Notes under the pieces: generated by a model
What the model was told of the DNA's origin: nothing
Databases searched by the model: none
The model's input: the letters and a program-made list of their open reading frames with translations, nothing else
Shown here: positions 1-64,000 of the stretch, one piece after another
Numbering within the stretch: position 1 is the stretch's first letter
How the letters are laid out: each line of letters opens with the position of its first letter
Program-made: the position numbers and the translations under genes
From: Archangium violaceum
GTDB taxonomy: Bacteria > Myxococcota > Myxococcia > Myxococcales > Myxococcaceae
Length of the DNA: 64,000 nucleotides
Direction of reading: 5' to 3'
NCBI RefSeq assembly: GCF_016887565.1
Contig: NZ_CP069396.1
Coordinates: 10,894,001-10,958,000 of the forward strand

Positions 1-705
1 CACCAGGATGGCGTACTCCCATCGCTCCTGACCCACCGGGCGTGCATCCGCGAAGCGGCAACCCACTTCGCGCGAGTGGCCATCCGCCGCTTCCTGCACA
101 CACCGCAACCCCTCCTCTCTCAGCACGCCCTCACCCAGGTCTACCTCCAGCGCGCGCCCCTCCTCCACGACCCGCACCTCCCGCGCGCCGTCGTATTCCA
201 ACTTCACCCGGCGCAGATCCGCTCCGCGCTCGGCCCGGAAGCCGTACTCCACGCCCTCGGCGCGCTCCTCGAGCCACAGGTCCACTCCCGGCAATACGCC
301 CGGGTAGCGCAGCCCTCCATAGGTGGGCACCTCCCGCTGCCAGGCCTCGCGCGGCCCCACCAACCGATGGAGCTTCGCCTCTCGCGGCTTCTCCGCCCGG
401 GGCTTCACCGCGCGTCCGCCGGCCACGCTCCACCCCAGCTCACGCGTCCGCTGGGTGCGCGAGGGCAGGCGCAGCGCCAGGCCCTTGTCGGTGAAGAGGG
501 CACTGGCATCTCGGCGCTGAAGCACGAAGTGCCCCGCGGAGCCCGTTGGTGCGGGGGCGATGCCCGAGCGGAAGAGAGGCACAGGGAGAGAGGCCGGCCT
601 GACTGGAGCCGAGAACTCGGGAGAAGGCCGGGTCTGACTCACCGCCCCCCACGACACGAAGCAGGCACCAGCGACTGCCAGCACCCCGAACACGCGACGG
701 AACAC
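1..705 (-). CDS. Secreted DUF7948/SBBP-type protein, C-terminus cut by window edge
   Basis: The reading frame is open for 235 codons to the left edge, so only the N-terminal part is present. The protein begins with a hydrophobic signal segment (VFGVLAVAGACFVSWGAVSQ) and continues with a beta-rich region containing FVLQRRDASALFTDKGLALR, VPTYGGLRYPGVLPGVDLWL and GVEYGFRAERGADLRRVKL. This layout is typical of the N-terminal DUF7948 domain that precedes beta-propeller (SBBP) repeats in myxobacterial secreted proteins. I chose the GTG at 705 because GAGGAG lies six bases upstream and because this frame, unlike the overlapping ATG-less frame at 712, has the family pattern. It is the last visible gene of a minus-strand operon, 13 bases after the propeller gene. 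The exact role is unknown; surface or extracellular exposure is inferred. Confidence 0.8.
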   Translation of the reverse strand, partial: MFRRVFGVLAVAGACFVSWGAVSQTRPSPEFSAPVRPASLPVPLFRSGIAPAPTGSAGHFVLQRRDASALFTDKGLALRLPSRTQRTRELGWSVAGGRAVKPRAEKPREAKLHRLVGPREAWQREVPTYGGLRYPGVLPGVDLWLEERAEGVEYGFRAERGADLRRVKLEYDGAREVRVVEEGRALEVDLGEGVLREEGLRCVQEAADGHSREVGCRFADARPVGQERWEYAILV

Positions 706-718
706 AAGACACTCCTCT

Positions 719-2665
719 TCAGGCCAAGAGACGTGCGCGACGTACCACCAGGGCCAGGGCCATCAGCGCGAGCGCACCCGCCCCACACCCATCCGTTCCC
801 GTGCTGCCACAGCCCCAACCCAGCGGGGATTGAAGCGGCGAGTCCGGATCGGAGTCGGGTGGCGACGTCAGGACGACCTCCGGCGAGCTCTTCTCCGCGC
901 TGCAACCCGCGCCATTGGTCGCGCGCACCGTGACGAAGTAGGGCGTCCCCACCTGGGGCAGGAACTCACTGGCGGTCGCGGTCGTGCCCTCCACGGGCTG
1001 GAAGTCGCGCACCACGCCGCCCGCCGTGCGGATGGCCCACTCGTAACGGGCGATGAGGGTCTCCGGGTCCGAGAAGCCATTCCACGTCGCGGTGATGCGA
1101 CCGCGCGAAGTGACCCCGGCCTCCACGGAGCCCATCACCGGCTCGGTGGTGTCCAACGCCACGCGGAGGACGAACGCGTCCTCCCCTCCGCGGGGTGAGC
1201 GCTCGTAACCGACGTTCGTGGAGAAGAAGCTCGTGGACGCGGAGGAGAACCCTCCGAGGGTGAGCCGCCCCTGCGCGTCGATGGCCAGCCCCGTGACCCA
1301 TTCGGGACTGGAAGCATTCCCTCCCACATAGGAAGACCAGCGGGTGTTCAGCGCTCCATCCAGCATCATCACGAAGCCGTCGGTGGAGGGCTCGAAGGCA
1401 TTGTCGAAGCCGTTGAGGGCGAGCCCCGCCGAGCTCACCAGCCCACCGATGAAGAGGTTGTCTCGCGTGTCGAGCGTGGCGTGGCCCACCCCATCGTCAC
1501 CCCGTCCGATGAATCGCCGCTTCACGCCGACGTCCCTGCCCTCCGCGTCCAGCCGGAACACGAAGAGGTCACTGTCCTCCTCCGTGGTGGGCGTGATGAA
1601 CCCGGTGGACGTCGTAGAGCCCACGGTGACGAGCCCTCCATCGGACCGCACCAGGATGTCGTGAACCTCGGTCGACCCGTTGCCGTACCCCAGGTTGGTG
1701 AGCCACACGACCGAGGAGTCGGTGGAGCTCAGCTTCGCGACGAAGCCGTCGTCATCCCCCCTGTGGAACTTCTCCCGGACCACCGTATCGGACACGTCCA
1801 GCATGATGGAGCCCGCGATACCTCCCACGAGGACCGCATCCGCCGTGGCCACCACCGTATAGGCCTCGTCATCCGCATCGAAACCGAAGAAATCGTCCTT
1901 CGAGCCCAGGAGCCGGGTCCACACGGGCCTCGGCGAGGTGGGATTGGAGACATCCACCTGGATGACGAACGAATCGAAGCCGTCTCCGCGCACGCCGTAT
2001 CGCGTCCCCAGGCCCGTCAGGTCCGACGTGGTGCGCCCGATGACGTACACCTTGTTGTCCGGGCTCACGGCGAGCCCGAATCCCTCGTCCTCCCCGCTGC
2101 CCCCCAGGAACATGAACCAGTTCAGCTCGCCGGTCGCGGACAGCTGCGCGAGGAAGGCATCCTTGCCACCCGCCTCCCCCTGGTGCGTCAGCACGGTCTT
2201 CGCGGCACCCGAGGCGATCAGGAGCTCGGACGACTGGGTCGTCCCCACGACATACACCTCGCCGGAGTTGCCGAGCGCCACCCGCATCCCCGCCTCGTCC
2301 TTGACGCCGCCGAACACCCGTACCCAATCCAGGCGCGTGCCATCCGCGCTGAATCTGGCGACGAAGGCATCCTGGGCCGAGCTGGTCGCGGGCAGCTCCG
2401 TGCCGGAGGGAAAGCCGACGGAGTTCGTCTGGCCCGTCACGAAGACCTCGCCCTTGTCGTTCACCGCGAGGCCTTGCAGCTTGTCGGTGGTGCGGGTCGT
2501 GCTGGTGCCGCCACCAGGCAGGGTTCCGCCGCCCAGGTACGTGTTCCAGGTGACGACGGGCTTCCAGGACGGGCACTGCCCGAGAGCCGGGGCCGGCAGC
2601 GCGACGAGCGCGAGCGCAACGAGGGCGGCGGCCACGAGGGCGCCACGAGACATGAGAGCGGACAC
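719..2665 (-). CDS. Exported beta-propeller (SBBP-like) protein with FnIII-like domain and MYXO-CTERM-like tail
   Basis: A signal peptide (ALVAAALVALALVALPAPALG) is followed by about nine repeats of roughly 50 residues with motifs such as DAFVARFSADGTRLDW, GGSGEDEGFGLAVSPD and VYVIGRTTS, the SBBP/beta-propeller signature. Near residues 520-610 is a fibronectin type III-like segment (ATWNGFSDPETLIARYEWAI). The C-terminus has a GC-rich motif, a hydrophobic helix (GALALMALALVV) and RRARLLA, which matches the MYXO-CTERM surface-sorting pattern. GTG at 2665 is preferred because GGGGAG lies seven bases upstream; the in-frame GTG at 2683 has no ribosome site. The gene lies between the TPR/outer-membrane gene and the DUF7948 gene in one operon. 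Function beyond a surface propeller cannot be read from sequence. Confidence 0.85.
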   Translation of the reverse strand: MSALMSRGALVAAALVALALVALPAPALGQCPSWKPVVTWNTYLGGGTLPGGGTSTTRTTDKLQGLAVNDKGEVFVTGQTNSVGFPSGTELPATSSAQDAFVARFSADGTRLDWVRVFGGVKDEAGMRVALGNSGEVYVVGTTQSSELLIASGAAKTVLTHQGEAGGKDAFLAQLSATGELNWFMFLGGSGEDEGFGLAVSPDNKVYVIGRTTSDLTGLGTRYGVRGDGFDSFVIQVDVSNPTSPRPVWTRLLGSKDDFFGFDADDEAYTVVATADAVLVGGIAGSIMLDVSDTVVREKFHRGDDDGFVAKLSSTDSSVVWLTNLGYGNGSTEVHDILVRSDGGLVTVGSTTSTGFITPTTEEDSDLFVFRLDAEGRDVGVKRRFIGRGDDGVGHATLDTRDNLFIGGLVSSAGLALNGFDNAFEPSTDGFVMMLDGALNTRWSSYVGGNASSPEWVTGLAIDAQGRLTLGGFSSASTSFFSTNVGYERSPRGGEDAFVLRVALDTTEPVMGSVEAGVTSRGRITATWNGFSDPETLIARYEWAIRTAGGVVRDFQPVEGTTATASEFLPQVGTPYFVTVRATNGAGCSAEKSSPEVVLTSPPDSDPDSPLQSPLGWGCGSTGTDGCGAGALALMALALVVRRARLLA

Positions 2666-2694
2666 GACGGTTCTCCCCTTCACGGGCGAGCGGA

Positions 2695-3567
2695 TCAGAA
2701 CAGGTTGAAGCCCACGCCGGCCGAGGCCACCAGCACGACCCCTCGATAGAGCGACGCGTCGCTTACCTTGAAGCCCTCCACTCCCACGTCGGCCATCAAG
2801 GTGAACAGGGGCACGGGCGTCAGCCGCACGCCCACCACGCCTCCGCCTCCGACGCCCACGCCCATGACTCCCGTCCCCCGCAGGGCCAGGCGCGGCTGGA
2901 GCATGCCCTTTCCGAAGAGGACACCCAGCTCCAAACCCACGCCCCAGTGGTTCTCGGGACCGGGCAGCAGCCGCACACCGGCCTCCAGGGCCCCGTAGCC
3001 CGCGGTGGCTCCCACGGCGAAACCTCGGGACCCCTGGCCCAGCATGTCGACATAGCCGGTGACCTCCGGACGCAACCGGAACGACGCGGTGGCCTCCGGC
3101 TCCGCGGGCGTCCGCACGTCCGCCTCCGGCCTGGAGCGCCGCGCCTCGGCATCACGTCGGCGCTGCTCGGCCTCCTCGGCGAGCCGCTTCTCCTCGGCCT
3201 CCTTGGCCTCGGCCTGGGCCAGCTGCTCGGCCTCCACCGTCTTCCGTGCCTGCGCCGCCAGCTTCACGAAAGCCGGCGGGAAGCGGTTCGGATCCACCCG
3301 CTGCTCGGGATGGAGCCGCGCGAGCTCCTCGAGCTGCGAGGTGGCATCCACCTGCATCCCGAGTGAATACATCGAGGCGGCGAGATAGATGCGCGCCCGC
3401 GCCCGCTCCTTCTCGGTACGGCGGGGGTTCGCCATCTCCTCGCGGAACACGGGAAGCGCCTTCTCGAACTCACCCCGTGCGTAGAGATCGAGCCCCCGGA
3501 TGTCCGCCCATGCGGCCATCGGAACGAGCAGGAGCAGAAGGAAGAAAGAACGCAAGGACATGGACAA
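2695..3567 (-). CDS. Exported TPR plus coiled-coil protein with outer-membrane-like C-terminus
   Basis: The protein has a signal peptide (SFFLLLLLVPMAAWA), then a TPR-like helical section (residues about 25-100: GEFEKALPVFREEM, ARIYLAASMYSLGMQVDATSQLEELARLHPE). An Ala/Glu/Arg-rich coiled coil follows at about 105-150. The last 120 residues alternate Gly and hydrophobics (GFAVGATAGYGALEAGVRLL, GVGVGGGGVVGVRLTPVPLF) and end in Phe, as in outer-membrane barrels. The first codon is a TTG at 3567 with AGGAA five to seven bases upstream; ATG at 3561 is the alternative. It sits 26 bases downstream of the Ser/Thr kinase gene and 29 upstream of the propeller gene, so the kinase and these envelope proteins are probably co-transcribed. 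No specific function is assigned. Confidence 0.75.
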   Translation of the reverse strand: MSMSLRSFFLLLLLVPMAAWADIRGLDLYARGEFEKALPVFREEMANPRRTEKERARARIYLAASMYSLGMQVDATSQLEELARLHPEQRVDPNRFPPAFVKLAAQARKTVEAEQLAQAEAKEAEEKRLAEEAEQRRRDAEARRSRPEADVRTPAEPEATASFRLRPEVTGYVDMLGQGSRGFAVGATAGYGALEAGVRLLPGPENHWGVGLELGVLFGKGMLQPRLALRGTGVMGVGVGGGGVVGVRLTPVPLFTLMADVGVEGFKVSDASLYRGVVLVASAGVGFNLF

Positions 3568-3593
3568 GGCGGTTCCTGGTGAGGAAGAGCGGC

Positions 3594-5573
3594 TCAGCCT
3601 TCGGACGGACGACAGCGGGCCACGTACTTGTTCTTCCCCGGATTGATGGAGACTTCCGCCCGTGGGTTTTCGATCGCGGGGCTCTCACGTAGCTCGAGCT
3701 TGTGAGCGCCGACGGACAGAATGATGGGGGTCGACCTGGGCACTTCCCCCTTGAACTCGCCGTTCACGTACACCTTGGCCCAGCATTCCGACACGATCTG
3801 AAGGCTCCCGGTCTTCGCCATGACGGCAGAACGTCGCGTCCCGTCGGAAGTCGCATTCTTTTCTTCCGATTCTTCCGGAACCGTCTTTTGCGGCGTCGGC
3901 GCCTCGACCTGAGCCGGGGGCTCGGGCTGCTTCTGGGGGGCAGGCGGATTCGCAATGGCCTGGGGTGGGGCGATGACCGGCGCGGGAGTCACGGTCGGAA
4001 CGGTCGGGCCACCGTCGCGCTGGTACACCACTCCCACTCCCGCGCCGATGAGAACCGCCGCCACGCCCAGGCCCGCCACCACCTTCGTGCCCAACGAGCG
4101 CCGCGGGAGCGCGAGCTCATGGGTATCGGGAGCCTGCACCTCGGGACGCGTCTCCCTGACGATCGTCTCGGTGGTGGGAGGAGGAGGACGGGGAACCGGG
4201 CGCGCGGCCTGGGGACGAGGCGCCGGGCGCGCGGCCTGGGGGCGAGCGCTGATCCGGGCCGCCACCTCGGGTGAGGGGGCCGCGAGCGCCGGACGCCCAT
4301 CATTCACCCCGGTGCGAGCAGCGGCGGCCGTCTCCGGAGCGGACGCCGCGGCCGCCGGGCGTGCGCCTGCCCCAGCCCGCTGGGGAGCGGCGCCGGCGGC
4401 CTGCTGCCGGACCTGGGGACGCGCGGTGGGGTTGGGCTGGGGAGCGGGCGCGGACTCCGGCACGGCCCGGGCGAACCCGGACAGCTGGGTCATGTCCACG
4501 GCCAGCATCTTGGCGATGCCCTTCAGCTCGCGAGCCACCGCATCGGCCGAGACGGGCCGCTGGTCGGCATCCTTCGCCAGCATCCGGAGGATGAGGGCAT
4601 CGAGCTCCGCCGGCAGCCCGTCCACGAGGGACGACGGCGCGGGCGGCTGCGCCTGCACCTGCATGATGGCCACCTGCATGGGCGAGTCCCCCCGGAAGGG
4701 CAGCCGCCCGGTGAGCATCTCGAACATGATGATGCCCACCGCGTACAGGTCGGTGCGCGGGCTCACCGGCTGGCCACAGGCCTGCTCCGGCGCCATGTAC
4801 TCGGGGGTGCCGACGATCATGCTCGCGCGCGTCTGCGGCGTGGCGCTGTTGGGCGCCGCCCCCTGCTTGGCGAGCCCGAAGTCGAGCACCTTCACGTACT
4901 CGGAGCCGTTCGACTCCAGCACGACGAAGATGTTGCCCGGCTTGAGGTCGCGGTGGATGACGCCCTCGGCGTGCGCGGCCGCCAGCGCGCCCAGCACCTC
5001 CAGCATCAGCCGGATGACCTCGGCGGGCGGCATCGGCGCCCGATCCAGGATGACCTCGTCGAGCGGCCGGCCGTTGAGGTACTCCATCACCAGGTACTGG
5101 CCGATGCCCGGCAGGGTTCCGAAGCCGAAGATGTCGATGATGCCGCGGTGGCGGATGGCGCCCGCCGCGCGGGCCTCGCCCACCAGCTCTCGCGAGCGCA
5201 CGCCCTCCGAGGAGTCCGGGCGGATGATCTTGATGGCGACCTTGCGGCCGATGACCGGGTGCTCGCCCTCGTAGACGACGCCCATGCCGCCGCTGCCGAT
5301 GCGCCGGCGCACCACGTACTCACCGATGCGCTGCCCCACCAGCACGTCCTTGCGAACGGTGGACTCCCACGCCATCTCCTCCATCTCCGAGCCCGCTCCA
5401 GGCGCCGTCCGCGCCACGGGTTCCGCCGGAGATGGGTCGTGCACCACCGTCTTCTCTTCCACGAGGGACTCCAGGTCGGCGGGCGTTCCGTCCCGGGGGC
5501 ACTCCTTGGCTCCCTCCGGTACAGTCCCCCCGCAAACGCGACAACGCCGCTGAACAGCCATCCGGTTTCCCAT
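3594..5573 (-). CDS. Membrane Ser/Thr protein kinase with zinc-knuckle N-terminus and PEGA domain
   Basis: A Hanks-type eukaryotic-like kinase. The N-terminus carries a Cys knuckle (CRVCGG...CPRDGT, residues 11-30). The kinase domain starts near residue 84 with the Gly loop [12 protein letters not shown], the ATP-binding Lys in KVAIKII, the catalytic loop [16 protein letters not shown] in KVLDFGLAK and the activation segment [10 protein letters not shown], so it is predicted to be active. A long Pro/Ala-rich linker follows, then one membrane helix ([20 protein letters not shown]) and a C-terminal PEGA domain (residues about 590-655, [20 protein letters not shown]) on the far side of the membrane. 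It heads an operon with three exported proteins, which may be substrates or partners; that is inference. Confidence 0.93.
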
Positions 5574-5732
5574 TTTATGCGACTGTCATCAACTGGTCAT
5601 CAGCCCCTCGGGGAGGGATAGGACGAGGGGGGCGAGGACAGGAATTTGCATGGGAGGCGGCCGCACGGATACGTTGGCCCTTCTGCCCGGCGCCCCCCTC
5701 GACGACCCTGCCGGCAACCCCTGGCCGCACCC

Positions 5733-6356
5733 ATGAGCACGAGCCGAGAAGCCAGCACGCAGGGGGGAGTACCGTCCGATTGGGCGTGGGAGTTGAAACA
5801 ACGGGGGGAGCTGACCACCCCCCGGGACACCGCGCGAGGGCTGTTCTTCACCAGCATGTTGGAATCGGTGCGGACCCTGGGGAACGAGGCCGCGCTGGCA
5901 CGCTGCCAGGGGGTGCTCGAGGGGCAGCAGCTCGTGCCCTTCTTCAACTACCCCATCCCCCTGCTGCTGCGGCTGACCGCGACGGCGGCGGAGGAGCTGA
6001 GCGGCCGGTACGGAGGCCCCGAGGAGGCGATACGGGCCATGGGACGCCAGGCAACCCGGGACTTCCTGTCCTCCGCGATGGGCAACGTGGTGAGCCTGCT
6101 GGCCGGCAGGGGCATCAAGCAGATGCTCGGCAGCATGCAGACCGTCTACCGGATGACGTCCAGCTACGGGGAGCGCCGGGTGGAGTGGTTGGGGCCCACC
6201 CGTGGCCGCATCGTCATGCGCCGCTGCTTCATGCCCCTCGCGTACCACGAGGGCGTGCTACTGGAGAGCATGGAGTACCTCGGCGGCAGGGCCGTGTGGG
6301 TGCGCGGCCAGAGGGTGGCTCCGCTCGACAGCACCTTCGACTTCTCCTGGGAGTGA
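5733..6356 (+). CDS. TIGR02265 family (DUF2378) myxobacterial protein
   Basis: The protein has the features of the Myxococcus paralogous family TIGR02265/DUF2378: [20 protein letters not shown], then [18 protein letters not shown], and a C-terminal stretch with [19 protein letters not shown]. The family is essentially restricted to myxobacteria, occurs in many copies per genome and has no assigned biochemical function. I start it at the ATG at 5733, because the 29 codons between this and the upstream ATG at 5646 are Arg/Pro-rich and look non-coding. It is divergent from the kinase operon and runs directly into dtd, whose start is five bases after this stop, so the two are likely co-transcribed. 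Confidence 0.82.
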
Positions 6357-6361
6357 GCACG

Positions 6362-6832
6362 ATGAAGGCAGTGGTCCAACGGGTCCTCGAGGCCTCCGTC
6401 ACCGTCAACGGCGAGCGCGTCAGCCAGGTGGGGCCGGGCCTGCTGGTGCTGCTCGGCGTGGGCAAGGGCGACAGCGAGGCGGACGTGGCGTGGATGGCGG
6501 AGAAGCTCGCCACCCTGCGCATCTTCGAGGACGCCGCGGGCAAGATGAACCTCTCCCTGGAGGACACCTCCCGGCAGCTCATCGTGGTGAGCCAGTTCAC
6601 CCTCTATGGAGACGCGCGCAGGGGCCGGCGCCCCAGCTTCACCGACGCCATGGAGCCGGCCGGAGCCAAGGCCCTCTACGAGCGCGTCTGCGACACCCTG
6701 CGCGCCCGCGGCCTCACCGTGGGCACCGGCATCTTCGCCGCCGACATGAAGGTGGCGCTCGTCAACGACGGCCCCGTCACCCTCCTCCTGGAGAGCCCGG
6801 GGGCGGCCGCACCGCCTACGGCTGGACGCTGA
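6362..6832 (+). CDS. dtd: D-aminoacyl-tRNA deacylase
   Basis: Dtd removes D-amino acids (and glycine from tRNA-Ala) from mischarged tRNAs in the cytosol. The protein begins [18 protein letters not shown] and has the two signature motifs that form the dimer-interface active site, SQFTLYGD and the Gly-cisPro-type [11 protein letters not shown] near the C-terminus. Its 156 residues compare with the usual 145-155. The start follows the TIGR02265 stop by five bases. The last 17 bases overlap the 3' end of the convergent gene 6816-7664. This is a housekeeping gene. Confidence 0.95.
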
Positions 6833-7664
6833 CGGGCCGGGTCACCAGCGTCACCAGGCCGGCCTGCTCCCGGGCCGCCTCGCGCAGGTGCGACGTCAGC
6901 ACACCGAGCTCCTGAATCCACGAGGCCGAGCGCTGACCCAACCCGGAGAAGGTCACCGTGTGCGACGGCGGCTGGGGCGCCTGGCCCAGCCAGTACGCCA
7001 GCACCGCGTGCGTCTCCGGCGACTCCACCGGCGCGAGCCGCTCCCGCTCGCGCTCCAGCAGCCGCTCCAGCTTGGACGCCAGGTCGGCGTGCCACTGCTC
7101 CACCACCCGCGCCGACCGCCACGCCCAGTCCGCGAAGGCGTAATGATCGCGCGACATGTACTCGCCCCGCCCCTGGGTGGAGAAGATCCGGTCCGGAGGG
7201 AAGTCGGGGAAGGGCTCCCAGTGCCCGCCGATCAACGAGGCCAGCCCCAGGCCCGCCACGGGATGCAGGCGGAAGCCCTCGCGCCGCCCGTACGAGGCCC
7301 GCGCGTCCCAATACGGGTAGGTGGGGTCCTCCACCATCAGCGCCAGGTGCAGCGCCTCGTCCCAGTTGCCCGCGTAGCCCACCCGCTGCCCCACCACCTC
7401 CCACCCGCCCGTCGAGCACGGACCCCACTGCAGGAAGGTGAGCCGATCCACCAGCTCGACCCAGGGCGCCTGCTCCACGCCGCCCAGACCCCCGCCGATG
7501 TGCGAGGTGATCAGCCGCGCGCACAGCTGGAGGGCGCGCTCGTCCACCAGCTGCTCGTGGAGCGCCTGGAGCGCCCTCGCCGAGTCGCTCATGGCGAGCG
7601 ACAGGAAGGGCAGTACCTGTTCATGGAAGAAACGGTCGTTGACCGGCCGAAGGACCAGTTCCAT
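6816..7664 (-). CDS. Conserved protein of unknown function
   Basis: I do not recognise a family. The 282-residue product has no signal peptide or membrane helix and is rich in Trp, Tyr and charged residues. Examples are [53 protein letters not shown] and [20 protein letters not shown], which suggests a folded cytosolic protein. ATG at 7664 is chosen because it follows a GGGTGGG site and leaves 23 bases to the upstream PTS gene, so the two probably form an operon. The frame stays open upstream through the PTS gene but in a composition unlike coding DNA. The 3' end overlaps dtd by 17 bases in convergent orientation. Confidence 0.75.
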
Positions 7665-7687
7665 CCGACCCACCCTATCACGACCCG

Positions 7688-8149
7688 TCAGGGCCGGGCG
7701 TCTTCCTGCACGATGAGGGCGTGGATGTCCGCGGCCGTGGGCGCCTCGAGGATGGCGGCACGGAAACGCGGGTTCTTGAACAGACGCGAGATGCGTGCCA
7801 GGGCCTTGAGGTGCACGCCCGCGCTGTTCTCCGGGGCCACCAGGGAGAAGAAGAGGTGGGTGGGCTTGCCGTCGATGGCCTCGAAGTCCACGCCCTGGCG
7901 CGACACGCCGAAGGCGGCCACCAGCTGCGACAGCCCGGGCAGCTTCCCGTGGGGAATGGCCACGCCCTCGCCGATGCCGGTGGAGCCCAGCTTCTCGCGC
8001 TCGCGCAGCACCTCCACCAGGCGCTCTTCCTTCAAATGAGGATGGGCCCGGGCCAGCGCGGCACTCAGCTCGCGCAACACCTCCTGCTTGTCTCGAGCGT
8101 GGAGGTCCGCGATGACGGCTTCTGGGCTGAGGAACTCGGAGATTCGCAA
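7688..8149 (-). CDS. PTS EIIA-Ntr/fructose-type IIA protein (PtsN-like)
   Basis: A single EIIA domain of 153 residues. It has the phosphorylated histidine in GVAIPHGKLPGL and the typical flanks LREREKLGSTGIGEG before and THLFFSLVAPENSAGVHLKALARISRL after it. No membrane or other PTS domains are fused, so it is more likely a regulator of the nitrogen-PTS kind than a sugar transporter subunit. The start is a TTG at 8149 with GGGAG seven bases upstream; no ATG fits the domain boundary. A long hibernation-promoting factor gene lies 2 kb away, which recalls the classic hpf-ptsN neighbourhood, but rpoN is absent here. It probably shares a transcript with 6816-7664. Confidence 0.85.
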   Translation of the reverse strand: MRISEFLSPEAVIADLHARDKQEVLRELSAALARAHPHLKEERLVEVLREREKLGSTGIGEGVAIPHGKLPGLSQLVAAFGVSRQGVDFEAIDGKPTHLFFSLVAPENSAGVHLKALARISRLFKNPRFRAAILEAPTAADIHALIVQEDARP

Positions 8150-8309
8150 GCTGGCGCTCCCTGCGGTGGCGCTCCCTGGCGGGCAATTACTCCTGGCCCT
8201 TGTTTCGCGCAAGGGTCGCCTGCCCTCCCTGTCCTTCTCCAGGCGTCTTGCCTCCTCGCTGGCCAGAAGATGGAGGGGTCTGGAGGGCTCGTCTAGGCTC
8301 CACCCCAAC

Positions 8310-10109
8310 GTGCCCCCCCGGTCCCTTCGCGCACTCACCGTCCTGATCGTCCTTTGCTCCGGGGCATGTGCCACCGCCCCCGGCGGACCCCAGGCCTCCC
8401 GCGACACTCCGGAGACGCCCGCCCCCGCCCAGGTCGAGGCCGACCCCTCTCCCACCCCCCCGGCCTCCGGGGACCCCGTCCTGGAGGCCCGGGTGGAGGA
8501 CCTCCTGGCCCGCCTGTCCCTCGAGGACAAGGTGGGGCAGTTGATGATGGTGGGCTTCGCCGGCACAGAGGTGGACGAGTCCGTGGAGGCGCTGGTGCGG
8601 GGCCGCCGGGTGGGCGGGGTGTGCCTCTTCAAGCGCAACATCGTCACCGGCGAGCAGGTGGCCCGCCTCAACGACGGCCTGCGCCGGCTGCTGGCGGACG
8701 CCATCCCCCCCTTCCTGGCGTTGGATCAGGAGGGGGGCAACGTGGTGCGGGTGAACGACGACGTGGTGGTGCTGCCGGGCAACATGGCACTGGGGGCCAC
8801 GCGCTCGCCCGAGCTGGCGTACGCCGCGGGCCACGCCCAGGGGGAGGACCTGGCGCGGCTGGGCTTCAACATGAACCTGGCGCCGGTGCTGGACGTCAAC
8901 CTCAACCCGCGCAACCCCGTCATCGGCATCCGCTCCTACGGGGACTCGGTGCCGCTCGTGTCCGAGCTGGGGCGGGCCTTCGTGCGCGGCCAGCAGGACG
9001 CGGGGCTCGTCACGGTGGCCAAGCACTTCCCCGGCCACGGGGCCACGGACGCCGACAGCCACACGGCCCTGCCCGTCATGCGCGAGTCCCGCGAGGAGGT
9101 GCTCGCCCAGATGGAGCCCTTCCATGCCGTCATGCGCGACGGGCTGGACGGGCTGATGACGGCGCACGTGGCGGTGCCCGGCCTCACCGGGGACGACGTG
9201 CCGGCCACCCTCCACCCCCAGGTGCTGGGCGGGCTGCTGCGCCAGCGGCTCGGCTTCCAGGGGCTGGTACTCACCGATGAGTTGGAAATGGACGCCATCG
9301 CCCAGCGCTATGGCGTGGGCCGGGCCGCGGTGATGGCGGTGAACGCCGGGGCGGACATGGTGCTCATCCCCTGGCGGCCGGAGAAGAAGACGGAGGTGTA
9401 CGAGGCCCTGCTGGCCGCCGCCCACGACGGAGCCATTGCCCGGGAGCGGCTGGACGAGGCGGTGCGCCACATCCTCACCGCCAAGGTGCGCCGCGGCCTC
9501 TTCGAGCCCCCGCTGCTGCTGGAGGAGCGCCTGGCCACCCCGCCCTCTCCGGAGCACGCCGAGGTGGCCCACCGCATCGCCCGCGCCGCCGTCACCCTGC
9601 TGCGCACGGACGGCAAGCACTTCCCCCTGGCGACGGACGCGCGCCTGGCCGTCATCACGGCCGAGGACTCACTGGGCGAGGCCATCCGTGCCCGGGCGCC
9701 CCACGCCCAGGTGCTCAACGTGCCCGCCTACCCTTCCAAGGCACGCCGCTCCGTCCTGCGGCAGCAGGCGCGCCGGCTGGCGCTCTCCGCGGACGTGGTG
9801 GTGGTGGGCGTCATCAACTCGCGCCAGCTCGAGCTCGTCACCATGGCCGCCGCCACCGGCCGCCCGGTGCTCGTGGTGTCCATGGGCCTGCCCTACCTCG
9901 CCGAGCTCGCCGACGAGGCACGGGCCGTGCTGGCCATCTACTCCTACCAGCCCGTGGCCACCGAGGCCGCCGCCGCCGCCCTCTTCGGGGAGATCGGCAC
10001 ACCGGGCCGGCTCCCCGTGGGGCTGAGCCGGCTCGCCTTCGGTCACGGACTGGACGCTCCGCGCGGGGGCGGAAGCGGGGCGCTGCGCACGGAGCGCAGC
10101 GCCCGCTGA
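8310..10109 (+). CDS. Glycoside hydrolase family 3 lipoprotein (beta-N-acetylhexosaminidase, NagZ-like)
   Basis: A probable lipoprotein (hydrophobic segment ALTVLIVLCSG then Cys) with a GH3 TIM barrel. NagZ-type motifs are LALDQEGGNVVRV, PVLDVNLNP, the catalytic His loop KHFPGHGATDADSH (about residue 237) and the Asp nucleophile in VLTDELEMDA (about residue 322). A second alpha/beta domain follows to residue 599, as in two-domain GH3 enzymes. The likely substrate is GlcNAc-containing glycans such as peptidoglycan fragments, acting at the envelope. I chose the GTG at 8310 because it gives the signal sequence directly; the longer in-frame extension to 8088 overlaps the PTS gene. The gene converges on hpf with one base between stops. 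Confidence 0.9.
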   Translation: MPPRSLRALTVLIVLCSGACATAPGGPQASRDTPETPAPAQVEADPSPTPPASGDPVLEARVEDLLARLSLEDKVGQLMMVGFAGTEVDESVEALVRGRRVGGVCLFKRNIVTGEQVARLNDGLRRLLADAIPPFLALDQEGGNVVRVNDDVVVLPGNMALGATRSPELAYAAGHAQGEDLARLGFNMNLAPVLDVNLNPRNPVIGIRSYGDSVPLVSELGRAFVRGQQDAGLVTVAKHFPGHGATDADSHTALPVMRESREEVLAQMEPFHAVMRDGLDGLMTAHVAVPGLTGDDVPATLHPQVLGGLLRQRLGFQGLVLTDELEMDAIAQRYGVGRAAVMAVNAGADMVLIPWRPEKKTEVYEALLAAAHDGAIARERLDEAVRHILTAKVRRGLFEPPLLLEERLATPPSPEHAEVAHRIARAAVTLLRTDGKHFPLATDARLAVITAEDSLGEAIRARAPHAQVLNVPAYPSKARRSVLRQQARRLALSADVVVVGVINSRQLELVTMAAATGRPVLVVSMGLPYLAELADEARAVLAIYSYQPVATEAAAAALFGEIGTPGRLPVGLSRLAFGHGLDAPRGGGSGALRTERSAR

Positions 10110-10110
10110 C

Positions 10111-10764
10111 TCAGCCTCCGGTGGGCGGAGCGTGCGCGGCGATGAGGCCGTACTGCCCATCCTCCTTGCGCCGGTACACCACGCAGACCTCGTGCGTGGT
10201 GGCGTGCTGGAAGACGTAGAAGTCCTGGTTCATCAGGTTCATCTGCATCACCGCCTCATCCACCGGCATGGGCTTCACGGTGATTTCGGAGGTGCGCACG
10301 ATGCGCGTGGTGGACGGGGCCGCCGGAGCGCCCTGCGCGGACGGGGCCGCGGGCGCCTGGGCGGGGGCCTCGGCGGAGGACTCCTCCTGGAGGAACTCCT
10401 CGGGCAGCTCGAAGACCTTGTGGCGCACCTTCAGGTGGTTCATCAGCTCCTGGCGGTGGTGGACCCGCTCGCGCCCGTGGTGGTTCTTGATCTTCTCCTT
10501 GTACTTGCGGAGCTGGGCTTCGATCTTGTCCATCGCCATGTCGATGGACGCGTACATGTCCTCGCTCTTGTCCCTGCCGCGCAGCACCCACGAACCGGAG
10601 TGGATGGTGATCTCCGCGTGATGCAGGTGCCGCTCGAGCGACAGCACCACATGGGCCTCACCGGCTCGGTCCAGGTACTTGTTCACCCGCTCGACCTTCT
10701 CCTTCGCGTACTCCTTGAGGGAATCGGACGAGCCGAACTGGCGGAAGGTGATGTTGAGCTGCAT
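10111..10764 (-). CDS. hpf: Ribosome hibernation promoting factor, long form
   Basis: The N-terminal domain (residues 1-100) is the S30AE/RaiA fold: MQLNITFRQFGSSDSLKEYA, YLDRAGEAHVVLSLERHLHHAE and DMYASIDMAMDKIEAQLRKYKEK. It binds the 30S decoding centre during stationary phase. A flexible Ala/Pro linker leads to the C-terminal dimerisation domain (about 155-210: MPVDEAVMQMNLMNQDFYVFQHATTHEVCVVYRRKEDGQYGLI), so this is the 100S-forming long type. The ATG at 10764 is preceded by GGGAGG. Growth-phase control is expected from the family but no operator is visible in the 229-base upstream gap. Confidence 0.95.
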   Translation of the reverse strand: MQLNITFRQFGSSDSLKEYAKEKVERVNKYLDRAGEAHVVLSLERHLHHAEITIHSGSWVLRGRDKSEDMYASIDMAMDKIEAQLRKYKEKIKNHHGRERVHHRQELMNHLKVRHKVFELPEEFLQEESSAEAPAQAPAAPSAQGAPAAPSTTRIVRTSEITVKPMPVDEAVMQMNLMNQDFYVFQHATTHEVCVVYRRKEDGQYGLIAAHAPPTGG

Positions 10765-10993
10765 GCGTGACTGCCTCCCATTTGGGCTGGGGTGTGACGA
10801 CCGGAGCTCCGTTACAGATCAGAAACGCTCTGAAGGGCCGAAAGCAACCCACCCACTCAAAAGGATGGCTGTTCGCACTCCACTCAACAGGCAGTGCCGT
10901 CTTGACTTTCCAGCTCGGCTGGATTGCTGCGACGCACAGTGCGAGCGGAGGAGCGACCGGGAATGGAATCGCGAGCCGCGCTGTAGAACCTCA

Positions 10994-12517
10994 TTACAGC
11001 GGTAGCTCGATGACGAAGGCGGCGCCCCCCCCGCTCGGTCCCTGCTCCACGTGCACGCGGCCGCGGTGTCCCTCGACGATCTGCCGCACGATGAAGAGCC
11101 CCAGGCCGAGGCCTCCCGCGCGCGCCGGACCGTTCACCTGCTCGTAGCGAGCGAAGACGCGCTCGCGATCTGCCTCGGGAATGCCCGGGCCCTCGTCACT
11201 CACCACCAGCCGGGCGCCCGTGGGGGTCCGCTCCAGCCGGACCTCCACCGGACTGCCCCCGCCGTAGCGCAGCGAATTGGATAGCAGGTTGAGCAGCACC
11301 TGCTCGATTCGCAGCCGGTCGAAGCTCCCCACCAGCGGCGCCTCCACATGAGCGGTGAGGCGCACGCCGGCCTGACGCGCCTCGTCCGCGGTGCGCGTCA
11401 CCAGCTCGGACACCACCGTCGACAGGTCCTCGGTGGCGAAGTCGAAGTCCAGCTTGCCGTGCCGGACGCGGCTGACGTCCAGCAGGTTGTCCACCAACAC
11501 ACGCATGCGCCGCTGCGCCCGCTCGGTGGCCTCCAGCCGCGCCTGCACCTTGGGAGAGGACAGGGGCATGGAGGCATCCGCCGCCTCCAGCCGCCGCAAC
11601 ATCTGCATCTGGAGCAACAGGCTGGCCAGCGGCGTCTTGAGCTCGTGACTGGCGAGCGACAGGAAGTCGTCGCGCACGCGCACCGCCTCCTGCAACGCCA
11701 GCTCCGCCTCCTTCAACTGGGTGATGTCGAGGATGGCGCCGCGCACCACCAGGGGACGTCCCTCGGCATCGCGCATCACGCGCGCGCGGCTGGTCAACCA
11801 GTGCCACCGACCATCCAGCCACCGGACGCGGAAGGTGGAGGTGTAGGCCAGCACCCGGGTGGAGAAGAGGGCCGTCACCTGCGCCTCCACGTCCGGGAGA
11901 TCCTCCGGATGCACCGAGGCCAGGAACTTCTCGTGGGTCCACTCCGGAAGGGGCTCGGGGTAGCCGTAGAGCCGGTCATGCCCCTCGGAGCGGAACACCT
12001 GTCCGGTGGCCAGGTTCGTCTCCCAGACGGCCATCTGCGCGGAGTCGAGCGCCACCTGGAAGCGCTCGCCCAGCAGGCGGAAACGCTTCTCGGTCTCCTC
12101 CACCAGCGCCTGGGCCTCCTCGCGCTGGGTGATGTCGGTGGCGAGCACCCACAGCTCGTCGCGCACGGGGGAGGCCGACACCTCCACCCAGGCCCGCGAC
12201 GGCAGCGCGGCCAGGAAACGCGTGGGCTGGCGCGAGTCGAGCACCACCAGCAACCGCTCGTGCAGCGTGCGGCCCATCAACGCGGGCACCGCCATCCACG
12301 GCTCCCGGCCCCGCAGCCGCTCGAGCTCCACGCCCAGCAGCGCCGCCGCCCGCGCATTGCACTCCAGCACCCGCCCGCGCGCATCCAGTGAGAGGAAGGC
12401 CTCGGACATGTGCGCGAGGAGCAGCCGCAGCCGCTCGTCGGCGGGAAATGCCGTGCTCACTCCCCCAAGGTCGCTGGCGGGGGCCGCTCCGTCAAGGACG
12501 GCACGGCCCCCACCCAT
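10994..12517 (-). CDS. PAS-domain sensor histidine kinase (cytosolic)
   Basis: A soluble sensor kinase with no membrane segment. The first PAS domain covers about residues 25-130 (MSEAFLSLDARGRVLECNARAAALLG). The second covers about 150-270 and is PAS3-like (LYGYPEPLPEWTHEKFLASVHPED, WRWLTSRARVMRDAEGRP-type PAC tail). The HisKA box is DFLSLASHELKTPLASLLLQMQ with the phospho-acceptor His. HATPase_c motifs are LLNLLSNSLRYGG (N box), VVSDEGPGIPE (G1) and GGLGLGLFIVRQIVEGH (G2). No receiver domain is attached and no response regulator is adjacent, so it is an orphan kinase. The start at 12517 has no clear ribosome site; GTG at 12463 is possible. The gene lies downstream of the PilY1-like gene on the same strand. 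Confidence 0.9.
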   Translation of the reverse strand: MGGGRAVLDGAAPASDLGGVSTAFPADERLRLLLAHMSEAFLSLDARGRVLECNARAAALLGVELERLRGREPWMAVPALMGRTLHERLLVVLDSRQPTRFLAALPSRAWVEVSASPVRDELWVLATDITQREEAQALVEETEKRFRLLGERFQVALDSAQMAVWETNLATGQVFRSEGHDRLYGYPEPLPEWTHEKFLASVHPEDLPDVEAQVTALFSTRVLAYTSTFRVRWLDGRWHWLTSRARVMRDAEGRPLVVRGAILDITQLKEAELALQEAVRVRDDFLSLASHELKTPLASLLLQMQMLRRLEAADASMPLSSPKVQARLEATERAQRRMRVLVDNLLDVSRVRHGKLDFDFATEDLSTVVSELVTRTADEARQAGVRLTAHVEAPLVGSFDRLRIEQVLLNLLSNSLRYGGGSPVEVRLERTPTGARLVVSDEGPGIPEADRERVFARYEQVNGPARAGGLGLGLFIVRQIVEGHRGRVHVEQGPSGGGAAFVIELPL

Positions 12518-12580
12518 GGAGGATGAACAGGCGGTGATTGTGAAAGGTCACATTCCGACAACACCCCACATACGCTCGGG

Positions 12581-15500
12581 TCACTCCAGACAGGCCTGTG
12601 CGTTCTCGTGACGACAGACGTGCAGGTTGCGCGGCACCTCCAGCCAGTAGATGTCCGGAGCGGAGTTCTCGCGCTCGCGCAGCGTCTCCGTCACGGGCGC
12701 CGAGCCCACGCCCGGCATCACCACCTCGTAGCGCACGACGCCCGAGGCGGACACCGAGACGACCGCCGCGGGCTCGGGAGGCGGAGCCCACGCATCACGC
12801 GTCTTGGAGGGAAGGAACCCGAGCGGATTGCCACTCGCGTCCACCAGCTGGAAGCCGGCCGACTGGTCCGGCAGCCCGGTGATGACGTCCGCCTGCCACG
12901 AGCGGCTGATGTCCCCCGAGCCCACCAGCTTGCAGGCCGACACGGTGGCGCCAGCGGGGGGCGAGAAGCTGGGCCAGAACACGATGCCCCCCAGCACGGC
13001 CGAGCCCGCCGCCGTCTTCTCCTGCGGGCCCCCGTACCGCATGAACCAGCCCGGTCCCTCTGGAGTCCCCCGCGAGAGCGACGCCAGCGTGCTCGTGGGC
13101 ACGTAGCGCACGGGGCCCTGCGTCGGGTGCACGTAGGTCTGATAGGCGCTGTCGGGGATGGTGACATCCACCAGCGAGCCGTCTTCCGTCAGGCGTCCGC
13201 TGTCGAACACGAGGGCCTCGGCCGCGTCGTGGAAGCGGCGCTGCCAACCCCCATACGCATGGAAGCCGAAGTAGCGGTTGTGGGGCACCTTGTCGGCATC
13301 CGCGCCCAGGTCCAGGTCGCCATGCGAGTCGGTGGGCAGCCGTGCCAACGCGCACGACCACTCGCCGCCCGCCTTGGAGCACTCGGCGTCGGTGCTGGCC
13401 GGAGCCGTCCCCGAAGCGGGGAAGCGATAGGAGCCATTGCCCAGGGCCGTGCTCTTGTCGCACCGGATGCGGAGACCGGTCAGCTCCATCCGCGTGGACG
13501 AGCACGTGGCGCCCACCGAGCCCGAGAGGGATCCGGTGTCCTCCACCAGTACCCCATCGTCGTACTCGAGCACGGACGTGCGCAGCTGGCCGTTGAGGTC
13601 GGCGGTGAGCTCCGCCCTCACGTCACACTTCATCCGCACGCAGGCCAGCAGGTCGTCCGGGCCGCAGTTCGTGCCCTCCTTGGAGCGCAGATGCTGCCGG
13701 TCACCGGTGCCCAGGAAGGCGCGCAGCCAGCCCGTCTCCGGCTGACGCACGGTGGAGGCGAGGTGGAAGAAGGGCTGCTTCTGGTGGGCCTTGCCCTCGC
13801 GCGCCATCTCCAGCGAGCGCGCACCGAACCAGTTCGTCACCTGCCCGTCGCTCCCCAGCACGCCCGGCTCGTGGAAGCGGAACGTCCACACCTGGCCGCC
13901 CAGGTCTCCGACGACCAGGGTGTCGAAGAAACCATCCAGGTCGATCCGCAGATCCTCGGCGCGGCCGATGTCCACCAGGGCCGGAGCGGCGGCGATGGGC
14001 ATCATCCGGTGGAGGACCTCGTCCGTGTACGACCACAGCTTCTGTCCCGTCCAGGCATCCAGCATGTACACACCGCGGCCCCGCGAGAGGTCGGCGCTGT
14101 AGCCGCCGTTGAGCATGGCGATCCACCGCTCCTCCCAGCCGCGCGAGTTGCCCTTCGCGAGCCGCACCGGACCCATCGGCGGAGGCTTGGGCGCGAAGTT
14201 CGTCCAGGACTGGCCCATGGCGCTCGACTCCGCGTCACACGAGTTGGGGAACATCCAGCGGAAGGGCTTGCCATCCGGCTTCAGCATCTCGCGCGGGTTC
14301 GTCACGTCCAGCGCGACGAAGCGCTGTCCGCCGGAGCGCTCGGTGAGGATGGCGAGGGTGTGGAACTCATTGGCCTCCTTCACGTCGTTGGCGGCGCTCC
14401 CCGCGGAGCCGTCCGCCCAGAGGTCGCGCACCATGGCCGTGCCATCCACGTAGAACTCATGGCCATTCATCATCAGGCCCAGCTTGGGCAGCAGATCCGG
14501 CGGGATGAAGGCCCACAGTTCCTGGCCGGTGCCCAGGTCGTGCACGTCGTCGAAGGCGTTCTTCTTCTCCCGGGAGGAGATGGGCGCGCCCGCGTGCACG
14601 GCGTGGAGCATGCCGCCATTGGAGCCCACCAGCACGATGCGCTCGCGCCCGGCGTACGCCTCGCGGAACACATCATAGGCCCCGTACCTGTTGGGGCTGG
14701 AGCCAGGAGGCGGGTTCATCGGCGTGGCCGCGTAGCAGGGCTTGCCCGCGGCCGGCGTGGAGCATGACGTCTCGGAGGACACCGACGCGGTGAAGTCCTC
14801 GTAGAGGGTGGACAGACACTGACCGCTCAGCCCCAGCGAGCACAGCAGGGGCTCGACGGGCGGGTCCACCGTCACCGGCGCGGAGTGGAAGATGTCCGCG
14901 AGCTTGCAGGAGCGCGAGACATCGTCCGAGCACGGCCGGTCCTCGTCGGTCACGAGGTCCCCGTCGTAGTCGAAGACATCCGCGCCGCGCACGAAGGCGA
15001 TGAGCAGATCGACACACGCGTCCTGCTGCGCGGCCGTGCCCGTCCAGGCCTTCCGCAGCCTCGCGAAGGCCCCGGCGCAGAAGCCATCACCCGCCGCCAG
15101 CAGGTACTGCTTCAGCTCGGCCCGGTGGGCCAGGTCGAAGGGAAGGGGCGGGTTGTCCGCCGCGGTGAACCGGCCATCCTTGTCGCGGTCGATGAGCGTG
15201 AAGACGCAGCGGCCCCCGGTGGAGTCGAGCGGGGCATCCGGATCACACGGGACGCTCGCGCTGCGCTTGCCGAGCGTCTCCGCCAGGTCCCAGAAGGGCT
15301 GTGCCGGGGTGCCTCCCACCAGCCGGCCCTCACTGTTGACGGTGGCCGTCTTCACCTTCACCCAGGCACCGTCCACGTTCTCCTGGACGATGTTGTCGCT
15401 GGTGAAGCTGGCGACGTCCGGCAGCGCGCCCGGCACGGTCGTGAAGCCGGCCGGCCTGTCCATGAAGAACGTGTCATCACAATCCTTGTCGCCATTGAGG

Positions 15501-17422
15501 TCGTGCACATCTCCCGCCGGGCTCTTCGCGCGGGCCGGCACACAGCCCTGGGTGAACTCGCTGTAGAGGAAGAAGCGGTAGAGGTGACCCTCGTACGGGC
15601 GGCCCTGGCGCGGGACGAAGCGGGGCACGTAGGTGGCGGACTGCATTCCGCCGGCCTGCACCGCCGAGAGGTTGGCGGCGGAGAACGAGGTGGAGACCTC
15701 CTTCACCTCTCCGAGCGCGGCGAGGACGGCGTCGCGCAGCTCATCCACGTTGTTCGCGCGGAAGAACCTGCCCTTGCCAGCCATCGCGATGCTCTGGAGC
15801 ATCGGGCTGTTGTCGCCATAGCCGATGGTGTACGTGGTCACCGACTGGTCGCCCGCCAGGTCATCGCGCAGGTCCGCGTTGGCGAGGAAGAAGGCCACGT
15901 CGTCCATGAAGTTCTTGTTCGTCTTCGCCAGACCCGTGGGCCAGTTGGCGTAGTCACAGTCCTCCTTCGTTGCGCCGAACTTGTCGCAGTAGTTCACGCC
16001 GCCCGGGTTCGTGTTCGTCTCGGGGTTGCTCGGATCGAACGTGAGCGGCGTGCCGTCCGGGTGCCGCGCGCCCCGCGCCTTCAGCAGCTCCATCATCTTC
16101 GTGATGGGCACCGAGTTGTCGTACCGGGGCGAGCCGTCCGTCAGCACGATGACGGAGCTGGCCTGACAGGCGACGCAGACGGAGCGGTCCTGCCCCCCCA
16201 CCTCCCACGGCTGGGTGTCCTTGAGCCACTCATCGGGCGATTGAGCGCCCCAGGGCGCGCCATCCTGGCCGCCCACGGGGTTGTCGTAGGTGCCACCATT
16301 GCAGCACCCCGGCCAGCCCCAGCCTGGTTGGATGGGATTGGAAAACCAGCTCGCCCACCGGCCATCCACCCTCTGCGAGGAGAAGTACCCACCGAGGCCG
16401 AAGAGGGCCTCGCCGATGGAGCGCTCGTCGTTGCGGAAGGCGATGGAGTTGATGGCCTTGTACAGCTCGGGCCTGGCGAGCGCCGACTCGTCCATGAGGG
16501 GATGGACCTTGTCGCAGCCCGGCTTCAGGGGCCGCAGCAGCACCGGCGGATCGAACCAGCCATGGTCCGGACCGAACGTGGCCACACCGAGACGCATGCC
16601 ACTCACGGAGGCGATGACGTCCTTGAGCACCTTGCGCGCCGCCACGAACTTGGGCGGGTTCACGTTGAGCACGCGGCCACTGAGGATCCACCTGCGCCGC
16701 GCCTCGACGGGGAGCGGACCGGTGCTGGGATCCGAGGGAGTCGTGGCCAGGGGCCCGCGCCACCAGCCCTTCTCCGTCAGGCACTTCTGGCACTCCGCGT
16801 AGACGGGCGAGCCCCACGGTTCGCTCCAGCCCACCGCGTTGCCACAGACCTGCATCGTGTCCGTGAAGCCGAACGTGCCGCGCATGTCGATGTCGAGCGA
16901 GAACGGATCATCATCCCTGCGCCACGACAGGCGCCGGCCGCGCGAGTGGTAGAACTTGTCCGGATCGAAGAAGTGCTTCTCCGTGGAGGAGAACTCCGGG
17001 TCCGGATCGATGGGCACGGAGCCATTGAGCTTCGGGTCCGGGCTGCTCGGGTCGAACCACTTCATCGCGTCGACCAGCGTCGGATCCGAGCACCCCATCT
17101 TCGAGGTGTCGCCCACCTCGGGCAGGAACGCGACGTAGTCCAACATGGACTCGTTGTTGCCCAGCAGGAAGATGGCGCCGGGCGGACTGGACGGCACCTC
17201 GAAGAAATCCTTGTCGCCTCCTCCCGAGGCGTTGATCATCGTGTCACCCAGGGCGGTGGCACCCGTGCAGCACGCGGCCATCTCCGGCACCGGCACGGTG
17301 CCCGAGCGGCCCGGCAGGGCCAGCAGCCCCGCGGCCCCCACCACCGCCAGTCCCGCCACGAGTCCCACGCGACGATCGAACGATCGACGCCCGTGTCTCG
17401 AGGCCTTGAAATCGATGCCCAT
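12581..17422 (-). CDS. pilY1: PilY1-like type IV pilus tip/adhesin protein
   Basis: A 1613-residue exported protein starting at the ATG at 17422 (GAGGAG eight bases upstream), with an N-terminal hydrophobic segment (VGLVAGLAVVGAAGLLALPG). The N-terminal half is a vWA-like domain (FLLGNNESMLDY, ASSVIVLTDGSPRYDN, TYTIGYGDNSPMLQSIAMAGKGRFF). The C-terminal third is a PilY1-type beta-propeller (RERIVLVGSNGGMLHAVHAG, ELWAFIPPDLLPKLG, VYMLDAWTGQKLWSYTDEV). Calcium-loop motifs are DLNGDKDCDD, DRDKDGRFTAAD and DYDGDLVTD; the last matches the DxDxDxxxD loop known in Pseudomonas PilY1. PilY1 primes type IV pilus assembly and adhesion. No minor pilin genes flank it, so it is an isolated copy. The vWA MIDAS looks degenerate (see findings). 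Confidence 0.9.
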   Translation of the reverse strand: MGIDFKASRHGRRSFDRRVGLVAGLAVVGAAGLLALPGRSGTVPVPEMAACCTGATALGDTMINASGGGDKDFFEVPSSPPGAIFLLGNNESMLDYVAFLPEVGDTSKMGCSDPTLVDAMKWFDPSSPDPKLNGSVPIDPDPEFSSTEKHFFDPDKFYHSRGRRLSWRRDDDPFSLDIDMRGTFGFTDTMQVCGNAVGWSEPWGSPVYAECQKCLTEKGWWRGPLATTPSDPSTGPLPVEARRRWILSGRVLNVNPPKFVAARKVLKDVIASVSGMRLGVATFGPDHGWFDPPVLLRPLKPGCDKVHPLMDESALARPELYKAINSIAFRNDERSIGEALFGLGGYFSSQRVDGRWASWFSNPIQPGWGWPGCCNGGTYDNPVGGQDGAPWGAQSPDEWLKDTQPWEVGGQDRSVCVACQASSVIVLTDGSPRYDNSVPITKMMELLKARGARHPDGTPLTFDPSNPETNTNPGGVNYCDKFGATKEDCDYANWPTGLAKTNKNFMDDVAFFLANADLRDDLAGDQSVTTYTIGYGDNSPMLQSIAMAGKGRFFRANNVDELRDAVLAALGEVKEVSTSFSAANLSAVQAGGMQSATYVPRFVPRQGRPYEGHLYRFFLYSEFTQGCVPARAKSPAGDVHDLNGDKDCDDTFFMDRPAGFTTVPGALPDVASFTSDNIVQENVDGAWVKVKTATVNSEGRLVGGTPAQPFWDLAETLGKRSASVPCDPDAPLDSTGGRCVFTLIDRDKDGRFTAADNPPLPFDLAHRAELKQYLLAAGDGFCAGAFARLRKAWTGTAAQQDACVDLLIAFVRGADVFDYDGDLVTDEDRPCSDDVSRSCKLADIFHSAPVTVDPPVEPLLCSLGLSGQCLSTLYEDFTASVSSETSCSTPAAGKPCYAATPMNPPPGSSPNRYGAYDVFREAYAGRERIVLVGSNGGMLHAVHAGAPISSREKKNAFDDVHDLGTGQELWAFIPPDLLPKLGLMMNGHEFYVDGTAMVRDLWADGSAGSAANDVKEANEFHTLAILTERSGGQRFVALDVTNPREMLKPDGKPFRWMFPNSCDAESSAMGQSWTNFAPKPPPMGPVRLAKGNSRGWEERWIAMLNGGYSADLSRGRGVYMLDAWTGQKLWSYTDEVLHRMMPIAAAPALVDIGRAEDLRIDLDGFFDTLVVGDLGGQVWTFRFHEPGVLGSDGQVTNWFGARSLEMAREGKAHQKQPFFHLASTVRQPETGWLRAFLGTGDRQHLRSKEGTNCGPDDLLACVRMKCDVRAELTADLNGQLRTSVLEYDDGVLVEDTGSLSGSVGATCSSTRMELTGLRIRCDKSTALGNGSYRFPASGTAPASTDAECSKAGGEWSCALARLPTDSHGDLDLGADADKVPHNRYFGFHAYGGWQRRFHDAAEALVFDSGRLTEDGSLVDVTIPDSAYQTYVHPTQGPVRYVPTSTLASLSRGTPEGPGWFMRYGGPQEKTAAGSAVLGGIVFWPSFSPPAGATVSACKLVGSGDISRSWQADVITGLPDQSAGFQLVDASGNPLGFLPSKTRDAWAPPPEPAAVVSVSASGVVRYEVVMPGVGSAPVTETLRERENSAPDIYWLEVPRNLHVCRHENAQACLE

Positions 17423-17565
17423 ATCGCAGGCTCCTCGGAAGCCGGATCGCACCACGGGCTTCCCGCCCCGAGCAGAAATCAGGCGTCTGACACGTGAGGC
17501 ACTGCCTGGGAGCAAATGTGCTGTGAGGACGGAAGACGCGTCCGAAGCGGGTGTGCTTCGTGGCG

Positions 17566-18600
17566 TTAGTCCGACACCCGGGGCTGCTTCAGCAGCCGGT
17601 AACGCCCGGGCGACACACCCGTCCACCGTCGGAACGAACGGCTGAAACTGCTCACGTCCGAGAAGCCCAACCGGAAGGCCACGTCGGCCAGCTCGAGGCC
17701 CTCGTCGCCCACGAGTGCCCGTGCCTTCTCCGCGCGCACCCGGTCCACGAGCTCCTGATAGGACAGACCGTCCTCCTCCAACCGGCGCTGGAGCGTGCGC
17801 TTGCTCATGTGCAGCCGCGCGGCGATGTCCTCCGCGCTCGCACCGGACCCGAGCGCCTCCTCGATGCGCGAGGCCACGGTGGCGGTGAAGTCCTCCGCCG
17901 GGGCCCGCGCGCGCAGGGCCGAGTCGGCGAGGTGCTCGGCCGTCGCGAGCAGGCGCGCATCCGCCGTCGTCAGCCGTGCCTCCATCCACGCCCCATCGAG
18001 CAGCAGCCCGTTCTCGGCGCGGCCGAAGTCGATCTCCTCCGTGCCGAAGAAGCGATGCAGGGTGTCCACGAGCTTCGGGCGCGCGTGGAGGAACCACACC
18101 GACCGGGGCACCACCTGGAGCCCCGTCAGCGTGCGCACGTGCGTGAGCACCGAGGCCAGGGCGTACTCGTGCACGTACCGGGTGAGTCCCCGGGGATGTC
18201 CGGCCACGCGGCAGGTGAACGCCACCTCCGTCCCGCGCTCCTCCAACTCGAAGACGAGCCGCTCGTTCTCCAGCGGTGCGTAGCGCACCATCCGGAGCAG
18301 GGCCTCGCGCACCGTGGGGCTCGCGCGCATCGCCAGCTCGCCCAGCCCGTAGCGGCGCGGCTCCAGCTCCACCGGCAGCCGCAGCGCGAGGAAGGGGTCG
18401 CCCAGCTCACCCGAGGCCGCTTCCAGCAAGCGGCCGAAATCCCCGGCGGTGATGGGCGCCTCCGCGAGCTCCTCCACACCGGCCGGAAGCTCGAAGCGGC
18501 GGACGAGCAGCCCCGCGTCCCCACCGCGCGAGCGCACCAGGCGGAGGAGCGCGGGCACCAGCCCGGACTTGAAGGGAGTCTCTTTGCGTGCGCGAGCCAC
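17566..18600 (-). CDS. AraC-family transcriptional regulator with Arabinose_bd-type N-domain
   Basis: The C-terminal 100 residues form the two AraC helix-turn-helix motifs (AEDIAARLHMSKRTLQRRLE and LELADVAFRLGFSDVSSFSRSFRRWTG). The N-terminal 200 residues match the Arabinose_bd/OruR-type ligand domain (GDPFLALRLPVELEPRRYGLGELAMRAS, VWFLHARPKLVDTLHRFFGTEEIDF). Homologues act on lipid or amino-acid related genes, but no effector is visible here. I chose the GTG at 18600, which leaves about 110 bases to the divergent pentapeptide gene for promoters; ATGs at 18651 and 18678 are in frame and cannot be excluded, none having a convincing ribosome site. Confidence 0.85.
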   Translation of the reverse strand: MARARKETPFKSGLVPALLRLVRSRGGDAGLLVRRFELPAGVEELAEAPITAGDFGRLLEAASGELGDPFLALRLPVELEPRRYGLGELAMRASPTVREALLRMVRYAPLENERLVFELEERGTEVAFTCRVAGHPRGLTRYVHEYALASVLTHVRTLTGLQVVPRSVWFLHARPKLVDTLHRFFGTEEIDFGRAENGLLLDGAWMEARLTTADARLLATAEHLADSALRARAPAEDFTATVASRIEEALGSGASAEDIAARLHMSKRTLQRRLEEDGLSYQELVDRVRAEKARALVGDEGLELADVAFRLGFSDVSSFSRSFRRWTGVSPGRYRLLKQPRVSD

Positions 18601-18711
18601 GGAGCACGGATTATGGCACGCTGGGTCATGCTTCTCGGCGTCCCCGGTCATACCGGCGCCCGGGGCCGCCCCGTACATTGGTGCGCGTCACGTCACCGAG
18701 AGGACAAAACG

Positions 18712-19497
18712 ATGAGGACGCAGATTCGCAACAAGGAAGGGACGGAGCTCTTCAGCCATGACGGGGACCTGCGAGAGACCCTGGAGGCGGCGAGCGAGGC
18801 GCGGGTCGATCTCACCAAGGCCGTGCTCGACGGGGCGGACCTGTCCGGGGCGAACCTGGAGGACCTGAACCTGCGGCAGGTGAGCCTGCGCGGGGCGAAC
18901 CTGCGGGGCGCCAACCTGGAGAACATCAACCTGGCCGGTGCCAACCTCCACGAGGCCAACCTGCGCGGCGCGAACCTGGAGAACGCCGACATGCACGAGG
19001 TCGTCCTGGCCGGCGCCAACCTCGAGGGATGCAACCTGGAGAATGCCCGGCTCATCGGCGCCAACCTCGTCGGCGCCAATGCCCAGGGGGCGAACCTGGA
19101 GGGCGTGGACCTGATCCGCGCGAACCTGGAGGGCGCCAACCTCGAGGGCTGCAACCTGGAGGATGCACGGATGAGCGAGGCCACCCTGACTCGCGTGAAC
19201 CTCCGGCGCGCCAACCTCGAGGGCGTCGACCTCGATCGCGCGAACCTGACGTACGCGAACTTCCGCTCCGCCAACGTCGAGAAGGCCGACCTGCGCGACG
19301 CCATCCTCGAGGGCGCCAACTTCCGGAGCGCCAACCTCGAGCGGGTTCAGTTCGACCGGGCGAACCTGACGAATGCCTGCTTCGACGGCGCCAACCTCGA
19401 GCGCTCGAGCTTCTCGGCCGCGACGCTCACCGGCGCCACCTTCCACGACGCGAACCTCCACCGGGTGAAGGATCTGCGGATACCGACACCCGGTTGA
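18712..19497 (+). CDS. Pentapeptide-repeat protein
   Basis: After about 30 residues of ordinary sequence (MRTQIRNKEGTELFSHDGD) the whole protein to about residue 250 is made of A(N/D)LxG-type pentapeptides such as GADLSGANLEDLNLRQVSLR and LEGANLEGCNLEDARMSEAT, around 44 units. These form a right-handed quadrilateral beta-helix; some family members mimic DNA and protect gyrase, most have no known role. The ATG at 18712 follows GAGAGGA at the right distance. There is no signal peptide or membrane helix, so it should be cytosolic. Divergent from the AraC regulator, which could control it, and followed by a strong hairpin terminator. Confidence 0.9.
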   Translation: MRTQIRNKEGTELFSHDGDLRETLEAASEARVDLTKAVLDGADLSGANLEDLNLRQVSLRGANLRGANLENINLAGANLHEANLRGANLENADMHEVVLAGANLEGCNLENARLIGANLVGANAQGANLEGVDLIRANLEGANLEGCNLEDARMSEATLTRVNLRRANLEGVDLDRANLTYANFRSANVEKADLRDAILEGANFRSANLERVQFDRANLTNACFDGANLERSSFSAATLTGATFHDANLHRVKDLRIPTPG

Positions 19498-19516
19498 GGC
19501 CGCCTACCACCGGGGA

Positions 19517-19546
19517 CCGGGCGGGCCATGACACGCGCCCGCCCGG
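19517..19546. terminator. Bidirectional hairpin terminator
   Basis: A perfect 10-bp stem (CCGGGCGGGC at 19517-19526 pairing with GCCCGCCCGG at 19537-19546) with a 10-base loop lies between the convergent stops at 19497 and 19556. There is no T-tract, as is common in GC-rich myxobacteria. Confidence 0.6.
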
Positions 19547-19555
19547 CCCGCTCCA

Positions 19556-19825
19556 TCATGTAGAGCGGTATCTCGTGCGGTGGAGCGCGCGCAAGATGAG
19601 GAGCAAGACGCACGCTCCCACGAAGGCGACGATGATGGTGGACACGATGCCACTTCCGGGAGCGCCGACTCCAAGTGCCCGGAAGAGCCAGCCACCCAGG
19701 AACGCGCCGACGATGCCGACGACGATGTCTCCGACGATTCCGTAGCCGCCCCCCACCACCGCCGAGGCGAGCCACCCCGCGATGAGTCCGACGAAAAGCC
19801 AGATGATGAGTGTTTCCACTGACAT
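19556..19825 (-). CDS. GlsB/YeaQ/YmgE family small membrane protein
   Basis: An 89-residue protein with three hydrophobic helices and Gly-rich motifs: TLIIWLFVGLIAGWLASAVV, GIVGDIVVGIVGAFLGGWLF and TIIVAFVGACVLLLILRALH. This is the transglycosylase-associated (GlsB/YeaQ) family, linked to stress responses in several bacteria; the biochemical role is unknown. ATG at 19825 is selected over the in-frame 19855 because GGGGG lies just upstream and homologues begin MSVETLI-like. It stands alone between a terminator and the rpiA-tal unit. Confidence 0.85.
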   Translation of the reverse strand: MSVETLIIWLFVGLIAGWLASAVVGGGYGIVGDIVVGIVGAFLGGWLFRALGVGAPGSGIVSTIIVAFVGACVLLLILRALHRTRYRST

Positions 19826-19930
19826 GTGTGTTACCCCCAGGAAGGAGTCCCCCAACAGGTAAGCACCCGGGTAGGAGAGGCCGAGGGAACAGGCAGGCAG
19901 GAGAGCGCCGCATCGTCCGCCTGGCGGGAC

Positions 19931-20641
19931 TCAAACCGGCCGGCGGTGCTCCACCCCCTCTGGGCTGGCCACCACCAGTTCCGAAGTAAGGCCAATGAAC
20001 AGTCCATGCGCCACGATGCCGGCCCGCGCCTCCAGCTTCGCGGCCAGTTCCTCCGGGCGCTCGATGGGGCCGAAGGCACAGTCGAAGATGAGGTTGCCCT
20101 GGTCGGTCCGATAGGGCGTTCCCCCCGGGCCTTCGCGCCGGGTGATGCGCGCGCCCAGCCCCTCCAGGAAGAGCGCCTGCGAGCGCCAACCGAAGGGCAG
20201 CACCTCCACGGGGACGGGCCAGCGCGTCCCCAACCGGGGTGACAGCTTGCCCGCGTCCACCACGATGATCTCCCGCCGGCTCGCCTGGGCGACGATCTTC
20301 TCCCGCAGCAGCGCCCCGCCCCCACCCTTGATGAGGCGCAGCTGGGGATCCACCTCGTCCGCCCCGTCGATGGTGAGATCCACCACCGGGTGCTCCTCCA
20401 GGGTGGTGAGGGGCACTCCCAGCGAGCGCGCCAGCACCTCCGTCTCCACCGAGGTGGGCACGCCCACCACGTCGGTCAGCCTGCCCTCCGCGCGCAGGGC
20501 GGCGAGCCGGCGCACCACGAAGGCCGCGGTGCTGCCCGAGCCAAGCCCCACCACCATGCCCGGCTGGATGGAGTCCACCGCGCGCTCGGCGGCGAGACGC
20601 TTGAAGCGGACGACCTCACTCTCATCGGATGCGGACGTCAC
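19931..20641 (-). CDS. rpiA: Ribose-5-phosphate isomerase A
   Basis: Interconverts ribose-5-phosphate and ribulose-5-phosphate in the pentose phosphate pathway. Motifs are the phosphate loop [19 protein letters not shown], the catalytic segment [29 protein letters not shown] and the late GNLIFDC. Length is 236 residues, slightly above the usual 220. It starts with GTG at 20641 whose bases overlap the tal stop (GTGA), so translation is coupled to transaldolase, another enzyme of the same pathway. Confidence 0.95.
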
Positions 20642-21732
20642 GGGACCGGGTGATCCTCCTTCAGCGCCTCGCTCTTCGCGTCGATGCAGGCCAGCAGATC
20701 ATGCCAGGACTTCGAGAAGGAGTCCGCGCCTTCGCGCTGGAGCTGCTCGGCCAGCCCGTCCAGCTCCACGCCGGCGAGCTTGAACTCCTCCAACACCTCG
20801 TCGCTCTCCCACTCCTCGTTCGTGAGCAGGGAGCCCACCCGTCCGTGGTCCGCGAAGGCCAGCAGAGTCTTCTCCGGCATCGTGTTGATGGTGTCCGGCG
20901 CGGCGAGCGCCTCCACATAGAGCGTGTCTGGCGCGGTGGGGTCCTTGGAGCTGGTGCTCGCCCAGAGCAGCCGTTGTATCCGAGCGCCCTCGGAGACCAG
21001 GCGGCAGACACGTGCGCTCTCACACAACTCGCGGTAGGTCCGGTAGGTGCGCTCTCCCACCGCGATGCCCAATCGGTTGCGGAGCGACTCGGGCACCTGT
21101 CCCTCCACGGCCTTGTCCCATCGGCTGACGAAGAGGGAGGCCACCGACGGCACCTCCGGCGAGAGCCCCGCCTCCAGCCGCCGCTCGAGCCCCTTCAGGT
21201 ATGCATCCGCGGCCGCCAGGTACTGTTCGGACGAGAAGAGGAGCGTCACGTTGATGGGGACGCCCGCGAAGATGGCCTCCTCGATGGCTCGCAGGCCCGG
21301 GCGTGTTCCCGGAATCTTGATGAAGAGGTTGGGCAGGCCGGCCTGCTCGTGCAGGGAGATGACTTGGTCGAGGGTGGGCATCGACTGGAAGGCCAGCAGG
21401 GGCGACACCTCCAATGACACCCAACCATCCAGGCCCCGGGTGCGCTGGTGGATGGGGAGGAAGAGGGCCGCCGCGCGGGACAGGTCCTCCAAGGCGACCC
21501 GGAAGAAGAGCTCCTCCCCCAGCCGCCCGCGCGATCGCTCAGCGAGGATGGAGGCGTCGTAGGCATCGCCGCGCCGGATGGCCTGGTCGAAGATGGTGGG
21601 GTTGGAGGTGAGCCCGGTGACGGACAGGTCGCGGATGTAGTGCTCCAACCGTCCCTCGTCGAGCATCTGCCGGGTGATGTTGTCCAGCCAGAGCCGCTGG
21701 CCGGCCTCGTGCAATGTCTGGGTCGCGAGCAT
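20638..21732 (-). CDS. tal: Transaldolase
   Basis: Transfers a dihydroxyacetone unit between sugar phosphates in the non-oxidative pentose phosphate pathway. Motifs are [25 protein letters not shown], the Schiff-base Lys in [35 protein letters not shown] and [13 protein letters not shown]. At 364 residues it belongs to the longer TalB-like bacterial/actinobacterial class. ATG at 21732 has AGGAG nine bases upstream. It is followed by rpiA with a four-base overlap. Confidence 0.95.
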
Positions 21733-21863
21733 GGCCCTGGACTCCTGTCATGAGGCGCGGGCGGCCCGCGCCCCTGTCCAACATTCAAGGTGTGCACCTC
21801 ACCATGGGAACGCAGGGCGAGGACGGAGGGCGGGCGCGGGAGAAGGCGCTCGACGCGCGGCAA

Positions 21864-23465
21864 CTACGGCATGGCGAAGCGGCGGAAGAAGCTCTGCTCG
21901 TTCCAGCGCGGGCGCTCGGGCGCATCCGCCACGGCGCGGGTGAGCGCGGTGAACATCCGGACGAACTTCGCCGCGCCCTCCTTATCCACCGGCTGCGAGA
22001 GGTCATCCGCGGGCCCGTGGTAGCGCTCGCTGTACCACTGCTTCTGGAGCTTCTCCTCCTTGGAGCCCGGCTCGAAGCCGAACTTGAAGGCCAGCGCGGG
22101 CACGCCCTCGCGGATGAAGGAGTACTGGTCGCTGCGGATGAAGCCCATGCGGTTGGGCTGCGGATCCGCCAGCACCTTCACGCCCTGGGCCCCGGCCACC
22201 TGCCGCAGCGGCGCGGCGAGGGTGGACTCGTCCATGCCGAAGGCCACCACGTGGGTGAAGGGGAAGAGGGGCAGGAACATGTCCAGGTTGAGGTCCGCCA
22301 CCAGGCTCTCGCGCGGCACGGTGGGGCGGGCCGCGAAGTACTTCGAGCCCAGCAGGCCCTTCTCCTCGCCCGTCACCAGGGCGAAGAGCACCGAGCGCCT
22401 GGGCTTCGTCTCCGAGGCCTGGAGCGCCCGCGCCAGCTCGAGCACCGCCGCCACGCCCGAGGCATTGTCCATGGCGCCGTTGTAGATGCGGTCCCCCTTC
22501 ACCGGCTCGCCCACACCCACGTGGTCCAGGTGCGCGGAGACGACCACGTACTCCCGGGCGAGCGTGGGGTCGCTCCCGGGCAGCACGCCCACCACGTTGG
22601 CGGACTTCACCGGCTCGGTCTCGAAAGCGAGCTCGGCCTTCAGGCGCGAGGGAAGCGCGAACCCCGGCAGCGGCTTGTCCGCGTTGGCCAGCGCGACCAG
22701 CGCCTCATAGGTGTGCGGTGCGCCCGCGAACAGCTTCTGGGCGCGCGCCGTGTTGACGACGACGCTCACCTTCAGCCCCTGGTCATCGTTGAGGGTCGGG
22801 TCGGCGAACATCATCGAGGCCATCTTGCGAGACCCCGCGGTGCGCTCCCAGGGCACCTCCATGAGCTTGGGGTTCTGCAGCATGACGAGCCCCATCGCAC
22901 CCGCCTTCTTCAGCGCCTTCACCCGCTCGCTCATGGAGCCATGGTGGGCCCGCAGCGTGCCCGGAATCTTCTCCGGGCCACCCTGGAGGATGACCGCGAC
23001 CTTGCCCTGGAGGTCCACCCCGGCGAGCTCATCGTGGCCCGCCTCGGGGATGGAGAGGCCGTAGCCCACGAACACCATCGGGGCGTCGACCTTGCCCGAC
23101 TCCCCCATGCGGGCGGAGATGATGGCGTCCTGGCCCAAGGTCAGCGGCAATTCCTTGCCCCCGCGCACCAGCACCAGACGCGAGCGCTCCTCCACCAGCC
23201 GGCGCGACACCAGGTCCATCTCCTGGAGGTAGCCCTCGCCAGCCCCCGGCTTCACCCCGGCGGCGGCGAGCTGCTCGGCGACGTAGGCCGCGGCCTTGCG
23301 GTAGCCCTCACTGCCCGTGTTCCGCCCCTCCAGTGCGTCACTGGCGAGGAACTCCACGTGCTTCCACCACCGCGCCCCCTCCGACACGGGCGCATCGGCG
23401 GCATGGGCGGCGGGGACGGAGAGGAGGGAGAGCACTGCGAGGAGAGAGGCGGAGGTACGGGGCAT
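21864..23465 (-). CDS. Secreted M28-family zinc peptidase with PA domain
   Basis: A signal peptide (ASLLAVLSLLSVPAAHAA) is followed by the M28 start (WWKHVEFLASDALEGRNTGS). A PA (protease-associated) domain is inserted at about residues 110-270 (VFVGYGLSIPE, LQGKVAVILQGGPE). The catalytic half then shows the co-catalytic zinc ligands VVSAHLDHVG, YNGAMDNASGVAA, TGEEKGLLGSKYF, DLNLDMFLP and YHGPADDLSQPV. This set predicts an active aminopeptidase acting in the periplasm or medium, consistent with predatory nutrition. ATG at 23465 is chosen because the extension to 23717 is unlike a signal sequence. Confidence 0.92.
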   Translation of the reverse strand: MPRTSASLLAVLSLLSVPAAHAADAPVSEGARWWKHVEFLASDALEGRNTGSEGYRKAAAYVAEQLAAAGVKPGAGEGYLQEMDLVSRRLVEERSRLVLVRGGKELPLTLGQDAIISARMGESGKVDAPMVFVGYGLSIPEAGHDELAGVDLQGKVAVILQGGPEKIPGTLRAHHGSMSERVKALKKAGAMGLVMLQNPKLMEVPWERTAGSRKMASMMFADPTLNDDQGLKVSVVVNTARAQKLFAGAPHTYEALVALANADKPLPGFALPSRLKAELAFETEPVKSANVVGVLPGSDPTLAREYVVVSAHLDHVGVGEPVKGDRIYNGAMDNASGVAAVLELARALQASETKPRRSVLFALVTGEEKGLLGSKYFAARPTVPRESLVADLNLDMFLPLFPFTHVVAFGMDESTLAAPLRQVAGAQGVKVLADPQPNRMGFIRSDQYSFIREGVPALAFKFGFEPGSKEEKLQKQWYSERYHGPADDLSQPVDKEGAAKFVRMFTALTRAVADAPERPRWNEQSFFRRFAMP

Positions 23466-23539
23466 GGAGGACTCGTGTCGGGTCGGGCAGCGGCCCCCCA
23501 ACGCCAGATGGGCGCGTTCATTCCAGGCGCGGTGGCGTG

Positions 23540-23953
23540 CTATCGCGCACGCAGCTGGGCGAGGAGCGCGTGGGCCTGCTCCCTCGTGGAGACGAAGTGG
23601 ATCTTCGCCAGGACATTCACATCCGCCATCTCGGTCAGCTGGGACGCGAGGACGATGCCCCGGGCCAACGCTTTGTGCACGAGCCGCGCGCCGATGTAGA
23701 CGATGCCCTGGATCCACTCAGTGCGGACGTGCTCGCTGATGTAGCGCCCGGTCTCCGGGTCGAGCGGTTCGGCCGCCTGCATCTCCGCCACCATGAAGAA
23801 GGGTCGTGATTCGCCCAGCTCCCGGTAGAGCGCCACGAGGCGGGTGGCCCCCTCCAGGGAGAGCGCTCCCCGGAACTCCGCCCAGAGGAGATCAGGCGGC
23901 TCGAAGCGGAGCGCATTGTTTCCAATCGTCCACTCGCGATGGATGGGCGTCAT
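23540..23953 (-). CDS. STAS/SpoIIAA-like small cytosolic protein
   Basis: The 137-residue product has alternating beta strands and helices (LLWAEFRGALSLEGATRLVALYRE, PFFMVAEMQAAEPLDPETG, IVYIGARLVHKALARG), the pattern of the STAS-like/SpoIIAA fold seen in many small myxobacterial proteins. No phosphorylatable Ser motif can be assigned confidently. It stands on its own transcript upstream of the M28 peptidase. A second protein of similar kind is at 40862-41266. Function unknown. Confidence 0.72.
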   Translation of the reverse strand: MTPIHREWTIGNNALRFEPPDLLWAEFRGALSLEGATRLVALYRELGESRPFFMVAEMQAAEPLDPETGRYISEHVRTEWIQGIVYIGARLVHKALARGIVLASQLTEMADVNVLAKIHFVSTREQAHALLAQLRAR

Positions 23954-24098
23954 GGCTGCCTCCCGGAGCCACCAGCCTACGCGAGCCCGTCACGAGTCCG
24001 TGGCCCGCCCCCCGACAGACATCCCCCTCGCATGTGACCGGGACACACACCCGGAGCGCCAATCCCTGTCGTTTGACAAGCCCCCTCTCAACCTCTTA

Positions 24099-24120
24099 GA
24101 GCTCGTTTCAAAAATGGACC
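24099..24120 (+). repeat. IS5-family left terminal inverted repeat
   Basis: A 22-bp end that matches the reverse complement of 25068-25089 at every position. It directly abuts the TTA target copy at 24096-24098. Confidence 0.9.
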
Positions 24121-24224
24121 AGGGAGCCTAGGTCATCTGACCTGCCTCCCCGGGATTGTTTCATAAATGAACCGCAGAGGTATCCAGACTTCCCTCTACG
24201 TACCTGGTGCTCATCCTCGCAAGC

Positions 24225-25042
24225 ATGAGGCGCGAACTGGTCCCGGACGAGCTGTGGGCGAGGGTGGAGCCGCTGCTGCCACGACATCGCCGCAAAGGGA
24301 GAAGAGGTCGTCCATTGCGCGACGATAGGGCGTGCCTGCGGGGCATTATCTTCGTGCTCAGGACGGGCATCGCCTGGAGAGACCTGCCAGCCGAGGTGTT
24401 CGGGTGCAGCGGGGCGACGTGCTGGAGGAGGCTGCGAAAGTGGAGCCGAGCAGGAGTCTTCGAGAAGCTCCAGCGGGTGTTGCTGAACGAGTTGGGGCAC
24501 AAGGGGCTCATTGACTGGAGCCGGGCCTCGTTCGACTCCAGCAGCCTACGGGCGATAAAAGGGGGGCCCAAACAGGCCCGAATCCAACGGACAGAGGAAA
24601 GGCGGGCAGCAAGCACCACCTGGTCGTAGACCGCCGGGGCCTGCCGCTGGCCACCTTGCTGTCGGCCGCCAACGTGCACGACAAGCGCGAGGCGCTGCCG
24701 CTCCTCGACGCCATCCTCCCCATCAAGGGGCCACGAGGCAGGCCACGCAGGCGTCCGGCGAAAGGGCACGGCGACAAGGGGTACGATTATGCCGATACCC
24801 GCCGGGGATTACGGAAGCGCCACATCGTTCCCCGCATCGCCCGCCGAGGCGTGGAGTCGAAGGAGCGTTTGGGACGCCATCGCTGGGTGGTGGAGCGCTC
24901 CCTGGACTGGTTCCACCAGATGAAACGCCTGCGGATTCGCGAAGAGCGGAACCCACAGATGCACCTGGCACTCCTTCGCCTTGGCCACTGCCTCCTTCTC
25001 TATCGCGTGCTTGAGCGCCATTTACGAAATGGCCCTGAATAG
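24225..25042 (+). CDS. IS5-family DDE transposase made by -1 frameshifting
   Basis: The upstream frame (24225-24629) encodes the N-terminal DUF4096-like part: MRRELVPDELWARVEPLLP, LRGIIFVLRTGIAWRDLP, GCSGATCWRRLRKWSRAGVF and the first catalytic Asp region FDSSSLRA. It ends at 24629 in non-family sequence. The family continues in the -1 frame to 25042: TGPNPTDRGKAGSKHHLVVD, LLSAANVHDKREALPLLD, second Asp in GHGDKGYDYADTRRGL and the Glu in RHRWVVERSLDWFHQMKRLR. The switch must happen near the A4G6 run at 24557-24566, a plausible slippery site. A one-base sequencing or mutational deletion is the alternative. The in-frame GTG at 24207 is another possible start. Confidence 0.85.
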
Positions 25043-25067
25043 GCAGGGCATGTTACCTGACCTCTCA

Positions 25068-25089
25068 GGTCCATTTTTGAAACGAGCTC
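25068..25089 (-). repeat. IS5-family right terminal inverted repeat
   Basis: A 22-bp end identical to the left end in inverse orientation, followed by the second TTA copy at 25090-25092. It contains TTGAAA reading outward (25077-25082). Confidence 0.9.
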
Positions 25090-25104
25090 TTAGGGTGCAA
25101 TAAT
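25077..25104 (+). promoter_or_regulatory. Possible hybrid promoter formed by the IS right end
   Basis: An outward-facing TTGAAA (25077-25082, inside the IS repeat) and AATAAT (25099-25104, outside the IS) are separated by 16 bases. The lipoprotein start codon is 20 bases after the -10. Both boxes match sigma-70 consensus at five of six positions. Activity is inferred only. Confidence 0.45.
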
Positions 25105-25124
25105 CCTTTCAGAGGGGAATTTTC

Positions 25125-26048
25125 GTGCGACTTTGGAATCTCGGTGCGTGTGTACTCGCGCTCCTGGTGGTGTCCTGTGGCGGGGAAGTCGGAGGGGTGG
25201 AGCAGCAGGAGGCGGGTACGCTGCAACTGCCGCTGACGTCGTCGTCTCCGGACGGCAGGACCTATCGGCTGGTGGGGGCGACGTTCACCATCAAGGGGCC
25301 GCAGACGGTCACCCTCACGGACACGTCGGCGGACACCGTGCATGCGACGCTCACGGCCGGGCCCTACACCGTCCAGCTGGGCGGCGAGTGGCACCTGGAG
25401 GCCACGGATGCACCCGGGACGGCCGTGTCGGCCCAGTTGCTGTCGCCCAATCCCCTGCCCTTCTCCGTGACCCGGGGAGAGCTCACCCAGGTGCGCTTCC
25501 AGTTCAAGCTGCCCGGGAGTGGCGACGCGGACGTGGGCATCAAGGTGGACAACGGCGGTTGGATCGCCGGCACCCTCCAGTTCACCGAGCGCGAGAACCC
25601 CTCGAGCGGCGTGAGCCCCTTCGATGAGCTGGTGGGCAAGAGCGTGCCCTTCCTGATCAGCTACGAGTCGTCCTCGCTCTCGCGGGAGGGCTACTCGGGG
25701 AAGATGCTGCTCGTGCAGACCAGCCCTGTCACCGTCCAGTTCGGAGGCGCGCCTTCCGAGATCCTGGAGCGCGTCGCTCTGACCATGACGGGCTCGCCGC
25801 TCTTCTTCGGCCTGCGGGCGGACTCGAATGGCTTCATCCAGTTCGATGGCCTCCGCATCAGGGACTATGCGAACACCTTCGAGCTCGATCTGTCCCCGAG
25901 CATGCCCTTCGTGGGAGCGGTGGACCGCGAGGGCTTCCCCGCGGCGCGGGCCTTCCAGGTCGAGGTCACCGGCGCGCTCCGGGGCACCTACTCCACCGCC
26001 GGCTATGACGGGGTGCGGGGCCCGGCGAACGTGAACGGCCTGCCCTGA
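25125..26048 (+). CDS. Lipoprotein of unknown function
   Basis: The N-terminus MRLWNLGACVLALLVVSC is a lipoprotein signal with lipobox VVSC. The mature 288 residues are beta-rich with no recognised enzyme motif: YRLVGATFTIKGPQTVTLTD, YTVQLGGEWHLEATDAPG, LTQVRFQFKLPGSGDADVGI. Repeated strands of this sort are common in myxobacterial envelope lipoproteins. The GTG start at 25125 has AGAGGGG eight bases upstream. The gene begins 35 bases after the IS5 element, which has replaced its upstream region. Single-gene unit ending in a convergent gap with the hydrolase. Confidence 0.82.
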   Translation: MRLWNLGACVLALLVVSCGGEVGGVEQQEAGTLQLPLTSSSPDGRTYRLVGATFTIKGPQTVTLTDTSADTVHATLTAGPYTVQLGGEWHLEATDAPGTAVSAQLLSPNPLPFSVTRGELTQVRFQFKLPGSGDADVGIKVDNGGWIAGTLQFTERENPSSGVSPFDELVGKSVPFLISYESSSLSREGYSGKMLLVQTSPVTVQFGGAPSEILERVALTMTGSPLFFGLRADSNGFIQFDGLRIRDYANTFELDLSPSMPFVGAVDREGFPAARAFQVEVTGALRGTYSTAGYDGVRGPANVNGLP

Positions 26049-26103
26049 TCCATCTCGTGGTGACGGCCCCGCCGTGCTCAACGTCGTGCGAGTGCCGACA
26101 GCC

Positions 26104-27072
26104 TCACAGCCCCGCCAGGAACTCGAGGAGCGCCGCGTTCACCTCCGCGGGGCGCTCCTGCTGGGTCCAGTGGCCGCATCCCGGAAGCATCAGGGTACGG
26201 CGCAGCCCGGGAACGTTCTGCCGCAGGGCATCGAGGGAGCCGGGCTGCATGGCCAGCACCGGCTCGCGCTCTCCCGCGATGAAGAGCGCCGGCTGCTCGA
26301 TACGCCTGTCATCCCACGCGCGAGACAACTCCCAGGTCGTATCCGCGCAGCGGTACCAGTTCAACCCGCCGCGGAAGCCCGTGCGCTCGTACTCGGCCGT
26401 GTAGAAGTCGAGGTCCTCCTGGGTGAGCCAGGACGGGAGCACTTCCGGCTGAAGCAGGTGCTCGAGCATGGTGCCGTTCCTGGGCCCTCCCGCCAGGCCC
26501 CGCAGCACCTGGAACGGCGGATCGCCCGAGAGCGAATAGAAGAAGCCGCGCAGGAACGTGCGCACGTTCGCATCCAGCTCGGCCTCGGCCTTGCCGGGCT
26601 GCTGGAAGTAGAGGAAGTAGAACCACTGGTCGCCGACAGCCTGCTTCAGGACCCGCGTCATCGGCATGGGTGCACGAGGTGTCCAAGGCACGCCCAGCAC
26701 GGCCACGGCGCGGAAGCGCTCGGGCCGCCACAGCGCCGCGTTCCAGGCCACCGGGCTGCCCCAGTCATGGCCCACCACCACGGCCTTGTCCACGCCGAGC
26801 GCGTCGAGCACGCCCACCATGTCTCCCACGTGGTGGAACTGCGTATAGGCATGCACCTCCGCTGGCGCCTGCGTCTGCCCGTAGCCTCGCATGTCCGGCG
26901 CCACCACCCTGTAGCCCGCCGCGGCCAGTGCCGGGAGTTGGTGGCGCCACGAGTACCAGCTCTCGGGGAAGCCGTGGCAGAGCAGCACGACGGGGCCCTT
27001 CTCGGGTCCCGCCTCCACGAGGTGCACCCGAAGACCCTTCGCATCGACGAAACGGTGGCGTAGCTCGGTCAT
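26104..27072 (-). CDS. Alpha/beta hydrolase, epoxide-hydrolase type
   Basis: The 322-residue protein shows the soluble epoxide hydrolase layout. The oxyanion motif is LLCHGFPESWYSWRHQL, then MRGYGQT, the nucleophile elbow VVVGHDWGSPVAWN with Asp rather than Ser, a helical cap with Tyr-rich WFYFLYFQQPG, the acid in LFIAGEREPV and the His in LPGCGHWTQQERP. Asp as nucleophile points to epoxide hydrolase or haloalkane dehalogenase chemistry, and the cap favours epoxide hydrolase. Start at ATG 27072 gives MTELRHRFVDAKGLRVH, as in homologues. No signal peptide. It is 73 bases downstream of the LysR gene on the same strand. Confidence 0.9.
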   Translation of the reverse strand: MTELRHRFVDAKGLRVHLVEAGPEKGPVVLLCHGFPESWYSWRHQLPALAAAGYRVVAPDMRGYGQTQAPAEVHAYTQFHHVGDMVGVLDALGVDKAVVVGHDWGSPVAWNAALWRPERFRAVAVLGVPWTPRAPMPMTRVLKQAVGDQWFYFLYFQQPGKAEAELDANVRTFLRGFFYSLSGDPPFQVLRGLAGGPRNGTMLEHLLQPEVLPSWLTQEDLDFYTAEYERTGFRGGLNWYRCADTTWELSRAWDDRRIEQPALFIAGEREPVLAMQPGSLDALRQNVPGLRRTLMLPGCGHWTQQERPAEVNAALLEFLAGL

Positions 27073-27145
27073 GCGGGGAAGTGCAGGCGGTGTCCACCCC
27101 ACTTGTCAACGCCAGACAAGAAGAGCTCATGCCGGTCCGACTGTT

Positions 27146-28057
27146 TCAATGCTTGCCATCCAGGAGCCAGTCGCGCACGGCGAGGAAGCGCGCCGTGGGA
27201 GCCGCGGCCCGGCGCCATGCGAGCCACAGCGTGCCTCGAGGGCGCCGCAGGGAGCGCCGGCCGGACTCCGGCGCGAGCGTCACCACCCTGCCCGCGCGCA
27301 CCGCGGACTCCACCAGGTAGTCGGGCAACACGGATAGACCCGCCCCCGCCTCCACCAGTGCCAGCATCTCGTCCAGGTTCGTGATGCGGCACACCACCCG
27401 CTCGGGGAGCGACTCCTTCGGACCGAAGGCCACCCGCCACCAGGGAGCGAGCATGGCCAGGTCGGAGTCGAACGCGATGAAGCGATGGGCCGCGAACTCT
27501 CGGGCGCTCCGGGGCGTTCCCCACCTTCGAAGGTAGGCGGGCGCGGCCACCGCCACGAACTCCTCCTGCGCCACGGGCCGCACCTCCAACCCCGTGGCCT
27601 CGGGTAACAGGCCCATGATGGCCAGATCCACTTCGCCCGACAGGAGCCGGCGCACGAGCAGGCTCGGCACGTCGAAGCGGACGCTCAGCCGCAGCTCCGG
27701 ATGGCGCTCCAGGAGCGCGGGCATGCGCGGGCGGAGCCAGAACCGGAAGAAGGGCCAGGGACCGCCCAGGGACACCTCGCCGCGCACGGCGCGTTGGGCC
27801 TCGGACGCCTCCTCGAGCGCCGCGTCCAGGGCGGGCAGGTGCTCCCTCAAGCGCTCGACGAGGGCCGCTCCCGCGGGGGTGAGCCGGGCCCGGCGCCCCA
27901 CCCGCTCGAAGAGCGCCACGCCCACGCGCCGCTCCAGCGCCTTGAGTTGCTGACCCACGGCGGAGGCCGTGATTCCCAACCGCGCGGCCGCGGCGGCATG
28001 GGTCCCCGCGCGGCTCACTTCCCAGAGCGTCCACAGTGCCTCGTGATTGCCAAGCAT
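27146..28057 (-). CDS. LysR-family transcriptional regulator
   Basis: The N-terminal winged helix is HEALWTLWEVSRAGTHAAAAARLGITASAVGQQLKALERRVG followed by FERVGRRARLTPAG. The effector domain runs from about residue 90 (GEVSLGGPWPFFRFWLRPRM, EVDLAIMGLLPE, LALVEAGAGLSVLPDYLVE-like). Length 303 is normal. It is divergent from the DJ-1/PfpI gene, and a 17-bp imperfect palindrome with the T-N11-A LysR pattern lies directly before its ATG. By the family rule it would control itself and the divergent gene, and possibly the hydrolase downstream. Confidence 0.92.
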   Translation of the reverse strand: MLGNHEALWTLWEVSRAGTHAAAAARLGITASAVGQQLKALERRVGVALFERVGRRARLTPAGAALVERLREHLPALDAALEEASEAQRAVRGEVSLGGPWPFFRFWLRPRMPALLERHPELRLSVRFDVPSLLVRRLLSGEVDLAIMGLLPEATGLEVRPVAQEEFVAVAAPAYLRRWGTPRSAREFAAHRFIAFDSDLAMLAPWWRVAFGPKESLPERVVCRITNLDEMLALVEAGAGLSVLPDYLVESAVRAGRVVTLAPESGRRSLRRPRGTLWLAWRRAAAPTARFLAVRDWLLDGKH

Positions 28058-28059
28058 GG

Positions 28060-28076
28060 CTTCACATTATGCGAAG
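28060..28076. promoter_or_regulatory. Putative LysR operator
   Basis: CTTCACATTATGCGAAG is a 17-bp inverted repeat with one mismatched pair. It contains TTC-N9-GAA, the T-N11-A core of LysR sites, and sits three bases from the lysR-like start codon in the 104-base divergent gap. Confidence 0.5.
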
Positions 28077-28161
28077 ACCCTCCTGGTTTTCTTGAGTCCG
28101 GGCGGGCGGTACTCCTTCGCCCATCGCCGCCACGCGCGGCGCTCACGAAGGAGCACACACC

Positions 28162-28854
28162 ATGAAGGCACTGACTGCCGTGAAGATCCTCCTGATCGTC
28201 ACCAGCCACTCGCAGTTCGGAAACACGGGAGAGCAGACGGGATTCTGGATGGAGGAGCTGGCGGCCCCCTACGAGGAGTTCACCCGGGCCGGCGCTCAGG
28301 TGGACATCGCCTCGCCTCTCGGAGGCAAGGCCCCGGCGGACCCTCGCAGCCAGAAGGAGGAGTCCGAGGCCACACGCGCCTTCCTCGCCGATGCCCAGGC
28401 GACGAAGAAGCTCGCGAACACGCTGGTGCTCGGGAAGGTGAAGGACACCTACGACGCCTACTTCGTGGTGGGCGGACACGGCGTGATGTGGGACCTGGCG
28501 ACGCACTCGCCGCTGCACCAGTTGCTGTCGGCGGCGTACGCGCGCGGCGCGGTGGTCTCGGCCGTCTGCCACGGACCGGCGGCGCTGGTGGGCGTCAAGG
28601 GTCCGGATGGCAAGCCGCTCGTGGCGGGCAAGCGCGTGGCGGCCTTCTCCAACGCGGAGGAAAAAGCCGCGAAGTTCGACACGATCGTTCCCTTCCCCCT
28701 GGAGACGCGGCTGCGGGAGCTGGGCGCCCGCTACGAGTCCGGCCCGCTGTGGGGCAGCTTCGTGGTACGCGACGGGCGGCTCGTCACCGGGCAGAACCCG
28801 GCGTCGTCGGCGGCCGCCGCGCGTGAAGTGCTCTCGGCTCTGCGCGAGAAGTAG
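28162..28854 (+). CDS. DJ-1/PfpI (class I glutamine amidotransferase-like) protein, Hsp31 type
   Basis: A 230-residue cytosolic protein with a DJ-1/PfpI fold. Key parts are LIVTSHSQFGNTGEQTGFWM (acidic residue of the active site), DIASPLGG, YFVVGGHGVMWDL, the nucleophile elbow VVSAVCHGPAAL with the reactive Cys, and LVAGKRVAAFSNAEEKAA. This arrangement matches Hsp31-like glyoxalase III/chaperone proteins that detoxify methylglyoxal. The ATG at 28162 has AAGGAG upstream. It is divergent from a LysR regulator. A detoxification role is inferred from the family. Confidence 0.88.
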   Translation: MKALTAVKILLIVTSHSQFGNTGEQTGFWMEELAAPYEEFTRAGAQVDIASPLGGKAPADPRSQKEESEATRAFLADAQATKKLANTLVLGKVKDTYDAYFVVGGHGVMWDLATHSPLHQLLSAAYARGAVVSAVCHGPAALVGVKGPDGKPLVAGKRVAAFSNAEEKAAKFDTIVPFPLETRLRELGARYESGPLWGSFVVRDGRLVTGQNPASSAAAAREVLSALREK

Positions 28855-29177
28855 CAGGACGCACGCTGAACCTCGTCGGCACGAGAGGGTTCGACTCAAG
28901 GCGGCGGGAATCGACCGCCGCATTCCGTCCCGTGCCTCTGGATGTCCACAAAACCGGGGCAGGCCTGTGCCCCTGGCCCATGAAAGAGCGCCCGCCCTCC
29001 CGCCAGCGGGGGTGGCATCCGTGGAGGGCATCCAGAGGCCCCGCTCGCGGGTTCGAACCGAGTGTTTCCGCACCAACACACGCTCCATGTGAGCCTGTGG
29101 ACTACCCGGCAGAGGATGCGCACCCTCGCTGTTATTGCGTCGACGAAGCCCGCCACTGCGTCACCGGTTCTCACCCG
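28855..29177. other. Intergenic stretch with no convincing gene
   Basis: This stretch lies between the DJ-1-like gene and the hybrid kinase. Frames on both strands are open but lack coding-like composition or recognisable motifs. It holds a 22-bp sequence (28943-28964) almost identical to one at 44607-44628, which looks like the end of a mobile element. Confidence 0.5.
28943..28964 (+). repeat. 22-bp dispersed repeat, copy 1 (possible mobile-element end)
   Basis: It begins TGTCCACAAAA and ends CGGGGCAGGC. It differs from 44607-44628 at one base. The TG start and length resemble insertion-sequence terminal repeats; no transposase is recognisable next to this copy. Confidence 0.5.
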
Positions 29178-32100
29178 ATGAGTCAGAGTCCCCCTGAATC
29201 CAAGGCGCCCACCGCCGCCACGGAAGTGCTCGCGGGCGGAGGGGAGATGGGCGCGCTCATGCGCGACATCGACTGGTCTCGCACGGAGCTCGGGCCCGTG
29301 GAGACGTGGCCCGCCTCCCTGCGCACCATGGTGGGCGTGGTGCTGGGCAGCAGATTCCCCATGCTGATGTGGTGGGGAGAGCGCATGGTCCAGGTCTACA
29401 ACGACGGCTACCGGCCCATCCTGGGGGACAAACACCCCGCGTCCATGGGCGCGCGGGGGGCGGACGTCTGGAAGGAGATCTGGTCCACCATCGGTCCCAT
29501 GGCCAAGGGCGTCCTCCGGGGCGGCCCGTCCACCTGGTCCGAGCACCTGCTGCTCATGCACCGCAAGGGATTCTTCGAGGAGGCCTACTTCACCTTCTCG
29601 TACAGCCCCATTCCCGACGACACCGGAGGGCGTGGGGGCGTGCTCGTCACCGTCCAGGAGACCACCAGCCAGGTCCTGGGCGAGCGGCGGCTGAACACCC
29701 TGCAGCGGGTGGCGGCCGACTCGTTCCAGGCCCGGAGCGTCGAGGAAGCCGCCCGGCTGGCGATGCGGGCGCTCGACGGCAACCCGAATGATCTACCCTT
29801 CGCGCTCCTGTACCTGTGCGACGCGGACGGTGGACACGCGTCGCTGGTGGCGACCCGAGGGCTCCGGGAGGAGCGCCTCTCCTCGCTCCCGCCCCTCCTG
29901 GACCTCGCCGCGGCCCAGGACGACTGGCCGTTGCACGAGGTGCTCGCGACACGCCGGCCCGTCCAGGTGGCGGCACTGCCCCAGCGCCTGCGCCTGGCGC
30001 TCGCGAGCGAGGACGCTCCGGCGCCCACCCGGGCCCAGGTGCTGCCCGTGGAGGGCGAGGCTGGCGGCGCCCTGGCGGGCTTTCTCATGGTCGGCCTCAG
30101 CCCCCGGCTCGAGCTCGACGACAAGTACCAGGGCTTCCTGCGGCTCGTGGCGGGGCACCTCTCCACGGCGCTCGCCCACGCGCGGGCCTACGCGGAGCAG
30201 AAGCAGCGCGCGGAGGCCCTCGCCGAGCTGGACCGGGCGAAGACGGCCTTCTTCAGCAACGTCAGCCACGAGTTCCGCACGCCCCTGACGCTGATGCTCG
30301 GACCGGTGGAGGACCTGCTGGCCAGGGGCCAGCTGCCGGACACGGCGCGCGAGGCGCTCGAGCTCGTCCACCGCAACGGCCTGCGCCTCTTCAAGCTCGT
30401 CAACACGCTCCTGGACTTCAGCCGCCTGGAGGCGGGCCGCGTCCAGGCCAGCTACCAGCCCACGGACCTCGCCGTCCTCACCGCGGGGCTCGCCAGCTCG
30501 TTCGACTCGGCCATGGCGAAGGCGGGGCTGCGCCTCGTGGTGGAGTGCGAGCCCCTGCCGGAGCCCATCTGGGTGGACCGGGAGATGTGGGAGAAGGTTG
30601 TCCTCAACCTCGTCTCCAACGCGTTCAAGTTCACCTTCGAGGGGGAGATCGCCGTGCGCCTGCGGTGGCGGGGTGACCACGTGGAGCTGTCCGTGCGCGA
30701 CACCGGCACGGGCATCCCTCCCGAGGAGCAGCCGCGCATCTTCGAGCGCTTCCACCAGGTGCGGGGCGCGCGGGGCCGCAACCATGAGGGCAGCGGCATT
30801 GGCCTCTCCCTGGTGCAGGAGCTCGTGAAGCTGCATGGCGGCACCGTGCGGGTGGACAGCGCGCCGGGCCAGGGCAGCACCTTCACCGTGTGCATTCCCA
30901 CCGGCTGCTCCCACCTGCCGCGCGAACGGCTCGACGCTCCGCGCACGCAGGCCTCGACGGGGCTCGGCGCAGCGCCCTTCGTCAACGAGGCCTCCAGCTG
31001 GCTCGCCACCCCTCCCCCGGTGCCCTCCGGCCCCACCGCCGCGCCGGAGGCTCCGCCCGCGCGAGCCCTGGCACCGGGCGGCCATATCCTGCTCGTCGAC
31101 GACAACGCGGACATGCGGGACTACGTGCGCCGCCTGTTGGAGACGCGCTTCACGGTCGACGCGGTGGCGGATGGGTTGGCGGCGCTCGCGGCGGTCGAGG
31201 CCCGGGTGCCGGACCTCGTCCTCTCGGATGTGATGATGCCGGGGCTGGACGGCCTGGAACTGCTGCGCGAGCTTCGGGCCAACCCCCGCACCTCGGCCAT
31301 TCCCATCATCCTCCTGTCCGCGCGAGCAGGCGAGGAGGCCACGGTGGAGGGCCTCCGGTCCGGAGCGGATGACTACCTCGTGAAGCCCTTCAGTGCCCGC
31401 GAGCTGCTGGCGCGCGTGGAAGGCGCCCTGCGTCTGGCGCGCGAGCGGGCCGAGCGCGAGCGGCTGGCCGTGGACCGCGCCGAGTTCGAGCAACACCTCA
31501 TCGGCATCGTCAGCCATGACCTGCGCAACCCGCTGGCCGCCATCTCCGTGTCGGCCGCGACGCTGCTGCGCGGAGCGGAAATGGAGGAGCGGCAGCGCAA
31601 GTCGCTCGGGCGCATCCTCACGTCGGCGGAGCGCGCCCACCGGATGATCCGGGATCTGCTCGACTTCACGAAGGCCCGCCTGGGTGGGGGCCTGCCCATC
31701 CAGCGCGTGCCGCTCGACTTCCACGCCCTCAGCCGGCAGGTGGTGGACGAGCTTCAGGCCTCACACCCCGAGCGCGTCATCCTGCTCGAGCAGCACGGCG
31801 ACGGACAGGCCGTCTGGGACGGAGACCGGATGGCGCAGGTCCTCATCAACCTCATTGGCAATGCCGTGCACTACAGCCCCCCGGGACCCCCGTCCGGGTG
31901 AAGACCCACGGGGAAGTGGAGGACGGGGTGTTCGAGGTCCACAACGAGGGAGCCCCCATCTCGGAGGAGCTCCTCCCCCGGCTCTTCCAGCCCATGCAGC
32001 GCGGGGAGACGGCGGGGGACAACGCGAGCCGCAACGTGGGGTTGGGGCTCTACATCGTGGACCACATCGTGCGGGCGCATGGCGGCAGCGTCGAGGTGCG

Positions 32101-32188
32101 TTCGCGGGAGGGAGAGGGGACGACCTTCCGGGTGCGCCTGCCACGCGGGGACTTCGAGCCCGCCGCCCAGGAGAACGCGCGGCCTTGA
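29178..32188 (+). pseudogene. Hybrid sensor histidine kinase with a one-base frameshift
   Basis: Domains in order are PAS-like (about 35-160), GAF-like (about 175-330), HisKA (FFSNVSHEFRTPLTLMLGP), HATPase (VVLNLVSNAFKFT, DTGTGIPPEEQ, GSGIGLSLVQELV), receiver (HILLVDDNADM, phospho-Asp in LVLSDVMMPGLDG, YLVKPFSA) and a second HisKA (LIGIVSHDLRNPLAAISV). The last HATPase begins (VLINLIGNAVHYSPPG) and hits TGA at 31899-31901. The rest (VKTHGEVEDGVFEVHNEGAP, NVGLGLYIVDHIVRAHGG) lies one frame over and ends at 32188. A single base is missing near the C6G3 run at 31877-31885. The first kinase unit and receiver remain intact, so a truncated product may still act. Sequencing error is possible. Confidence 0.85.
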
Positions 32189-32189
32189 G

Positions 32190-32954
32190 CTAGAACCCCA
32201 GCCGCTCCCCCAGGTAGTGGTCGAGCTGCCGGTACCAGGTGGGCCAGTCGTGGGGCATGTCGTGGCCCCAGATGTCCAGGTTGTGGGGGATGCCACGCTG
32301 GTGCAACAGGTGGCTGAGGTGCTCGGAATACCCGGGGTTCTCCCACGCGCCGCGGCTCGTCACCAGGTGGATCTGGCTGTGGTGCCGCAGGAGGTCCATC
32401 CCAGACCCCTCGGGCAGATTGGGAACGTAGGAGACGGGGTTGTTGAAGTAGACCTCGTCGCTCCAGTAGCCGTGGAGGAACTCCGGCTGGAGGTCGTAGA
32501 AGCCGCCCAGCCCGAGCAGCAGTTCGAACTGGTCCGGGCGCCGGAAGAAGGCGTTGGCGGCGTGGAAGGCTCCGAAGCTGGCTCCCACCGCGCCAATGCG
32601 TGCGTGGTCGTTCCCCAGGCAGCGGCGGATATGCGGGACGACTTCCTGCTCGACATAGTCCGAGTAGCGCACCTGGTTGTGGGCCTTCTCGTGGATGGGC
32701 ATGCCAGGGTTCATCCACGCCCAGGGATTGATGCTGTTGATGCTGAAGATCTGCACCCGGCCGGCGAACAGGTGGTGCGCGACGGACTGGATGAGCCCCA
32801 TGCGCTCGGCCTCGAGGAAGTCGCCTCCGGCGGTGGGGAAGAGCAACAGGGCCGGGCCCCAGTGGCCATAGCGCACGATGGGCATGTCCATGCCCACCCG
32901 GGGGCTGAACCAACCGAAGAGCTCACGACGCAGATTCGGATCGACGTTCGACAT
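32190..32954 (-). CDS. Esterase-D-like alpha/beta hydrolase
   Basis: The 254-residue protein matches the putative esterase family (PF00756). A conserved N-terminal part WFSPRVGMDMPIVRYGHWGP is followed by LLLFPTAGGDFLE, the nucleophile elbow IGAVGASFGAFHAANAFFRR and the catalytic His in IWGHDMPHDWPTWYRQLDHY. No signal peptide, so cytosolic. The substrate is unknown; close relatives are often annotated only as esterases. It converges on the broken kinase gene with one base between stops and stands alone. Confidence 0.85.
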   Translation of the reverse strand: MSNVDPNLRRELFGWFSPRVGMDMPIVRYGHWGPALLLFPTAGGDFLEAERMGLIQSVAHHLFAGRVQIFSINSINPWAWMNPGMPIHEKAHNQVRYSDYVEQEVVPHIRRCLGNDHARIGAVGASFGAFHAANAFFRRPDQFELLLGLGGFYDLQPEFLHGYWSDEVYFNNPVSYVPNLPEGSGMDLLRHHSQIHLVTSRGAWENPGYSEHLSHLLHQRGIPHNLDIWGHDMPHDWPTWYRQLDHYLGERLGF

Positions 32955-33044
32955 GAGGGGCAGATTCCAGAAGAACCTCCGGGCTGTAAAGGCGATTCAT
33001 TGGGAACCGCCCCTCTCGGTCGGCGCGACCAGGCTCCCGCCGCG

Positions 33045-33848
33045 CTACGCGGCGATGGCCACCGGCAGGGTGGCGATGTATCCCGCCGTGGTGCTGCCCG
33101 TGACGCTCGCCATCTGGAGGGTCGTTCCGTCCCTGAAGACGTTGTCCTGGGCGTAGCTCATCCTGGAGAGGTTGCTCGCGCTCGTGGAGTACCCGGTGGT
33201 GGCGTACACCGTCTTGCACGCGTCCACCGGCAGGGCGAGCTGCGAGGTCTTCAGCTTGTTCGCGGCCGAGGTGGCCTTCGCGAGGCTGGGGTAGACCTCG
33301 AAATGGATGTGAGGCATTCGTCCGGCGTAACAACCGGGGAAGATGGTGGTGAAGGTCGCCACCCCGCTGCTGTCCGTCGCCTGCACGCCACGCAGGTAGT
33401 TCTGGGCGGGGAGGTCATACATCGAGTACTTGCCGTCACGATCGCAATGCCAGAGGTAGATGGCATATCCCGACAGGGGAGCGCAGCTGCGCGTGCTGCT
33501 CACCAGGGTGAGCTTGAGCGTGAGCACGATGCCCGCCGCGGTGCCGGTCGCACTGCCGATGCTGGAGCGGATGTCACTGCGTACGATGCCCGACAACGCG
33601 AGCGCGTTGGGCCCGTTGGAACCATCACCCGGGTACGGCCCCTGCGTCTCCTCCGGGATTGTCGAGCAGGTGGCCAGCGCGTCGGTGCCGACACCCTCGG
33701 TGCCGATGCCCTCCGTGCCAACGCCACAACCCACCAGGAGCGTGGCACCCGCCATCCACTGCAAGAGTTGTCTGCGGTCCTGTCGCAGCGCCAGGACTCT
33801 CAGATCGTGCTGGAGACCTTTATCGTGACTGTGGTTGTCGCTACTCAT
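33045..33848 (-). CDS. Exported intradiol ring-cleavage dioxygenase-like protein
   Basis: The C-terminal 190 residues match the intradiol dioxygenase fold (catechol and protocatechuate dioxygenases): PEETQGPYPGDGSNG, LSGYAIYLWHCDRDGKYSMY, NYLRGVQATDSSGVATFTTI and the iron-binding block FPGCYAGRMPHIHFEVY with Tyr, Arg and two His. The N-terminus has RRQLLQWMAGATLLVGCGVG, which combines a Tat-like twin Arg with a lipobox Cys, and a short GTEG-repeat linker, so the enzyme is probably exported and lipid-anchored. Exported family members are poorly characterised, so aromatic substrate use is only inferred. It is divergent from the AidB-like gene. Confidence 0.85.
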   Translation of the reverse strand: MSSDNHSHDKGLQHDLRVLALRQDRRQLLQWMAGATLLVGCGVGTEGIGTEGVGTDALATCSTIPEETQGPYPGDGSNGPNALALSGIVRSDIRSSIGSATGTAAGIVLTLKLTLVSSTRSCAPLSGYAIYLWHCDRDGKYSMYDLPAQNYLRGVQATDSSGVATFTTIFPGCYAGRMPHIHFEVYPSLAKATSAANKLKTSQLALPVDACKTVYATTGYSTSASNLSRMSYAQDNVFRDGTTLQMASVTGSTTAGYIATLPVAIAA

Positions 33849-34060
33849 GTCGCCTCCCTGTGAAGAGGCGGACGAGAGTAGGGGGCATTTCTTAAGAACG
33901 TCTTAAGCCGACAAACACATTAATTCAACTTTATTTGAAAAATCCGCTTTCCGTGCAAGGTGGCCCGGTCCACGGCCCTCCCCTGCCTCCTCCCAGGGCC
34001 CGTGCACCGGGCTCGAGCCGAGGGTGCCCGTCGGCCTCCGCTATTTGATAGGAAACCCCC
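33849..34060. promoter_or_regulatory. AT-rich divergent promoter region
   Basis: The 212-base gap between divergent genes contains an AT-rich block (about 33885-33950) unusual for this genome. It holds two CTTAAG sites (33891-33896 and 33902-33907) and TTGAAT on the minus strand, 17 bases from TAAGAC. These could be promoter elements for the dioxygenase-like gene; nothing more definite can be read. Confidence 0.3.
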
Positions 34061-35743
34061 ATGACCGAACACCGCTCCATCGCCGAAGGCTTCATCACGC
34101 ACCAGGTCACCAACCAGGCCCCGCCGCTCACCTATGACGCCTGGGCGACCGATACGGTGTTGCGTGAAGCCGTGACCCGGGAAGGGGGCGCCTGGGCGGA
34201 AGCCGAGCTCGCGAAGTACGGTCCCCTCGTGGGCGGTGAGATGATGCAGCTCGGGTTCGTCGCCAACGAGAACAAGCCGAAGCTCAGGACGTTCGACCGG
34301 TACGGCAACCGCCTGGACGAGGTGGAGTTCCATCCCGCCTACCACCGCCTCATGGAGCTGGCCATCGCCCATGGCGTGCCGAACTTCTCCTGGCGCCACG
34401 AGGACAGGCCCGGTGCACACGTGGCCCGCATGGCGCTGTTCTATCTGCACAACCAGGCCGATCAGGGCACGAGCTGCCCCCTGACGATGACGTACGCCAG
34501 CGTGCCCGCGCTGCGCCGCCAGCCCGAGCTCGCCCGGGAATGGCTGCCACGCGTGAGCTCGGCCACCTATGACTCGCGGTTCATCCCCGCGGCCCAGAAG
34601 CGGGGTGCCACCCTCGGCATGGGCATGACCGAGAAGCAGGGCGGCTCGGATGTGCGGACGAACACCACGCGCGCCCATCAGCTCGGGAGCCGGGGGCCCG
34701 GGCAGCCCTATGCGCTCGTCGGCCACAAGTGGTTCTTCTCGGCCCCCATGAGCGACGCGTTCCTCGTGCTCGCGCAGGCCGAGGGGGGATTGTCGTGCTT
34801 CCTGCTGCCGCGCTTCACGCCGGACGGCGAGCGCAATGCCATCCGCATCCAGCGCCTCAAGGACAAGCTCGGGGACTGGAGCAACGCCAGCTCCGAGGTC
34901 GAGTTCCACGGCGCCACCGCCTGGATGGTGGGCGAGGAGGGCCGCGGCATCGCCACCATTCTCGAGATGGTGGCCCTGACGCGCCAGGACTGCATGATCG
35001 GTTCGAGCGGTCAGATGCGCCAGGCGCTCGTGCAGGCCATCCACCATGCACGGCACCGCAAGACCTTCGGCAAGTGGCTGAGCGAGCAACCGCTGATGCT
35101 CAATGTGCTCGCCGACCTGGCGCTCGAATCGGAAGCGCATACCGTGCTCACCGCGCGCGTGGCCCGGGCCGTGGATGCGAGCCACCGGGATGCCCGGGAA
35201 GCGGCCTTTGGCCGTATCGCCACGGCCATCGGCAAGTACTGGGTGTGCAAGCGCGCTCCCGCCTTCATCAACGAAGCGCAGGAGTGCCTCGGCGGTGTCG
35301 GCTATGTCGAGGAGTCGAATCTCGCGCGGCTGTACCGGCAGGCCCCGCTCAACTCCATCTGGGAAGGCAGCGGCAACATCCAGTGTCTGGACATGCTGCG
35401 CGCGGCCACGCGCGAGCCGGCCAGCCGCGATGCCCTGTTCGAGGAGCTCCTCGCCGCCCGGGGTGGTCATCCGGCGCTCGACGCCGAGGCCGCGCGCCTG
35501 ACCAGGGAGTTCGACGACCTGAGCACGCTCGAGTCGCGCTCGCGGTTCATCGTCGAGCGGCTCGCGTTGGCGCTGCAAGCCTCCCTCCTCATCCGCGCTG
35601 GCAACACCCAGGTCGCGGACACCTTCTGCGAGTCACGTCTGGCCGGTGCACACGGACAGACGTTCGGCACGCTCCCGGCCCACGCCCCGATGCATGCGCT
35701 CATCCAGCGCGCCTTCGCGGAAGGAGCCGAGACCCCTCGGTGA
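34061..35743 (+). CDS. AidB-like acyl-CoA dehydrogenase
   Basis: A 560-residue flavoprotein of the AidB branch of acyl-CoA dehydrogenases. Motifs are LTMTYASVPALRR, LGMGMTEKQGGSDVRTNTT (FAD binding), YALVGHKWFFSAPMSDAFLV, FGKWLSEQPLMLNVLADL and the C-terminal signature LNSIWEGSGNIQCLDMLRA. AidB proteins bind DNA and FAD and are induced by alkylation or acid stress in E. coli, although true acyl-CoA activity is weak. Length is normal for AidB (about 540) and longer than standard acyl-CoA dehydrogenases. ATG at 34061 follows AGGAAA. The gene is monocistronic. Confidence 0.93.
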   Translation: MTEHRSIAEGFITHQVTNQAPPLTYDAWATDTVLREAVTREGGAWAEAELAKYGPLVGGEMMQLGFVANENKPKLRTFDRYGNRLDEVEFHPAYHRLMELAIAHGVPNFSWRHEDRPGAHVARMALFYLHNQADQGTSCPLTMTYASVPALRRQPELAREWLPRVSSATYDSRFIPAAQKRGATLGMGMTEKQGGSDVRTNTTRAHQLGSRGPGQPYALVGHKWFFSAPMSDAFLVLAQAEGGLSCFLLPRFTPDGERNAIRIQRLKDKLGDWSNASSEVEFHGATAWMVGEEGRGIATILEMVALTRQDCMIGSSGQMRQALVQAIHHARHRKTFGKWLSEQPLMLNVLADLALESEAHTVLTARVARAVDASHRDAREAAFGRIATAIGKYWVCKRAPAFINEAQECLGGVGYVEESNLARLYRQAPLNSIWEGSGNIQCLDMLRAATREPASRDALFEELLAARGGHPALDAEAARLTREFDDLSTLESRSRFIVERLALALQASLLIRAGNTQVADTFCESRLAGAHGQTFGTLPAHAPMHALIQRAFAEGAETPR

Positions 35744-35766
35744 GTGGTGGCCTTCCATCCGAGGTC

Positions 35767-35782
35767 GCCGCGCCAACGCGGC
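35767..35782. terminator. Possible terminator hairpin
   Basis: GCCGCG-CCAA-CGCGGC forms a 6-bp stem with a tetraloop between the convergent stops at 35743 and 35791. No T-tract. Confidence 0.4.
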
Positions 35783-35790
35783 GGCTCGGC

Positions 35791-36477
35791 TCACGGGCAA
35801 TACGGGCACGACACCGTCGCCTCGAGCGAATCGTAGACGAGGCAGTTCTGGTCCGCGGCGCTGTTGTTCTTCTGCTGGCATCGGTAGTTCCACACGGATG
35901 CGCACTGCGTGTAGACCTGAGCATCGCCGGTGGGCCCCTGGTAGGTGGACGTGCACACGCCGGAGCCGCCCGAGCTTCCACCCGGGACGGTGCAGCTGTT
36001 GGGATCGGTGCTGCTCGAGCAGTTGAAGCCGGAACAGGTGGTGCCGCTGCCCATCCACTTGCCCGAACAGCTGGAGGCCCCCGAGCGCTGCTCGCAGAGC
36101 ACACGGTTCAGGTTCGACGCGTAGTAGGCGCACGCGCCGGAGCCGCCGCCGGACGAGCCCGTTCCTCCCGAGGGCGTTCCCCAGCTCCACTCGGGCGTCC
36201 TCGGCTCCGAGTAGGTATCTTGGGAGGACGTGCCGTCCGGAAAGCCGACGTCCTCACACGTGTCGCCCGCGAAGTAGCCGCAGTAGTCCCAGTCCTCGCA
36301 CCAGAAGTCGCGGCACTGGTCCTCGCTGTCCTCCGAGCAGAAGTACACGTTCGAGCCGTGGACGCACGCGCCCTGCTCGAAGACGCCGCACCCCGGCAGG
36401 AGTACGATGCCGACGACCGCGAGGGACACGGCGAGTGCGGATGCGATGACCGGGAGATGGTGGGGTGATTGGCTCAT
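35791..36477 (-). CDS. Cys-rich lipoprotein of unknown function
   Basis: The N-terminus (SALAVSLAVVGIVLLPGC) is a lipoprotein signal with lipobox LPGC. The mature part has more than twenty Cys residues in two blocks: CSEDSEDQCRDFWCEDWDYC before, and SCSGKWMGSGTTCSGFNCSS after, a Ser/Gly/Thr-rich linker (TPSGGTGSSGGGSG). It ends TVSCPYCP. The cysteines probably form disulfides in the periplasm or on the surface. No family is recognised; similar small lipoproteins are frequent in myxobacteria. Start ATG at 36477. It may follow the GNAT gene (51 bases upstream) on one transcript. Confidence 0.75.
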   Translation of the reverse strand: MSQSPHHLPVIASALAVSLAVVGIVLLPGCGVFEQGACVHGSNVYFCSEDSEDQCRDFWCEDWDYCGYFAGDTCEDVGFPDGTSSQDTYSEPRTPEWSWGTPSGGTGSSGGGSGACAYYASNLNRVLCEQRSGASSCSGKWMGSGTTCSGFNCSSSTDPNSCTVPGGSSGGSGVCTSTYQGPTGDAQVYTQCASVWNYRCQQKNNSAADQNCLVYDSLEATVSCPYCP

Positions 36478-36528
36478 GCGGCGGAATGGTACTCCATCCG
36501 GAGCTCAACGCTTCCGAAGCTCGGTCAG

Positions 36529-37116
36529 CTACGGCGTCTGTCCGCCCGCCCGCGAGAGACTCCAGTCCCAGCCCACGACCGCCCACTCGTCCGTCTCATC
36601 CCTGTAGGTGTGGAGGGTCTGGAAGCCGACCCGCTCATGCGCCCGCAGCGAGCGGTGATTGCGGACGGAGACCTCTGTCACGATGAGGTCGAACCGCTGC
36701 TGATAGAGCTCGCGGTGCTCGTGGTAGAGCCGCTCGAACAGCCCCCTGCCACGGTGGGCCTTGTCGATGCAGATCTGCCCCATCACGTAGAAGCGGTGCT
36801 CCTTCAGGGGCTTGCCCCGGTACTCGAGCCGGTCCAGGAGCTCGAACATGGGCACCAGCACGGGCATCAAGTCACGGCACTCGCGCGGCATCATCAGGGC
36901 ATAGGCCACGAGCTCATGGCCCTGATGGGCGACGATGCTGGGAGCCAGGGCATGCATCCGCTCCAGCTCCGGCAGCTCGTGCCGCACGGTCACGAAGCCT
37001 TGCGAGCGCATCTCCTCCGCCGCCAGCTCCTGCTTCAGGTTCTTCCGCTGCAAGACCAGGATCTGCTCGAGCTCCGCTCGGTGTTGCACGGCGGAGACGC
37101 TGTAGGGGCTTTGCAT
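36529..37116 (-). CDS. GNAT-family N-acetyltransferase
   Basis: The product (195 residues from the ATG at 37116) has the GNAT pattern: ELVAYALMMPRECRDLMPVL, then motif A FYVMGQICIDKAHRGRGLFERLYHEH with the acetyl-CoA pyrophosphate loop HRGRGL, and the terminal NHRSLRAHERVGFQTLHTYRD. The open frame continues upstream to 37335, but that part contains no family sequence and would overlap the promoter region of the adenylation gene. The substrate is unknown. Divergent from the Dlt-like cassette. Confidence 0.85.
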   Translation of the reverse strand: MQSPYSVSAVQHRAELEQILVLQRKNLKQELAAEEMRSQGFVTVRHELPELERMHALAPSIVAHQGHELVAYALMMPRECRDLMPVLVPMFELLDRLEYRGKPLKEHRFYVMGQICIDKAHRGRGLFERLYHEHRELYQQRFDLIVTEVSVRNHRSLRAHERVGFQTLHTYRDETDEWAVVGWDWSLSRAGGQTP

Positions 37117-37302
37117 GCCCTGAAGATATACCAAAAAGGCATGCGTCGTCCCCGTCGGGAACTCAGCACTGCATCCAGTGGTCCCGAACACCAACGAACC
37201 ATCGCGGGAGATGCGCATGCGCCCATTTCGCTCCAGCCCTCTCGGGCAGCCCGGCGTTGGGAAGAATGCAACCTCGGACCGATTTGCCCAGGGGGGAAAC
37301 AC

Positions 37303-38970
37303 ATGCCGTGGAATGACACGGGCCGCGGCCGGCACCCAAACCTAGATTCCGCTTCGCGGCCCTCAGTCATCACCCCGCCAGACACGATGAACTACAATCT
37401 CGCGCTCCCGCTCCATCGCAACAGCATCGAGTCCCCGGACAGACTGGCGCTCTCGGCCGATGGCGAAGAGCTGACCTATCGCGAGCTGGCGACACTGGCC
37501 CGGCGGGTCGCGTGCGTCCTGGCCACCACGCTCGCTCCTGGTATCCAACATGAGCGGCAATGGCGTGTCGGAATCCTGGCATCGCGCAGCATCGAGGCCT
37601 GTATCGGTGTCCTCGGTGCGGCATGGTCTGGCGCGACGTATGTCCCCCTGGGTTCGAGACTTCCGGAAGAGCGGCTGCGGACCGTGCTCTCGCTGTGCCA
37701 CCTCGATGCCCTGATCACCGACGCCGAAGGCGCACGCCTGTTGTCGGAGCGCGTGCTCGAGGCCTGTCCCAACCTGCTCCTCGTGCCGGATCCGGCCGTC
37801 CTGAAGAAGACACCCGCGATGCGCGGCAAGTGGCTCCATGGGCTCCGGGCGTTGCCGGATGCCAGGGCGCTCGATGCCCCCGCCCACGTGTCGGCGGACG
37901 ATCTGGCCTACATCGAGTTCACCTCGGGAACGACCGGTGTTCCGAAAGGGGTGATGATCTCCGCGGGAGCCGTCCATCACTACCTGACGATGATGATGGA
38001 CCGCTACCGGTTCACGCCCGAAGACCGTCTCCCCGAGACCTGCGAGCTGAACTTCGACGTCTCGGTCCACGACATGTTCCTGACCTGGGGCGCTGGCGCG
38101 TCGCTGCATGTGCTGCCGCGCAACCAGATCATGAACTCGGTCAGATTCATCCGTGACAAGCAATTGACCGTCTGGGTCTCCGTTCCATCGATCATCGGGT
38201 TGGCGCAGCGGACACGGGCGCTGCGCCCGGGCGTGCTCCCCAGCCTCCGCTGCTCGATGTTTGGCGGTGAATCCCTGTCGGTGGCCGCCGCGAGGGCGTG
38301 GGCGGAAGCGGCGCCCAACAGTGTGATTGACAACCTATACGGGCCGACCGAAGCCACCGTCACCTGCACGGCACTGTGCTACAGCACGCATCCCATCCAG
38401 ACCCCCGGGCGCGATGTGATCGCGATCGGCATGCCCCTGCCCGGTACGCAAGTGGCGATCGTCGACGAGTCACTGAACTTCCTCGCCCCCGGCCAGGATG
38501 GAGAGCTGGCGATTAGCGGGCCACAGCTCGCGCGAGGCTACCTGGGAGAGCCCGAGCTCACGGAGTCCCGGTTTCCGACGATCAATGGCAAACGTTGGTA
38601 CCTGACGGGCGACCTTGCCCGCCGCGACGAAGCCGGTTGCCTGCATCACCTTGGCCGGGTCGACCATCAGGTCAAGATCCTGGGCCACCGGGTGGAGTTG
38701 GAGGAAGTCGAGGCGCACCTGCGCGTCGTCACCCAGGCCGGGTTCGTGGCCGCGCTGGCCTGGCCCATCCAAGGAGCCGCCCAGGGAATCGTCGCTTTCG
38801 TCAGCGGCGAGATGCCTCCCGTGCGGGATGTCCTCGCCCGGATGGCGCAGCGGCTGCCGGAGTACATGGTTCCTCATCGCATCGAGCGGCTCTCCGACAT
38901 GCCGCTCAGCCCGAACGGGAAGGTCGATCGCAAACAACTGCGGGGCCTGCTCGAGGAGGAGAGCCGATGA
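37303..38970 (+). CDS. Stand-alone amino-acid adenylation enzyme (DltA-like)
   Basis: A single A domain of about 530 residues with the full adenylation core: A3 YIEFTSGTTGVPKGVMI, A4 ELNFDVSVHDMF, A5 DNLYGPTEATVTC, A7 KRWYLTGDLARRD, A8 LGRVDHQVKILGHRVELEEV and A10 LSPNGKVDRKQL with the catalytic Lys. No condensation or carrier domain is fused. It would activate an amino acid as AMP ester and load the carrier protein encoded two genes downstream. ATG at 37303 has GGGGGG seven bases upstream; ATG at 37387 is an alternative closer to the domain start. Its stop overlaps the next start (ATGA). Substrate specificity cannot be read safely. Confidence 0.9.
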   Translation: MPWNDTGRGRHPNLDSASRPSVITPPDTMNYNLALPLHRNSIESPDRLALSADGEELTYRELATLARRVACVLATTLAPGIQHERQWRVGILASRSIEACIGVLGAAWSGATYVPLGSRLPEERLRTVLSLCHLDALITDAEGARLLSERVLEACPNLLLVPDPAVLKKTPAMRGKWLHGLRALPDARALDAPAHVSADDLAYIEFTSGTTGVPKGVMISAGAVHHYLTMMMDRYRFTPEDRLPETCELNFDVSVHDMFLTWGAGASLHVLPRNQIMNSVRFIRDKQLTVWVSVPSIIGLAQRTRALRPGVLPSLRCSMFGGESLSVAAARAWAEAAPNSVIDNLYGPTEATVTCTALCYSTHPIQTPGRDVIAIGMPLPGTQVAIVDESLNFLAPGQDGELAISGPQLARGYLGEPELTESRFPTINGKRWYLTGDLARRDEAGCLHHLGRVDHQVKILGHRVELEEVEAHLRVVTQAGFVAALAWPIQGAAQGIVAFVSGEMPPVRDVLARMAQRLPEYMVPHRIERLSDMPLSPNGKVDRKQLRGLLEEESR

Positions 38971-40457
38971 GCGCCACCCTGACTTCCGGCGCGGCCGTTC
39001 CGGCGAAGGCACTGGAGAGCGGGCAATCCGGCATCCGGCGCCTCTTCGCGGTGGAGGCCCAGCCCCGGATCGTCGAGCTCTCGCGGACGACCCTCGGCCG
39101 CCTGCTGATCATCCTGGGCTTCGGGACGCTGCTGTCCCTTCAATACTCCTGGCGGTACTGGCTTCCGGTGATGCTCGGCGCCGCCGCATGCGCGTATGTC
39201 GCGGAGCATCGGATGAAGCTGGTCGCGTTATCGACCTTCGCCGTGCTCGCACTCGGTCCCTTGTGGTTCAACTCGCTCGACGCCGTGGGGGGGCTGGCGA
39301 AGAACGCGGGCATCGAACATCCGAAGGCCGTTCTCTTCCTGGGGTATGGCGCCACGCTCGCGGTCTTCGGGCTCGCGACCGCGCTGCTAGCGCTCCACCG
39401 GCGGTTCATCGACTCGAAGCTCGCGCATTGGCCGGTACTCCTGTTGCTGGGCATTTTCTCGCTCCTCGTGGCGGCCGCGACCGCCACCACGGGCCGTGTC
39501 GAAGGAATCGCGTTGTGGGCGCTGGCCATGACGCTGGGGGCCTACTTCTGGTTCATCTGCTACGCGCTACGCGACCAGGGCTCCAGGAAACCGGTCTCCG
39601 TGGTCGAGCACCTCGGACTGTTCCGGCCGTTCTGGGGCTCGACCAGCGTTTCCTTTGGAAAGGGCGCGGCCTATCTGGCGAGATTCGAGGCCAGGACCGC
39701 CGAGGAGCTGGCGGTGACCCAGCTCAAGGGCCTCAAGCTGCTGCTCTGGGCGCGCGTGCTCCTGTACGCCCGGGAGGCATGGAGCACCCTTGTCCACCAG
39801 GAGCTGGGTATTCCCTGGTTCGCCGAGGCCATCGCCTGGCTCACCGGGGGAAGGAGCTTCAGTCCATGGACCGGCTGGGCGAGCCTGGTGCTCTCCAGCG
39901 TCGACCTCGCCCTGGGGATGGCGATCTTCAGCCATACGATCATCGGCTCGGCCCGGATCGCGGGATTCCGGCTGCCGCGGAACATGTGGCGTCCCCTGGA
40001 GGCACGCTCGCTCGCGGAGTTCTGGAACCGGTATTACTTCTACTTCAAGGAGTTGCTGGCCGACTTCTTCTTCTATCCGACCTTCCTGCGGTGCTTCAAA
40101 CGTCACCCCCGGTTGCGGATGTTCTTCGCCACCTTCATGGCCGCCGGAGTGGGCAACGCGCTCTTCCACTTCATGCGGGAGATCGACGAGGTCATCAAAC
40201 ACGGCTGGTATGGCGCGGTGGCCGGATACCAGAGCTACCTGTTCTATTGTCTGGTTCTGGCGCTGGGGGTGGGGATTTCACAGAGCCGCCAGAGGAAGAG
40301 TCGACCCGGCGGTTCGTTCGTCAGGCATTGGGTGCTTCCTTGCACCGGAGTCTGGCTCTTCTTCCTGGTTCTGTATGTCTTCGGACATGAAGACAGAACG
40401 CTCTCCCTGTCGGAACGCTTCAGATTCCTGTTCTTCATTTGTGGAGGGGCGACATGA
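38967..40457 (+). CDS. MBOAT-like polytopic membrane protein (DltB-like)
   Basis: A 496-residue protein with about ten membrane helices (LLIILGFGTLLSLQYSWRYW, AVLFLGYGATLAVFGLATAL, WPVLLLLGIFSLLVAAATAT). Near residue 348 is SLAEFWNRYYFYFKELLADF, which resembles the MBOAT signature. A His lies in a downstream hydrophobic segment (GVGNALFHFMREI, about residue 398) where MBOAT enzymes place the catalytic His. The position between an adenylation enzyme and a carrier protein, with ATGA overlaps on both sides, mirrors dltA-dltB-dltC. By analogy it would move the activated amino acid from carrier to an extracytoplasmic acceptor. The sequence match is weak, so the MBOAT call rests partly on context. 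Confidence 0.72.
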   Translation: MSATLTSGAAVPAKALESGQSGIRRLFAVEAQPRIVELSRTTLGRLLIILGFGTLLSLQYSWRYWLPVMLGAAACAYVAEHRMKLVALSTFAVLALGPLWFNSLDAVGGLAKNAGIEHPKAVLFLGYGATLAVFGLATALLALHRRFIDSKLAHWPVLLLLGIFSLLVAAATATTGRVEGIALWALAMTLGAYFWFICYALRDQGSRKPVSVVEHLGLFRPFWGSTSVSFGKGAAYLARFEARTAEELAVTQLKGLKLLLWARVLLYAREAWSTLVHQELGIPWFAEAIAWLTGGRSFSPWTGWASLVLSSVDLALGMAIFSHTIIGSARIAGFRLPRNMWRPLEARSLAEFWNRYYFYFKELLADFFFYPTFLRCFKRHPRLRMFFATFMAAGVGNALFHFMREIDEVIKHGWYGAVAGYQSYLFYCLVLALGVGISQSRQRKSRPGGSFVRHWVLPCTGVWLFFLVLYVFGHEDRTLSLSERFRFLFFICGGAT

Positions 40458-40735
40458 GCGGTGATGCGAAACAGAAAATCCGGGGCTTCATCGCCGGACT
40501 GCTGGAGGGGCATGCCGGCAACACGGACTTCTCGGACTCCGAATCGCTGTTCCAGAGCGGACGACTGGACTCGATGTCGGCCGTGGAGCTGGTGACGTTC
40601 CTCGAAACGGAGTTCGGAATCGATTTCGCCTACGTCGACTTCGACATCGCGATGTTCGATTCGGTCGATTTGATCGAAGGATTCGTCGCCCCGATGCCGC
40701 GTCCAGCGGCGGGAGGCATGTCGGCCAGGCGTTGA
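40454..40735 (+). CDS. Acyl/aminoacyl carrier protein (DltC-like)
   Basis: A 93-residue carrier protein with the phosphopantetheine attachment Ser40 in LFQSGRLDSMSAVELVTFLE, followed by FGIDFAYVDFDIAMFDSVDL. The LDSM motif and length resemble DltC more than fatty-acid ACPs (which usually have DSL). The start overlaps the stop of the membrane protein (ATGA), and GGAGGGG lies upstream. It is predicted to receive the aminoacyl group from the adenylation enzyme at 37303-38970. Confidence 0.88.
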   Translation: MSGDAKQKIRGFIAGLLEGHAGNTDFSDSESLFQSGRLDSMSAVELVTFLETEFGIDFAYVDFDIAMFDSVDLIEGFVAPMPRPAAGGMSARR

Positions 40736-40737
40736 GG

Positions 40738-40842
40738 GGGAGCGACGCGGAGACGCTACGCGCCGATTGCCGCGCCGGGATTCAGCCGCTGAAGGAGAGG
40801 ACGCCGCGAGTCGAGGGCGGCCTCATCACCACGCTCGGCTAG
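40738..40842 (+). pseudogene. Possible C-terminal coding remnant
   Basis: Directly after the carrier gene a frame without a start reads SDAETLRADCRAGIQPLKER then TPRVEGGLITTLG and a TAG stop. Third positions are nearly all G or C, as in real genes here. No family is recognised, and chance cannot be excluded at this length. Confidence 0.3.
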
Positions 40843-40861
40843 ACAGGCCCTTCTGCCGTGC

Positions 40862-41266
40862 CTAGTCGTCCTGGGTGAGGTACTTCAGCAGTTCGTCCTC
40901 GTCCTTGGAGATCATCCGTTCGAAGCCATCGGTCCGGGCGTGGCGTTGGATCTGCATCAGTCCCACGTTGCTGCGCACGAGCACGCCGACCTTCCGGAAG
41001 CCGCCGGTCCAGCGAGGGCGGTGGTGGCGCTCCATGACGGCTTCGAACTCGGGATCGTTCCGGCCGGGGCCAGCCCGGAGATCGGCGAGCAGTGCGTACC
41101 GCGAGCGCCCCAGTGCATCCAGGGCGGCACCGAGCCGCGCGAAGATGCCGTCGAGCTCCTCGAGTGAGGCGAAGGGTGTGCTGCTGCGAACGGTGCGGAC
41201 GATGCTCCTCCGCTCGTCGACGAGGACGGTGAAGTACGCGTCCTGGAAGACCTGCTTGTCTGTCAT
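40862..41266 (-). CDS. STAS-like small cytosolic protein
   Basis: The 134-residue product (ATG at 41266, GGAG eight bases upstream) has the strand-helix alternation of STAS/SpoIIAA-like proteins: AYFTVLVDERRSIVRTVRSS, LDGIFARLGAALDALGRSRY, LLADLRAGPGRNDPEFEAVM, KVGVLVRSNVGLMQIQRHAR. It ends in an acidic tail KDEDELLKYLTQDD. It resembles 23540-23953 in layout. It is preceded by a small CxxC gene on the same strand. Function unknown. Confidence 0.75.
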   Translation of the reverse strand: MTDKQVFQDAYFTVLVDERRSIVRTVRSSTPFASLEELDGIFARLGAALDALGRSRYALLADLRAGPGRNDPEFEAVMERHHRPRWTGGFRKVGVLVRSNVGLMQIQRHARTDGFERMISKDEDELLKYLTQDD

Positions 41267-41298
41267 GGGGCTTGCTCCGGTTACGTGGACAGTAGGGT

Positions 41299-41493
41299 TC
41301 ACCGTAGCTCGCGCTCACGGAGCGAGGCCTGGACGAAGGCATCGAGGAAGCCCAGGTGCCGGTGATCGGCATTCAGCGGGAGCACGAGCGCGGTCCGCTC
41401 GCACCTCGAACAGACGACCCGCAACTCGTCGAGGAAGGTGCCCCACCACTGCCCGGCGGCCTGGAAACGTTCCTTCTGGGTCTGTGTGTGCAT
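41299..41493 (-). CDS. Small CxxC protein, hypothetical
   Basis: The 64-residue frame reads MHTQTQKERFQAAGQWWGTF, then LDELRVVCSRCERTALVLPL and NADHRHLGFLDAFVQASLRE. One CxxC pair and a DHRHLGFL segment suggest a small metal-binding or regulatory protein. GC3 bias fits coding. ATG at 41493 lies 32 bases before the STAS-like gene's transcript frame, so the two may be co-expressed. The family is not recognised and the ribosome site is weak. Confidence 0.5.
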   Translation of the reverse strand: MHTQTQKERFQAAGQWWGTFLDELRVVCSRCERTALVLPLNADHRHLGFLDAFVQASLRERELR

Positions 41494-41779
41494 GGTGGGC
41501 TCGAACACTCCCCCTGCCCTCAATCCATCCAGCGCCGGAGCCCGTGCGGAGTGGCATCGCAGAGCGGACTATACTGAGTCCTCCCTGGAATGCACCAGCC
41601 AGTCCATTCACAATCGAAGACGGCGATGCGGCATGCTCGGACTCCGAGAATCTTGGGAAGGTCTTCACAGGCCGCACGGCCAGGGAGAGTGCTTGCCGGG
41701 GTTGACGCGGCTGTGTTCTTTTGAGTGCCCGGCGGACCGGGACAATGCACCGCCGCGATGGGCAAGGAGAGCAAGAGCC

Positions 41780-42730
41780 ATGCTGATACTCCCCGGCGGT
41801 CGCGTCATTCGCGTGCCAAGCGCCACGATTCCGTTCGAGCTCTTCGGGATGAAGATCTCCGTCACCACCACGGGAGGCGGCGCGAAGGTCAGCGTCAAGC
41901 TCGATGATGTCGGCAAATACATCGCGCGAGAGTACCTCGGCCGGATCTTCCCAACTTCGGCGTTGACCGATCTGATCAATTCCTATCTGGATATCAAATT
42001 CAAATGCAACGCCTCGCTCAGCTATAATTTCAAGAAGCCCAAGCGGGAAGGGGTGGGCGGTCTGCTATCCACCATGGTGAACAACGGCCTGGGGGAACTC
42101 CAGGACGCGATGTGGGGAGAGTATACGGGAGCCCAGCTGGAGATCTGGAACACGAAGGATGACCTGACTGGCGGCGTGCGTCCGTGGCGGCCGACCGATC
42201 CGATCCGGACCTGTGCGATGAAGCTCGTCGGTACGTTGGCCATCACGCCCAAGACCGGATGGGTGCCCTTCAACGGCCAGCTCAAGATCCTCTACTCGGC
42301 CGTTTACGAAGAGTACATCGACCGCATCGAGATTCACCTCGCCGATATCTCGATCGCCGGCGGCCTCAAGTTCAGCCCTGACTGGAGCATACCGTTCACC
42401 CGGCCCACGACGGTACTGGAGGGCCAGGATCCCTTCGCCCTCCAGTATCCCACGAGCGGTACGATGGCCCTGCCCTCACGTCCTCCGCAGAAGCGCCGCG
42501 GCGATGACATCCAATCCGCCATTCCAGTGAAAGGCAGCGTCAAGCTCAAGCAGGTGTCGCTGAAGGAAGAGCTCAACGCCGCCACGTTCACCTACAATCG
42601 CCGAACCGGCACCTATGGCTTCTCCAGCATCGGTGAGCAGCAGTTCCGGGTCCTGGTGTCGCTCGTGCTGCTGTTCTTCTTCCACTTCACGTGCTCGTAC
42701 ACGAATCTCTCCAAGGATCGTGAGTGGTAG
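41780..42730 (+). CDS. Unrecognised protein with C-terminal membrane anchor
   Basis: A 316-residue protein with no recognised family. It starts MLILPGGRVIRVPSATIPFE after AAGGAG and is rich in beta strands (KISVTTTGGGAKVSVKLDDV, CAMKLVGTLAITPKTGWVPF, LKILYSAVYEEYIDRIEIHL). It ends in a hydrophobic helix (FRVLVSLVLLFFFHFTCSYT) followed by a short polar tail, so it would be tail-anchored. Several codons are AT-ending (AAATTCAAATGC, AGCTATAATTTC near 41995-42030), unlike neighbours, which hints at foreign origin. It lies in an area with gene and IS remnants. Confidence 0.72.
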   Translation: MLILPGGRVIRVPSATIPFELFGMKISVTTTGGGAKVSVKLDDVGKYIAREYLGRIFPTSALTDLINSYLDIKFKCNASLSYNFKKPKREGVGGLLSTMVNNGLGELQDAMWGEYTGAQLEIWNTKDDLTGGVRPWRPTDPIRTCAMKLVGTLAITPKTGWVPFNGQLKILYSAVYEEYIDRIEIHLADISIAGGLKFSPDWSIPFTRPTTVLEGQDPFALQYPTSGTMALPSRPPQKRRGDDIQSAIPVKGSVKLKQVSLKEELNAATFTYNRRTGTYGFSSIGEQQFRVLVSLVLLFFFHFTCSYTNLSKDREW

Positions 42731-42756
42731 GGGCCACCGGAAGGCAGCGAGGCCCC
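42730..42756. terminator. Possible terminator hairpin
   Basis: GGGGCC (42730-42735) pairs with GGCCCC (42751-42756) directly at the stop codon of the preceding gene; loop 15 bases, no T-tract. Confidence 0.35.
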
Positions 42757-42934
42757 GCTCAGAAGCTCAGGATGGGGGGCGGGAAGCCCACCGCCGCTCC
42801 CCGCACCAGGCTCGGCGAGCCGGCTGAGGGCATTTCCCCTCCCTTCGGTGGGGGCGATGTCGCGGCGTGGCTTGGTACTCCCCATCCGTTGCGGTTCTGA
42901 CTGCAACGCTGACTCGTCCTGAGGAGGTCCGACC

Positions 42935-44179
42935 ATGGCTACCCTGCAAGTGGGCGCGAGCCTGAACCGATGGTGCGCTCGAGCCGTTTCGTTGTTCGCC
43001 GCCGTATCGATGTGGGTCTCATTCAGTGCCGCCGCCCAGACGCCGATGCGCGACGTCCTGCTGGTCGGCAACAACTGGGACGGGACCGCCGACGTCATTG
43101 ACGTGCAGACCTACCAGCGGCTTCGCCGCATCAACGTGGTTCCGGACCATGGCGAGCGGATGACGGAAATCATGCTCGACCCCGCGCGCCTGACGTACTT
43201 CCTGCTCATCCGCGAGCAAGTGGGCGAGGGCCACGATCAGTTCGTGGATGACATGTTCGCCTCGAAGGACGGGCAGGTCATCTACGTCTCGCGACCCAGC
43301 TTCGCGGACGTCGTTGCCATCAATCTGAGCACCGGCAAGATCCGCTGGCGGACGCGGGTCGACGGTCAGCGCGCCGACCACATGGCCATCTCGCCGGATG
43401 GTACCCGGCTCGCCGTCTCGGCCTCGACGGCGAACCGCGTGAACATCATCGACACCGCCACGGGGAACATCGTCGGCTCCTTCTCCGCGGGGGACAGCCC
43501 GCACGAGAACAACTACTCCCGCGACGGCAGCAAGATCTTCAATGCCAGCATCGGCTTCGTCTACACGCCGTTCGATACCCCAGAGATGGACGGCACCAAG
43601 GGTAATCGCATCTTCCAGATCGTCGATGCGAACACGCTGCAGGTCCTCAAGAGGCTGAACATGCGCCAGAAGCTTGCCGCGATCGGGATGCCCGACATGA
43701 GCGCGGCGGTCCGGCCGATGGCGCTGTCCCCCGACGAGCGGTTCCTCTACTTCCAGGTGTCGTTCTTCCACGGTTTCGTGGAGTACGACCTGGAGGAGGA
43801 TCGCGTGACGCGGCTTGCCCACCTGCCGGTCTCCGAGGAGGCCCAAGCGCTGCGCCGCGACCAGTACATCCTCGACTCCGCCCACCACGGACTCGCGATG
43901 AGCGGCGATGGGACCAAGCTCTGCGTGGCGGGAACGATGTCCAACTACGCGGCGATCGTCTCACGCGAGACGCTCCGCTACCGCATCCACCCGCTCGGCG
44001 CGCGGACCTACTGGGCGACGAGCAGCACCGACGGAAACTACTGCTATGTCTCGGTGGCTGGCGACGACACCGTGTCGGTCATCTCCTACGCGACCGAGCA
44101 GGAGGTGGCCCGCATCCCCGTCGGCGACCACCCGCAGCGTGCGCGCACCGCGAAACTCGCGGCGTCGCTCTTCCCCTGA
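42935..44179 (+). CDS. Exported YVTN/YncE-type beta-propeller protein
   Basis: A signal peptide (AVSLFAAVSMWVSFSAAAQ) is followed by a seven-blade propeller with YncE/YVTN motifs: VLLVGNNWDGTADVIDVQTY, DGQVIYVSRPSFADVVAINL, SPDGTRLAVSASTANRVNII, DSPHENNYSRDGSKIFNASI and CYVSVAGDDTVSVISYATEQ. Such proteins act in the periplasm, often as binding scaffolds; no ligand can be named. The ATG at 42935 is preceded by GAGGAGG. It stands alone, followed by degraded sequence. Confidence 0.88.
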   Translation: MATLQVGASLNRWCARAVSLFAAVSMWVSFSAAAQTPMRDVLLVGNNWDGTADVIDVQTYQRLRRINVVPDHGERMTEIMLDPARLTYFLLIREQVGEGHDQFVDDMFASKDGQVIYVSRPSFADVVAINLSTGKIRWRTRVDGQRADHMAISPDGTRLAVSASTANRVNIIDTATGNIVGSFSAGDSPHENNYSRDGSKIFNASIGFVYTPFDTPEMDGTKGNRIFQIVDANTLQVLKRLNMRQKLAAIGMPDMSAAVRPMALSPDERFLYFQVSFFHGFVEYDLEEDRVTRLAHLPVSEEAQALRRDQYILDSAHHGLAMSGDGTKLCVAGTMSNYAAIVSRETLRYRIHPLGARTYWATSSTDGNYCYVSVAGDDTVSVISYATEQEVARIPVGDHPQRARTAKLAASLFP

Positions 44180-44239
44180 AGAACTGGCAGAAGAGGGCCC
44201 GGACCGGTGAGTGGTCGGGTAGGCCAGGGAGGTCACCCT

Positions 44240-44451
44240 CCCCGGCCCCCCACGGGTCGACCCTGTGCAATGGGAGCGAGCCGCGGCAGGGCAACTGCGA
44301 CTCCTGGGTGACCGGGTATGAGCAGGCGGGCGCCTACGTCATCACGGCCACGAGCGCCGACGGCCAGCGCGCCGCGCGGCAATCCGTCTCGGTGGACGAT
44401 GGCAAGTGCCACGTCCAGTCCCAGAGCGTGACGCTCACCCTTCCGGACTGA
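44240..44451 (+). pseudogene. C-terminal remnant of an exported protein
   Basis: An open frame without a start codon reads TLCNGSEPRQGNCDSWVTGY, EQAGAYVITATSADGQRAAR and SVSVDDGKCHVQSQSVTLTL, ending in PD and TGA at 44451. This resembles the carboxypeptidase-regulatory-like (beta-sandwich) C-terminus of myxobacterial lipoproteins. The N-terminal part is missing, so it is judged a truncated relic. Confidence 0.5.
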
Positions 44452-44462
44452 GCCACCGCCGC

Positions 44463-44563
44463 CCCTTCTTCCGTCTCGGTGAACTCGAACTTCACGTCGA
44501 GCCCTCCTTCGCGAAGAAGGCCGCTGCTTTTTTCAGGAAGTCGCGCTCCATCTGCAGCTGGGG
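44463..44563 (-). mobile_element. IS3-family remnant (orfA end and orfB start)
   Basis: On the minus strand the end of OrfA reads LQMERDFLKKAAAFFAKEGS plus T and TGA, a hallmark of IS3-family OrfA. The start of OrfB reads VKFEFTETEEG in the -1 frame. The IS3 slippery run A6G lies between them (44527-44533). Both genes are cut to small pieces, so the element is dead. Confidence 0.75.
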
Positions 44564-44606
44564 TTATCCTTGGACACTACCTCTCGTGTAGCCGACTTAT
44601 TGGGTG

Positions 44607-44628
44607 TGTCCACAAAATCGGGGCAGGC
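44607..44628 (+). repeat. 22-bp dispersed repeat, copy 2 (possible mobile-element end)
   Basis: It matches 28943-28964 at 21 of 22 positions. It lies 44 bases from the IS3 remnant but faces away from it, so it is likely a different or rearranged element end. Confidence 0.5.
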
Positions 44629-44729
44629 TCATCCGCCGCCGGGTCTGATCAAAAGGTCACACCACCCCTTCCGCGGAGCTGATGCAAGGGGGCACGAGGA
44701 GTCATGCTGCTCCCCCCGGAGGAACGACC

Positions 44730-45740
44730 ATGAGGGCAGCGGATCAGGCGAGCCCGCGCGGAAACGTGATGCTCCCGGTGCGCATCCTGGGCACGGCCAG
44801 CGTGCTCCCGGAACGAGTGGTGACCACGGCGGAGCTGGCACGGGAAGTGGGGCGAGATCCCGAGGCGCTGGAGCAGAAGACCGGGATTCGCACCCGCCGC
44901 TGGGCCCCACCCGGCACGCGCATGGCTGACCTGGGCGCCCAGGCCCTCCGCCTCGCCCTGGAGCAGGCCGGGCTGGCCGCGACCGAACTCCGCCGCATCC
45001 TCTTCGTCTCCTCGTCCGGCGGAGACACCCTCGTGCCCGCCACCGCGAACCGGGTGGCCGCTGCGCTCGGGCTGTCCGGCTCGTGTGACGCGTTCGACCT
45101 CAACAACGCCTGCATGGGCTTCCTGTCCGCCTTCGATGTCGCCGCGCGCTCGGTGGCGACCGGACTGGGTCCCGTCGGCATCGTCACGGTGGAGTACAAC
45201 TCGAGGGCCATCTCCCCCACCGAGCCGCGCCCCTATCTCATCTTCGGGGACGTAGCCTCGGCTGTGGTGCTGGGGCCCGGGCCATGGCCCGGTGAGGGAG
45301 TCCTCGCGGCGGCGTTCGGGAACGATGGCAGCCAGCCGCCCGATACAGTGCTCGAACATCCCCTGCGCACCGGGCGCGTGGAGGGTGTCCGGTTCCACAC
45401 CGTCCCCCGCGACATGCTCCGCGTGGTCTTCGAGGCCCTGGACCGCGCCACCTCCCAGGTGTTGGAGCGCTCTGGCTTCCAGCTCGGTGACATCGAGTGG
45501 GTGCTGCCACACCAGCCCAACGGCACCATGCTCCTCGGCATCATCGAGCGGTATGCCATCGAGCCGGCCAGGGTCGTGCCGGTGGTGGAGGAGATCGGCA
45601 GCGTGGCGGCGGCCTCCATCCCCTTCAGCCTCGATCGCCTCCTGCGCACCCGCCCCGTGCGCCCGGGTGACCGGCTCCTCATGCTCGGCGTGGGAGCCGG
45701 AATCTCCTACGGGGCCATCCTCTACCAGGTGGGTGGATGA
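44730..45740 (+). CDS. KAS III/FabH-like 3-oxoacyl-ACP synthase homologue
   Basis: A 336-residue thiolase-fold enzyme. N-terminal ILGTASVLPERVVTTAELAR and KTGIRTRRWAPPG are typical of FabH. The nucleophile is Cys128 in DLNNACMGFLSAFDVAARSV and the His is His261 in WVLPHQPNGTML. Where FabH has GNTSAAS, this protein has GSVAAAS, so the catalytic Asn appears to be Ser291. Relatives without the full triad often catalyse acyl transfer in natural-product pathways. ATG at 44730 has GGAGGA six bases upstream. It is coupled by ATGA to an acyltransferase and then a FabI-like reductase, suggesting a small lipid or acyl pathway. Confidence 0.88.
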   Translation: MRAADQASPRGNVMLPVRILGTASVLPERVVTTAELAREVGRDPEALEQKTGIRTRRWAPPGTRMADLGAQALRLALEQAGLAATELRRILFVSSSGGDTLVPATANRVAAALGLSGSCDAFDLNNACMGFLSAFDVAARSVATGLGPVGIVTVEYNSRAISPTEPRPYLIFGDVASAVVLGPGPWPGEGVLAAAFGNDGSQPPDTVLEHPLRTGRVEGVRFHTVPRDMLRVVFEALDRATSQVLERSGFQLGDIEWVLPHQPNGTMLLGIIERYAIEPARVVPVVEEIGSVAAASIPFSLDRLLRTRPVRPGDRLLMLGVGAGISYGAILYQVGG

Positions 45741-46489
45741 AACGTGATGGGAGCACCCTCCGAACGGCCTGGCTGGCCACTTTCGGGCTGCTGCGTAGGT
45801 ACCACCGCTACCGGATCCTGGGCCTGGAGACCCTGCTCGAGCCGGGCACCCGGCTCATCGTCGCCTACCACGGCCGTCCCCTGGCGTTCGACCAGTGCAT
45901 GCTCACCACCGTCCTCCACGAGCGGCTGGGCTACCTGCCCCATGGCATCATCCATGAAGCCTTCGACCAGCATCCTGCGCTCCGCTGGCTGAAGGAGGGC
46001 CTCGGCTTCGTCACGCGGGACGGGCCAGAGCTGGCAGCGGCGGTGGCGCGCGGCGAGCACATCCTCGTCCAGCCGGGAGGGACGCGCGAGGGCTGCCGGA
46101 GCTTCCGTCACCGCTACCGGGTGGATTGGGGCGAGCGGCTGGGCTACCTGCGCCTGGCCATCCGCTACGGCCTGCCCATCGTCCCCGTCGCCGGGCATGG
46201 GATGGACGACGCCTTCATCGGGCTCAACGATGGATACCAGCTCGGCCGTCGGCTCGGCGCGCCCTGGGGGCTGCCGGTCTGGTTGGGTCTCGGCGCCACC
46301 GGGCTCTGGCCCCTCTCGCTCCCGCTCCCGGTGCGGATGACCCAGTGCGTGGGCCAGCCCATCCACCAGCACCTCGGCGGGCGGGTCGACCCCAATGACC
46401 GCGCGGCGCTGATGGAGCTGCATCGAGAGGTGGGCGGAGCGGTCCAGTCCCTGCTGAACCGTGCACGCACGATGGGAGATGACACATGA
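45737..46489 (+). CDS. Lysophospholipid-type acyltransferase (PlsC-like)
   Basis: A 250-residue protein with acyltransferase-like blocks: LIVAYHGRPLAFDQCMLTTV (catalytic His and Asp, spaced HxxxxxxD rather than the usual HxxxxD), GFVTRDGPELAAAVARGEHI, LVQPGGTREGCRSFRHRYRV (substrate motif) and YGLPIVPVAGHGMDDAFIGL. The pattern resembles the DGAT/hemolysin-type acyltransferases of myxobacteria. It probably acts at the inner membrane. Start overlaps the FabH-like stop and its stop overlaps the SDR start, so all three are translated together. Acyl donor and acceptor unknown. Confidence 0.82.
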   Translation: MKRDGSTLRTAWLATFGLLRRYHRYRILGLETLLEPGTRLIVAYHGRPLAFDQCMLTTVLHERLGYLPHGIIHEAFDQHPALRWLKEGLGFVTRDGPELAAAVARGEHILVQPGGTREGCRSFRHRYRVDWGERLGYLRLAIRYGLPIVPVAGHGMDDAFIGLNDGYQLGRRLGAPWGLPVWLGLGATGLWPLSLPLPVRMTQCVGQPIHQHLGGRVDPNDRAALMELHREVGGAVQSLLNRARTMGDDT

Positions 46490-47301
46490 GTCAGGAGCAG
46501 TGGGCCATCATCCTGGGCGCCTCTTCGGGGACGGGCGCCGCCATCGCCCACCAGGTGGCCAGGCAGCCCGGACTGCACGTCTTCGGCATGCACCGGGGCC
46601 GCTACCTCGAACAGGCCGCCGAGGTGGAGCGCCAGGTGCTCGCCACCGGCAGACGCATGCTGATGGTCCGCGCGGATGCCGGCACTCCAGAGGGAGCGGC
46701 GCAGGGAACCGAGACCCTGCTCGCCACCGCGGGACCCCGCTCCATCAAGCTCTTCGTCCATTCGCTCGCCAGTGGCTCGGTGGGGCGCTTCGTCTCCGAC
46801 GGGAAGAATCAGCTCCACCCCCGCCAGCTCGCGCGCACCTTCGAGGCCATGGCCCACTCCTTCGTCTACTGGGCCCAGGCCCTGGTAGCGAAGGATCTCC
46901 TCGCGCCTTCTGCCCGGCTGCTGGGACTGACCAACCCGCTCACCGAATCCCTCCTGCACAACTGCGGTGCCATCACCGCGGCCAAGGCCGCGCTGGAAAT
47001 CTACGTGCGCCATCTGGCTCTGGAGCTCGGCCCCCTGGGGCACCGCGTGAATCTGCTCAAGTTCGGGACGGTGATGACGCCCGCCATCCGCCACGTCTAT
47101 GCCCCGGACGTCCTGGCCCGGCTGGAAGAGGCCCACTGCCAGATGAATCCGGCCGGACGCATGTGCACCCTCGAGGAGGTGGCCCGCTTCGTCTCCACGC
47201 TCGTGGGGGACGAGACGGAGTGGTTCAACGGGGCCACCATCGACTTCACCGGCGGAATGACGCTGCGTCTTCTCGACCTCCTGCTCAACGAGCGCAGGTG
47301 A
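46486..47301 (+). CDS. FabI-like short-chain dehydrogenase with altered active site
   Basis: A 271-residue Rossmann protein: nucleotide loop AIILGASSGTGAAIAHQVAR, KLFVHSLASGSVGRFVSDGK, and the helix AITAAKAALEIYVRHLALEL followed by GPLGHRVNLLKFGTVMTPAI and a C-terminal GATIDFTGGM. The Lys167 region aligns with FabI NYNVMGLAKAS, but the catalytic Tyr position (seven before Lys) is Cys160, and the classical SDR Tyr position is Ile. Either the chemistry differs or it is a non-classical reductase. It is the third gene of the FabH-like cassette and overlaps the convergent methyltransferase by 17 bases. Confidence 0.82.
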   Translation: MSQEQWAIILGASSGTGAAIAHQVARQPGLHVFGMHRGRYLEQAAEVERQVLATGRRMLMVRADAGTPEGAAQGTETLLATAGPRSIKLFVHSLASGSVGRFVSDGKNQLHPRQLARTFEAMAHSFVYWAQALVAKDLLAPSARLLGLTNPLTESLLHNCGAITAAKAALEIYVRHLALELGPLGHRVNLLKFGTVMTPAIRHVYAPDVLARLEEAHCQMNPAGRMCTLEEVARFVSTLVGDETEWFNGATIDFTGGMTLRLLDLLLNERR

Positions 47302-48166
47302 CCGGCTCCTCCGGCCGCATCCGGAAGGAGAGACAGAAGTAGAAGCGGCTGAGCTGCTCCTCGACGATATCCACCGCCGCCGGAGGCAGCAGCTCCCGCG
47401 GGCAGTGGGGCTCCCGCGTGTAGAAGGTGAGCAGCCGGAAGGCCACCCTGTCTCGGAGGGAGCGCGCCCCCGCGTCGAGCTGCTCGTCCACCACCACCAG
47501 GGGAGTGCCAGGACGAGCCACCCGCGCCATCTCCGCGAGCGCACGCCCCGGATTCCGGTAGCCGTTGATCCCACCGATCTCGAACACCCGGTCGAAGGTA
47601 TGGTCCGCGAACGGCAGGGCATGGGCATCCGCCAGGAGCAGGCGCACGCCCCAGTGGCCCTCCCGAGCCAGGCGCTCGCGGCAACAACCGAGCATGCCTG
47701 TACTGAGATCCACCCCCCACACCTCCACCTCGAGCCCGGGGGGCAAGGCCCGGGTGAGGAGCGGAAGATTGGCGCCGGCGCCGATCCCCACCTCCAGGAT
47801 GCGCAAGGGCTGCCCCCGAGGTCGCGGCACCAGGGCGTCCAGCTCGAACCGGGACACATAGCGCTCGCGGAGCTCCGCCTCCGAGCGGCCCTGCAGCAGG
47901 GGTGTCAGGAGGGTGGTGAGCGGATCATGCAGCGAAGGGAGCCCGTCGTAGATGGCGCGCAGGAGGCGATCCTTTCCACGAACCTCCTGCTCCCGGAACA
48001 GCCGGGGCAGGCCCTCCACCACCGGCCAGCAGGAGCCGCACCCCGAGCAGAACAGCCAGCCCTCCTCGAGCAGCCCTCCGCTCGCCCTCCCCTCCCGCGC
48101 GAGCTTCCCCAGGCAGGCGGGACAGGCCAGCACCTCGACGTCACCCACCGGCACCGTACAGGTCAT
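47285..48166 (-). CDS. SAM-dependent methyltransferase with Trm112-like zinc domain
   Basis: The N-terminus has a Cys4 domain (LACPACLGKL and FCSGCGSCWPVVEGLPRL), like Trm112/UPF0434. The class I methyltransferase core follows: LRILEVGIGAGANLPLLTRA (motif I), VEVWGVDLSTGMLGCCRERL, LLLADAHALPFADHTFDRVF (motif IV) and RNPGRALAEMARVARPGTPL. This resembles the UbiE/phosphatidylethanolamine methyltransferase type. Its start overlaps the stop of the kinase-ATPase gene (ATGA), so it is translated with it. The substrate is unknown. Confidence 0.87.
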   Translation of the reverse strand: MTCTVPVGDVEVLACPACLGKLAREGRASGGLLEEGWLFCSGCGSCWPVVEGLPRLFREQEVRGKDRLLRAIYDGLPSLHDPLTTLLTPLLQGRSEAELRERYVSRFELDALVPRPRGQPLRILEVGIGAGANLPLLTRALPPGLEVEVWGVDLSTGMLGCCRERLAREGHWGVRLLLADAHALPFADHTFDRVFEIGGINGYRNPGRALAEMARVARPGTPLVVVDEQLDAGARSLRDRVAFRLLTFYTREPHCPRELLPPAAVDIVEEQLSRFYFCLSFRMRPEEPVTCAR

Positions 48167-51100
48167 CGGGCCAGCTCGGCCTCGACTCGGGTCAGATCAT
48201 CGGCGGCCTCGAGCTCAGCGAAGAGCTCCCGCGCACGCAGCAACTGGGCGCGCCGGGCCGGAGCCTCGCGGGGAAGATGGCGCCCCAGCTCGAAGCGACC
48301 GCGGCCTTCCTCGTAGGGCATCCCCAGTGCCACGGCGCGCTGAACGCAGCGCCTCCAGGCGCGGTGCGCGGCCTCGGAACGCCCGGAGAGCCAGGCCTCG
48401 AGCCCGTTGCACAGCAGAGCGAACGGCTGTCCGAAGGGGAAGGCGCGGGCGAACGCCCTCATGGCCTTGCAGGCCTCACGCGCCGCACGCACCAGTTCCT
48501 CCTGGCCCGGCGGAGTCCCGCCACCCCGCTGCGCCCAGACCGTCAGGTAGACCTCGGCCACCTGACTCACCCCGGTGTGCATCCAGTACGCCACCGGTCG
48601 CATGCCCCGCAGCAGGTCCAGGCCCCGCTTCGCCACCTCGAGTGCTTGTGCTTCCTGGCCTCGCCGCAGCAGTGCCAGGGCCAGCACCCCCTGCATCACC
48701 ACCTTCTCCGAGACACCAGCGTGGGCTTCCATCCAGGGCAGCTCCACATCCAGCTCCTGGAGCGGCTCCTCGGAGCGGCCGAGGCGGACCAGGGCACCCG
48801 CCCGAACCAGCACACCCCAGAGCCGCGTCTGCATGGCGCCCCTCCGCCGCGCGGAAGCCTCCAGCTCATCCGCAAGCTGGATGCAGCGCCGGAAACGCCC
48901 CTGGTACTGCACCGCCATCGACATCACCACGCGGCTCTCCTCCGACTGCCGGAAGTCCCGGGCCTCATCCGCGAGCCGCCGGGCCCGTTCCACCCACACC
49001 TCCACCTCTCTCCACCGGGCCGGCCCGATCCCGCAGACGGCGCTGCGCACCAGGGTGAAGGCGAGGTCGGCGGGGGTCCCCACGCGCTCGGCCATCTGCA
49101 CGGCGCGCGCGCACCAGGACTCGACCACCGGACGCAGCACCGGCAGGCTGCTCAACACCGTCGCCATGGAGATGTAACCCCGTGCCAGGCACGGCGACGG
49201 ACCATTGGGCTCCAGGACGTTGAGCATCCGAAAACCCGACCAGAGGAGGTGGTCCGGCTCCTGGAGGTAGAAGAAGAGCTCGCATATCCGCACCATCAGG
49301 TGCCCCGCCTCGCGGCGCTTCAGACGCTCCTCGCTCGACTTCACCGTGAATGCCCAGGGGGTGGCGAACTGGAGGACCCGCTCGAGCACCTGAAGGGGGA
49401 AACCCAGCCGCCAGCCCCTCTGGCTCCGAGGGAGCGGCCAGCCCAGATGCCGCAGGGCACGCTCAGCATGGACGCGGCATTGCTGCAGGTCTCCGACGAG
49501 GAACCAGGTCTCCGCCAACCTCCCCTCGAGCTGACCGAGCCGCAGGGCCCCCTCCCCCCTGGACCCGGCGAAGGCGAGGGCTCGCTGGAAGTACGGGATG
49601 GCCACCGCGCAGGCATACACGGACATGGCCTGCTCGCCCGCCAGCTCGGAGTAGTGCGCCTCGCGGGTCTCGTCACCCGCCTGCCCCCAATGGTGGGCGA
49701 GCGCGGCCACCCACTCCGCCGCGTCCCGGTGCACCGCGCTGATCACCTCCGCGGCCTTACGGTGCAGCGCGCGCGTGAGCTCCGGGGAGAGGCTGTCCAC
49801 CAGACCTTCCCGCAGCTTGTCATGCGCGAAGCGCCATCGGTTTCCGGTCACCTCGAGCACTGCGGCGTCGGCGCACTCGCCCAGCCAGGCCGGCAGATCC
49901 ACCGAGGGTTCGGCCGCACGCAGCAGGTCCTCGTGAATGTCCCGCCCGATGATGGCTGCCAGTTGGAGCAGTTCGCGCGCGCCGGGTGGGACCTTTCCGA
50001 GCCGCCGCTGGACGATGGAGCGCATCCCGCCGACGAAGGCCCTGTCGGGCAGGGGCTCGTGGCCAATGCGGTTCAACATCCCGCTCTGCTCCGCCAGGGC
50101 GCGGATCACCTCGACGAGGAAGAAGGGATTACCCTCCGTCTCCCGCTCGAGCAGGGAGAGCACGCGGGGCGACTGCCCGCCCGGCCCCACCATGGACTCA
50201 CTCAGCGCCGCTATCTCCGCGGACGAGAGCCGCGGCAGCTTCAGCACCTGGATCGAGGGCAACTCCCGGAGCAGCGTGGGCCGCTCGTCATCCCGGTAGC
50301 TGGCCAGCAGGAGCAGCCGCGCCTTCGGGGCCGAGCTGGCGAGCCGGGACAGCAAGGACAGGGTGGCACTGTCCGCCCACTGGAGATCCTCCAGGATGAT
50401 CACCGTGGGATGGGGCAGCCGACTGAAGATCTCCTCTACCGTGGCGAGCAGGCGATGGTGGGCCACTTCCGCACTGAGGGGCTCGGGCTCGGGAACCTCG
50501 CGCTGGAGCAGCGCGCCGATGTCCGGCACGAGCGGCTTGAAGATGCTGGCCTCCCGCCCCTCGAGGACGGAGAGGAGGGCCAGTTGCCGCAACACCTCCC
50601 GCCAGGGCTGATAGGGATTGCCTCCTCGGTTGATGGCCTGCCCGCGCAGGACCGGCACGCCCCGGACCAGCGCCAGGATGCGGAACTCGGCCAGCAAGCG
50701 GGACTTGCCCACGCCGCTCTCTCCGGCTACCAACCACGCACTCCCCCGGTGCTCCCCCTCCGCGGCGTCGAGCGCCTGCCCCAACCGCGACAGCTCATGC
50801 TGCCGTCCGATGAAGCGAGCCGCTTGCAGGAAACTCTCCCGGGTGGCGACCGTCTCCACGGGGAGAGCCTGCCCCACGGATTCACAGAGCGCGGCAATCG
50901 CCACCTCGGCGCTCTGGAACCGGTCATGCGGTGCGAACGCCAGCAGCTTGCGGAGGAACCTCGCCAACTCCGGCTCGAGCGCATCAACAGCATCCGAATC
51001 CTGGTGGAGAGTCATCTCGAGCGCCGCCTCGAATTCCTGCGTGAGAGAATGAGCTGCGAACCAGGCGAGGTCCGACTCGAGGCTCCCATCGTCCACTTCA

Positions 51101-51789
51101 CGGGGGAGCCCTCGCCGTTCGTCCGGATGCCTTCCCAAGAAGAGCTCATGGGCGATCACCCCGACGGCATAGAGATCCGACAGCACGGAGGGAGGCTCCC
51201 CCCGGAGGAGCTCTGGAGCGAGGTAACCCCGTGTTCCCGAGCGCAACGAGCGGGCCCGCTGTTCCGGGCCAATCGCCAACCCGAAGTCGAGCAGTTTGAC
51301 CTGCCCATCGACCACCAGGACATTGCCGGGCTTGAGGTCGCGGTGGATGATGCCGCGCCTGTGCAGGTAGAGGAGCGCTTGGAGCATCTGGTTCAGCAGC
51401 TCCGCCTGCACCTTCCTCGGCAGTTCCCAGGCCGCTTCGGTGATGGTCTGGGCGCCCTCGAGGAACTCCAGGACCAGATAGGGCCGCCGCTGACCGTCGA
51501 AGCCATAGTCCAGCACGCTGATGATGTTCGGATGCCTCAACGAGGCGAGGAGCTCGAACTCGCGCGCCAGTTGAAGGGCTCGTCTGTACGGACCTGGATG
51601 GAGCTGCTTGAGGGCCACCAGACCGCCGAGCCGATCCCTCGCCAGATAGACGGACCCGAATCCACCGTGTCCCAGCTCCATGAGCAGCCGATACCGGTTG
51701 CCCACCTCGAGGGGCCGAGGAATGGACGGAGGGCCCCATTTCTCATTCCCCGCGGAAGGCGAATCCAACGGCACGGCGTGTCCAGCCAT
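48163..51789 (-). CDS. Ser/Thr protein kinase fused to AAA/AfsR-type ATPase and TPR region
   Basis: Kinase domain residues 33-300: GHGGFGSVYLARD, Lys61, [13 protein letters not shown] (Asp151), KLLDFGLAIG and GTRGYLAPELLRGE. The predicted ATPase starts near 325 (FIGRQHELSRLGQALDAAEG) with Walker A GESGVGKS (356-363) and Walker B-like TVIILEDLQWADSATLSLL. The C-terminal half, about residues 640-1208, is helical TPR-like (VAALAHHWGQAGDETREAHY, ALLRRGQEAQALEVAKRGLD). This kinase-ATPase-TPR fusion is common in myxobacteria and probably senses or transmits a signal in the cytosol. No DNA-binding domain is seen. The methyltransferase gene overlaps its 3' end. Confidence 0.92.
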   Translation of the reverse strand: MAGHAVPLDSPSAGNEKWGPPSIPRPLEVGNRYRLLMELGHGGFGSVYLARDRLGGLVALKQLHPGPYRRALQLAREFELLASLRHPNIISVLDYGFDGQRRPYLVLEFLEGAQTITEAAWELPRKVQAELLNQMLQALLYLHRRGIIHRDLKPGNVLVVDGQVKLLDFGLAIGPEQRARSLRSGTRGYLAPELLRGEPPSVLSDLYAVGVIAHELFLGRHPDERRGLPREVDDGSLESDLAWFAAHSLTQEFEAALEMTLHQDSDAVDALEPELARFLRKLLAFAPHDRFQSAEVAIAALCESVGQALPVETVATRESFLQAARFIGRQHELSRLGQALDAAEGEHRGSAWLVAGESGVGKSRLLAEFRILALVRGVPVLRGQAINRGGNPYQPWREVLRQLALLSVLEGREASIFKPLVPDIGALLQREVPEPEPLSAEVAHHRLLATVEEIFSRLPHPTVIILEDLQWADSATLSLLSRLASSAPKARLLLLASYRDDERPTLLRELPSIQVLKLPRLSSAEIAALSESMVGPGGQSPRVLSLLERETEGNPFFLVEVIRALAEQSGMLNRIGHEPLPDRAFVGGMRSIVQRRLGKVPPGARELLQLAAIIGRDIHEDLLRAAEPSVDLPAWLGECADAAVLEVTGNRWRFAHDKLREGLVDSLSPELTRALHRKAAEVISAVHRDAAEWVAALAHHWGQAGDETREAHYSELAGEQAMSVYACAVAIPYFQRALAFAGSRGEGALRLGQLEGRLAETWFLVGDLQQCRVHAERALRHLGWPLPRSQRGWRLGFPLQVLERVLQFATPWAFTVKSSEERLKRREAGHLMVRICELFFYLQEPDHLLWSGFRMLNVLEPNGPSPCLARGYISMATVLSSLPVLRPVVESWCARAVQMAERVGTPADLAFTLVRSAVCGIGPARWREVEVWVERARRLADEARDFRQSEESRVVMSMAVQYQGRFRRCIQLADELEASARRRGAMQTRLWGVLVRAGALVRLGRSEEPLQELDVELPWMEAHAGVSEKVVMQGVLALALLRRGQEAQALEVAKRGLDLLRGMRPVAYWMHTGVSQVAEVYLTVWAQRGGGTPPGQEELVRAAREACKAMRAFARAFPFGQPFALLCNGLEAWLSGRSEAAHRAWRRCVQRAVALGMPYEEGRGRFELGRHLPREAPARRAQLLRARELFAELEAADDLTRVEAELAR

Positions 51790-51970
51790 CTCGGTCTTCC
51801 CTCAACCCAAACTCCCTCTCAATGAATTGACGGAGAACGGACTCGATTCCTGCCGAGTCCGCCGGGCTGAAAGGTGCCATCCCCTACGTTCAGTGCTCTG
51901 ACTGCGTACGAGGAGGCGGCGTCACTCACAAAAAACGATCTCGTGTCCCTCCCTATTGAGAGGTGACTTG

Positions 51971-53881
51971 ATGAACTTGACGAGATTCACCCGAGCACGC
52001 CGTCCGTCACGAGAGAGACTCCACAGGACGAATGTGAGCGAGTTGCTGCTGGCCCATGCGAAGTCACTGGCCGCACTGAATCACTCCGATCTATCAGGTC
52101 TTGGCCCCTCGTTGCTGTTGCAACTGTTGCGCTCGAGCCAGACCCGGCCATGCCAGCCAGGAGAACGGCTCTGCGAGGTGGGAGAGAAGCTCTCCGGTTT
52201 CTGGGTGGTGCTGGATGGGCTGCTGGAGCTGCGGTCTCGCTCCGGAACCAGGATCGCCACCCTGGGAAGAAGCTCCGTCTTCGGAGTGGAGGAGAGCCTG
52301 GAAGAGGCCACGGCGCCTCTGTCCCTATATGGCGGATCGCCAGACGGGGCGCAGGTGCTCTTCGTCAGGTGTGAGGACGCCCATCACCTGTTCGCGCAAG
52401 CCATCCCCCGATGTGCCGCCCTGGGGGAGCGTCTCCAGGTCGCCCTCGCCGAGCATCCCGAGCAGTTCGATGTGCTCCGGCTGACCGGCCCGAGGGGGTT
52501 GAACCTCCCGGCGCTGACGGAGCTCCTGGCAAGAACCATCGCCGCCGATTTCGGGGACAGGGTCCTGCTGGTGAGAAAGGGCAACCGCCGGGGTCTCACG
52601 CCCAGGGGGAACACGCGCCCAGGTCTGCTCCAGGTCTGGATGGTGGATGAGCGCCTGCCCTTCGATCCCAGCGCCTTCGACTACATCTTCGCCGACGAGG
52701 ACTCCGCCCAGCTCCTCGCGCGCCATCCAGCGGCCCACCCACTCACCATCCAACTCACCCGCGAGCTGCCGTCACGGTCCGAGCGGGACAACGGGCAGGA
52801 CACCCTCGTCACCATGCTCATGCCGATGTCCCAGAGACCCTTGCATGCCGGGCTGGAGGGAGCGTACAGCCCAGAAGAGCTGCTGCTGCATCAGCGCGGC
52901 TGCTGGCTGCATCTTCCGAACGAGGTCCTCCAAGGGAGCGACACCGATCCGGATGAGCTCGAGGGCCAGGCGCGGGAGGAGCTCTCCCGGTGGGCCCGGG
53001 CGGTCACCCACCGCCGCGTGGGCCTCGGCCTGAGTGGAGGAGGAGCCTGGGGTTTCTACCACTATGTCATCCTCGAAGAGCTGACGCGCAGGAAGGTCCC
53101 CATCGACGTCATCACCGGCAGCAGCATCGGCTCGGTGATGGGGGCGTACTACAGCGTGCGCGGAGCAGCCGGGCTGCGGCTCTTCCGGGAGCGGTGCACG
53201 CAAGGGCAGGTCAGCCTGCTCGTGCTCCTCAACATCCTCACCACCCTGCCCATCGAGTACCTCCTCGAGAAGGATCTGGGCCCGGTCCAGTTGGATCAAC
53301 TGCCGGTGCGCCTGCACCCGGTGGCCACGGACATCACCTCCGGCAAGGCCATGGCCTTCACCCGGGGGCCGGTGTCCCTGGCGGTCCGCGCCAGCAGCTC
53401 CGCACCCGGCATGTGGGGACCCACCCTCCTGCCGCCACGGCACTTCGTGGACGGAGGCACCGCGGACAATCTACCTGCCCTGTGGCTCCCCTACTTCGGA
53501 GCGGATCTGACCTTCTCCTGTAATTGCTACCCGGCGCAGATCCGCCGCTACCGTCAGCTCATCCCCGGCCCCATCGGACGATTCATCAAGGGGATCAATC
53601 CCATGGGCCGATGGCAGGATCTGCTCTCCAGCGGGAGCCAGATGCTCCATGCGAACGGTGGGCTCGGGGCCAGGATGAGCACCAGTGCCTACCAGATCTC
53701 GCCGCACGAATCCTCCCCGCTCCGGGCCACCGAGTTCCTCAGACCGGATGAGTTCATCCAGCAGGCCCAGAGGGATGAAGCACTGCTCGCGAAGGTCGAG
53801 GAGTTCGCGGCGCACTGGGAGGCACTTCGCAGTACCCACGGTCAGGTCCGCGGGGCTGACTCCCGGCCCTCGGTTTCTTGA
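51971..53881 (+). CDS. Patatin-like phospholipase with N-terminal cNMP-binding-like domain
   Basis: Residues about 30-150 fold like a cyclic-nucleotide-binding domain (CQPGERLCEVGEKLSGFWVV, LDGLLELRSRSGTRIATLGR). The patatin domain begins near 350 with the oxyanion loop GLGLSGGGAWGFYHYVILEE, the catalytic Ser in VITGSSIGSVMGAYYS (about residue 384) and the Asp dyad in HFVDGGTADNLPALW. This resembles the NTE/PNPLA6-type lysophospholipases. ATG at 51971 is favoured because GAGAGGTG lies upstream; the TTG at 51956 extends it by five codons. A small hydrophobic protein follows closely and is likely a partner. Confidence 0.9.
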   Translation: MNLTRFTRARRPSRERLHRTNVSELLLAHAKSLAALNHSDLSGLGPSLLLQLLRSSQTRPCQPGERLCEVGEKLSGFWVVLDGLLELRSRSGTRIATLGRSSVFGVEESLEEATAPLSLYGGSPDGAQVLFVRCEDAHHLFAQAIPRCAALGERLQVALAEHPEQFDVLRLTGPRGLNLPALTELLARTIAADFGDRVLLVRKGNRRGLTPRGNTRPGLLQVWMVDERLPFDPSAFDYIFADEDSAQLLARHPAAHPLTIQLTRELPSRSERDNGQDTLVTMLMPMSQRPLHAGLEGAYSPEELLLHQRGCWLHLPNEVLQGSDTDPDELEGQAREELSRWARAVTHRRVGLGLSGGGAWGFYHYVILEELTRRKVPIDVITGSSIGSVMGAYYSVRGAAGLRLFRERCTQGQVSLLVLLNILTTLPIEYLLEKDLGPVQLDQLPVRLHPVATDITSGKAMAFTRGPVSLAVRASSSAPGMWGPTLLPPRHFVDGGTADNLPALWLPYFGADLTFSCNCYPAQIRRYRQLIPGPIGRFIKGINPMGRWQDLLSSGSQMLHANGGLGARMSTSAYQISPHESSPLRATEFLRPDEFIQQAQRDEALLAKVEEFAAHWEALRSTHGQVRGADSRPSVS

Positions 53882-53933
53882 GAAGAACGAGGTGAGGTGT
53901 GTTGTTGGAAGAGCAGATGGAAAGGACGATGTG

Positions 53934-54491
53934 ATGTTTGGAGAGAGCGGATTCGATGCTGCGATGGAGCGTGTAGCCTTGCAAAAGAATGGAGACAAGT
54001 CACTCAAGGCCATTCTCAATAACGACGACCTCAAGAAGCTCCGCCAGGACTTCAAGGAGCAGACCCTGCTAGACAGCGCACGCACGGGAATCGGGCAGAA
54101 GCTCCCGGACTCGATGGGGTTCATCAACACCCTCGAGGAGCAATTCTACAAGCCGGCGAACCAGAGCCAGGAGCAGTACAGGGAGCTCGCACGCCAACGC
54201 GAATCCCAGCTCATCACCCTCTTCCTGGTCTACGCCCGAGGCCAGGGCTTCTTCCTGGGCATCCACTTCTACTGGGGCCTGATGATGGGCTTGAGTCTTT
54301 CGGATGTCGCCAGGCAGGTCCTGCTCGCTGGCATGTATGGCGGCATCCAGGTCCTCAATGCCGGGCAGATGACCCTGGAGCGCACGCTCCTCTATTTGAA
54401 GAGGATGGTGGATGACGGGAAGACCACCACGCTCGACATCCTGAGTGGAATCACCACGGAGCTCCCCACCCCACTGCCTGCACCCCGTTAG
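53934..54491 (+). CDS. Small protein with central hydrophobic segment, unknown
   Basis: 185 residues (ATG at 53934, AAAGGA upstream). The N-terminal half is charged and helical (NGDKSLKAILNNDDLKKLRQ, DFKEQTLLDSARTGIGQKLP). The middle is hydrophobic (LITLFLVYARGQGFFLGIHF, YWGLMMGLSLSDVARQVLLA) and the C-terminus is helical (LERTLLYLKRMVDDGKTTTL). No family is recognised. It starts 52 bases after the patatin stop on the same strand, so a shared transcript and a link to membrane lipid action are plausible. Confidence 0.72.
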   Translation: MFGESGFDAAMERVALQKNGDKSLKAILNNDDLKKLRQDFKEQTLLDSARTGIGQKLPDSMGFINTLEEQFYKPANQSQEQYRELARQRESQLITLFLVYARGQGFFLGIHFYWGLMMGLSLSDVARQVLLAGMYGGIQVLNAGQMTLERTLLYLKRMVDDGKTTTLDILSGITTELPTPLPAPR

Positions 54492-54532
54492 CGCGAGGAC
54501 GAAGCCGCGGAGAGCACCTCCGCCGGCTTCAT

Positions 54533-55162
54533 CTAGAAGGGTGCAGGTGTCTGGGAGGAGAACAGTTCCGCCTCCCGGGCAAGCTCGCGGAGGCGGTCCT
54601 TGATGCGCTGGAACTGCTGGCGTAGGACGGCGGCCCTGCGGTTGAGATCCACAGGCGATAGCTGCTCGTCCGGAGTGGCCAGGGTCCGCGCCACGTCGAG
54701 CCAGGACATCCGGCGATCCAACCGGAGCATCAGGATGGTCTGCTCATGCGGGGTGAGCTGCTCACGGAGCGCCCGGAAACGGGCCTTGACCGTGGTCTGG
54801 AGCCAGGGGCTCGTCTGACTCCGCTCGGGTTGCACCTCCTTTTGGAAGGCGCCATGGCTCACCGGCTCCTCCCGGCCAGCCGACGAGGCGGCCATGCGAT
54901 AGCCGATGTGCCTCGCCACCTGGTAGGCCCAGGTCCTGAAGGAGCACTCCCAGCGGAAGTCTGGGAGGTCGAGCAGCAGGCGCTCACTGAAGGCACCGTA
55001 AGCATCCCTCGCCAGCTCCCGGTCGTGCAGGATCGAGCCGAGCAACCGCAGGAACTCCGGCCCATGGCCTTCCAGGGCAATCTTGACGGCCTGCTCGGTG
55101 TCTCCGCGCTGGCAGCACTCACGGATCCGCTGCTCCAAGGCCTGACGTGCGCTCGGGTCCAT
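54533..55162 (-). CDS. ECF-type RNA polymerase sigma factor
   Basis: A 209-residue sigma-70-family protein lacking regions 1 and 3. Region 2 is AYGAFSERLLLDLPDFRWEC then SFRTWAYQVARHIGYRMAAS. Region 4 is LTPHEQTILMLRLDRRMSWL followed by DVARTLATPDEQLS. Region 4 is less conserved than in classic ECF factors. No anti-sigma gene is adjacent; the neighbours are a small unknown membrane-linked protein (convergent) and a receiver (divergent). ATG at 55162. Confidence 0.82.
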   Translation of the reverse strand: MDPSARQALEQRIRECCQRGDTEQAVKIALEGHGPEFLRLLGSILHDRELARDAYGAFSERLLLDLPDFRWECSFRTWAYQVARHIGYRMAASSAGREEPVSHGAFQKEVQPERSQTSPWLQTTVKARFRALREQLTPHEQTILMLRLDRRMSWLDVARTLATPDEQLSPVDLNRRAAVLRQQFQRIKDRLRELAREAELFSSQTPAPF

Positions 55163-55325
55163 GCCGCCCCTCCAGGCAAGGTGGGGATGTCCCCCCAGGG
55201 AGATTTAGACATCTCCGTGCGAATTGACGAGTACCGCACGGATTCTCGTTCACATCGGCGATCTCGCGAACCGATCCATTTGTAAGCCGGGCAGCCCCCC
55301 AGCTGCTCATTCGAAGCGAGAGAGC

Positions 55326-55706
55326 ATGAAGAGCATCCTTTTGGTCGACGATGACCTGGACCTGATCGAGATCTACACCGAGCTCCTGGAGCAGCTGGGC
55401 TTCTCCATCACCAGCGCACCGGATGGACAAGAGGCACTGGAACTCGCTCCGCGGCTTCAGCCGGATCTCATCATCACGGACGTGTCGATGCCTCGAATGA
55501 ACGGGCTCGAGCTCTGCCGGAGGCTGCGCTCGGACGAGCAGCTCCGAGACATCCCCCTCATCATCCACAGCAGTGAGGTGGATCTCCTGGTTCCGCACGG
55601 CGAGGTGTTCCTGCCCAAGCCCTGTGAGCTTTCGGCCCTGATCACCCGGATCGATCAGTTGCTCGCGAACTCCCAGGATGACCCGGTGCTGGCCTCGGTA
55701 GCGTGA
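55326..55706 (+). CDS. Single-domain response regulator (CheY-like)
   Basis: A 126-residue receiver alone: acidic pocket ILLVDDDLDLIEIYTELLEQ, phospho-acceptor Asp in PDLIITDVSMPRMNGLELCR, a Ser in IIHSSEVDLL and the Lys in VFLPKPCELSALI. No output domain. ATG at 55326 follows GAGAG. It is divergent from the sigma factor and near the kinase-ATPase, but which kinase phosphorylates it cannot be told. Confidence 0.92.
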   Translation: MKSILLVDDDLDLIEIYTELLEQLGFSITSAPDGQEALELAPRLQPDLIITDVSMPRMNGLELCRRLRSDEQLRDIPLIIHSSEVDLLVPHGEVFLPKPCELSALITRIDQLLANSQDDPVLASVA

Positions 55707-55796
55707 ATCACCGGGAGCCGAAGCCACCGAGCCAGGCCGATCCCGGCATGCTATCTCTCCCTGGAGCGGCGTCATGCCCCGGAGGAGGGACTCGGA

Positions 55797-56777
55797 TTGG
55801 ATATCAGGTTTCTGTCTCCCACAGCCATCGAGCAGCACCCGGTCGACGCGCTTGCCGCTCTGCTCGGCCGCGACGACGGGTTGGTCTGGGTGGACATCCC
55901 TACCTGGGATGCCGAGGCGGAGCGAGTCCTGGCGGAGGTGTTCAAGTTCCATCCGTTGGCCGTCCGTGACTGCAGGGAGCGCAACCCGGTTCCCAAGGTG
56001 CACGTGTATGCCGACCACGTGTTCGTCGTCCTGCATGCTCCAGAGTTGGGAGCGAGGGGACATGTGCACTACGTCGAGCTCGACCAGTTCATCGGCCGCA
56101 ACTACCTCGTCACCGTCCACGGTCCGCTGAACCCGGCGGTCAGCCTCGACGCCGCCATGGTCGAAGTCCGGGCCGTGCGGGGGCGCATCGAAGCGGGCCG
56201 GCTGCGCCCGACATCCGCGTACCGGCTGTCGCACGCCATCGTCTCCGCGCTGACGGCCCGGCTGCGTGAGCACACGGTGGCGCTCACCCGGGATGTCTGG
56301 AAGCTGGAGCAGCGGGTCACTGCGGGGCAGCTCGGAGATCCCGAGCAGTTCCTCGAAGAGATGTTCAGGACCCGCCACGGCCTGCTGGCCGCCCGAACGA
56401 TGTGCGCGCTCAGCCGGGAAGTGTATGGCCGGATGGCAGCCCTCGCTGTCTTCCAGGAGGCGGGCCAGTCGTATGTCGAGGACATCGTCGATCAGTTCGA
56501 TCGCCTGCGCGCCATGGCCGACGCACAGAAGGATTACCTGCAGGGAACCATCGAGTTCTACCAGGCACGCACCAATACCAAGATGACCATCGCCGCCGAA
56601 CGGCTGGCCGTCATCGCCGCGGTCACCCTGCCAATCACGGCCCTGTCGTCGATCCTCGGGATGAACGTCATCGTCAGCGAGAGCACCCACTTCGGGTTCC
56701 TGCTGATGGCGCTGTTGGTCATGCTGGCGATGTCCGCCACCCTGCTCGTCTGGGCCAGGCGCAAAGGATGGTGGTAG
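55797..56777 (+). CDS. corA: CorA-family divalent metal transporter
   Basis: A 326-residue CorA protein. The cytosolic part includes FKFHPLAVRDCRERNPVPKV, the long stalk helix (LTRDVWKLEQRVTAGQLGDP) and QKDYLQGTIEFYQARTNTKM. The two C-terminal membrane helices are VIAAVTLPITALSSILGMNV, with the GMN selectivity motif, and FLLMALLVMLAMSATLLVWA. It transports Mg2+ (or Co2+/Ni2+) across the inner membrane as a pentamer. The start is a TTG at 55797 with GGAGGAGGGA upstream. Single gene, convergent with the MBL gene. Confidence 0.92.
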   Translation: MDIRFLSPTAIEQHPVDALAALLGRDDGLVWVDIPTWDAEAERVLAEVFKFHPLAVRDCRERNPVPKVHVYADHVFVVLHAPELGARGHVHYVELDQFIGRNYLVTVHGPLNPAVSLDAAMVEVRAVRGRIEAGRLRPTSAYRLSHAIVSALTARLREHTVALTRDVWKLEQRVTAGQLGDPEQFLEEMFRTRHGLLAARTMCALSREVYGRMAALAVFQEAGQSYVEDIVDQFDRLRAMADAQKDYLQGTIEFYQARTNTKMTIAAERLAVIAAVTLPITALSSILGMNVIVSESTHFGFLLMALLVMLAMSATLLVWARRKGWW

Positions 56778-56828
56778 CCATCCGGGCCGAGAAGGGTGGT
56801 CGGGTCGAAGTTCGCTCCCCGTTCGGGT

Positions 56829-57773
56829 TCAGGGGAACTCCGCGTAGGCGGCCTTGACCGCCCACTCCAGACGAAGCGGGTCGGGGTAGCGGCCCGACAG
56901 CTCGGCCGAGATCTCCGCGACGGCCTGGTCCACGGTGCGTCCCGCCTTCCTGGCGGCGGCGGTGCGCTCCTGGATGGCCGTGAGGAAGGTCCGAGCGCCC
57001 GCCACGAAGTCCAGGCCGCCCACGGGCCCGTGACTGGGGACGATGATGGAAGGCGCGAGGGCCTCCACCTGTTCGAGCGTCTGCCTCCAATGGGCGAAGG
57101 TGGACGAGGGGCTGGCGAACGCGGGCGGGGACTGCATCGCCACGTCGCCGGAGAAGAGCACCCGGTCGGCCTCGATCCAGACCCCGGTATCGCCCCGCGT
57201 GTGGTTGGCACCAAAGGCCAGCAGGCGCACGCGCAGCGAGCCCAGGTCCAGGTCGAGGGTATTCGCGAAGGTCATGTCCGCCTTGCGGAACCGGGCGCCC
57301 TGGAGCAGCTCGGCATTGACCTTGGACATGCCCGAGAACATCTCCGCCAACGACAGGCCGTACTCCGCGATGTCCTGCTCCTCCCCCGCCGAGCGAATCA
57401 TCGTGATGTTCGCCGGAAACGCCTCGGCGCCGAGGTCGTGCTCGGGGTGGGCGTGGGTGGTCACCAGGTAGATCCGGCGCTTGCCGGCGAGCCGTGCCGC
57501 CACCCGGGCCACCGCGGCCCCATTGCGTGAGCCCATTCCCGTGTCCACGACGAGGAGCGCCTTGTCTCCGAGGATGAAGCCGACATTGGGAACGAAGCTG
57601 ACGCCGCCGTCCGGAATGATGAACACGTGCTCGCTGATCTTCTCGAGCCGATCGACCCGCACGAGTGGATCCGCATGCCGCGCAGCCGGCTCCGACCGTG
57701 CGGGCAGCGCCAGCAGCAGGGACGTGAGGGCGAGGACGAAGAGGGTTCTGGGAGGGACGCTGGTTACTTTCAT
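56829..57773 (-). CDS. Exported metallo-beta-lactamase-fold hydrolase
   Basis: A signal peptide (TLFVLALTSLLLALPARSE) precedes an MBL fold: ALLVVDTGMGSRNGAAVARV, metal-binding TTHAHPEHDLGAEAFPANI, LLAFGANHTRGDTGVWIEAD, VLFSGDVAMQ and IIVPSHGPVGGLDF. The usual HxHxDH is HAHPEH, with Glu for Asp, as in some B3/SoxH-like members. Substrate unknown. ATG at 57773 is favoured over 57917 because it gives the signal peptide directly. It is divergent from an HxlR regulator; its start codon lies inside one copy of the duplicated operator. Confidence 0.87.
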   Translation of the reverse strand: MKVTSVPPRTLFVLALTSLLLALPARSEPAARHADPLVRVDRLEKISEHVFIIPDGGVSFVPNVGFILGDKALLVVDTGMGSRNGAAVARVAARLAGKRRIYLVTTHAHPEHDLGAEAFPANITMIRSAGEEQDIAEYGLSLAEMFSGMSKVNAELLQGARFRKADMTFANTLDLDLGSLRVRLLAFGANHTRGDTGVWIEADRVLFSGDVAMQSPPAFASPSSTFAHWRQTLEQVEALAPSIIVPSHGPVGGLDFVAGARTFLTAIQERTAAARKAGRTVDQAVAEISAELSGRYPDPLRLEWAVKAAYAEFP

Positions 57774-58003
57774 GTGCCTGGTTCCTTTTCGGAAGCGGCG
57801 CCATCTTGCGTACCCGGGCACCCCGCCACAAGGAGGCACATGGAAGTCACCAGGGAACAGCAACACCTTCGCGCGGTCGCGTGCGGCCTCGGGTGCCTCG
57901 CCCATGGTTACTTCCAAGTACCTGGTTACCTGACGGAAGCCGGGCTATCTTGCGTGCCCCGGCACCACCGGCGCAGGAGGCACATTGAAGTCGCTAGGGA
58001 ACG
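57762..58003. repeat. Imperfect tandem duplication of an operator/leader region
   Basis: 57762-57859 and 57906-58003 are clearly similar, offset by 144 bases. Shared blocks include GGTTACTT, CCTGGTT, ATCTTGCGT, CCCCG or CCCGG, GGAGGCACAT, GAAGTC and AGGGAAC. The copies flank the divergent MBL and HxlR starts and probably carry regulator sites for both. Confidence 0.7.
57909..57920. promoter_or_regulatory. Putative HxlR operator
   Basis: TACTT-CC-AAGTA is a perfect 5-bp inverted repeat of the kind bound by HxlR-family dimers. The matching place in the first copy (57765-57776) reads TACTT-TC-ATGTG, decayed on one arm and containing the MBL start codon. Confidence 0.5.
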
Positions 58004-58008
58004 GCAAG

Positions 58009-58389
58009 ATGACCGGGAGATTCGACGCGGAGTGCCTGGCGACGCGCGAGATCCTCAACCGCGTCGGCGACAAGTGGAGCGTCCTCGTGATCGTCATCCT
58101 CGGAGACGGTACGAAGCGCTTCAGCGAGCTGAAGCGCACCATCCAGGGCATCTCACAGCGCATGCTGACCCTCACGCTGCGGGGCCTGGAGCGCGACGGC
58201 CTGGTGAAGCGCACCGTCCTTCCGACGAATCCGCCGCGCGTCGACTACGACCTCACGCCCTTCGGACGAACCCTGCTCGCGCCCGTGGCCGAGCTCGCCC
58301 TGTGGGCCCAACGCCATCGTCCCGAGGTGATGCGCGCCCGCGGCGCGTTCGATCGCGCGAAGAAGGAGACCGGGCGCCAGGAGACGTGA
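58009..58389 (+). CDS. HxlR-family transcriptional regulator
   Basis: A 126-residue winged-helix HxlR protein: CLATREILNRVGDKWSVLVI, LGDGTKRFSELKRTIQGISQ, RMLTLTLRGLERDGLVKRTV, PPRVDYDLTPFGRTLLAPVA. The conserved Cys near the N-terminus (AECLATRE) is the redox-sensing position in YodB-type members. ATG at 58009 has AGGGAA eight bases upstream; TTG at 57985 with AGGAGG is an alternative. Divergent from the MBL hydrolase with palindromic sites between, and followed ten bases later by the methyltransferase gene, so it may control both. Confidence 0.9.
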   Translation: MTGRFDAECLATREILNRVGDKWSVLVIVILGDGTKRFSELKRTIQGISQRMLTLTLRGLERDGLVKRTVLPTNPPRVDYDLTPFGRTLLAPVAELALWAQRHRPEVMRARGAFDRAKKETGRQET

Positions 58390-58398
58390 GGGAAAGCC

Positions 58399-59607
58399 AT
58401 GGATTTTCGAGCTCGACTGGAGGCGCTCTCCGAGTTGCTCGGGCCCTGGTCCGAGCTCTGGTCTCGCTCCATCCTCCAGAACTGGCCGGAGTCTGGCGCC
58501 GCCTATCCCGACTCCTGGATGTCCTATGCGGAATCCCTCGATGAAACGGGCGAACGGAGGCTGGACCAGGGGGAACTTCCCGGAGACCCACCGGCGTCGC
58601 TGCGCGCGCTCCTGCGCGCGCTTCATCCGCTGACCGGGCTGCCCTGGCACCAGGGTGTCCATGGGCTGACCACGGCGGAGGCCCAGGGGCTCAACGCCAA
58701 GAAGCTCCACGAGATCGAGCGGGTCCTCGCCCTGCTCGCGCCGAGGACGCGGGCCATCCGCCAGGCGGTCGACATCGGTGGAGGAATGGGACATCTCGCT
58801 CGGCTCTGTGTGAGGACCTTCGACTGGACCTTCCACAGCATCGATCGCGATGCCGCGCTGCAGGAGAAGGGCCGGGACTGGCTGCGAAGAGACCGGAGCC
58901 TGCCGCGGGACAAGCTGGGCTTCCTCCACGCCTCCGTCGAGGATGGGCCGCAGAGCGAGCTCGACCCGTTCTTCCGCGGCCGGGACCGGGCCTCGATCGG
59001 CCTGCACACCTGCGGGCCGCTCGCCCTCACGCAGATTCGCAAGAGCCAGGACGCGGGCTTCCTCCTGAACGTGGGCTGCTGCTACGACAAGCTGGACGCC
59101 GCACGGGACTACCCGGTCTCCCGCTTCGGGGAAGCCCACCGCCTCCCCTTCACACGGTACGCCCTGGCGCTGGCGACGCGGGAACGGCACCACAAGAGCG
59201 AGGCCGAGTTCGCGCTGATGAAGCGGGTGTATGCGCACCGCTTCGCGTTCGAGCTCCTAGCGAGGAGGGAGTTTCCCGAGCACGGTTTCGTGCGGGCGGG
59301 AGATGCGCCCAGGGCGCTCTATGCCAGGAGCTTCGCCGTCTATGCGAGGAACCGGCTGGAGCGCCTGGGGCTCGAGACCGGCATGACGGACGCCGGGCTG
59401 GAGGCCTTCGAGGTGTCCGTCCGCCCCGAGACGCGGCGCCTCCTCCTCTGTCATCTGCTGCGGGACCGGTTCTCGAGGGCGCTGGAGGTCGTGCTCCTGC
59501 TCGACCGCGCGATCCTCCTGGAGGAGATGGGCTTCCAGGTCGAGCTCCTGCAGGTCTTCGACCCGCGCCTGTCCCCCCGCAACATCGCCCTCATCGCACG
59601 GGCATAG
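58399..59607 (+). CDS. METTL25/RRNAD1-like methyltransferase
   Basis: A 402-residue protein with the Methyltransf_32 pattern: N-terminal helical part, LNAKKLHEIERVLALLAPRT, SAM motif AVDIGGGMGHLARLCVRTFD, IDRDAALQEKGRDWL, SIGLHTCGPLALTQIR and FLLNVGCCYDKLDAARDYPV. The GLHTCG and NVGCCY blocks are typical of the METTL25 family. Its bacterial substrate is unknown. ATG at 58399 has GAGGGA upstream and comes ten bases after the HxlR gene, so they share a transcript. Confidence 0.87.
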   Translation: MDFRARLEALSELLGPWSELWSRSILQNWPESGAAYPDSWMSYAESLDETGERRLDQGELPGDPPASLRALLRALHPLTGLPWHQGVHGLTTAEAQGLNAKKLHEIERVLALLAPRTRAIRQAVDIGGGMGHLARLCVRTFDWTFHSIDRDAALQEKGRDWLRRDRSLPRDKLGFLHASVEDGPQSELDPFFRGRDRASIGLHTCGPLALTQIRKSQDAGFLLNVGCCYDKLDAARDYPVSRFGEAHRLPFTRYALALATRERHHKSEAEFALMKRVYAHRFAFELLARREFPEHGFVRAGDAPRALYARSFAVYARNRLERLGLETGMTDAGLEAFEVSVRPETRRLLLCHLLRDRFSRALEVVLLLDRAILLEEMGFQVELLQVFDPRLSPRNIALIARA

Positions 59608-59700
59608 CTGGATGCCAGGAGTGACCGTCCACTGGCAGCTGGAACCCGCTGTTGCTGGGCCTTTGACATGTCCTCGAACCACGGGCCCCCGAGCGGACCT

Positions 59701-60186
59701 TCACGGGGGCGGCGTGTTGAAGCGCCGCAAGAGCTCAGCGAAGGTCGCGAGCTCTTCGTTGCTCCAGTGCTGGGTCCTCTGGAGGAACACCTGCCCCTTC
59801 TGCTCGAAGACCTTCTTCATCTGCTTCTCGCCCAGTGGTGTCAGGGACAGGATCGTCGCGCGGCGATCATTCGGATCCGGTGCCGCTTGAAGAATGCCCA
59901 CCGCCTTGAGGTCGCGTATCAGTCGGCTCACGGCGCTCTTGTCCATGGCAACGCCCTCGGCGATCGCTCCAGCGTGGGCCGGACCGAACGCACTGAGCCA
60001 TCGCACGACGTGAAACGCAGCGGGCTGCAGGTCAGGGTGGAACCTCGCGGCCGAGGCAGCCGTCAATGCCCTGGCGGCGGAGAGTAGCGTACCGAGTTGC
60101 TCTCCCACGGAGGCGAGGAGTTGTTCGCGAATGGCATCGACACCACGTTCCTGCTTCACACCCGTCACGCCCCGAACATACCCCAT
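59701..60186 (-). CDS. MarR-family transcriptional regulator
   Basis: A 161-residue MarR protein: EQLLASVGEQLGTLLSAARA, LQPAAFHVVRWLSAFGPAHA, recognition helix GVAMDKSAVSRLIRDLKAVG, wing APDPNDRRATILSLTPLGEK and C-terminal dimer helices. ATG at 60186 gives a normal length; the open frame extends upstream but without family sequence. It follows the SDR gene by 59 bases on the same strand, and palindromes upstream of the SDR could be its own binding sites. Confidence 0.9.
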   Translation of the reverse strand: MGYVRGVTGVKQERGVDAIREQLLASVGEQLGTLLSAARALTAASAARFHPDLQPAAFHVVRWLSAFGPAHAGAIAEGVAMDKSAVSRLIRDLKAVGILQAAPDPNDRRATILSLTPLGEKQMKKVFEQKGQVFLQRTQHWSNEELATFAELLRRFNTPPP

Positions 60187-60245
60187 GCGTGGAGACACGT
60201 CGCGCGTGTCTGGCAGGCGGATGGAGCGGCCTGGGAGGTGGGAGC

Positions 60246-61112
60246 TCAGCTCCTTCCAACCAGTTCGGCGGTGGCCCGCCACAGACGTCGTTGCAGTTCG
60301 GCATCGCGGCAAATGGGCGCCGGAGGCAGGGAGCGGAAGCGGCGTGTGGTGGAGAAGAATCCACCCGACACCTCCTTGAATTCCGGGTCGCTCGCCAGAC
60401 GGACGAGGATGCGGGCGCCCCGCGCGGGGCTCAGGATCCCCAACCGGGAGAAAAGACCCGCCAACCCGTTGAATACCTTCGATTCCCGCCCGAGCCCGCT
60501 GGCGTTGAGCCCGGGGCAGCAACTGTTGGCCGTGACCCCGGTGCCGGCGAGCCGGCGGGCCAGCTCCTGGGTAAACAGGATGTCCATCAGCTTCGTGCGA
60601 GCATAGAGCTCGAACGACTCCGCCATGCTGAAGTCCTCGGTGGAACGCAGGTGTCGCTCCGGCTCGAGTGTACGGACCTGCCGATGGGCGTCGGATGCGA
60701 CATTGACGACGCGGGACGGAGCCGAGGCGATCAGCTTGTCGCGCAGCAGGTCGGTCAGCAGCCAGGGAGCAACATAATTCACGGCGACCATTTCCGGGAG
60801 CCCGTCCACTGTCACCCGCTGGGTGAAGGCGTGCAGACCGGCATTGTTCACCAACACGTCGATGCGGGCGTAGTGCTCGTCGAGCTGTCTGGCCACGCGG
60901 CGAACGTCGTCGAGCACGGAGAGATCAGCGAGGAAGACATCCACCGCGACACCGGGTGCCTCGCGTTGGATGTCTGCCCGGGTCTGGGCTGCCTTGGCCT
61001 CACTGCGGACGACGAGGCCCAGGTGCGCGCCGCGGCGAGCCAGCTCGATGGCGGCAGCACGGCCGATGCCATGGGTGGCACCGGTGATGATGTACACGGG
61101 AGCGTCCGACAT
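60246..61112 (-). CDS. Short-chain dehydrogenase/reductase
   Basis: A classical SDR of 288 residues: YIITGATHGIGRAAAIELAR (TGxxxGIG), VLVNNAGLHAF (NNAG), SRVVNVASDAH (catalytic Ser), LYARTKLMDILFTQELARRL (YxxxK) and VTANSCCPG. It resembles retinol-dehydrogenase/WW-oxidoreductase-like SDRs of bacteria. ATG at 61112 has GAGGAGGAG six bases upstream. The MarR gene follows on the same strand and likely represses the unit. Substrate unknown. Confidence 0.92.
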   Translation of the reverse strand: MSDAPVYIITGATHGIGRAAAIELARRGAHLGLVVRSEAKAAQTRADIQREAPGVAVDVFLADLSVLDDVRRVARQLDEHYARIDVLVNNAGLHAFTQRVTVDGLPEMVAVNYVAPWLLTDLLRDKLIASAPSRVVNVASDAHRQVRTLEPERHLRSTEDFSMAESFELYARTKLMDILFTQELARRLAGTGVTANSCCPGLNASGLGRESKVFNGLAGLFSRLGILSPARGARILVRLASDPEFKEVSGGFFSTTRRFRSLPPAPICRDAELQRRLWRATAELVGRS

Positions 61113-61151
61113 GCGCAGCTCCTCCTCGCGCAGATACCGGCCACAGGAATT

Positions 61152-61194
61152 GTGGATGGATATCCACTACTCCTGTATGTTGATATTTGTCAAC
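61152..61194. promoter_or_regulatory. Paired palindromes upstream of SDR-marR (putative MarR operators)
   Basis: GTGGAT-N4-ATCCAC at 61152-61167 and GTTGA-N6-TCAAC at 61179-61194 are perfect inverted repeats. The second overlaps a minus-strand TTGACA (61188-61193) that could be the -35 of the SDR promoter. Confidence 0.55.
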
Positions 61195-61375
61195 GATGTT
61201 GGACGGAGATGAGCGAGGGTGGAGCCGACGAAGGAGCGGACGCCGCGAGTGGATGGGGCGGCTGCTTCGCCTGTTCCCGATGAGGCGGCAGGCGCCGGGT
61301 CCTTGACCCTGGGTGGCGCAGCGCTCCAAAGTGGGCTCCACGCTGTCGACTGGTGGCCAAGCGAGAGGAGATAGC

Positions 61376-62611
61376 GTGGAATACTACCTGGCGGTCCTGG
61401 CCGCAGTGCCGTACTTTGGGAGCCGTCCCCTGGTGGCCTCCGCAGCCGCCGTTCTGCTCGTGGCCTTTGGCTCATTCGAGGCGGGCGCGGGTGGCCGGGG
61501 CGCTCCACCCTATTCCACGTTCCTGGCGACGGTGGTGATTGGAACCCTCTTCGCCGTCTGGTCGGCGCAGCGTTTCGTGTGGGGCCACGTCGAAGCGGTG
61601 TGGCCGCGCTTGAGCCCGTGGCGCTGGCGCGCCGCCGTCGCGACAGCCACGGTGTCCGGGATGGTTTTCGCGGGCTACCAGGTGGGGGCTTTCGCCTCCC
61701 CAGCCGAGCGTCCCGCCTCGGCGCTCCTCCTCGGGGGTGTGGTGGTGGGCGCGATGGGCGCGCTGACGCTCGCGTTCGCACAGGCGCGCACACGGATTCG
61801 CCAGGGTCTGGAAGCCATCCCTGGCGCGGATGAGCTGGGCGTCCTCCTGGTGCTGGACGCGGGAGAGATGCTCTTCGTCATCGGTGGGATTGCACTGAGC
61901 GCCTTCGCGCCGACGGCCGCGACCCTCGCCGTGCTGCCGATCACCGGACTGGTCACCTGTGCCTATTTCATCCTCCGTGCGCGGGAGGAGTCGGAGCGTA
62001 TCGCGTGCCCTGCCTGTGCCACGTCAACGCATCGCGCGGCGCCGTGCTGTCCAGGTTGTGGTGCGGTGCGCGAGCCGACTGCACTGGATGTGATTGGCCG
62101 CACCGCGCGCACACCGGCCGCGGACACGCAGGCCCACGTCTTCGCGCTGCTCGCCCGCTGCCGCTGCCGCGCATGCGCCGAGCCACTCGAAGCGGGCGGG
62201 CCTGATGCATTCTGTGCGCGGTGCGGCGCCAGGGCCTTCCCAACTCCGGACGACATCCGGATGTTCCTGCGGGCGGCGGATCGTGCGCTGATGCGGATCC
62301 TGCCCCTGCTCGCGCTCATCGGCGCGGTGCCGGTCATCGGACTGGTGGCGGGGCTCTGCGTGCTGCGTCTCTCCAGCGCCAACGCGGTGGCCGCGCACGG
62401 GCGATGGAAGCACCGGCTCGTGGCGCGCGCCGTTCGCGTCGGCTTGCTGCTGACATTCTCGCTGTTGCAGGTGATTCCCTTCGTGGGCGCCGCCGTGGTG
62501 CCGCTCATCGCCGTTGCGTCGCACCTGTCGAATCGAAGGCCGCTCCAGCGCGCGGCGGCGTCGGCAGCCAGCACAGCACCGGTAGAACCGGTCCCTCCTG
62601 CCCCGGCGTAG
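61376..62611 (+). CDS. Polytopic membrane protein with zinc-ribbon domains
   Basis: 411 residues. The N-terminal half has five or six membrane helices (SRPLVASAAAVLLVAFGSFE, AAVATATVSGMVFAGYQVGA, LLLGGVVVGAMGALTLAFAQ, DAGEMLFVIGGIALSAFAPT) and resembles DUF4126 proteins. Next come cytosolic Cys clusters: CPACATSTHRAAPCCPGC and CRCRACAEPLEAGGPDAFC followed by CGARAF, two zinc ribbons. Two more helices (ILPLLALIGAVPVIGLVAGL, FSLLQVIPFVGAAVVPLIAV) close the protein. GTG at 61376 has AGGAG five bases upstream. Function unknown. Confidence 0.8.
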   Translation: MEYYLAVLAAVPYFGSRPLVASAAAVLLVAFGSFEAGAGGRGAPPYSTFLATVVIGTLFAVWSAQRFVWGHVEAVWPRLSPWRWRAAVATATVSGMVFAGYQVGAFASPAERPASALLLGGVVVGAMGALTLAFAQARTRIRQGLEAIPGADELGVLLVLDAGEMLFVIGGIALSAFAPTAATLAVLPITGLVTCAYFILRAREESERIACPACATSTHRAAPCCPGCGAVREPTALDVIGRTARTPAADTQAHVFALLARCRCRACAEPLEAGGPDAFCARCGARAFPTPDDIRMFLRAADRALMRILPLLALIGAVPVIGLVAGLCVLRLSSANAVAAHGRWKHRLVARAVRVGLLLTFSLLQVIPFVGAAVVPLIAVASHLSNRRPLQRAAASAASTAPVEPVPPAPA

Positions 62612-62661
62612 AGGGCGTTGGGAAGCTGGGGGGACCCAGGAGGAGCCCTCGGGTGCGTCTC

Positions 62662-64000
62662 CTAGGGCTGAGCGGGCAGAAGCAATGCGTCCCGGACCTC
62701 TGCTGGCGGGTTCGCGCTGAGAGCCAGATAGATCTCGAACCACGCCAGATAGGAGCGCCAGGAAGGATCACGCCGGTCGATGAGGGAGCGTTGCGCCTGA
62801 TCCAGACGCCTGGGTACGTCGAAAGGCACCTGCGTGTTCCCATCCGAGTGCAGCTGCGCCGCGAACCAGAGCACGTCGAGCTGACCGGCATCGACCGGTG
62901 CGTGGGTGCGCTCCATCAGGGTGTCGGCGTGCTCGATCGCCTTGCCCAACCAGAGGGCCGCCCGCGCCGTGTCCTGGCGATCCACGGCATTTTCGGCCAG
63001 CCGCATCTCCGCCAGCGTCACCGCGCGGATGTCCTCATCGCGATCCGACTCGGCGAACTGTTCCAGGAACAGCGCGCGCCGCTGCTCGAGCGCGCGGGCG
63101 GCGGCGTCCAGGTGCCCGAGGCGGGTCTCCGCATTGGCGCGCAGTCCCGCGGCGATGATGCGATAGGAGCGCTGAACGTGCTGGGGGGTGGCGTGTGCCC
63201 ACTTCAGCGTGGCTTGCATGGCTGGGGTCGCCAGGTCGCGCTCCACCCTGTCCAGATCCTCCAATGCCCGCTGGGGGTGACCCGCCCCCAACGCCGCGGC
63301 GCAGCGGGCCAGCCGCACCACGAACCGGTTGCGCAGACCCTCCGCGTCGCTGGGGCCCGTTTCCACGGTGGGCAGCTCGCGATCGTAGAGCGCCAACGCG
63401 CGCTCGAATCGGCCCGCGGCGAGGTTGTAGAGCGCCGCGCGATCCAGCGCCAGGGTGAGGAACCTGGCCAGCTTCGGTGTGGCGTCCACCATGGCCAGGG
63501 CCTGATCCGCCGCCTGCGCTGACTCTTCCTCGCGGCCGACGTGCAAGAGCGCCCGGGCGCGGGCCAGGGACACCGCCAGTCCCGCCGCGTTGTCCACGTA
63601 GGGCAACTTGTCCCGTTGCTCGAGGTAGCCCAGGGCGATGTGGAAGTTGCCCACCTGGGTGTGCAACAGCCCCAACGCACCGAGGATCATCGCCCGGTAG
63701 CGGACGTTGTTGCGCACCAGGTCCAGGGCGATCAAGTAGTGCCGGTTGGCGCGCTCGGCGGCGGAAGGAGCGCGGCCACGGAGGAAGTCCTCGTGCTGAA
63801 TGGCACCGTAGAGGGCATGCACCGCGCGCTGGTTCTTGAGCTCCTGCCACGATGCGCGCAGCTCCTTCACGGCCGCCGCCACCGCCTGGGCGTGGGCGCG
63901 GTCATCCAGCTTGGGCAACTGGCGCGCCGTGAGGTAGGCCTTCACGAAGTGCGCGAGCGGCCTGGCCATACTCGCGGAGGTGGTGGTGACTTCCTTCTCC
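62662..64000 (-). CDS. TPR-type helical protein, N-terminus beyond window
   Basis: The frame stays open to the right edge (EKEVTTTSASM before the internal ATG at 63969), so the true start may lie outside. The visible 435-446 residues are all helical with TPR-like units: YGAIQHEDFLRGRAPSAAER, GALGLLHTQVGNFHIALGYL, LARARALLHVGREEESAQAA, ALYNLAAGRFERALALYDRE, AHPQRALEDLDRVER-like and LGHLDAAARALEQRRALFLE. No catalytic domain is visible. It could be the C-terminal part of a kinase-TPR fusion or a separate scaffold. It converges on the membrane protein gene. Confidence 0.75.
   Translation of the reverse strand, partial: EKEVTTTSASMARPLAHFVKAYLTARQLPKLDDRAHAQAVAAAVKELRASWQELKNQRAVHALYGAIQHEDFLRGRAPSAAERANRHYLIALDLVRNNVRYRAMILGALGLLHTQVGNFHIALGYLEQRDKLPYVDNAAGLAVSLARARALLHVGREEESAQAADQALAMVDATPKLARFLTLALDRAALYNLAAGRFERALALYDRELPTVETGPSDAEGLRNRFVVRLARCAAALGAGHPQRALEDLDRVERDLATPAMQATLKWAHATPQHVQRSYRIIAAGLRANAETRLGHLDAAARALEQRRALFLEQFAESDRDEDIRAVTLAEMRLAENAVDRQDTARAALWLGKAIEHADTLMERTHAPVDAGQLDVLWFAAQLHSDGNTQVPFDVPRRLDQAQRSLIDRRDPSWRSYLAWFEIYLALSANPPAEVRDALLLPAQP

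Follow-up and report, generated by a model that had tools for sequence, protein, structure and literature searches.

A three-gene cassette of Archangium violaceum predicted to aminoacylate a membrane or envelope acceptor through a divergent MBOAT protein

What does a dlt-like gene arrangement do in a Gram-negative bacterium? Within a 64,000-nucleotide stretch of the Archangium violaceum genome (the window), positions 37387–40735 of the forward strand hold three overlapping genes encoding an adenylation enzyme (A), a polytopic MBOAT protein (M), and a carrier (C). A sequence-only reading had recognized this trio and its ATGA overlaps, located at 38967 and 40454, and our analysis agrees on both. 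It had further proposed that the genes copy the logic of dltABC. That likeness extends to the MBOAT fold, the adenylation domain, and the carrier, but close copying of dltABC is not supported. Gene A (37387–38970) encodes a 527-aa stand-alone amino acid adenylation enzyme resembling AlmE, IdnL7, and DltA, M (38967–40457) a predicted acyltransferase of 496 aa, and C (40454–40735) a protein of 93 aa. The start of A had earlier been placed at 37303; the ATG at 37387 is most likely correct, since alignments of the better-matching relatives begin at about residue 23–32 of the longer form and since, in the congeneric genome G005, the 37303 frame encounters a TAG ahead of the 37387 point. The intervening ATG at 37303 lies in a leader (37228–37386, forward strand) that is conserved with the cassette in G005, where the alignment begins at 37228.

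Recurrence of the triplet indicates that the association is not fortuitous. When 84,980 species genomes were scanned by pattern, 13 relatives of M were returned, all from distantly related soil bacteria (Rhizobiaceae, Bradyrhizobium, Rhodopila, and Acidobacteriota). Because A and C adjoin M in all 13, the triplet exceeds what chance would produce, and we hold with high confidence that the three proteins form a functional unit. Genes surrounding the triplet vary from clade to clade. Six further M loci outside the genus include five with a ligase in the same gene row, four of which have an intact carrier; the carrier at L089 is frameshifted, and L086 has M alone. In the phylum of the window the cassette is rare, occurring in 2 of 195 genomes, both congeneric. 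These two genomes have 3.5 kb in common amid unrelated flanks, the block shared with G005 spanning 37228–40756. Repeats that might explain mobility of the cassette were weak only, with no terminal pair, and no empty site was seen; G005 does contain a 96% copy of the aidB-like gene that neighbors the cassette, but near a contig end. A tblastn search of plasmids retrieved only partial MBOAT matches (three records, 15–16% of the query). The window falls in no supported group in the M tree and with Rhizobiaceae in the A tree (support 93/94); given that neither tree strongly supports a placement, we claim no donor.

For the adenylation enzyme, identification as an amino acid adenylation domain is borne out by a TIGR01733 score of 334.7 bits (cut-off 317.4). 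The pocket residues read from the A alignment are D-V-H-V-M-G-L-V-T-K, and Asp235 is kept in the window's A and its 13 aligned relatives. Judged from these sequence features, A very likely activates an α-amino acid. Over the whole length of A, the top PDB match is LgrA (332.8 bits, summed over a two-domain nonribosomal peptide synthetase [NRPS]), followed by 8k4r (289), AlmE (264), and IdnL7 (248.5), whereas no DltA scores above 191 bits; these whole-length scores were set aside, and specificity was argued from the pocket region only, where AlmE and IdnL7 score above DltA. Glycine specificity in AlmE is set by Leu248 and Cys316, according to a review (PMC11253843). Three Rhizobium enzymes (L041, L042, and L044) match eight of nine AlmE pocket sites, including the equivalents of those two residues, and the predicted substrate of the Rhizobiaceae enzymes is glycine. 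The window's A matches three of nine and has Val and Gly at the Leu248 and Cys316 positions; its predicted substrate is glycine, alanine, serine, or another small residue.

For the carrier, the previously noted LDSM attachment site stands up: C exceeds the PF00550 cut-off (23.6 versus 20.8 bits), and Ser40 (codon 40571–40573), the phosphopantetheine attachment site, is invariant in 14 of 14 aligned sequences. The genome of the window contains four matches to the phosphopantetheinyl transferase (PPTase) family, members of which could prime C. The best PDB match is the D-alanyl carrier 1dv5 (28 bits), and scores against the DltC and ACP_for_OlsHI models lie under their cut-offs. A link to OlsHI was considered and dropped, because that system, as described in the consulted part of its report, consists of a GH3-like enzyme and an α/β-hydrolase (PMC12493201), both unrelated to A and M.

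The membrane protein is divergent. None of 14 family members matched any Pfam family at E 0.01, PF03062 included, and searching the PDB with the M sequence returned nothing at E 1. The AlphaFold model of 38967–40457, of moderate confidence (pLDDT 76.9, pTM 0.76), has an MBOAT fold that resembles DltB best (Z 21.3, rmsd 4.2, 370 aligned residues), a comparison that the sequence-only reading had suggested. The best 26 rows of the structural alignment, one per PDB entry, are all MBOATs (Z 21.3 to 10.5), and the first unrelated row follows at Z 7.3. Foldseek placed a single PDB chain better than E 0.001 (6bug, E 6.4e-4), with other MBOATs from 2e-3. Because PF03062 is a detection model and not a biological trait, M still belongs to the MBOAT superfamily by its predicted fold and its histidine. 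That residue, the sole invariant His of M (14/14) and the candidate catalytic residue, is His401 (codon 40167–40169) and not a residue near 398 as had been estimated; it corresponds to DltB His336 by order along the chain, the hhalign alignment ending at residue 396. The first conserved polar residue of MBOATs is the His of FWxRWH, or Asn or Asp in others. All 30 ordinary MBOATs that we compared have FWxRWH; M instead has FWNRYY, with an invariant Tyr357 (14/14; codon 40035–40037) at the column of this His in both the M alignment and the profile alignment. Asn354 and Asn397, also invariant, lie near the Tyr357 column, and one of them might take over the role of the missing His. The C-terminal FXYXXF motif, found in 9 of the 30 ordinary MBOATs, occurs in 0 of 14 M sequences. 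M is likely to transfer an aminoacyl group.

Could the cassette nonetheless perform Dlt-type D-alanylation of a polymer, with a DltD-like (SGNH) partner encoded elsewhere in the genome? The A–M–C order resembles dltABC, and the best matches of the M fold and of C are DltB and a D-alanyl carrier. However, A reaches 262–271 bits against the DltA models, about half the cut-offs of 476–560; M reaches 22.6 bits against the DltB model (cut-off 375); and C reaches 24–28 bits against the DltC models (cut-offs 52–68). Relatives of all three score against the Dlt equivalog models as the window's proteins do. The lack of an adjacent dltD or dltX, remarked on earlier, extends further: DltD (PF04914) was absent from the window's own genome and from all 13 other cassette-bearing genomes, with Bacillus subtilis and Lactococcus lactis controls positive, and none of 1,506 open reading frames of 25–90 aa lying up to 2 kb from 18 loci ended in FXYXXF as a DltX-like product would. 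With scores far under the cut-offs, no DltD, and no FXYXXF shuttle found, the cassette is not a Dlt system, and a distant SGNH partner serving D-alanylation is very improbable.

A different possibility is that M passes the C-bound aminoacyl group to a soluble or exported metabolite, yielding an amino acid ester or amide, with no envelope acceptor involved. A matches NRPS adenylation domains, the whole-length match to LgrA among them, and a SAM-methyltransferase gene adjoins the triplet at 6 of 21 loci, preceded by an AMP-binding_C domain at L034 and L043; methyltransferases beside adenylation domains are a trait of natural-product pathways. GNAT and PIG-L-like genes lie upstream at L093, and two ketosynthases appear among the scanned neighbors (44730–45740 in the window and 5399–6598 at L037). 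Yet the 40 neighboring proteins chosen for Pfam scanning are varied, and many are housekeeping proteins (malic enzyme, H+-PPase, FTHFS, YicC, YceG, and transport receptors). No NRPS condensation domain or thioesterase family was found among them, and none points to the known natural-product cluster that the sequence-only reading had considered as a contrary outcome. To our knowledge, the acceptors of characterized MBOATs are lipids, proteins, or polymers, which also argues against a small-molecule product, and we consider one unlikely. The KAS III and acyltransferase-like pair in the window (44730–46489) was rejected as part of the cassette because it lies 4 kb away, outside the conserved 37228–40756 block. 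Broader still is the idea that M and C form a general core for carrier-bound acyl groups, in which the ligase sets the acyl group and aminoacylation is one version. Three kinds of ligase accompany M and C: AlmE-like enzymes, a Bradyrhizobium kind that matches the amino acid ligases of other loci at 28–34%, and a FadD-like enzyme without Asp235 at L087. L087 retains FWNR[YF]Y, the M histidine, and the carrier serine. Given the ligase at L087, amino acids need not be the cargo of M and C at every locus. A ligase not of the amino acid type is nevertheless known from this one distant locus only (M matches the window's at 34%), and as a general account this core is improbable.

We favor, at a probability of roughly 55%, a carrier-dependent aminoacylation cassette that needs no SGNH partner and acts on an acceptor in the membrane or envelope. 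In the proposed sequence, A would use ATP to activate a small α-amino acid and load it onto the phosphopantetheine arm at Ser40 of C. Holo-C would dock at the cytoplasmic face of M, where His401 would serve to transfer the aminoacyl group straight onto a hydroxyl or amine of an acceptor held in the membrane, with neither an SGNH partner nor a tyrosine shuttle. The cassette is not accompanied by any gene for an acceptor; the acceptor would most likely be a lipid or lipid-linked envelope component already present in all hosts, and we regard a lipid or envelope acceptor in general as somewhat probable. If correct, the proposal offers a minimal system for asking how an MBOAT delivers a carrier-bound group to an acceptor in the membrane, and it suggests that rhizobia, acidobacteria, and myxobacteria make undescribed lipids or polysaccharides decorated with amino acids.

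In the parts of the literature consulted, two carrier-dependent systems for envelope aminoacylation are described, Dlt and AlmEFG. Among leading titles and abstract beginnings in the open-licence literature, we found no description of an A–MBOAT–carrier cassette in Gram-negatives. Like DltXABCD, the cassette has the gene order A–MBOAT–carrier, a DltB-like fold, an equivalent of the catalytic His, and an LDSM carrier; unlike it, the cassette appears to do without DltD and a tyrosine shuttle, carries Tyr at the position equivalent to DltB His289, has an A pocket that differs from the DltA pocket and scores nearer to AlmE than to DltA, and resides in Gram-negative hosts. AlmEFG, which transfers glycine to Vibrio lipid A, likewise pairs a stand-alone AlmE-type enzyme with a carrier in a Gram-negative and has no DltD, but its transferase AlmG has an LPLAT domain where the cassette has an MBOAT fold, as far as the consulted parts of these reports describe (PMC12930378, PMC11253843, PMC3783018). 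An acyltransferase match in the window (PF01553, 45737–46489) is weak (18.4 bits, cut-off 23) and 5 kb off, outside the cassette. With the MBOAT-SGNH acetylation systems PatAB and AlgIJ, the cassette shares the MBOAT fold and the universal His; in contrast to them, it has a carrier in place of acyl-CoA, lacks a C-terminal acyl-shuttle Tyr in M, has no SGNH partner among the scanned neighbors, and carries FWNRYY for FWxRWH in a protein to which PF03062 is blind. Tentatively, and at somewhat less than even odds, the cassette may be a third, undescribed Gram-negative route, in which an AlmE-type ligase, a carrier, and a divergent SGNH-free MBOAT would directly aminoacylate LPS or a common membrane lipid; where a methyltransferase is added, in Bradyrhizobium and acidobacteria, the carrier-bound amino acid would be N-methylated before its transfer. 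The cassette joins parts of Dlt and AlmEFG and adds a branch of MBOATs missed by Pfam.

The window covers 10894001–10958000 of a host genome that is a single contig of 13.2 Mb, and in it the adenylation enzyme gene (A), the gene for the polytopic membrane protein (M), and the carrier gene (C) lie where the sequence-only reading had placed them, overlapping by ATGA at both junctions. That reading had begun A at 37303; we prefer 37387, because closer relatives align from about residue 23–32 of the long form and because a TAG stands in frame upstream of A in the second cassette copy, carried by a congeneric genome (G005). The called ORFs on both sides, a GNAT gene ending at 36529 on the upstream side and a downstream gene at 40862–41302, run opposite to the cassette, so the operon is probably limited to A, M, and C. 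An overlapping pair at 44730–46489, a FabH-like ketosynthase gene followed by an acyltransferase-like gene, is not part of the cassette.

The cassette is found in two of six genomes of the genus. When the 64 kb window was compared by blastn with the 37 kb surrounding the G005 copy, the sole match was 37228–40756 (96.6%). The block therefore occupies different places, and the comparison indicates that it, or its flanks, moved at least once. All three frames are open in both copies, and dN/dS values between them of 0.45 for A and 0.54 for M point to mild constraint (the 0.94 for C comes from only 8 changes, too few to read). A 26–28 nt stretch at 40784–40811, 28 nt off the right edge of the cassette, occurs in several places of the genus (96–100% in the four copies read) and may be a vestige of the cassette's movement; at locus L070, its frame resembles the C-terminus of an IS91-type transposase. 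Another repeat, of 29–36 nt at 41268–41299, has copies of 94–97% in more than 20 places in genomes of the genus.

Relatives of M recur in distant bacteria, largely with the same partners. A scan of genome contigs requiring one of six short peptide patterns retrieved 13, all with A, M, and C adjacent, in the order A-M-C in 12 and M-C-A in Rhodopila (L033). Genome searches gave six more M loci outside the genus: L088, L090, and L093 hold a complete triplet, L087 has the order ligase-carrier-M, L089 retains A and M beside a carrier gene that appears frameshifted, and L086 has M without A or C. The apparent L089 frameshift, at about 8880–9130 in a Bradyrhizobium triplet, would reflect decay or an assembly error. 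At E 1e-30, the counts were 2/195 genomes of the window's phylum, 5/98 in the genus of the L034 genome, and, in samples, 3/396 from the phylum of the L043 genome, 3/397 from the order of the L042 genome, and 1/385 from the class of the L033 genome (the centre itself); these are rough lower bounds that include the centre genomes, score part of the candidates per genome, and draw on overlapping samples.

Neither M nor any of 13 aligned relatives matched a Pfam family, and the NCBIfam DltB model gave 22.6 bits over residues 306–397 (cut-off, 375). The AlphaFold model built from 14 sequences (pLDDT 76.9, pTM 0.76) nevertheless places M among the MBOATs, which fill the top of both structural searches. 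Foldseek ranked 6bug first (E 6.4e-4, the sole match below 0.001), identified as DltB by its partner chain, the D-alanyl carrier protein, followed by DltB 8jem, PORCN, LPCAT3, HHAT, and MBOAT7. Structural alignment gave Z scores of 21.3 and 21.2 for DltB, 20.0 for MBOAT7, 19.1 for PORCN, 18.7 for HHAT, 17.8 for LPCAT3, 15.3 for DGAT1, and down to 10.5 for ACAT; the row after these, at 7.3, was unrelated.

Two published accounts describe one His as universal among MBOATs and His289 and His336 as used by DltB (PMC12148441; PMC11035591). In the M family, His401 is the sole invariant His (14/14). The motif holding the first His, FWxRWH, is present in 30/30 ordinary MBOAT loci compared from the same and related genomes; the FWNRYY of the M family aligns onto it (hhalign profile alignment, 95%, E 3e-8), so that Tyr357 replaces the first His in 14/14. 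This His is also missing from L087–L090 and L093, which carry FWNRYY (FWNRFY in L087), and the L086 protein has no FWxR motif at all. The DltX/PatA acyl-shuttle motif FXYXXF was found at the C-terminus of 0/14 M proteins and 9/30 ordinary MBOATs, one from the host genome; the single internal match in M, at 368 (FFYPTF/FFYPAF), lies within the core and is missing in 4/14.

The adenylation enzyme scored above the TIGR01733 cut-off and at about half the cut-offs of both DltA models. Over its pocket region, the best PDB matches were 8k4r (105 bits), AlmE 4oxi (91.6), and IdnL7 6akd (90.9), compared with 52.7 for the best DltA; at full length, LgrA led, followed by 8k4r, with AlmE and IdnL7 among others and DltA at 191. 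Pocket residues were read from an alignment of A with 13 relatives, at sites that we take to follow GrsA numbering. AlmE has DLHLFCLIA and DltA 3e7w has DLMTMCTVA; family pockets are DLHLFCIIA in Rhizobium (L041, L042, L044), DLHLMCIIA in Shinella L037 and R. alarense L045, DIHFLCLVA in Rhodopila, DNFFMGCCI in Bradyrhizobium, and DIFFFALVV and DVHGIALIF in Acidobacteria. According to one published account, AlmE is specific for glycine and mutations were used to test what Leu248 and Cys316 contribute; IdnL7 activates Gly, L-Ala, and L-Ser (PMC11253843). Comparison with the AlmE pocket predicts glycine for the Rhizobium enzymes. In the window pocket, DVHVMGLVT, both gate residues are smaller (Val and Gly), weakly predicting that a somewhat larger amino acid would be admitted. 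The window carrier matched PF00550 above cut-off, and at E 0.01 the family matched in 12/14 members; the attachment site, Ser40, is invariant, and the host genome has four PPTase-family (PF01648) matches.

DltD (PF04914) was found neither in the host genome nor in any of 13 carrier genomes, with expected controls positive, and no SGNH family match appeared among 40 chosen neighboring proteins at the Pfam thresholds used. Homologous SAM-methyltransferase genes adjoin the triplet in 6/21 loci (Bradyrhizobium L034, L035, L036, L038, and L090; acidobacterial L043), L040 keeps a 50-residue remnant, and no match was found at the window, G005, or 12 other loci. Pfam detects an AMP-binding_C domain preceding the methyltransferase in L043 and, weakly (E 0.0013), in L034, and none in L090; this arrangement suggests that the carrier-bound amino acid is methylated in this version. 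Near each of the two distant acidobacterial M loci lies a sulfatase-superfamily protein that scores weakly against LtaS, YejM, or phosphoethanolamine transferases. The L086 protein (10443–12413) is 3.5 kb from M and the L087 protein (11152–13146) adjoins the ligase; they give a faint hint of envelope lipids or polymers. Directly upstream of the L093 triplet and co-directional with it, PIG-L-like (below the Pfam cut-off) and GNAT (Acetyltransf_6) genes at 11617–13633 possibly indicate an exopolysaccharide link.

The cassette is best read as a self-contained aminoacyl-transfer unit that combines a ligase of the AlmE type with a carrier and a divergent transferase of the DltB fold, the acceptor being provided by the host. 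Since the transferase would need no DltD, DltX, or shuttle Tyr, we favor, by analogy with lipid MBOATs, direct transfer to a membrane-held acceptor; its main rival is a small-molecule product. Counting against this reading are the L087 ligase, which lacks the Asp235 expected of amino-acid adenylation, the weak match of the window pocket, and an acceptor that is so far putative. The A-M-C cassette is real and conserved and, as far as literature searches show, undescribed. It is not a Dlt system (DltXABCD, teichoic-acid D-alanylation); rather, it is a variant between Dlt and AlmEFG, the Vibrio system for glycine transfer to lipid A.
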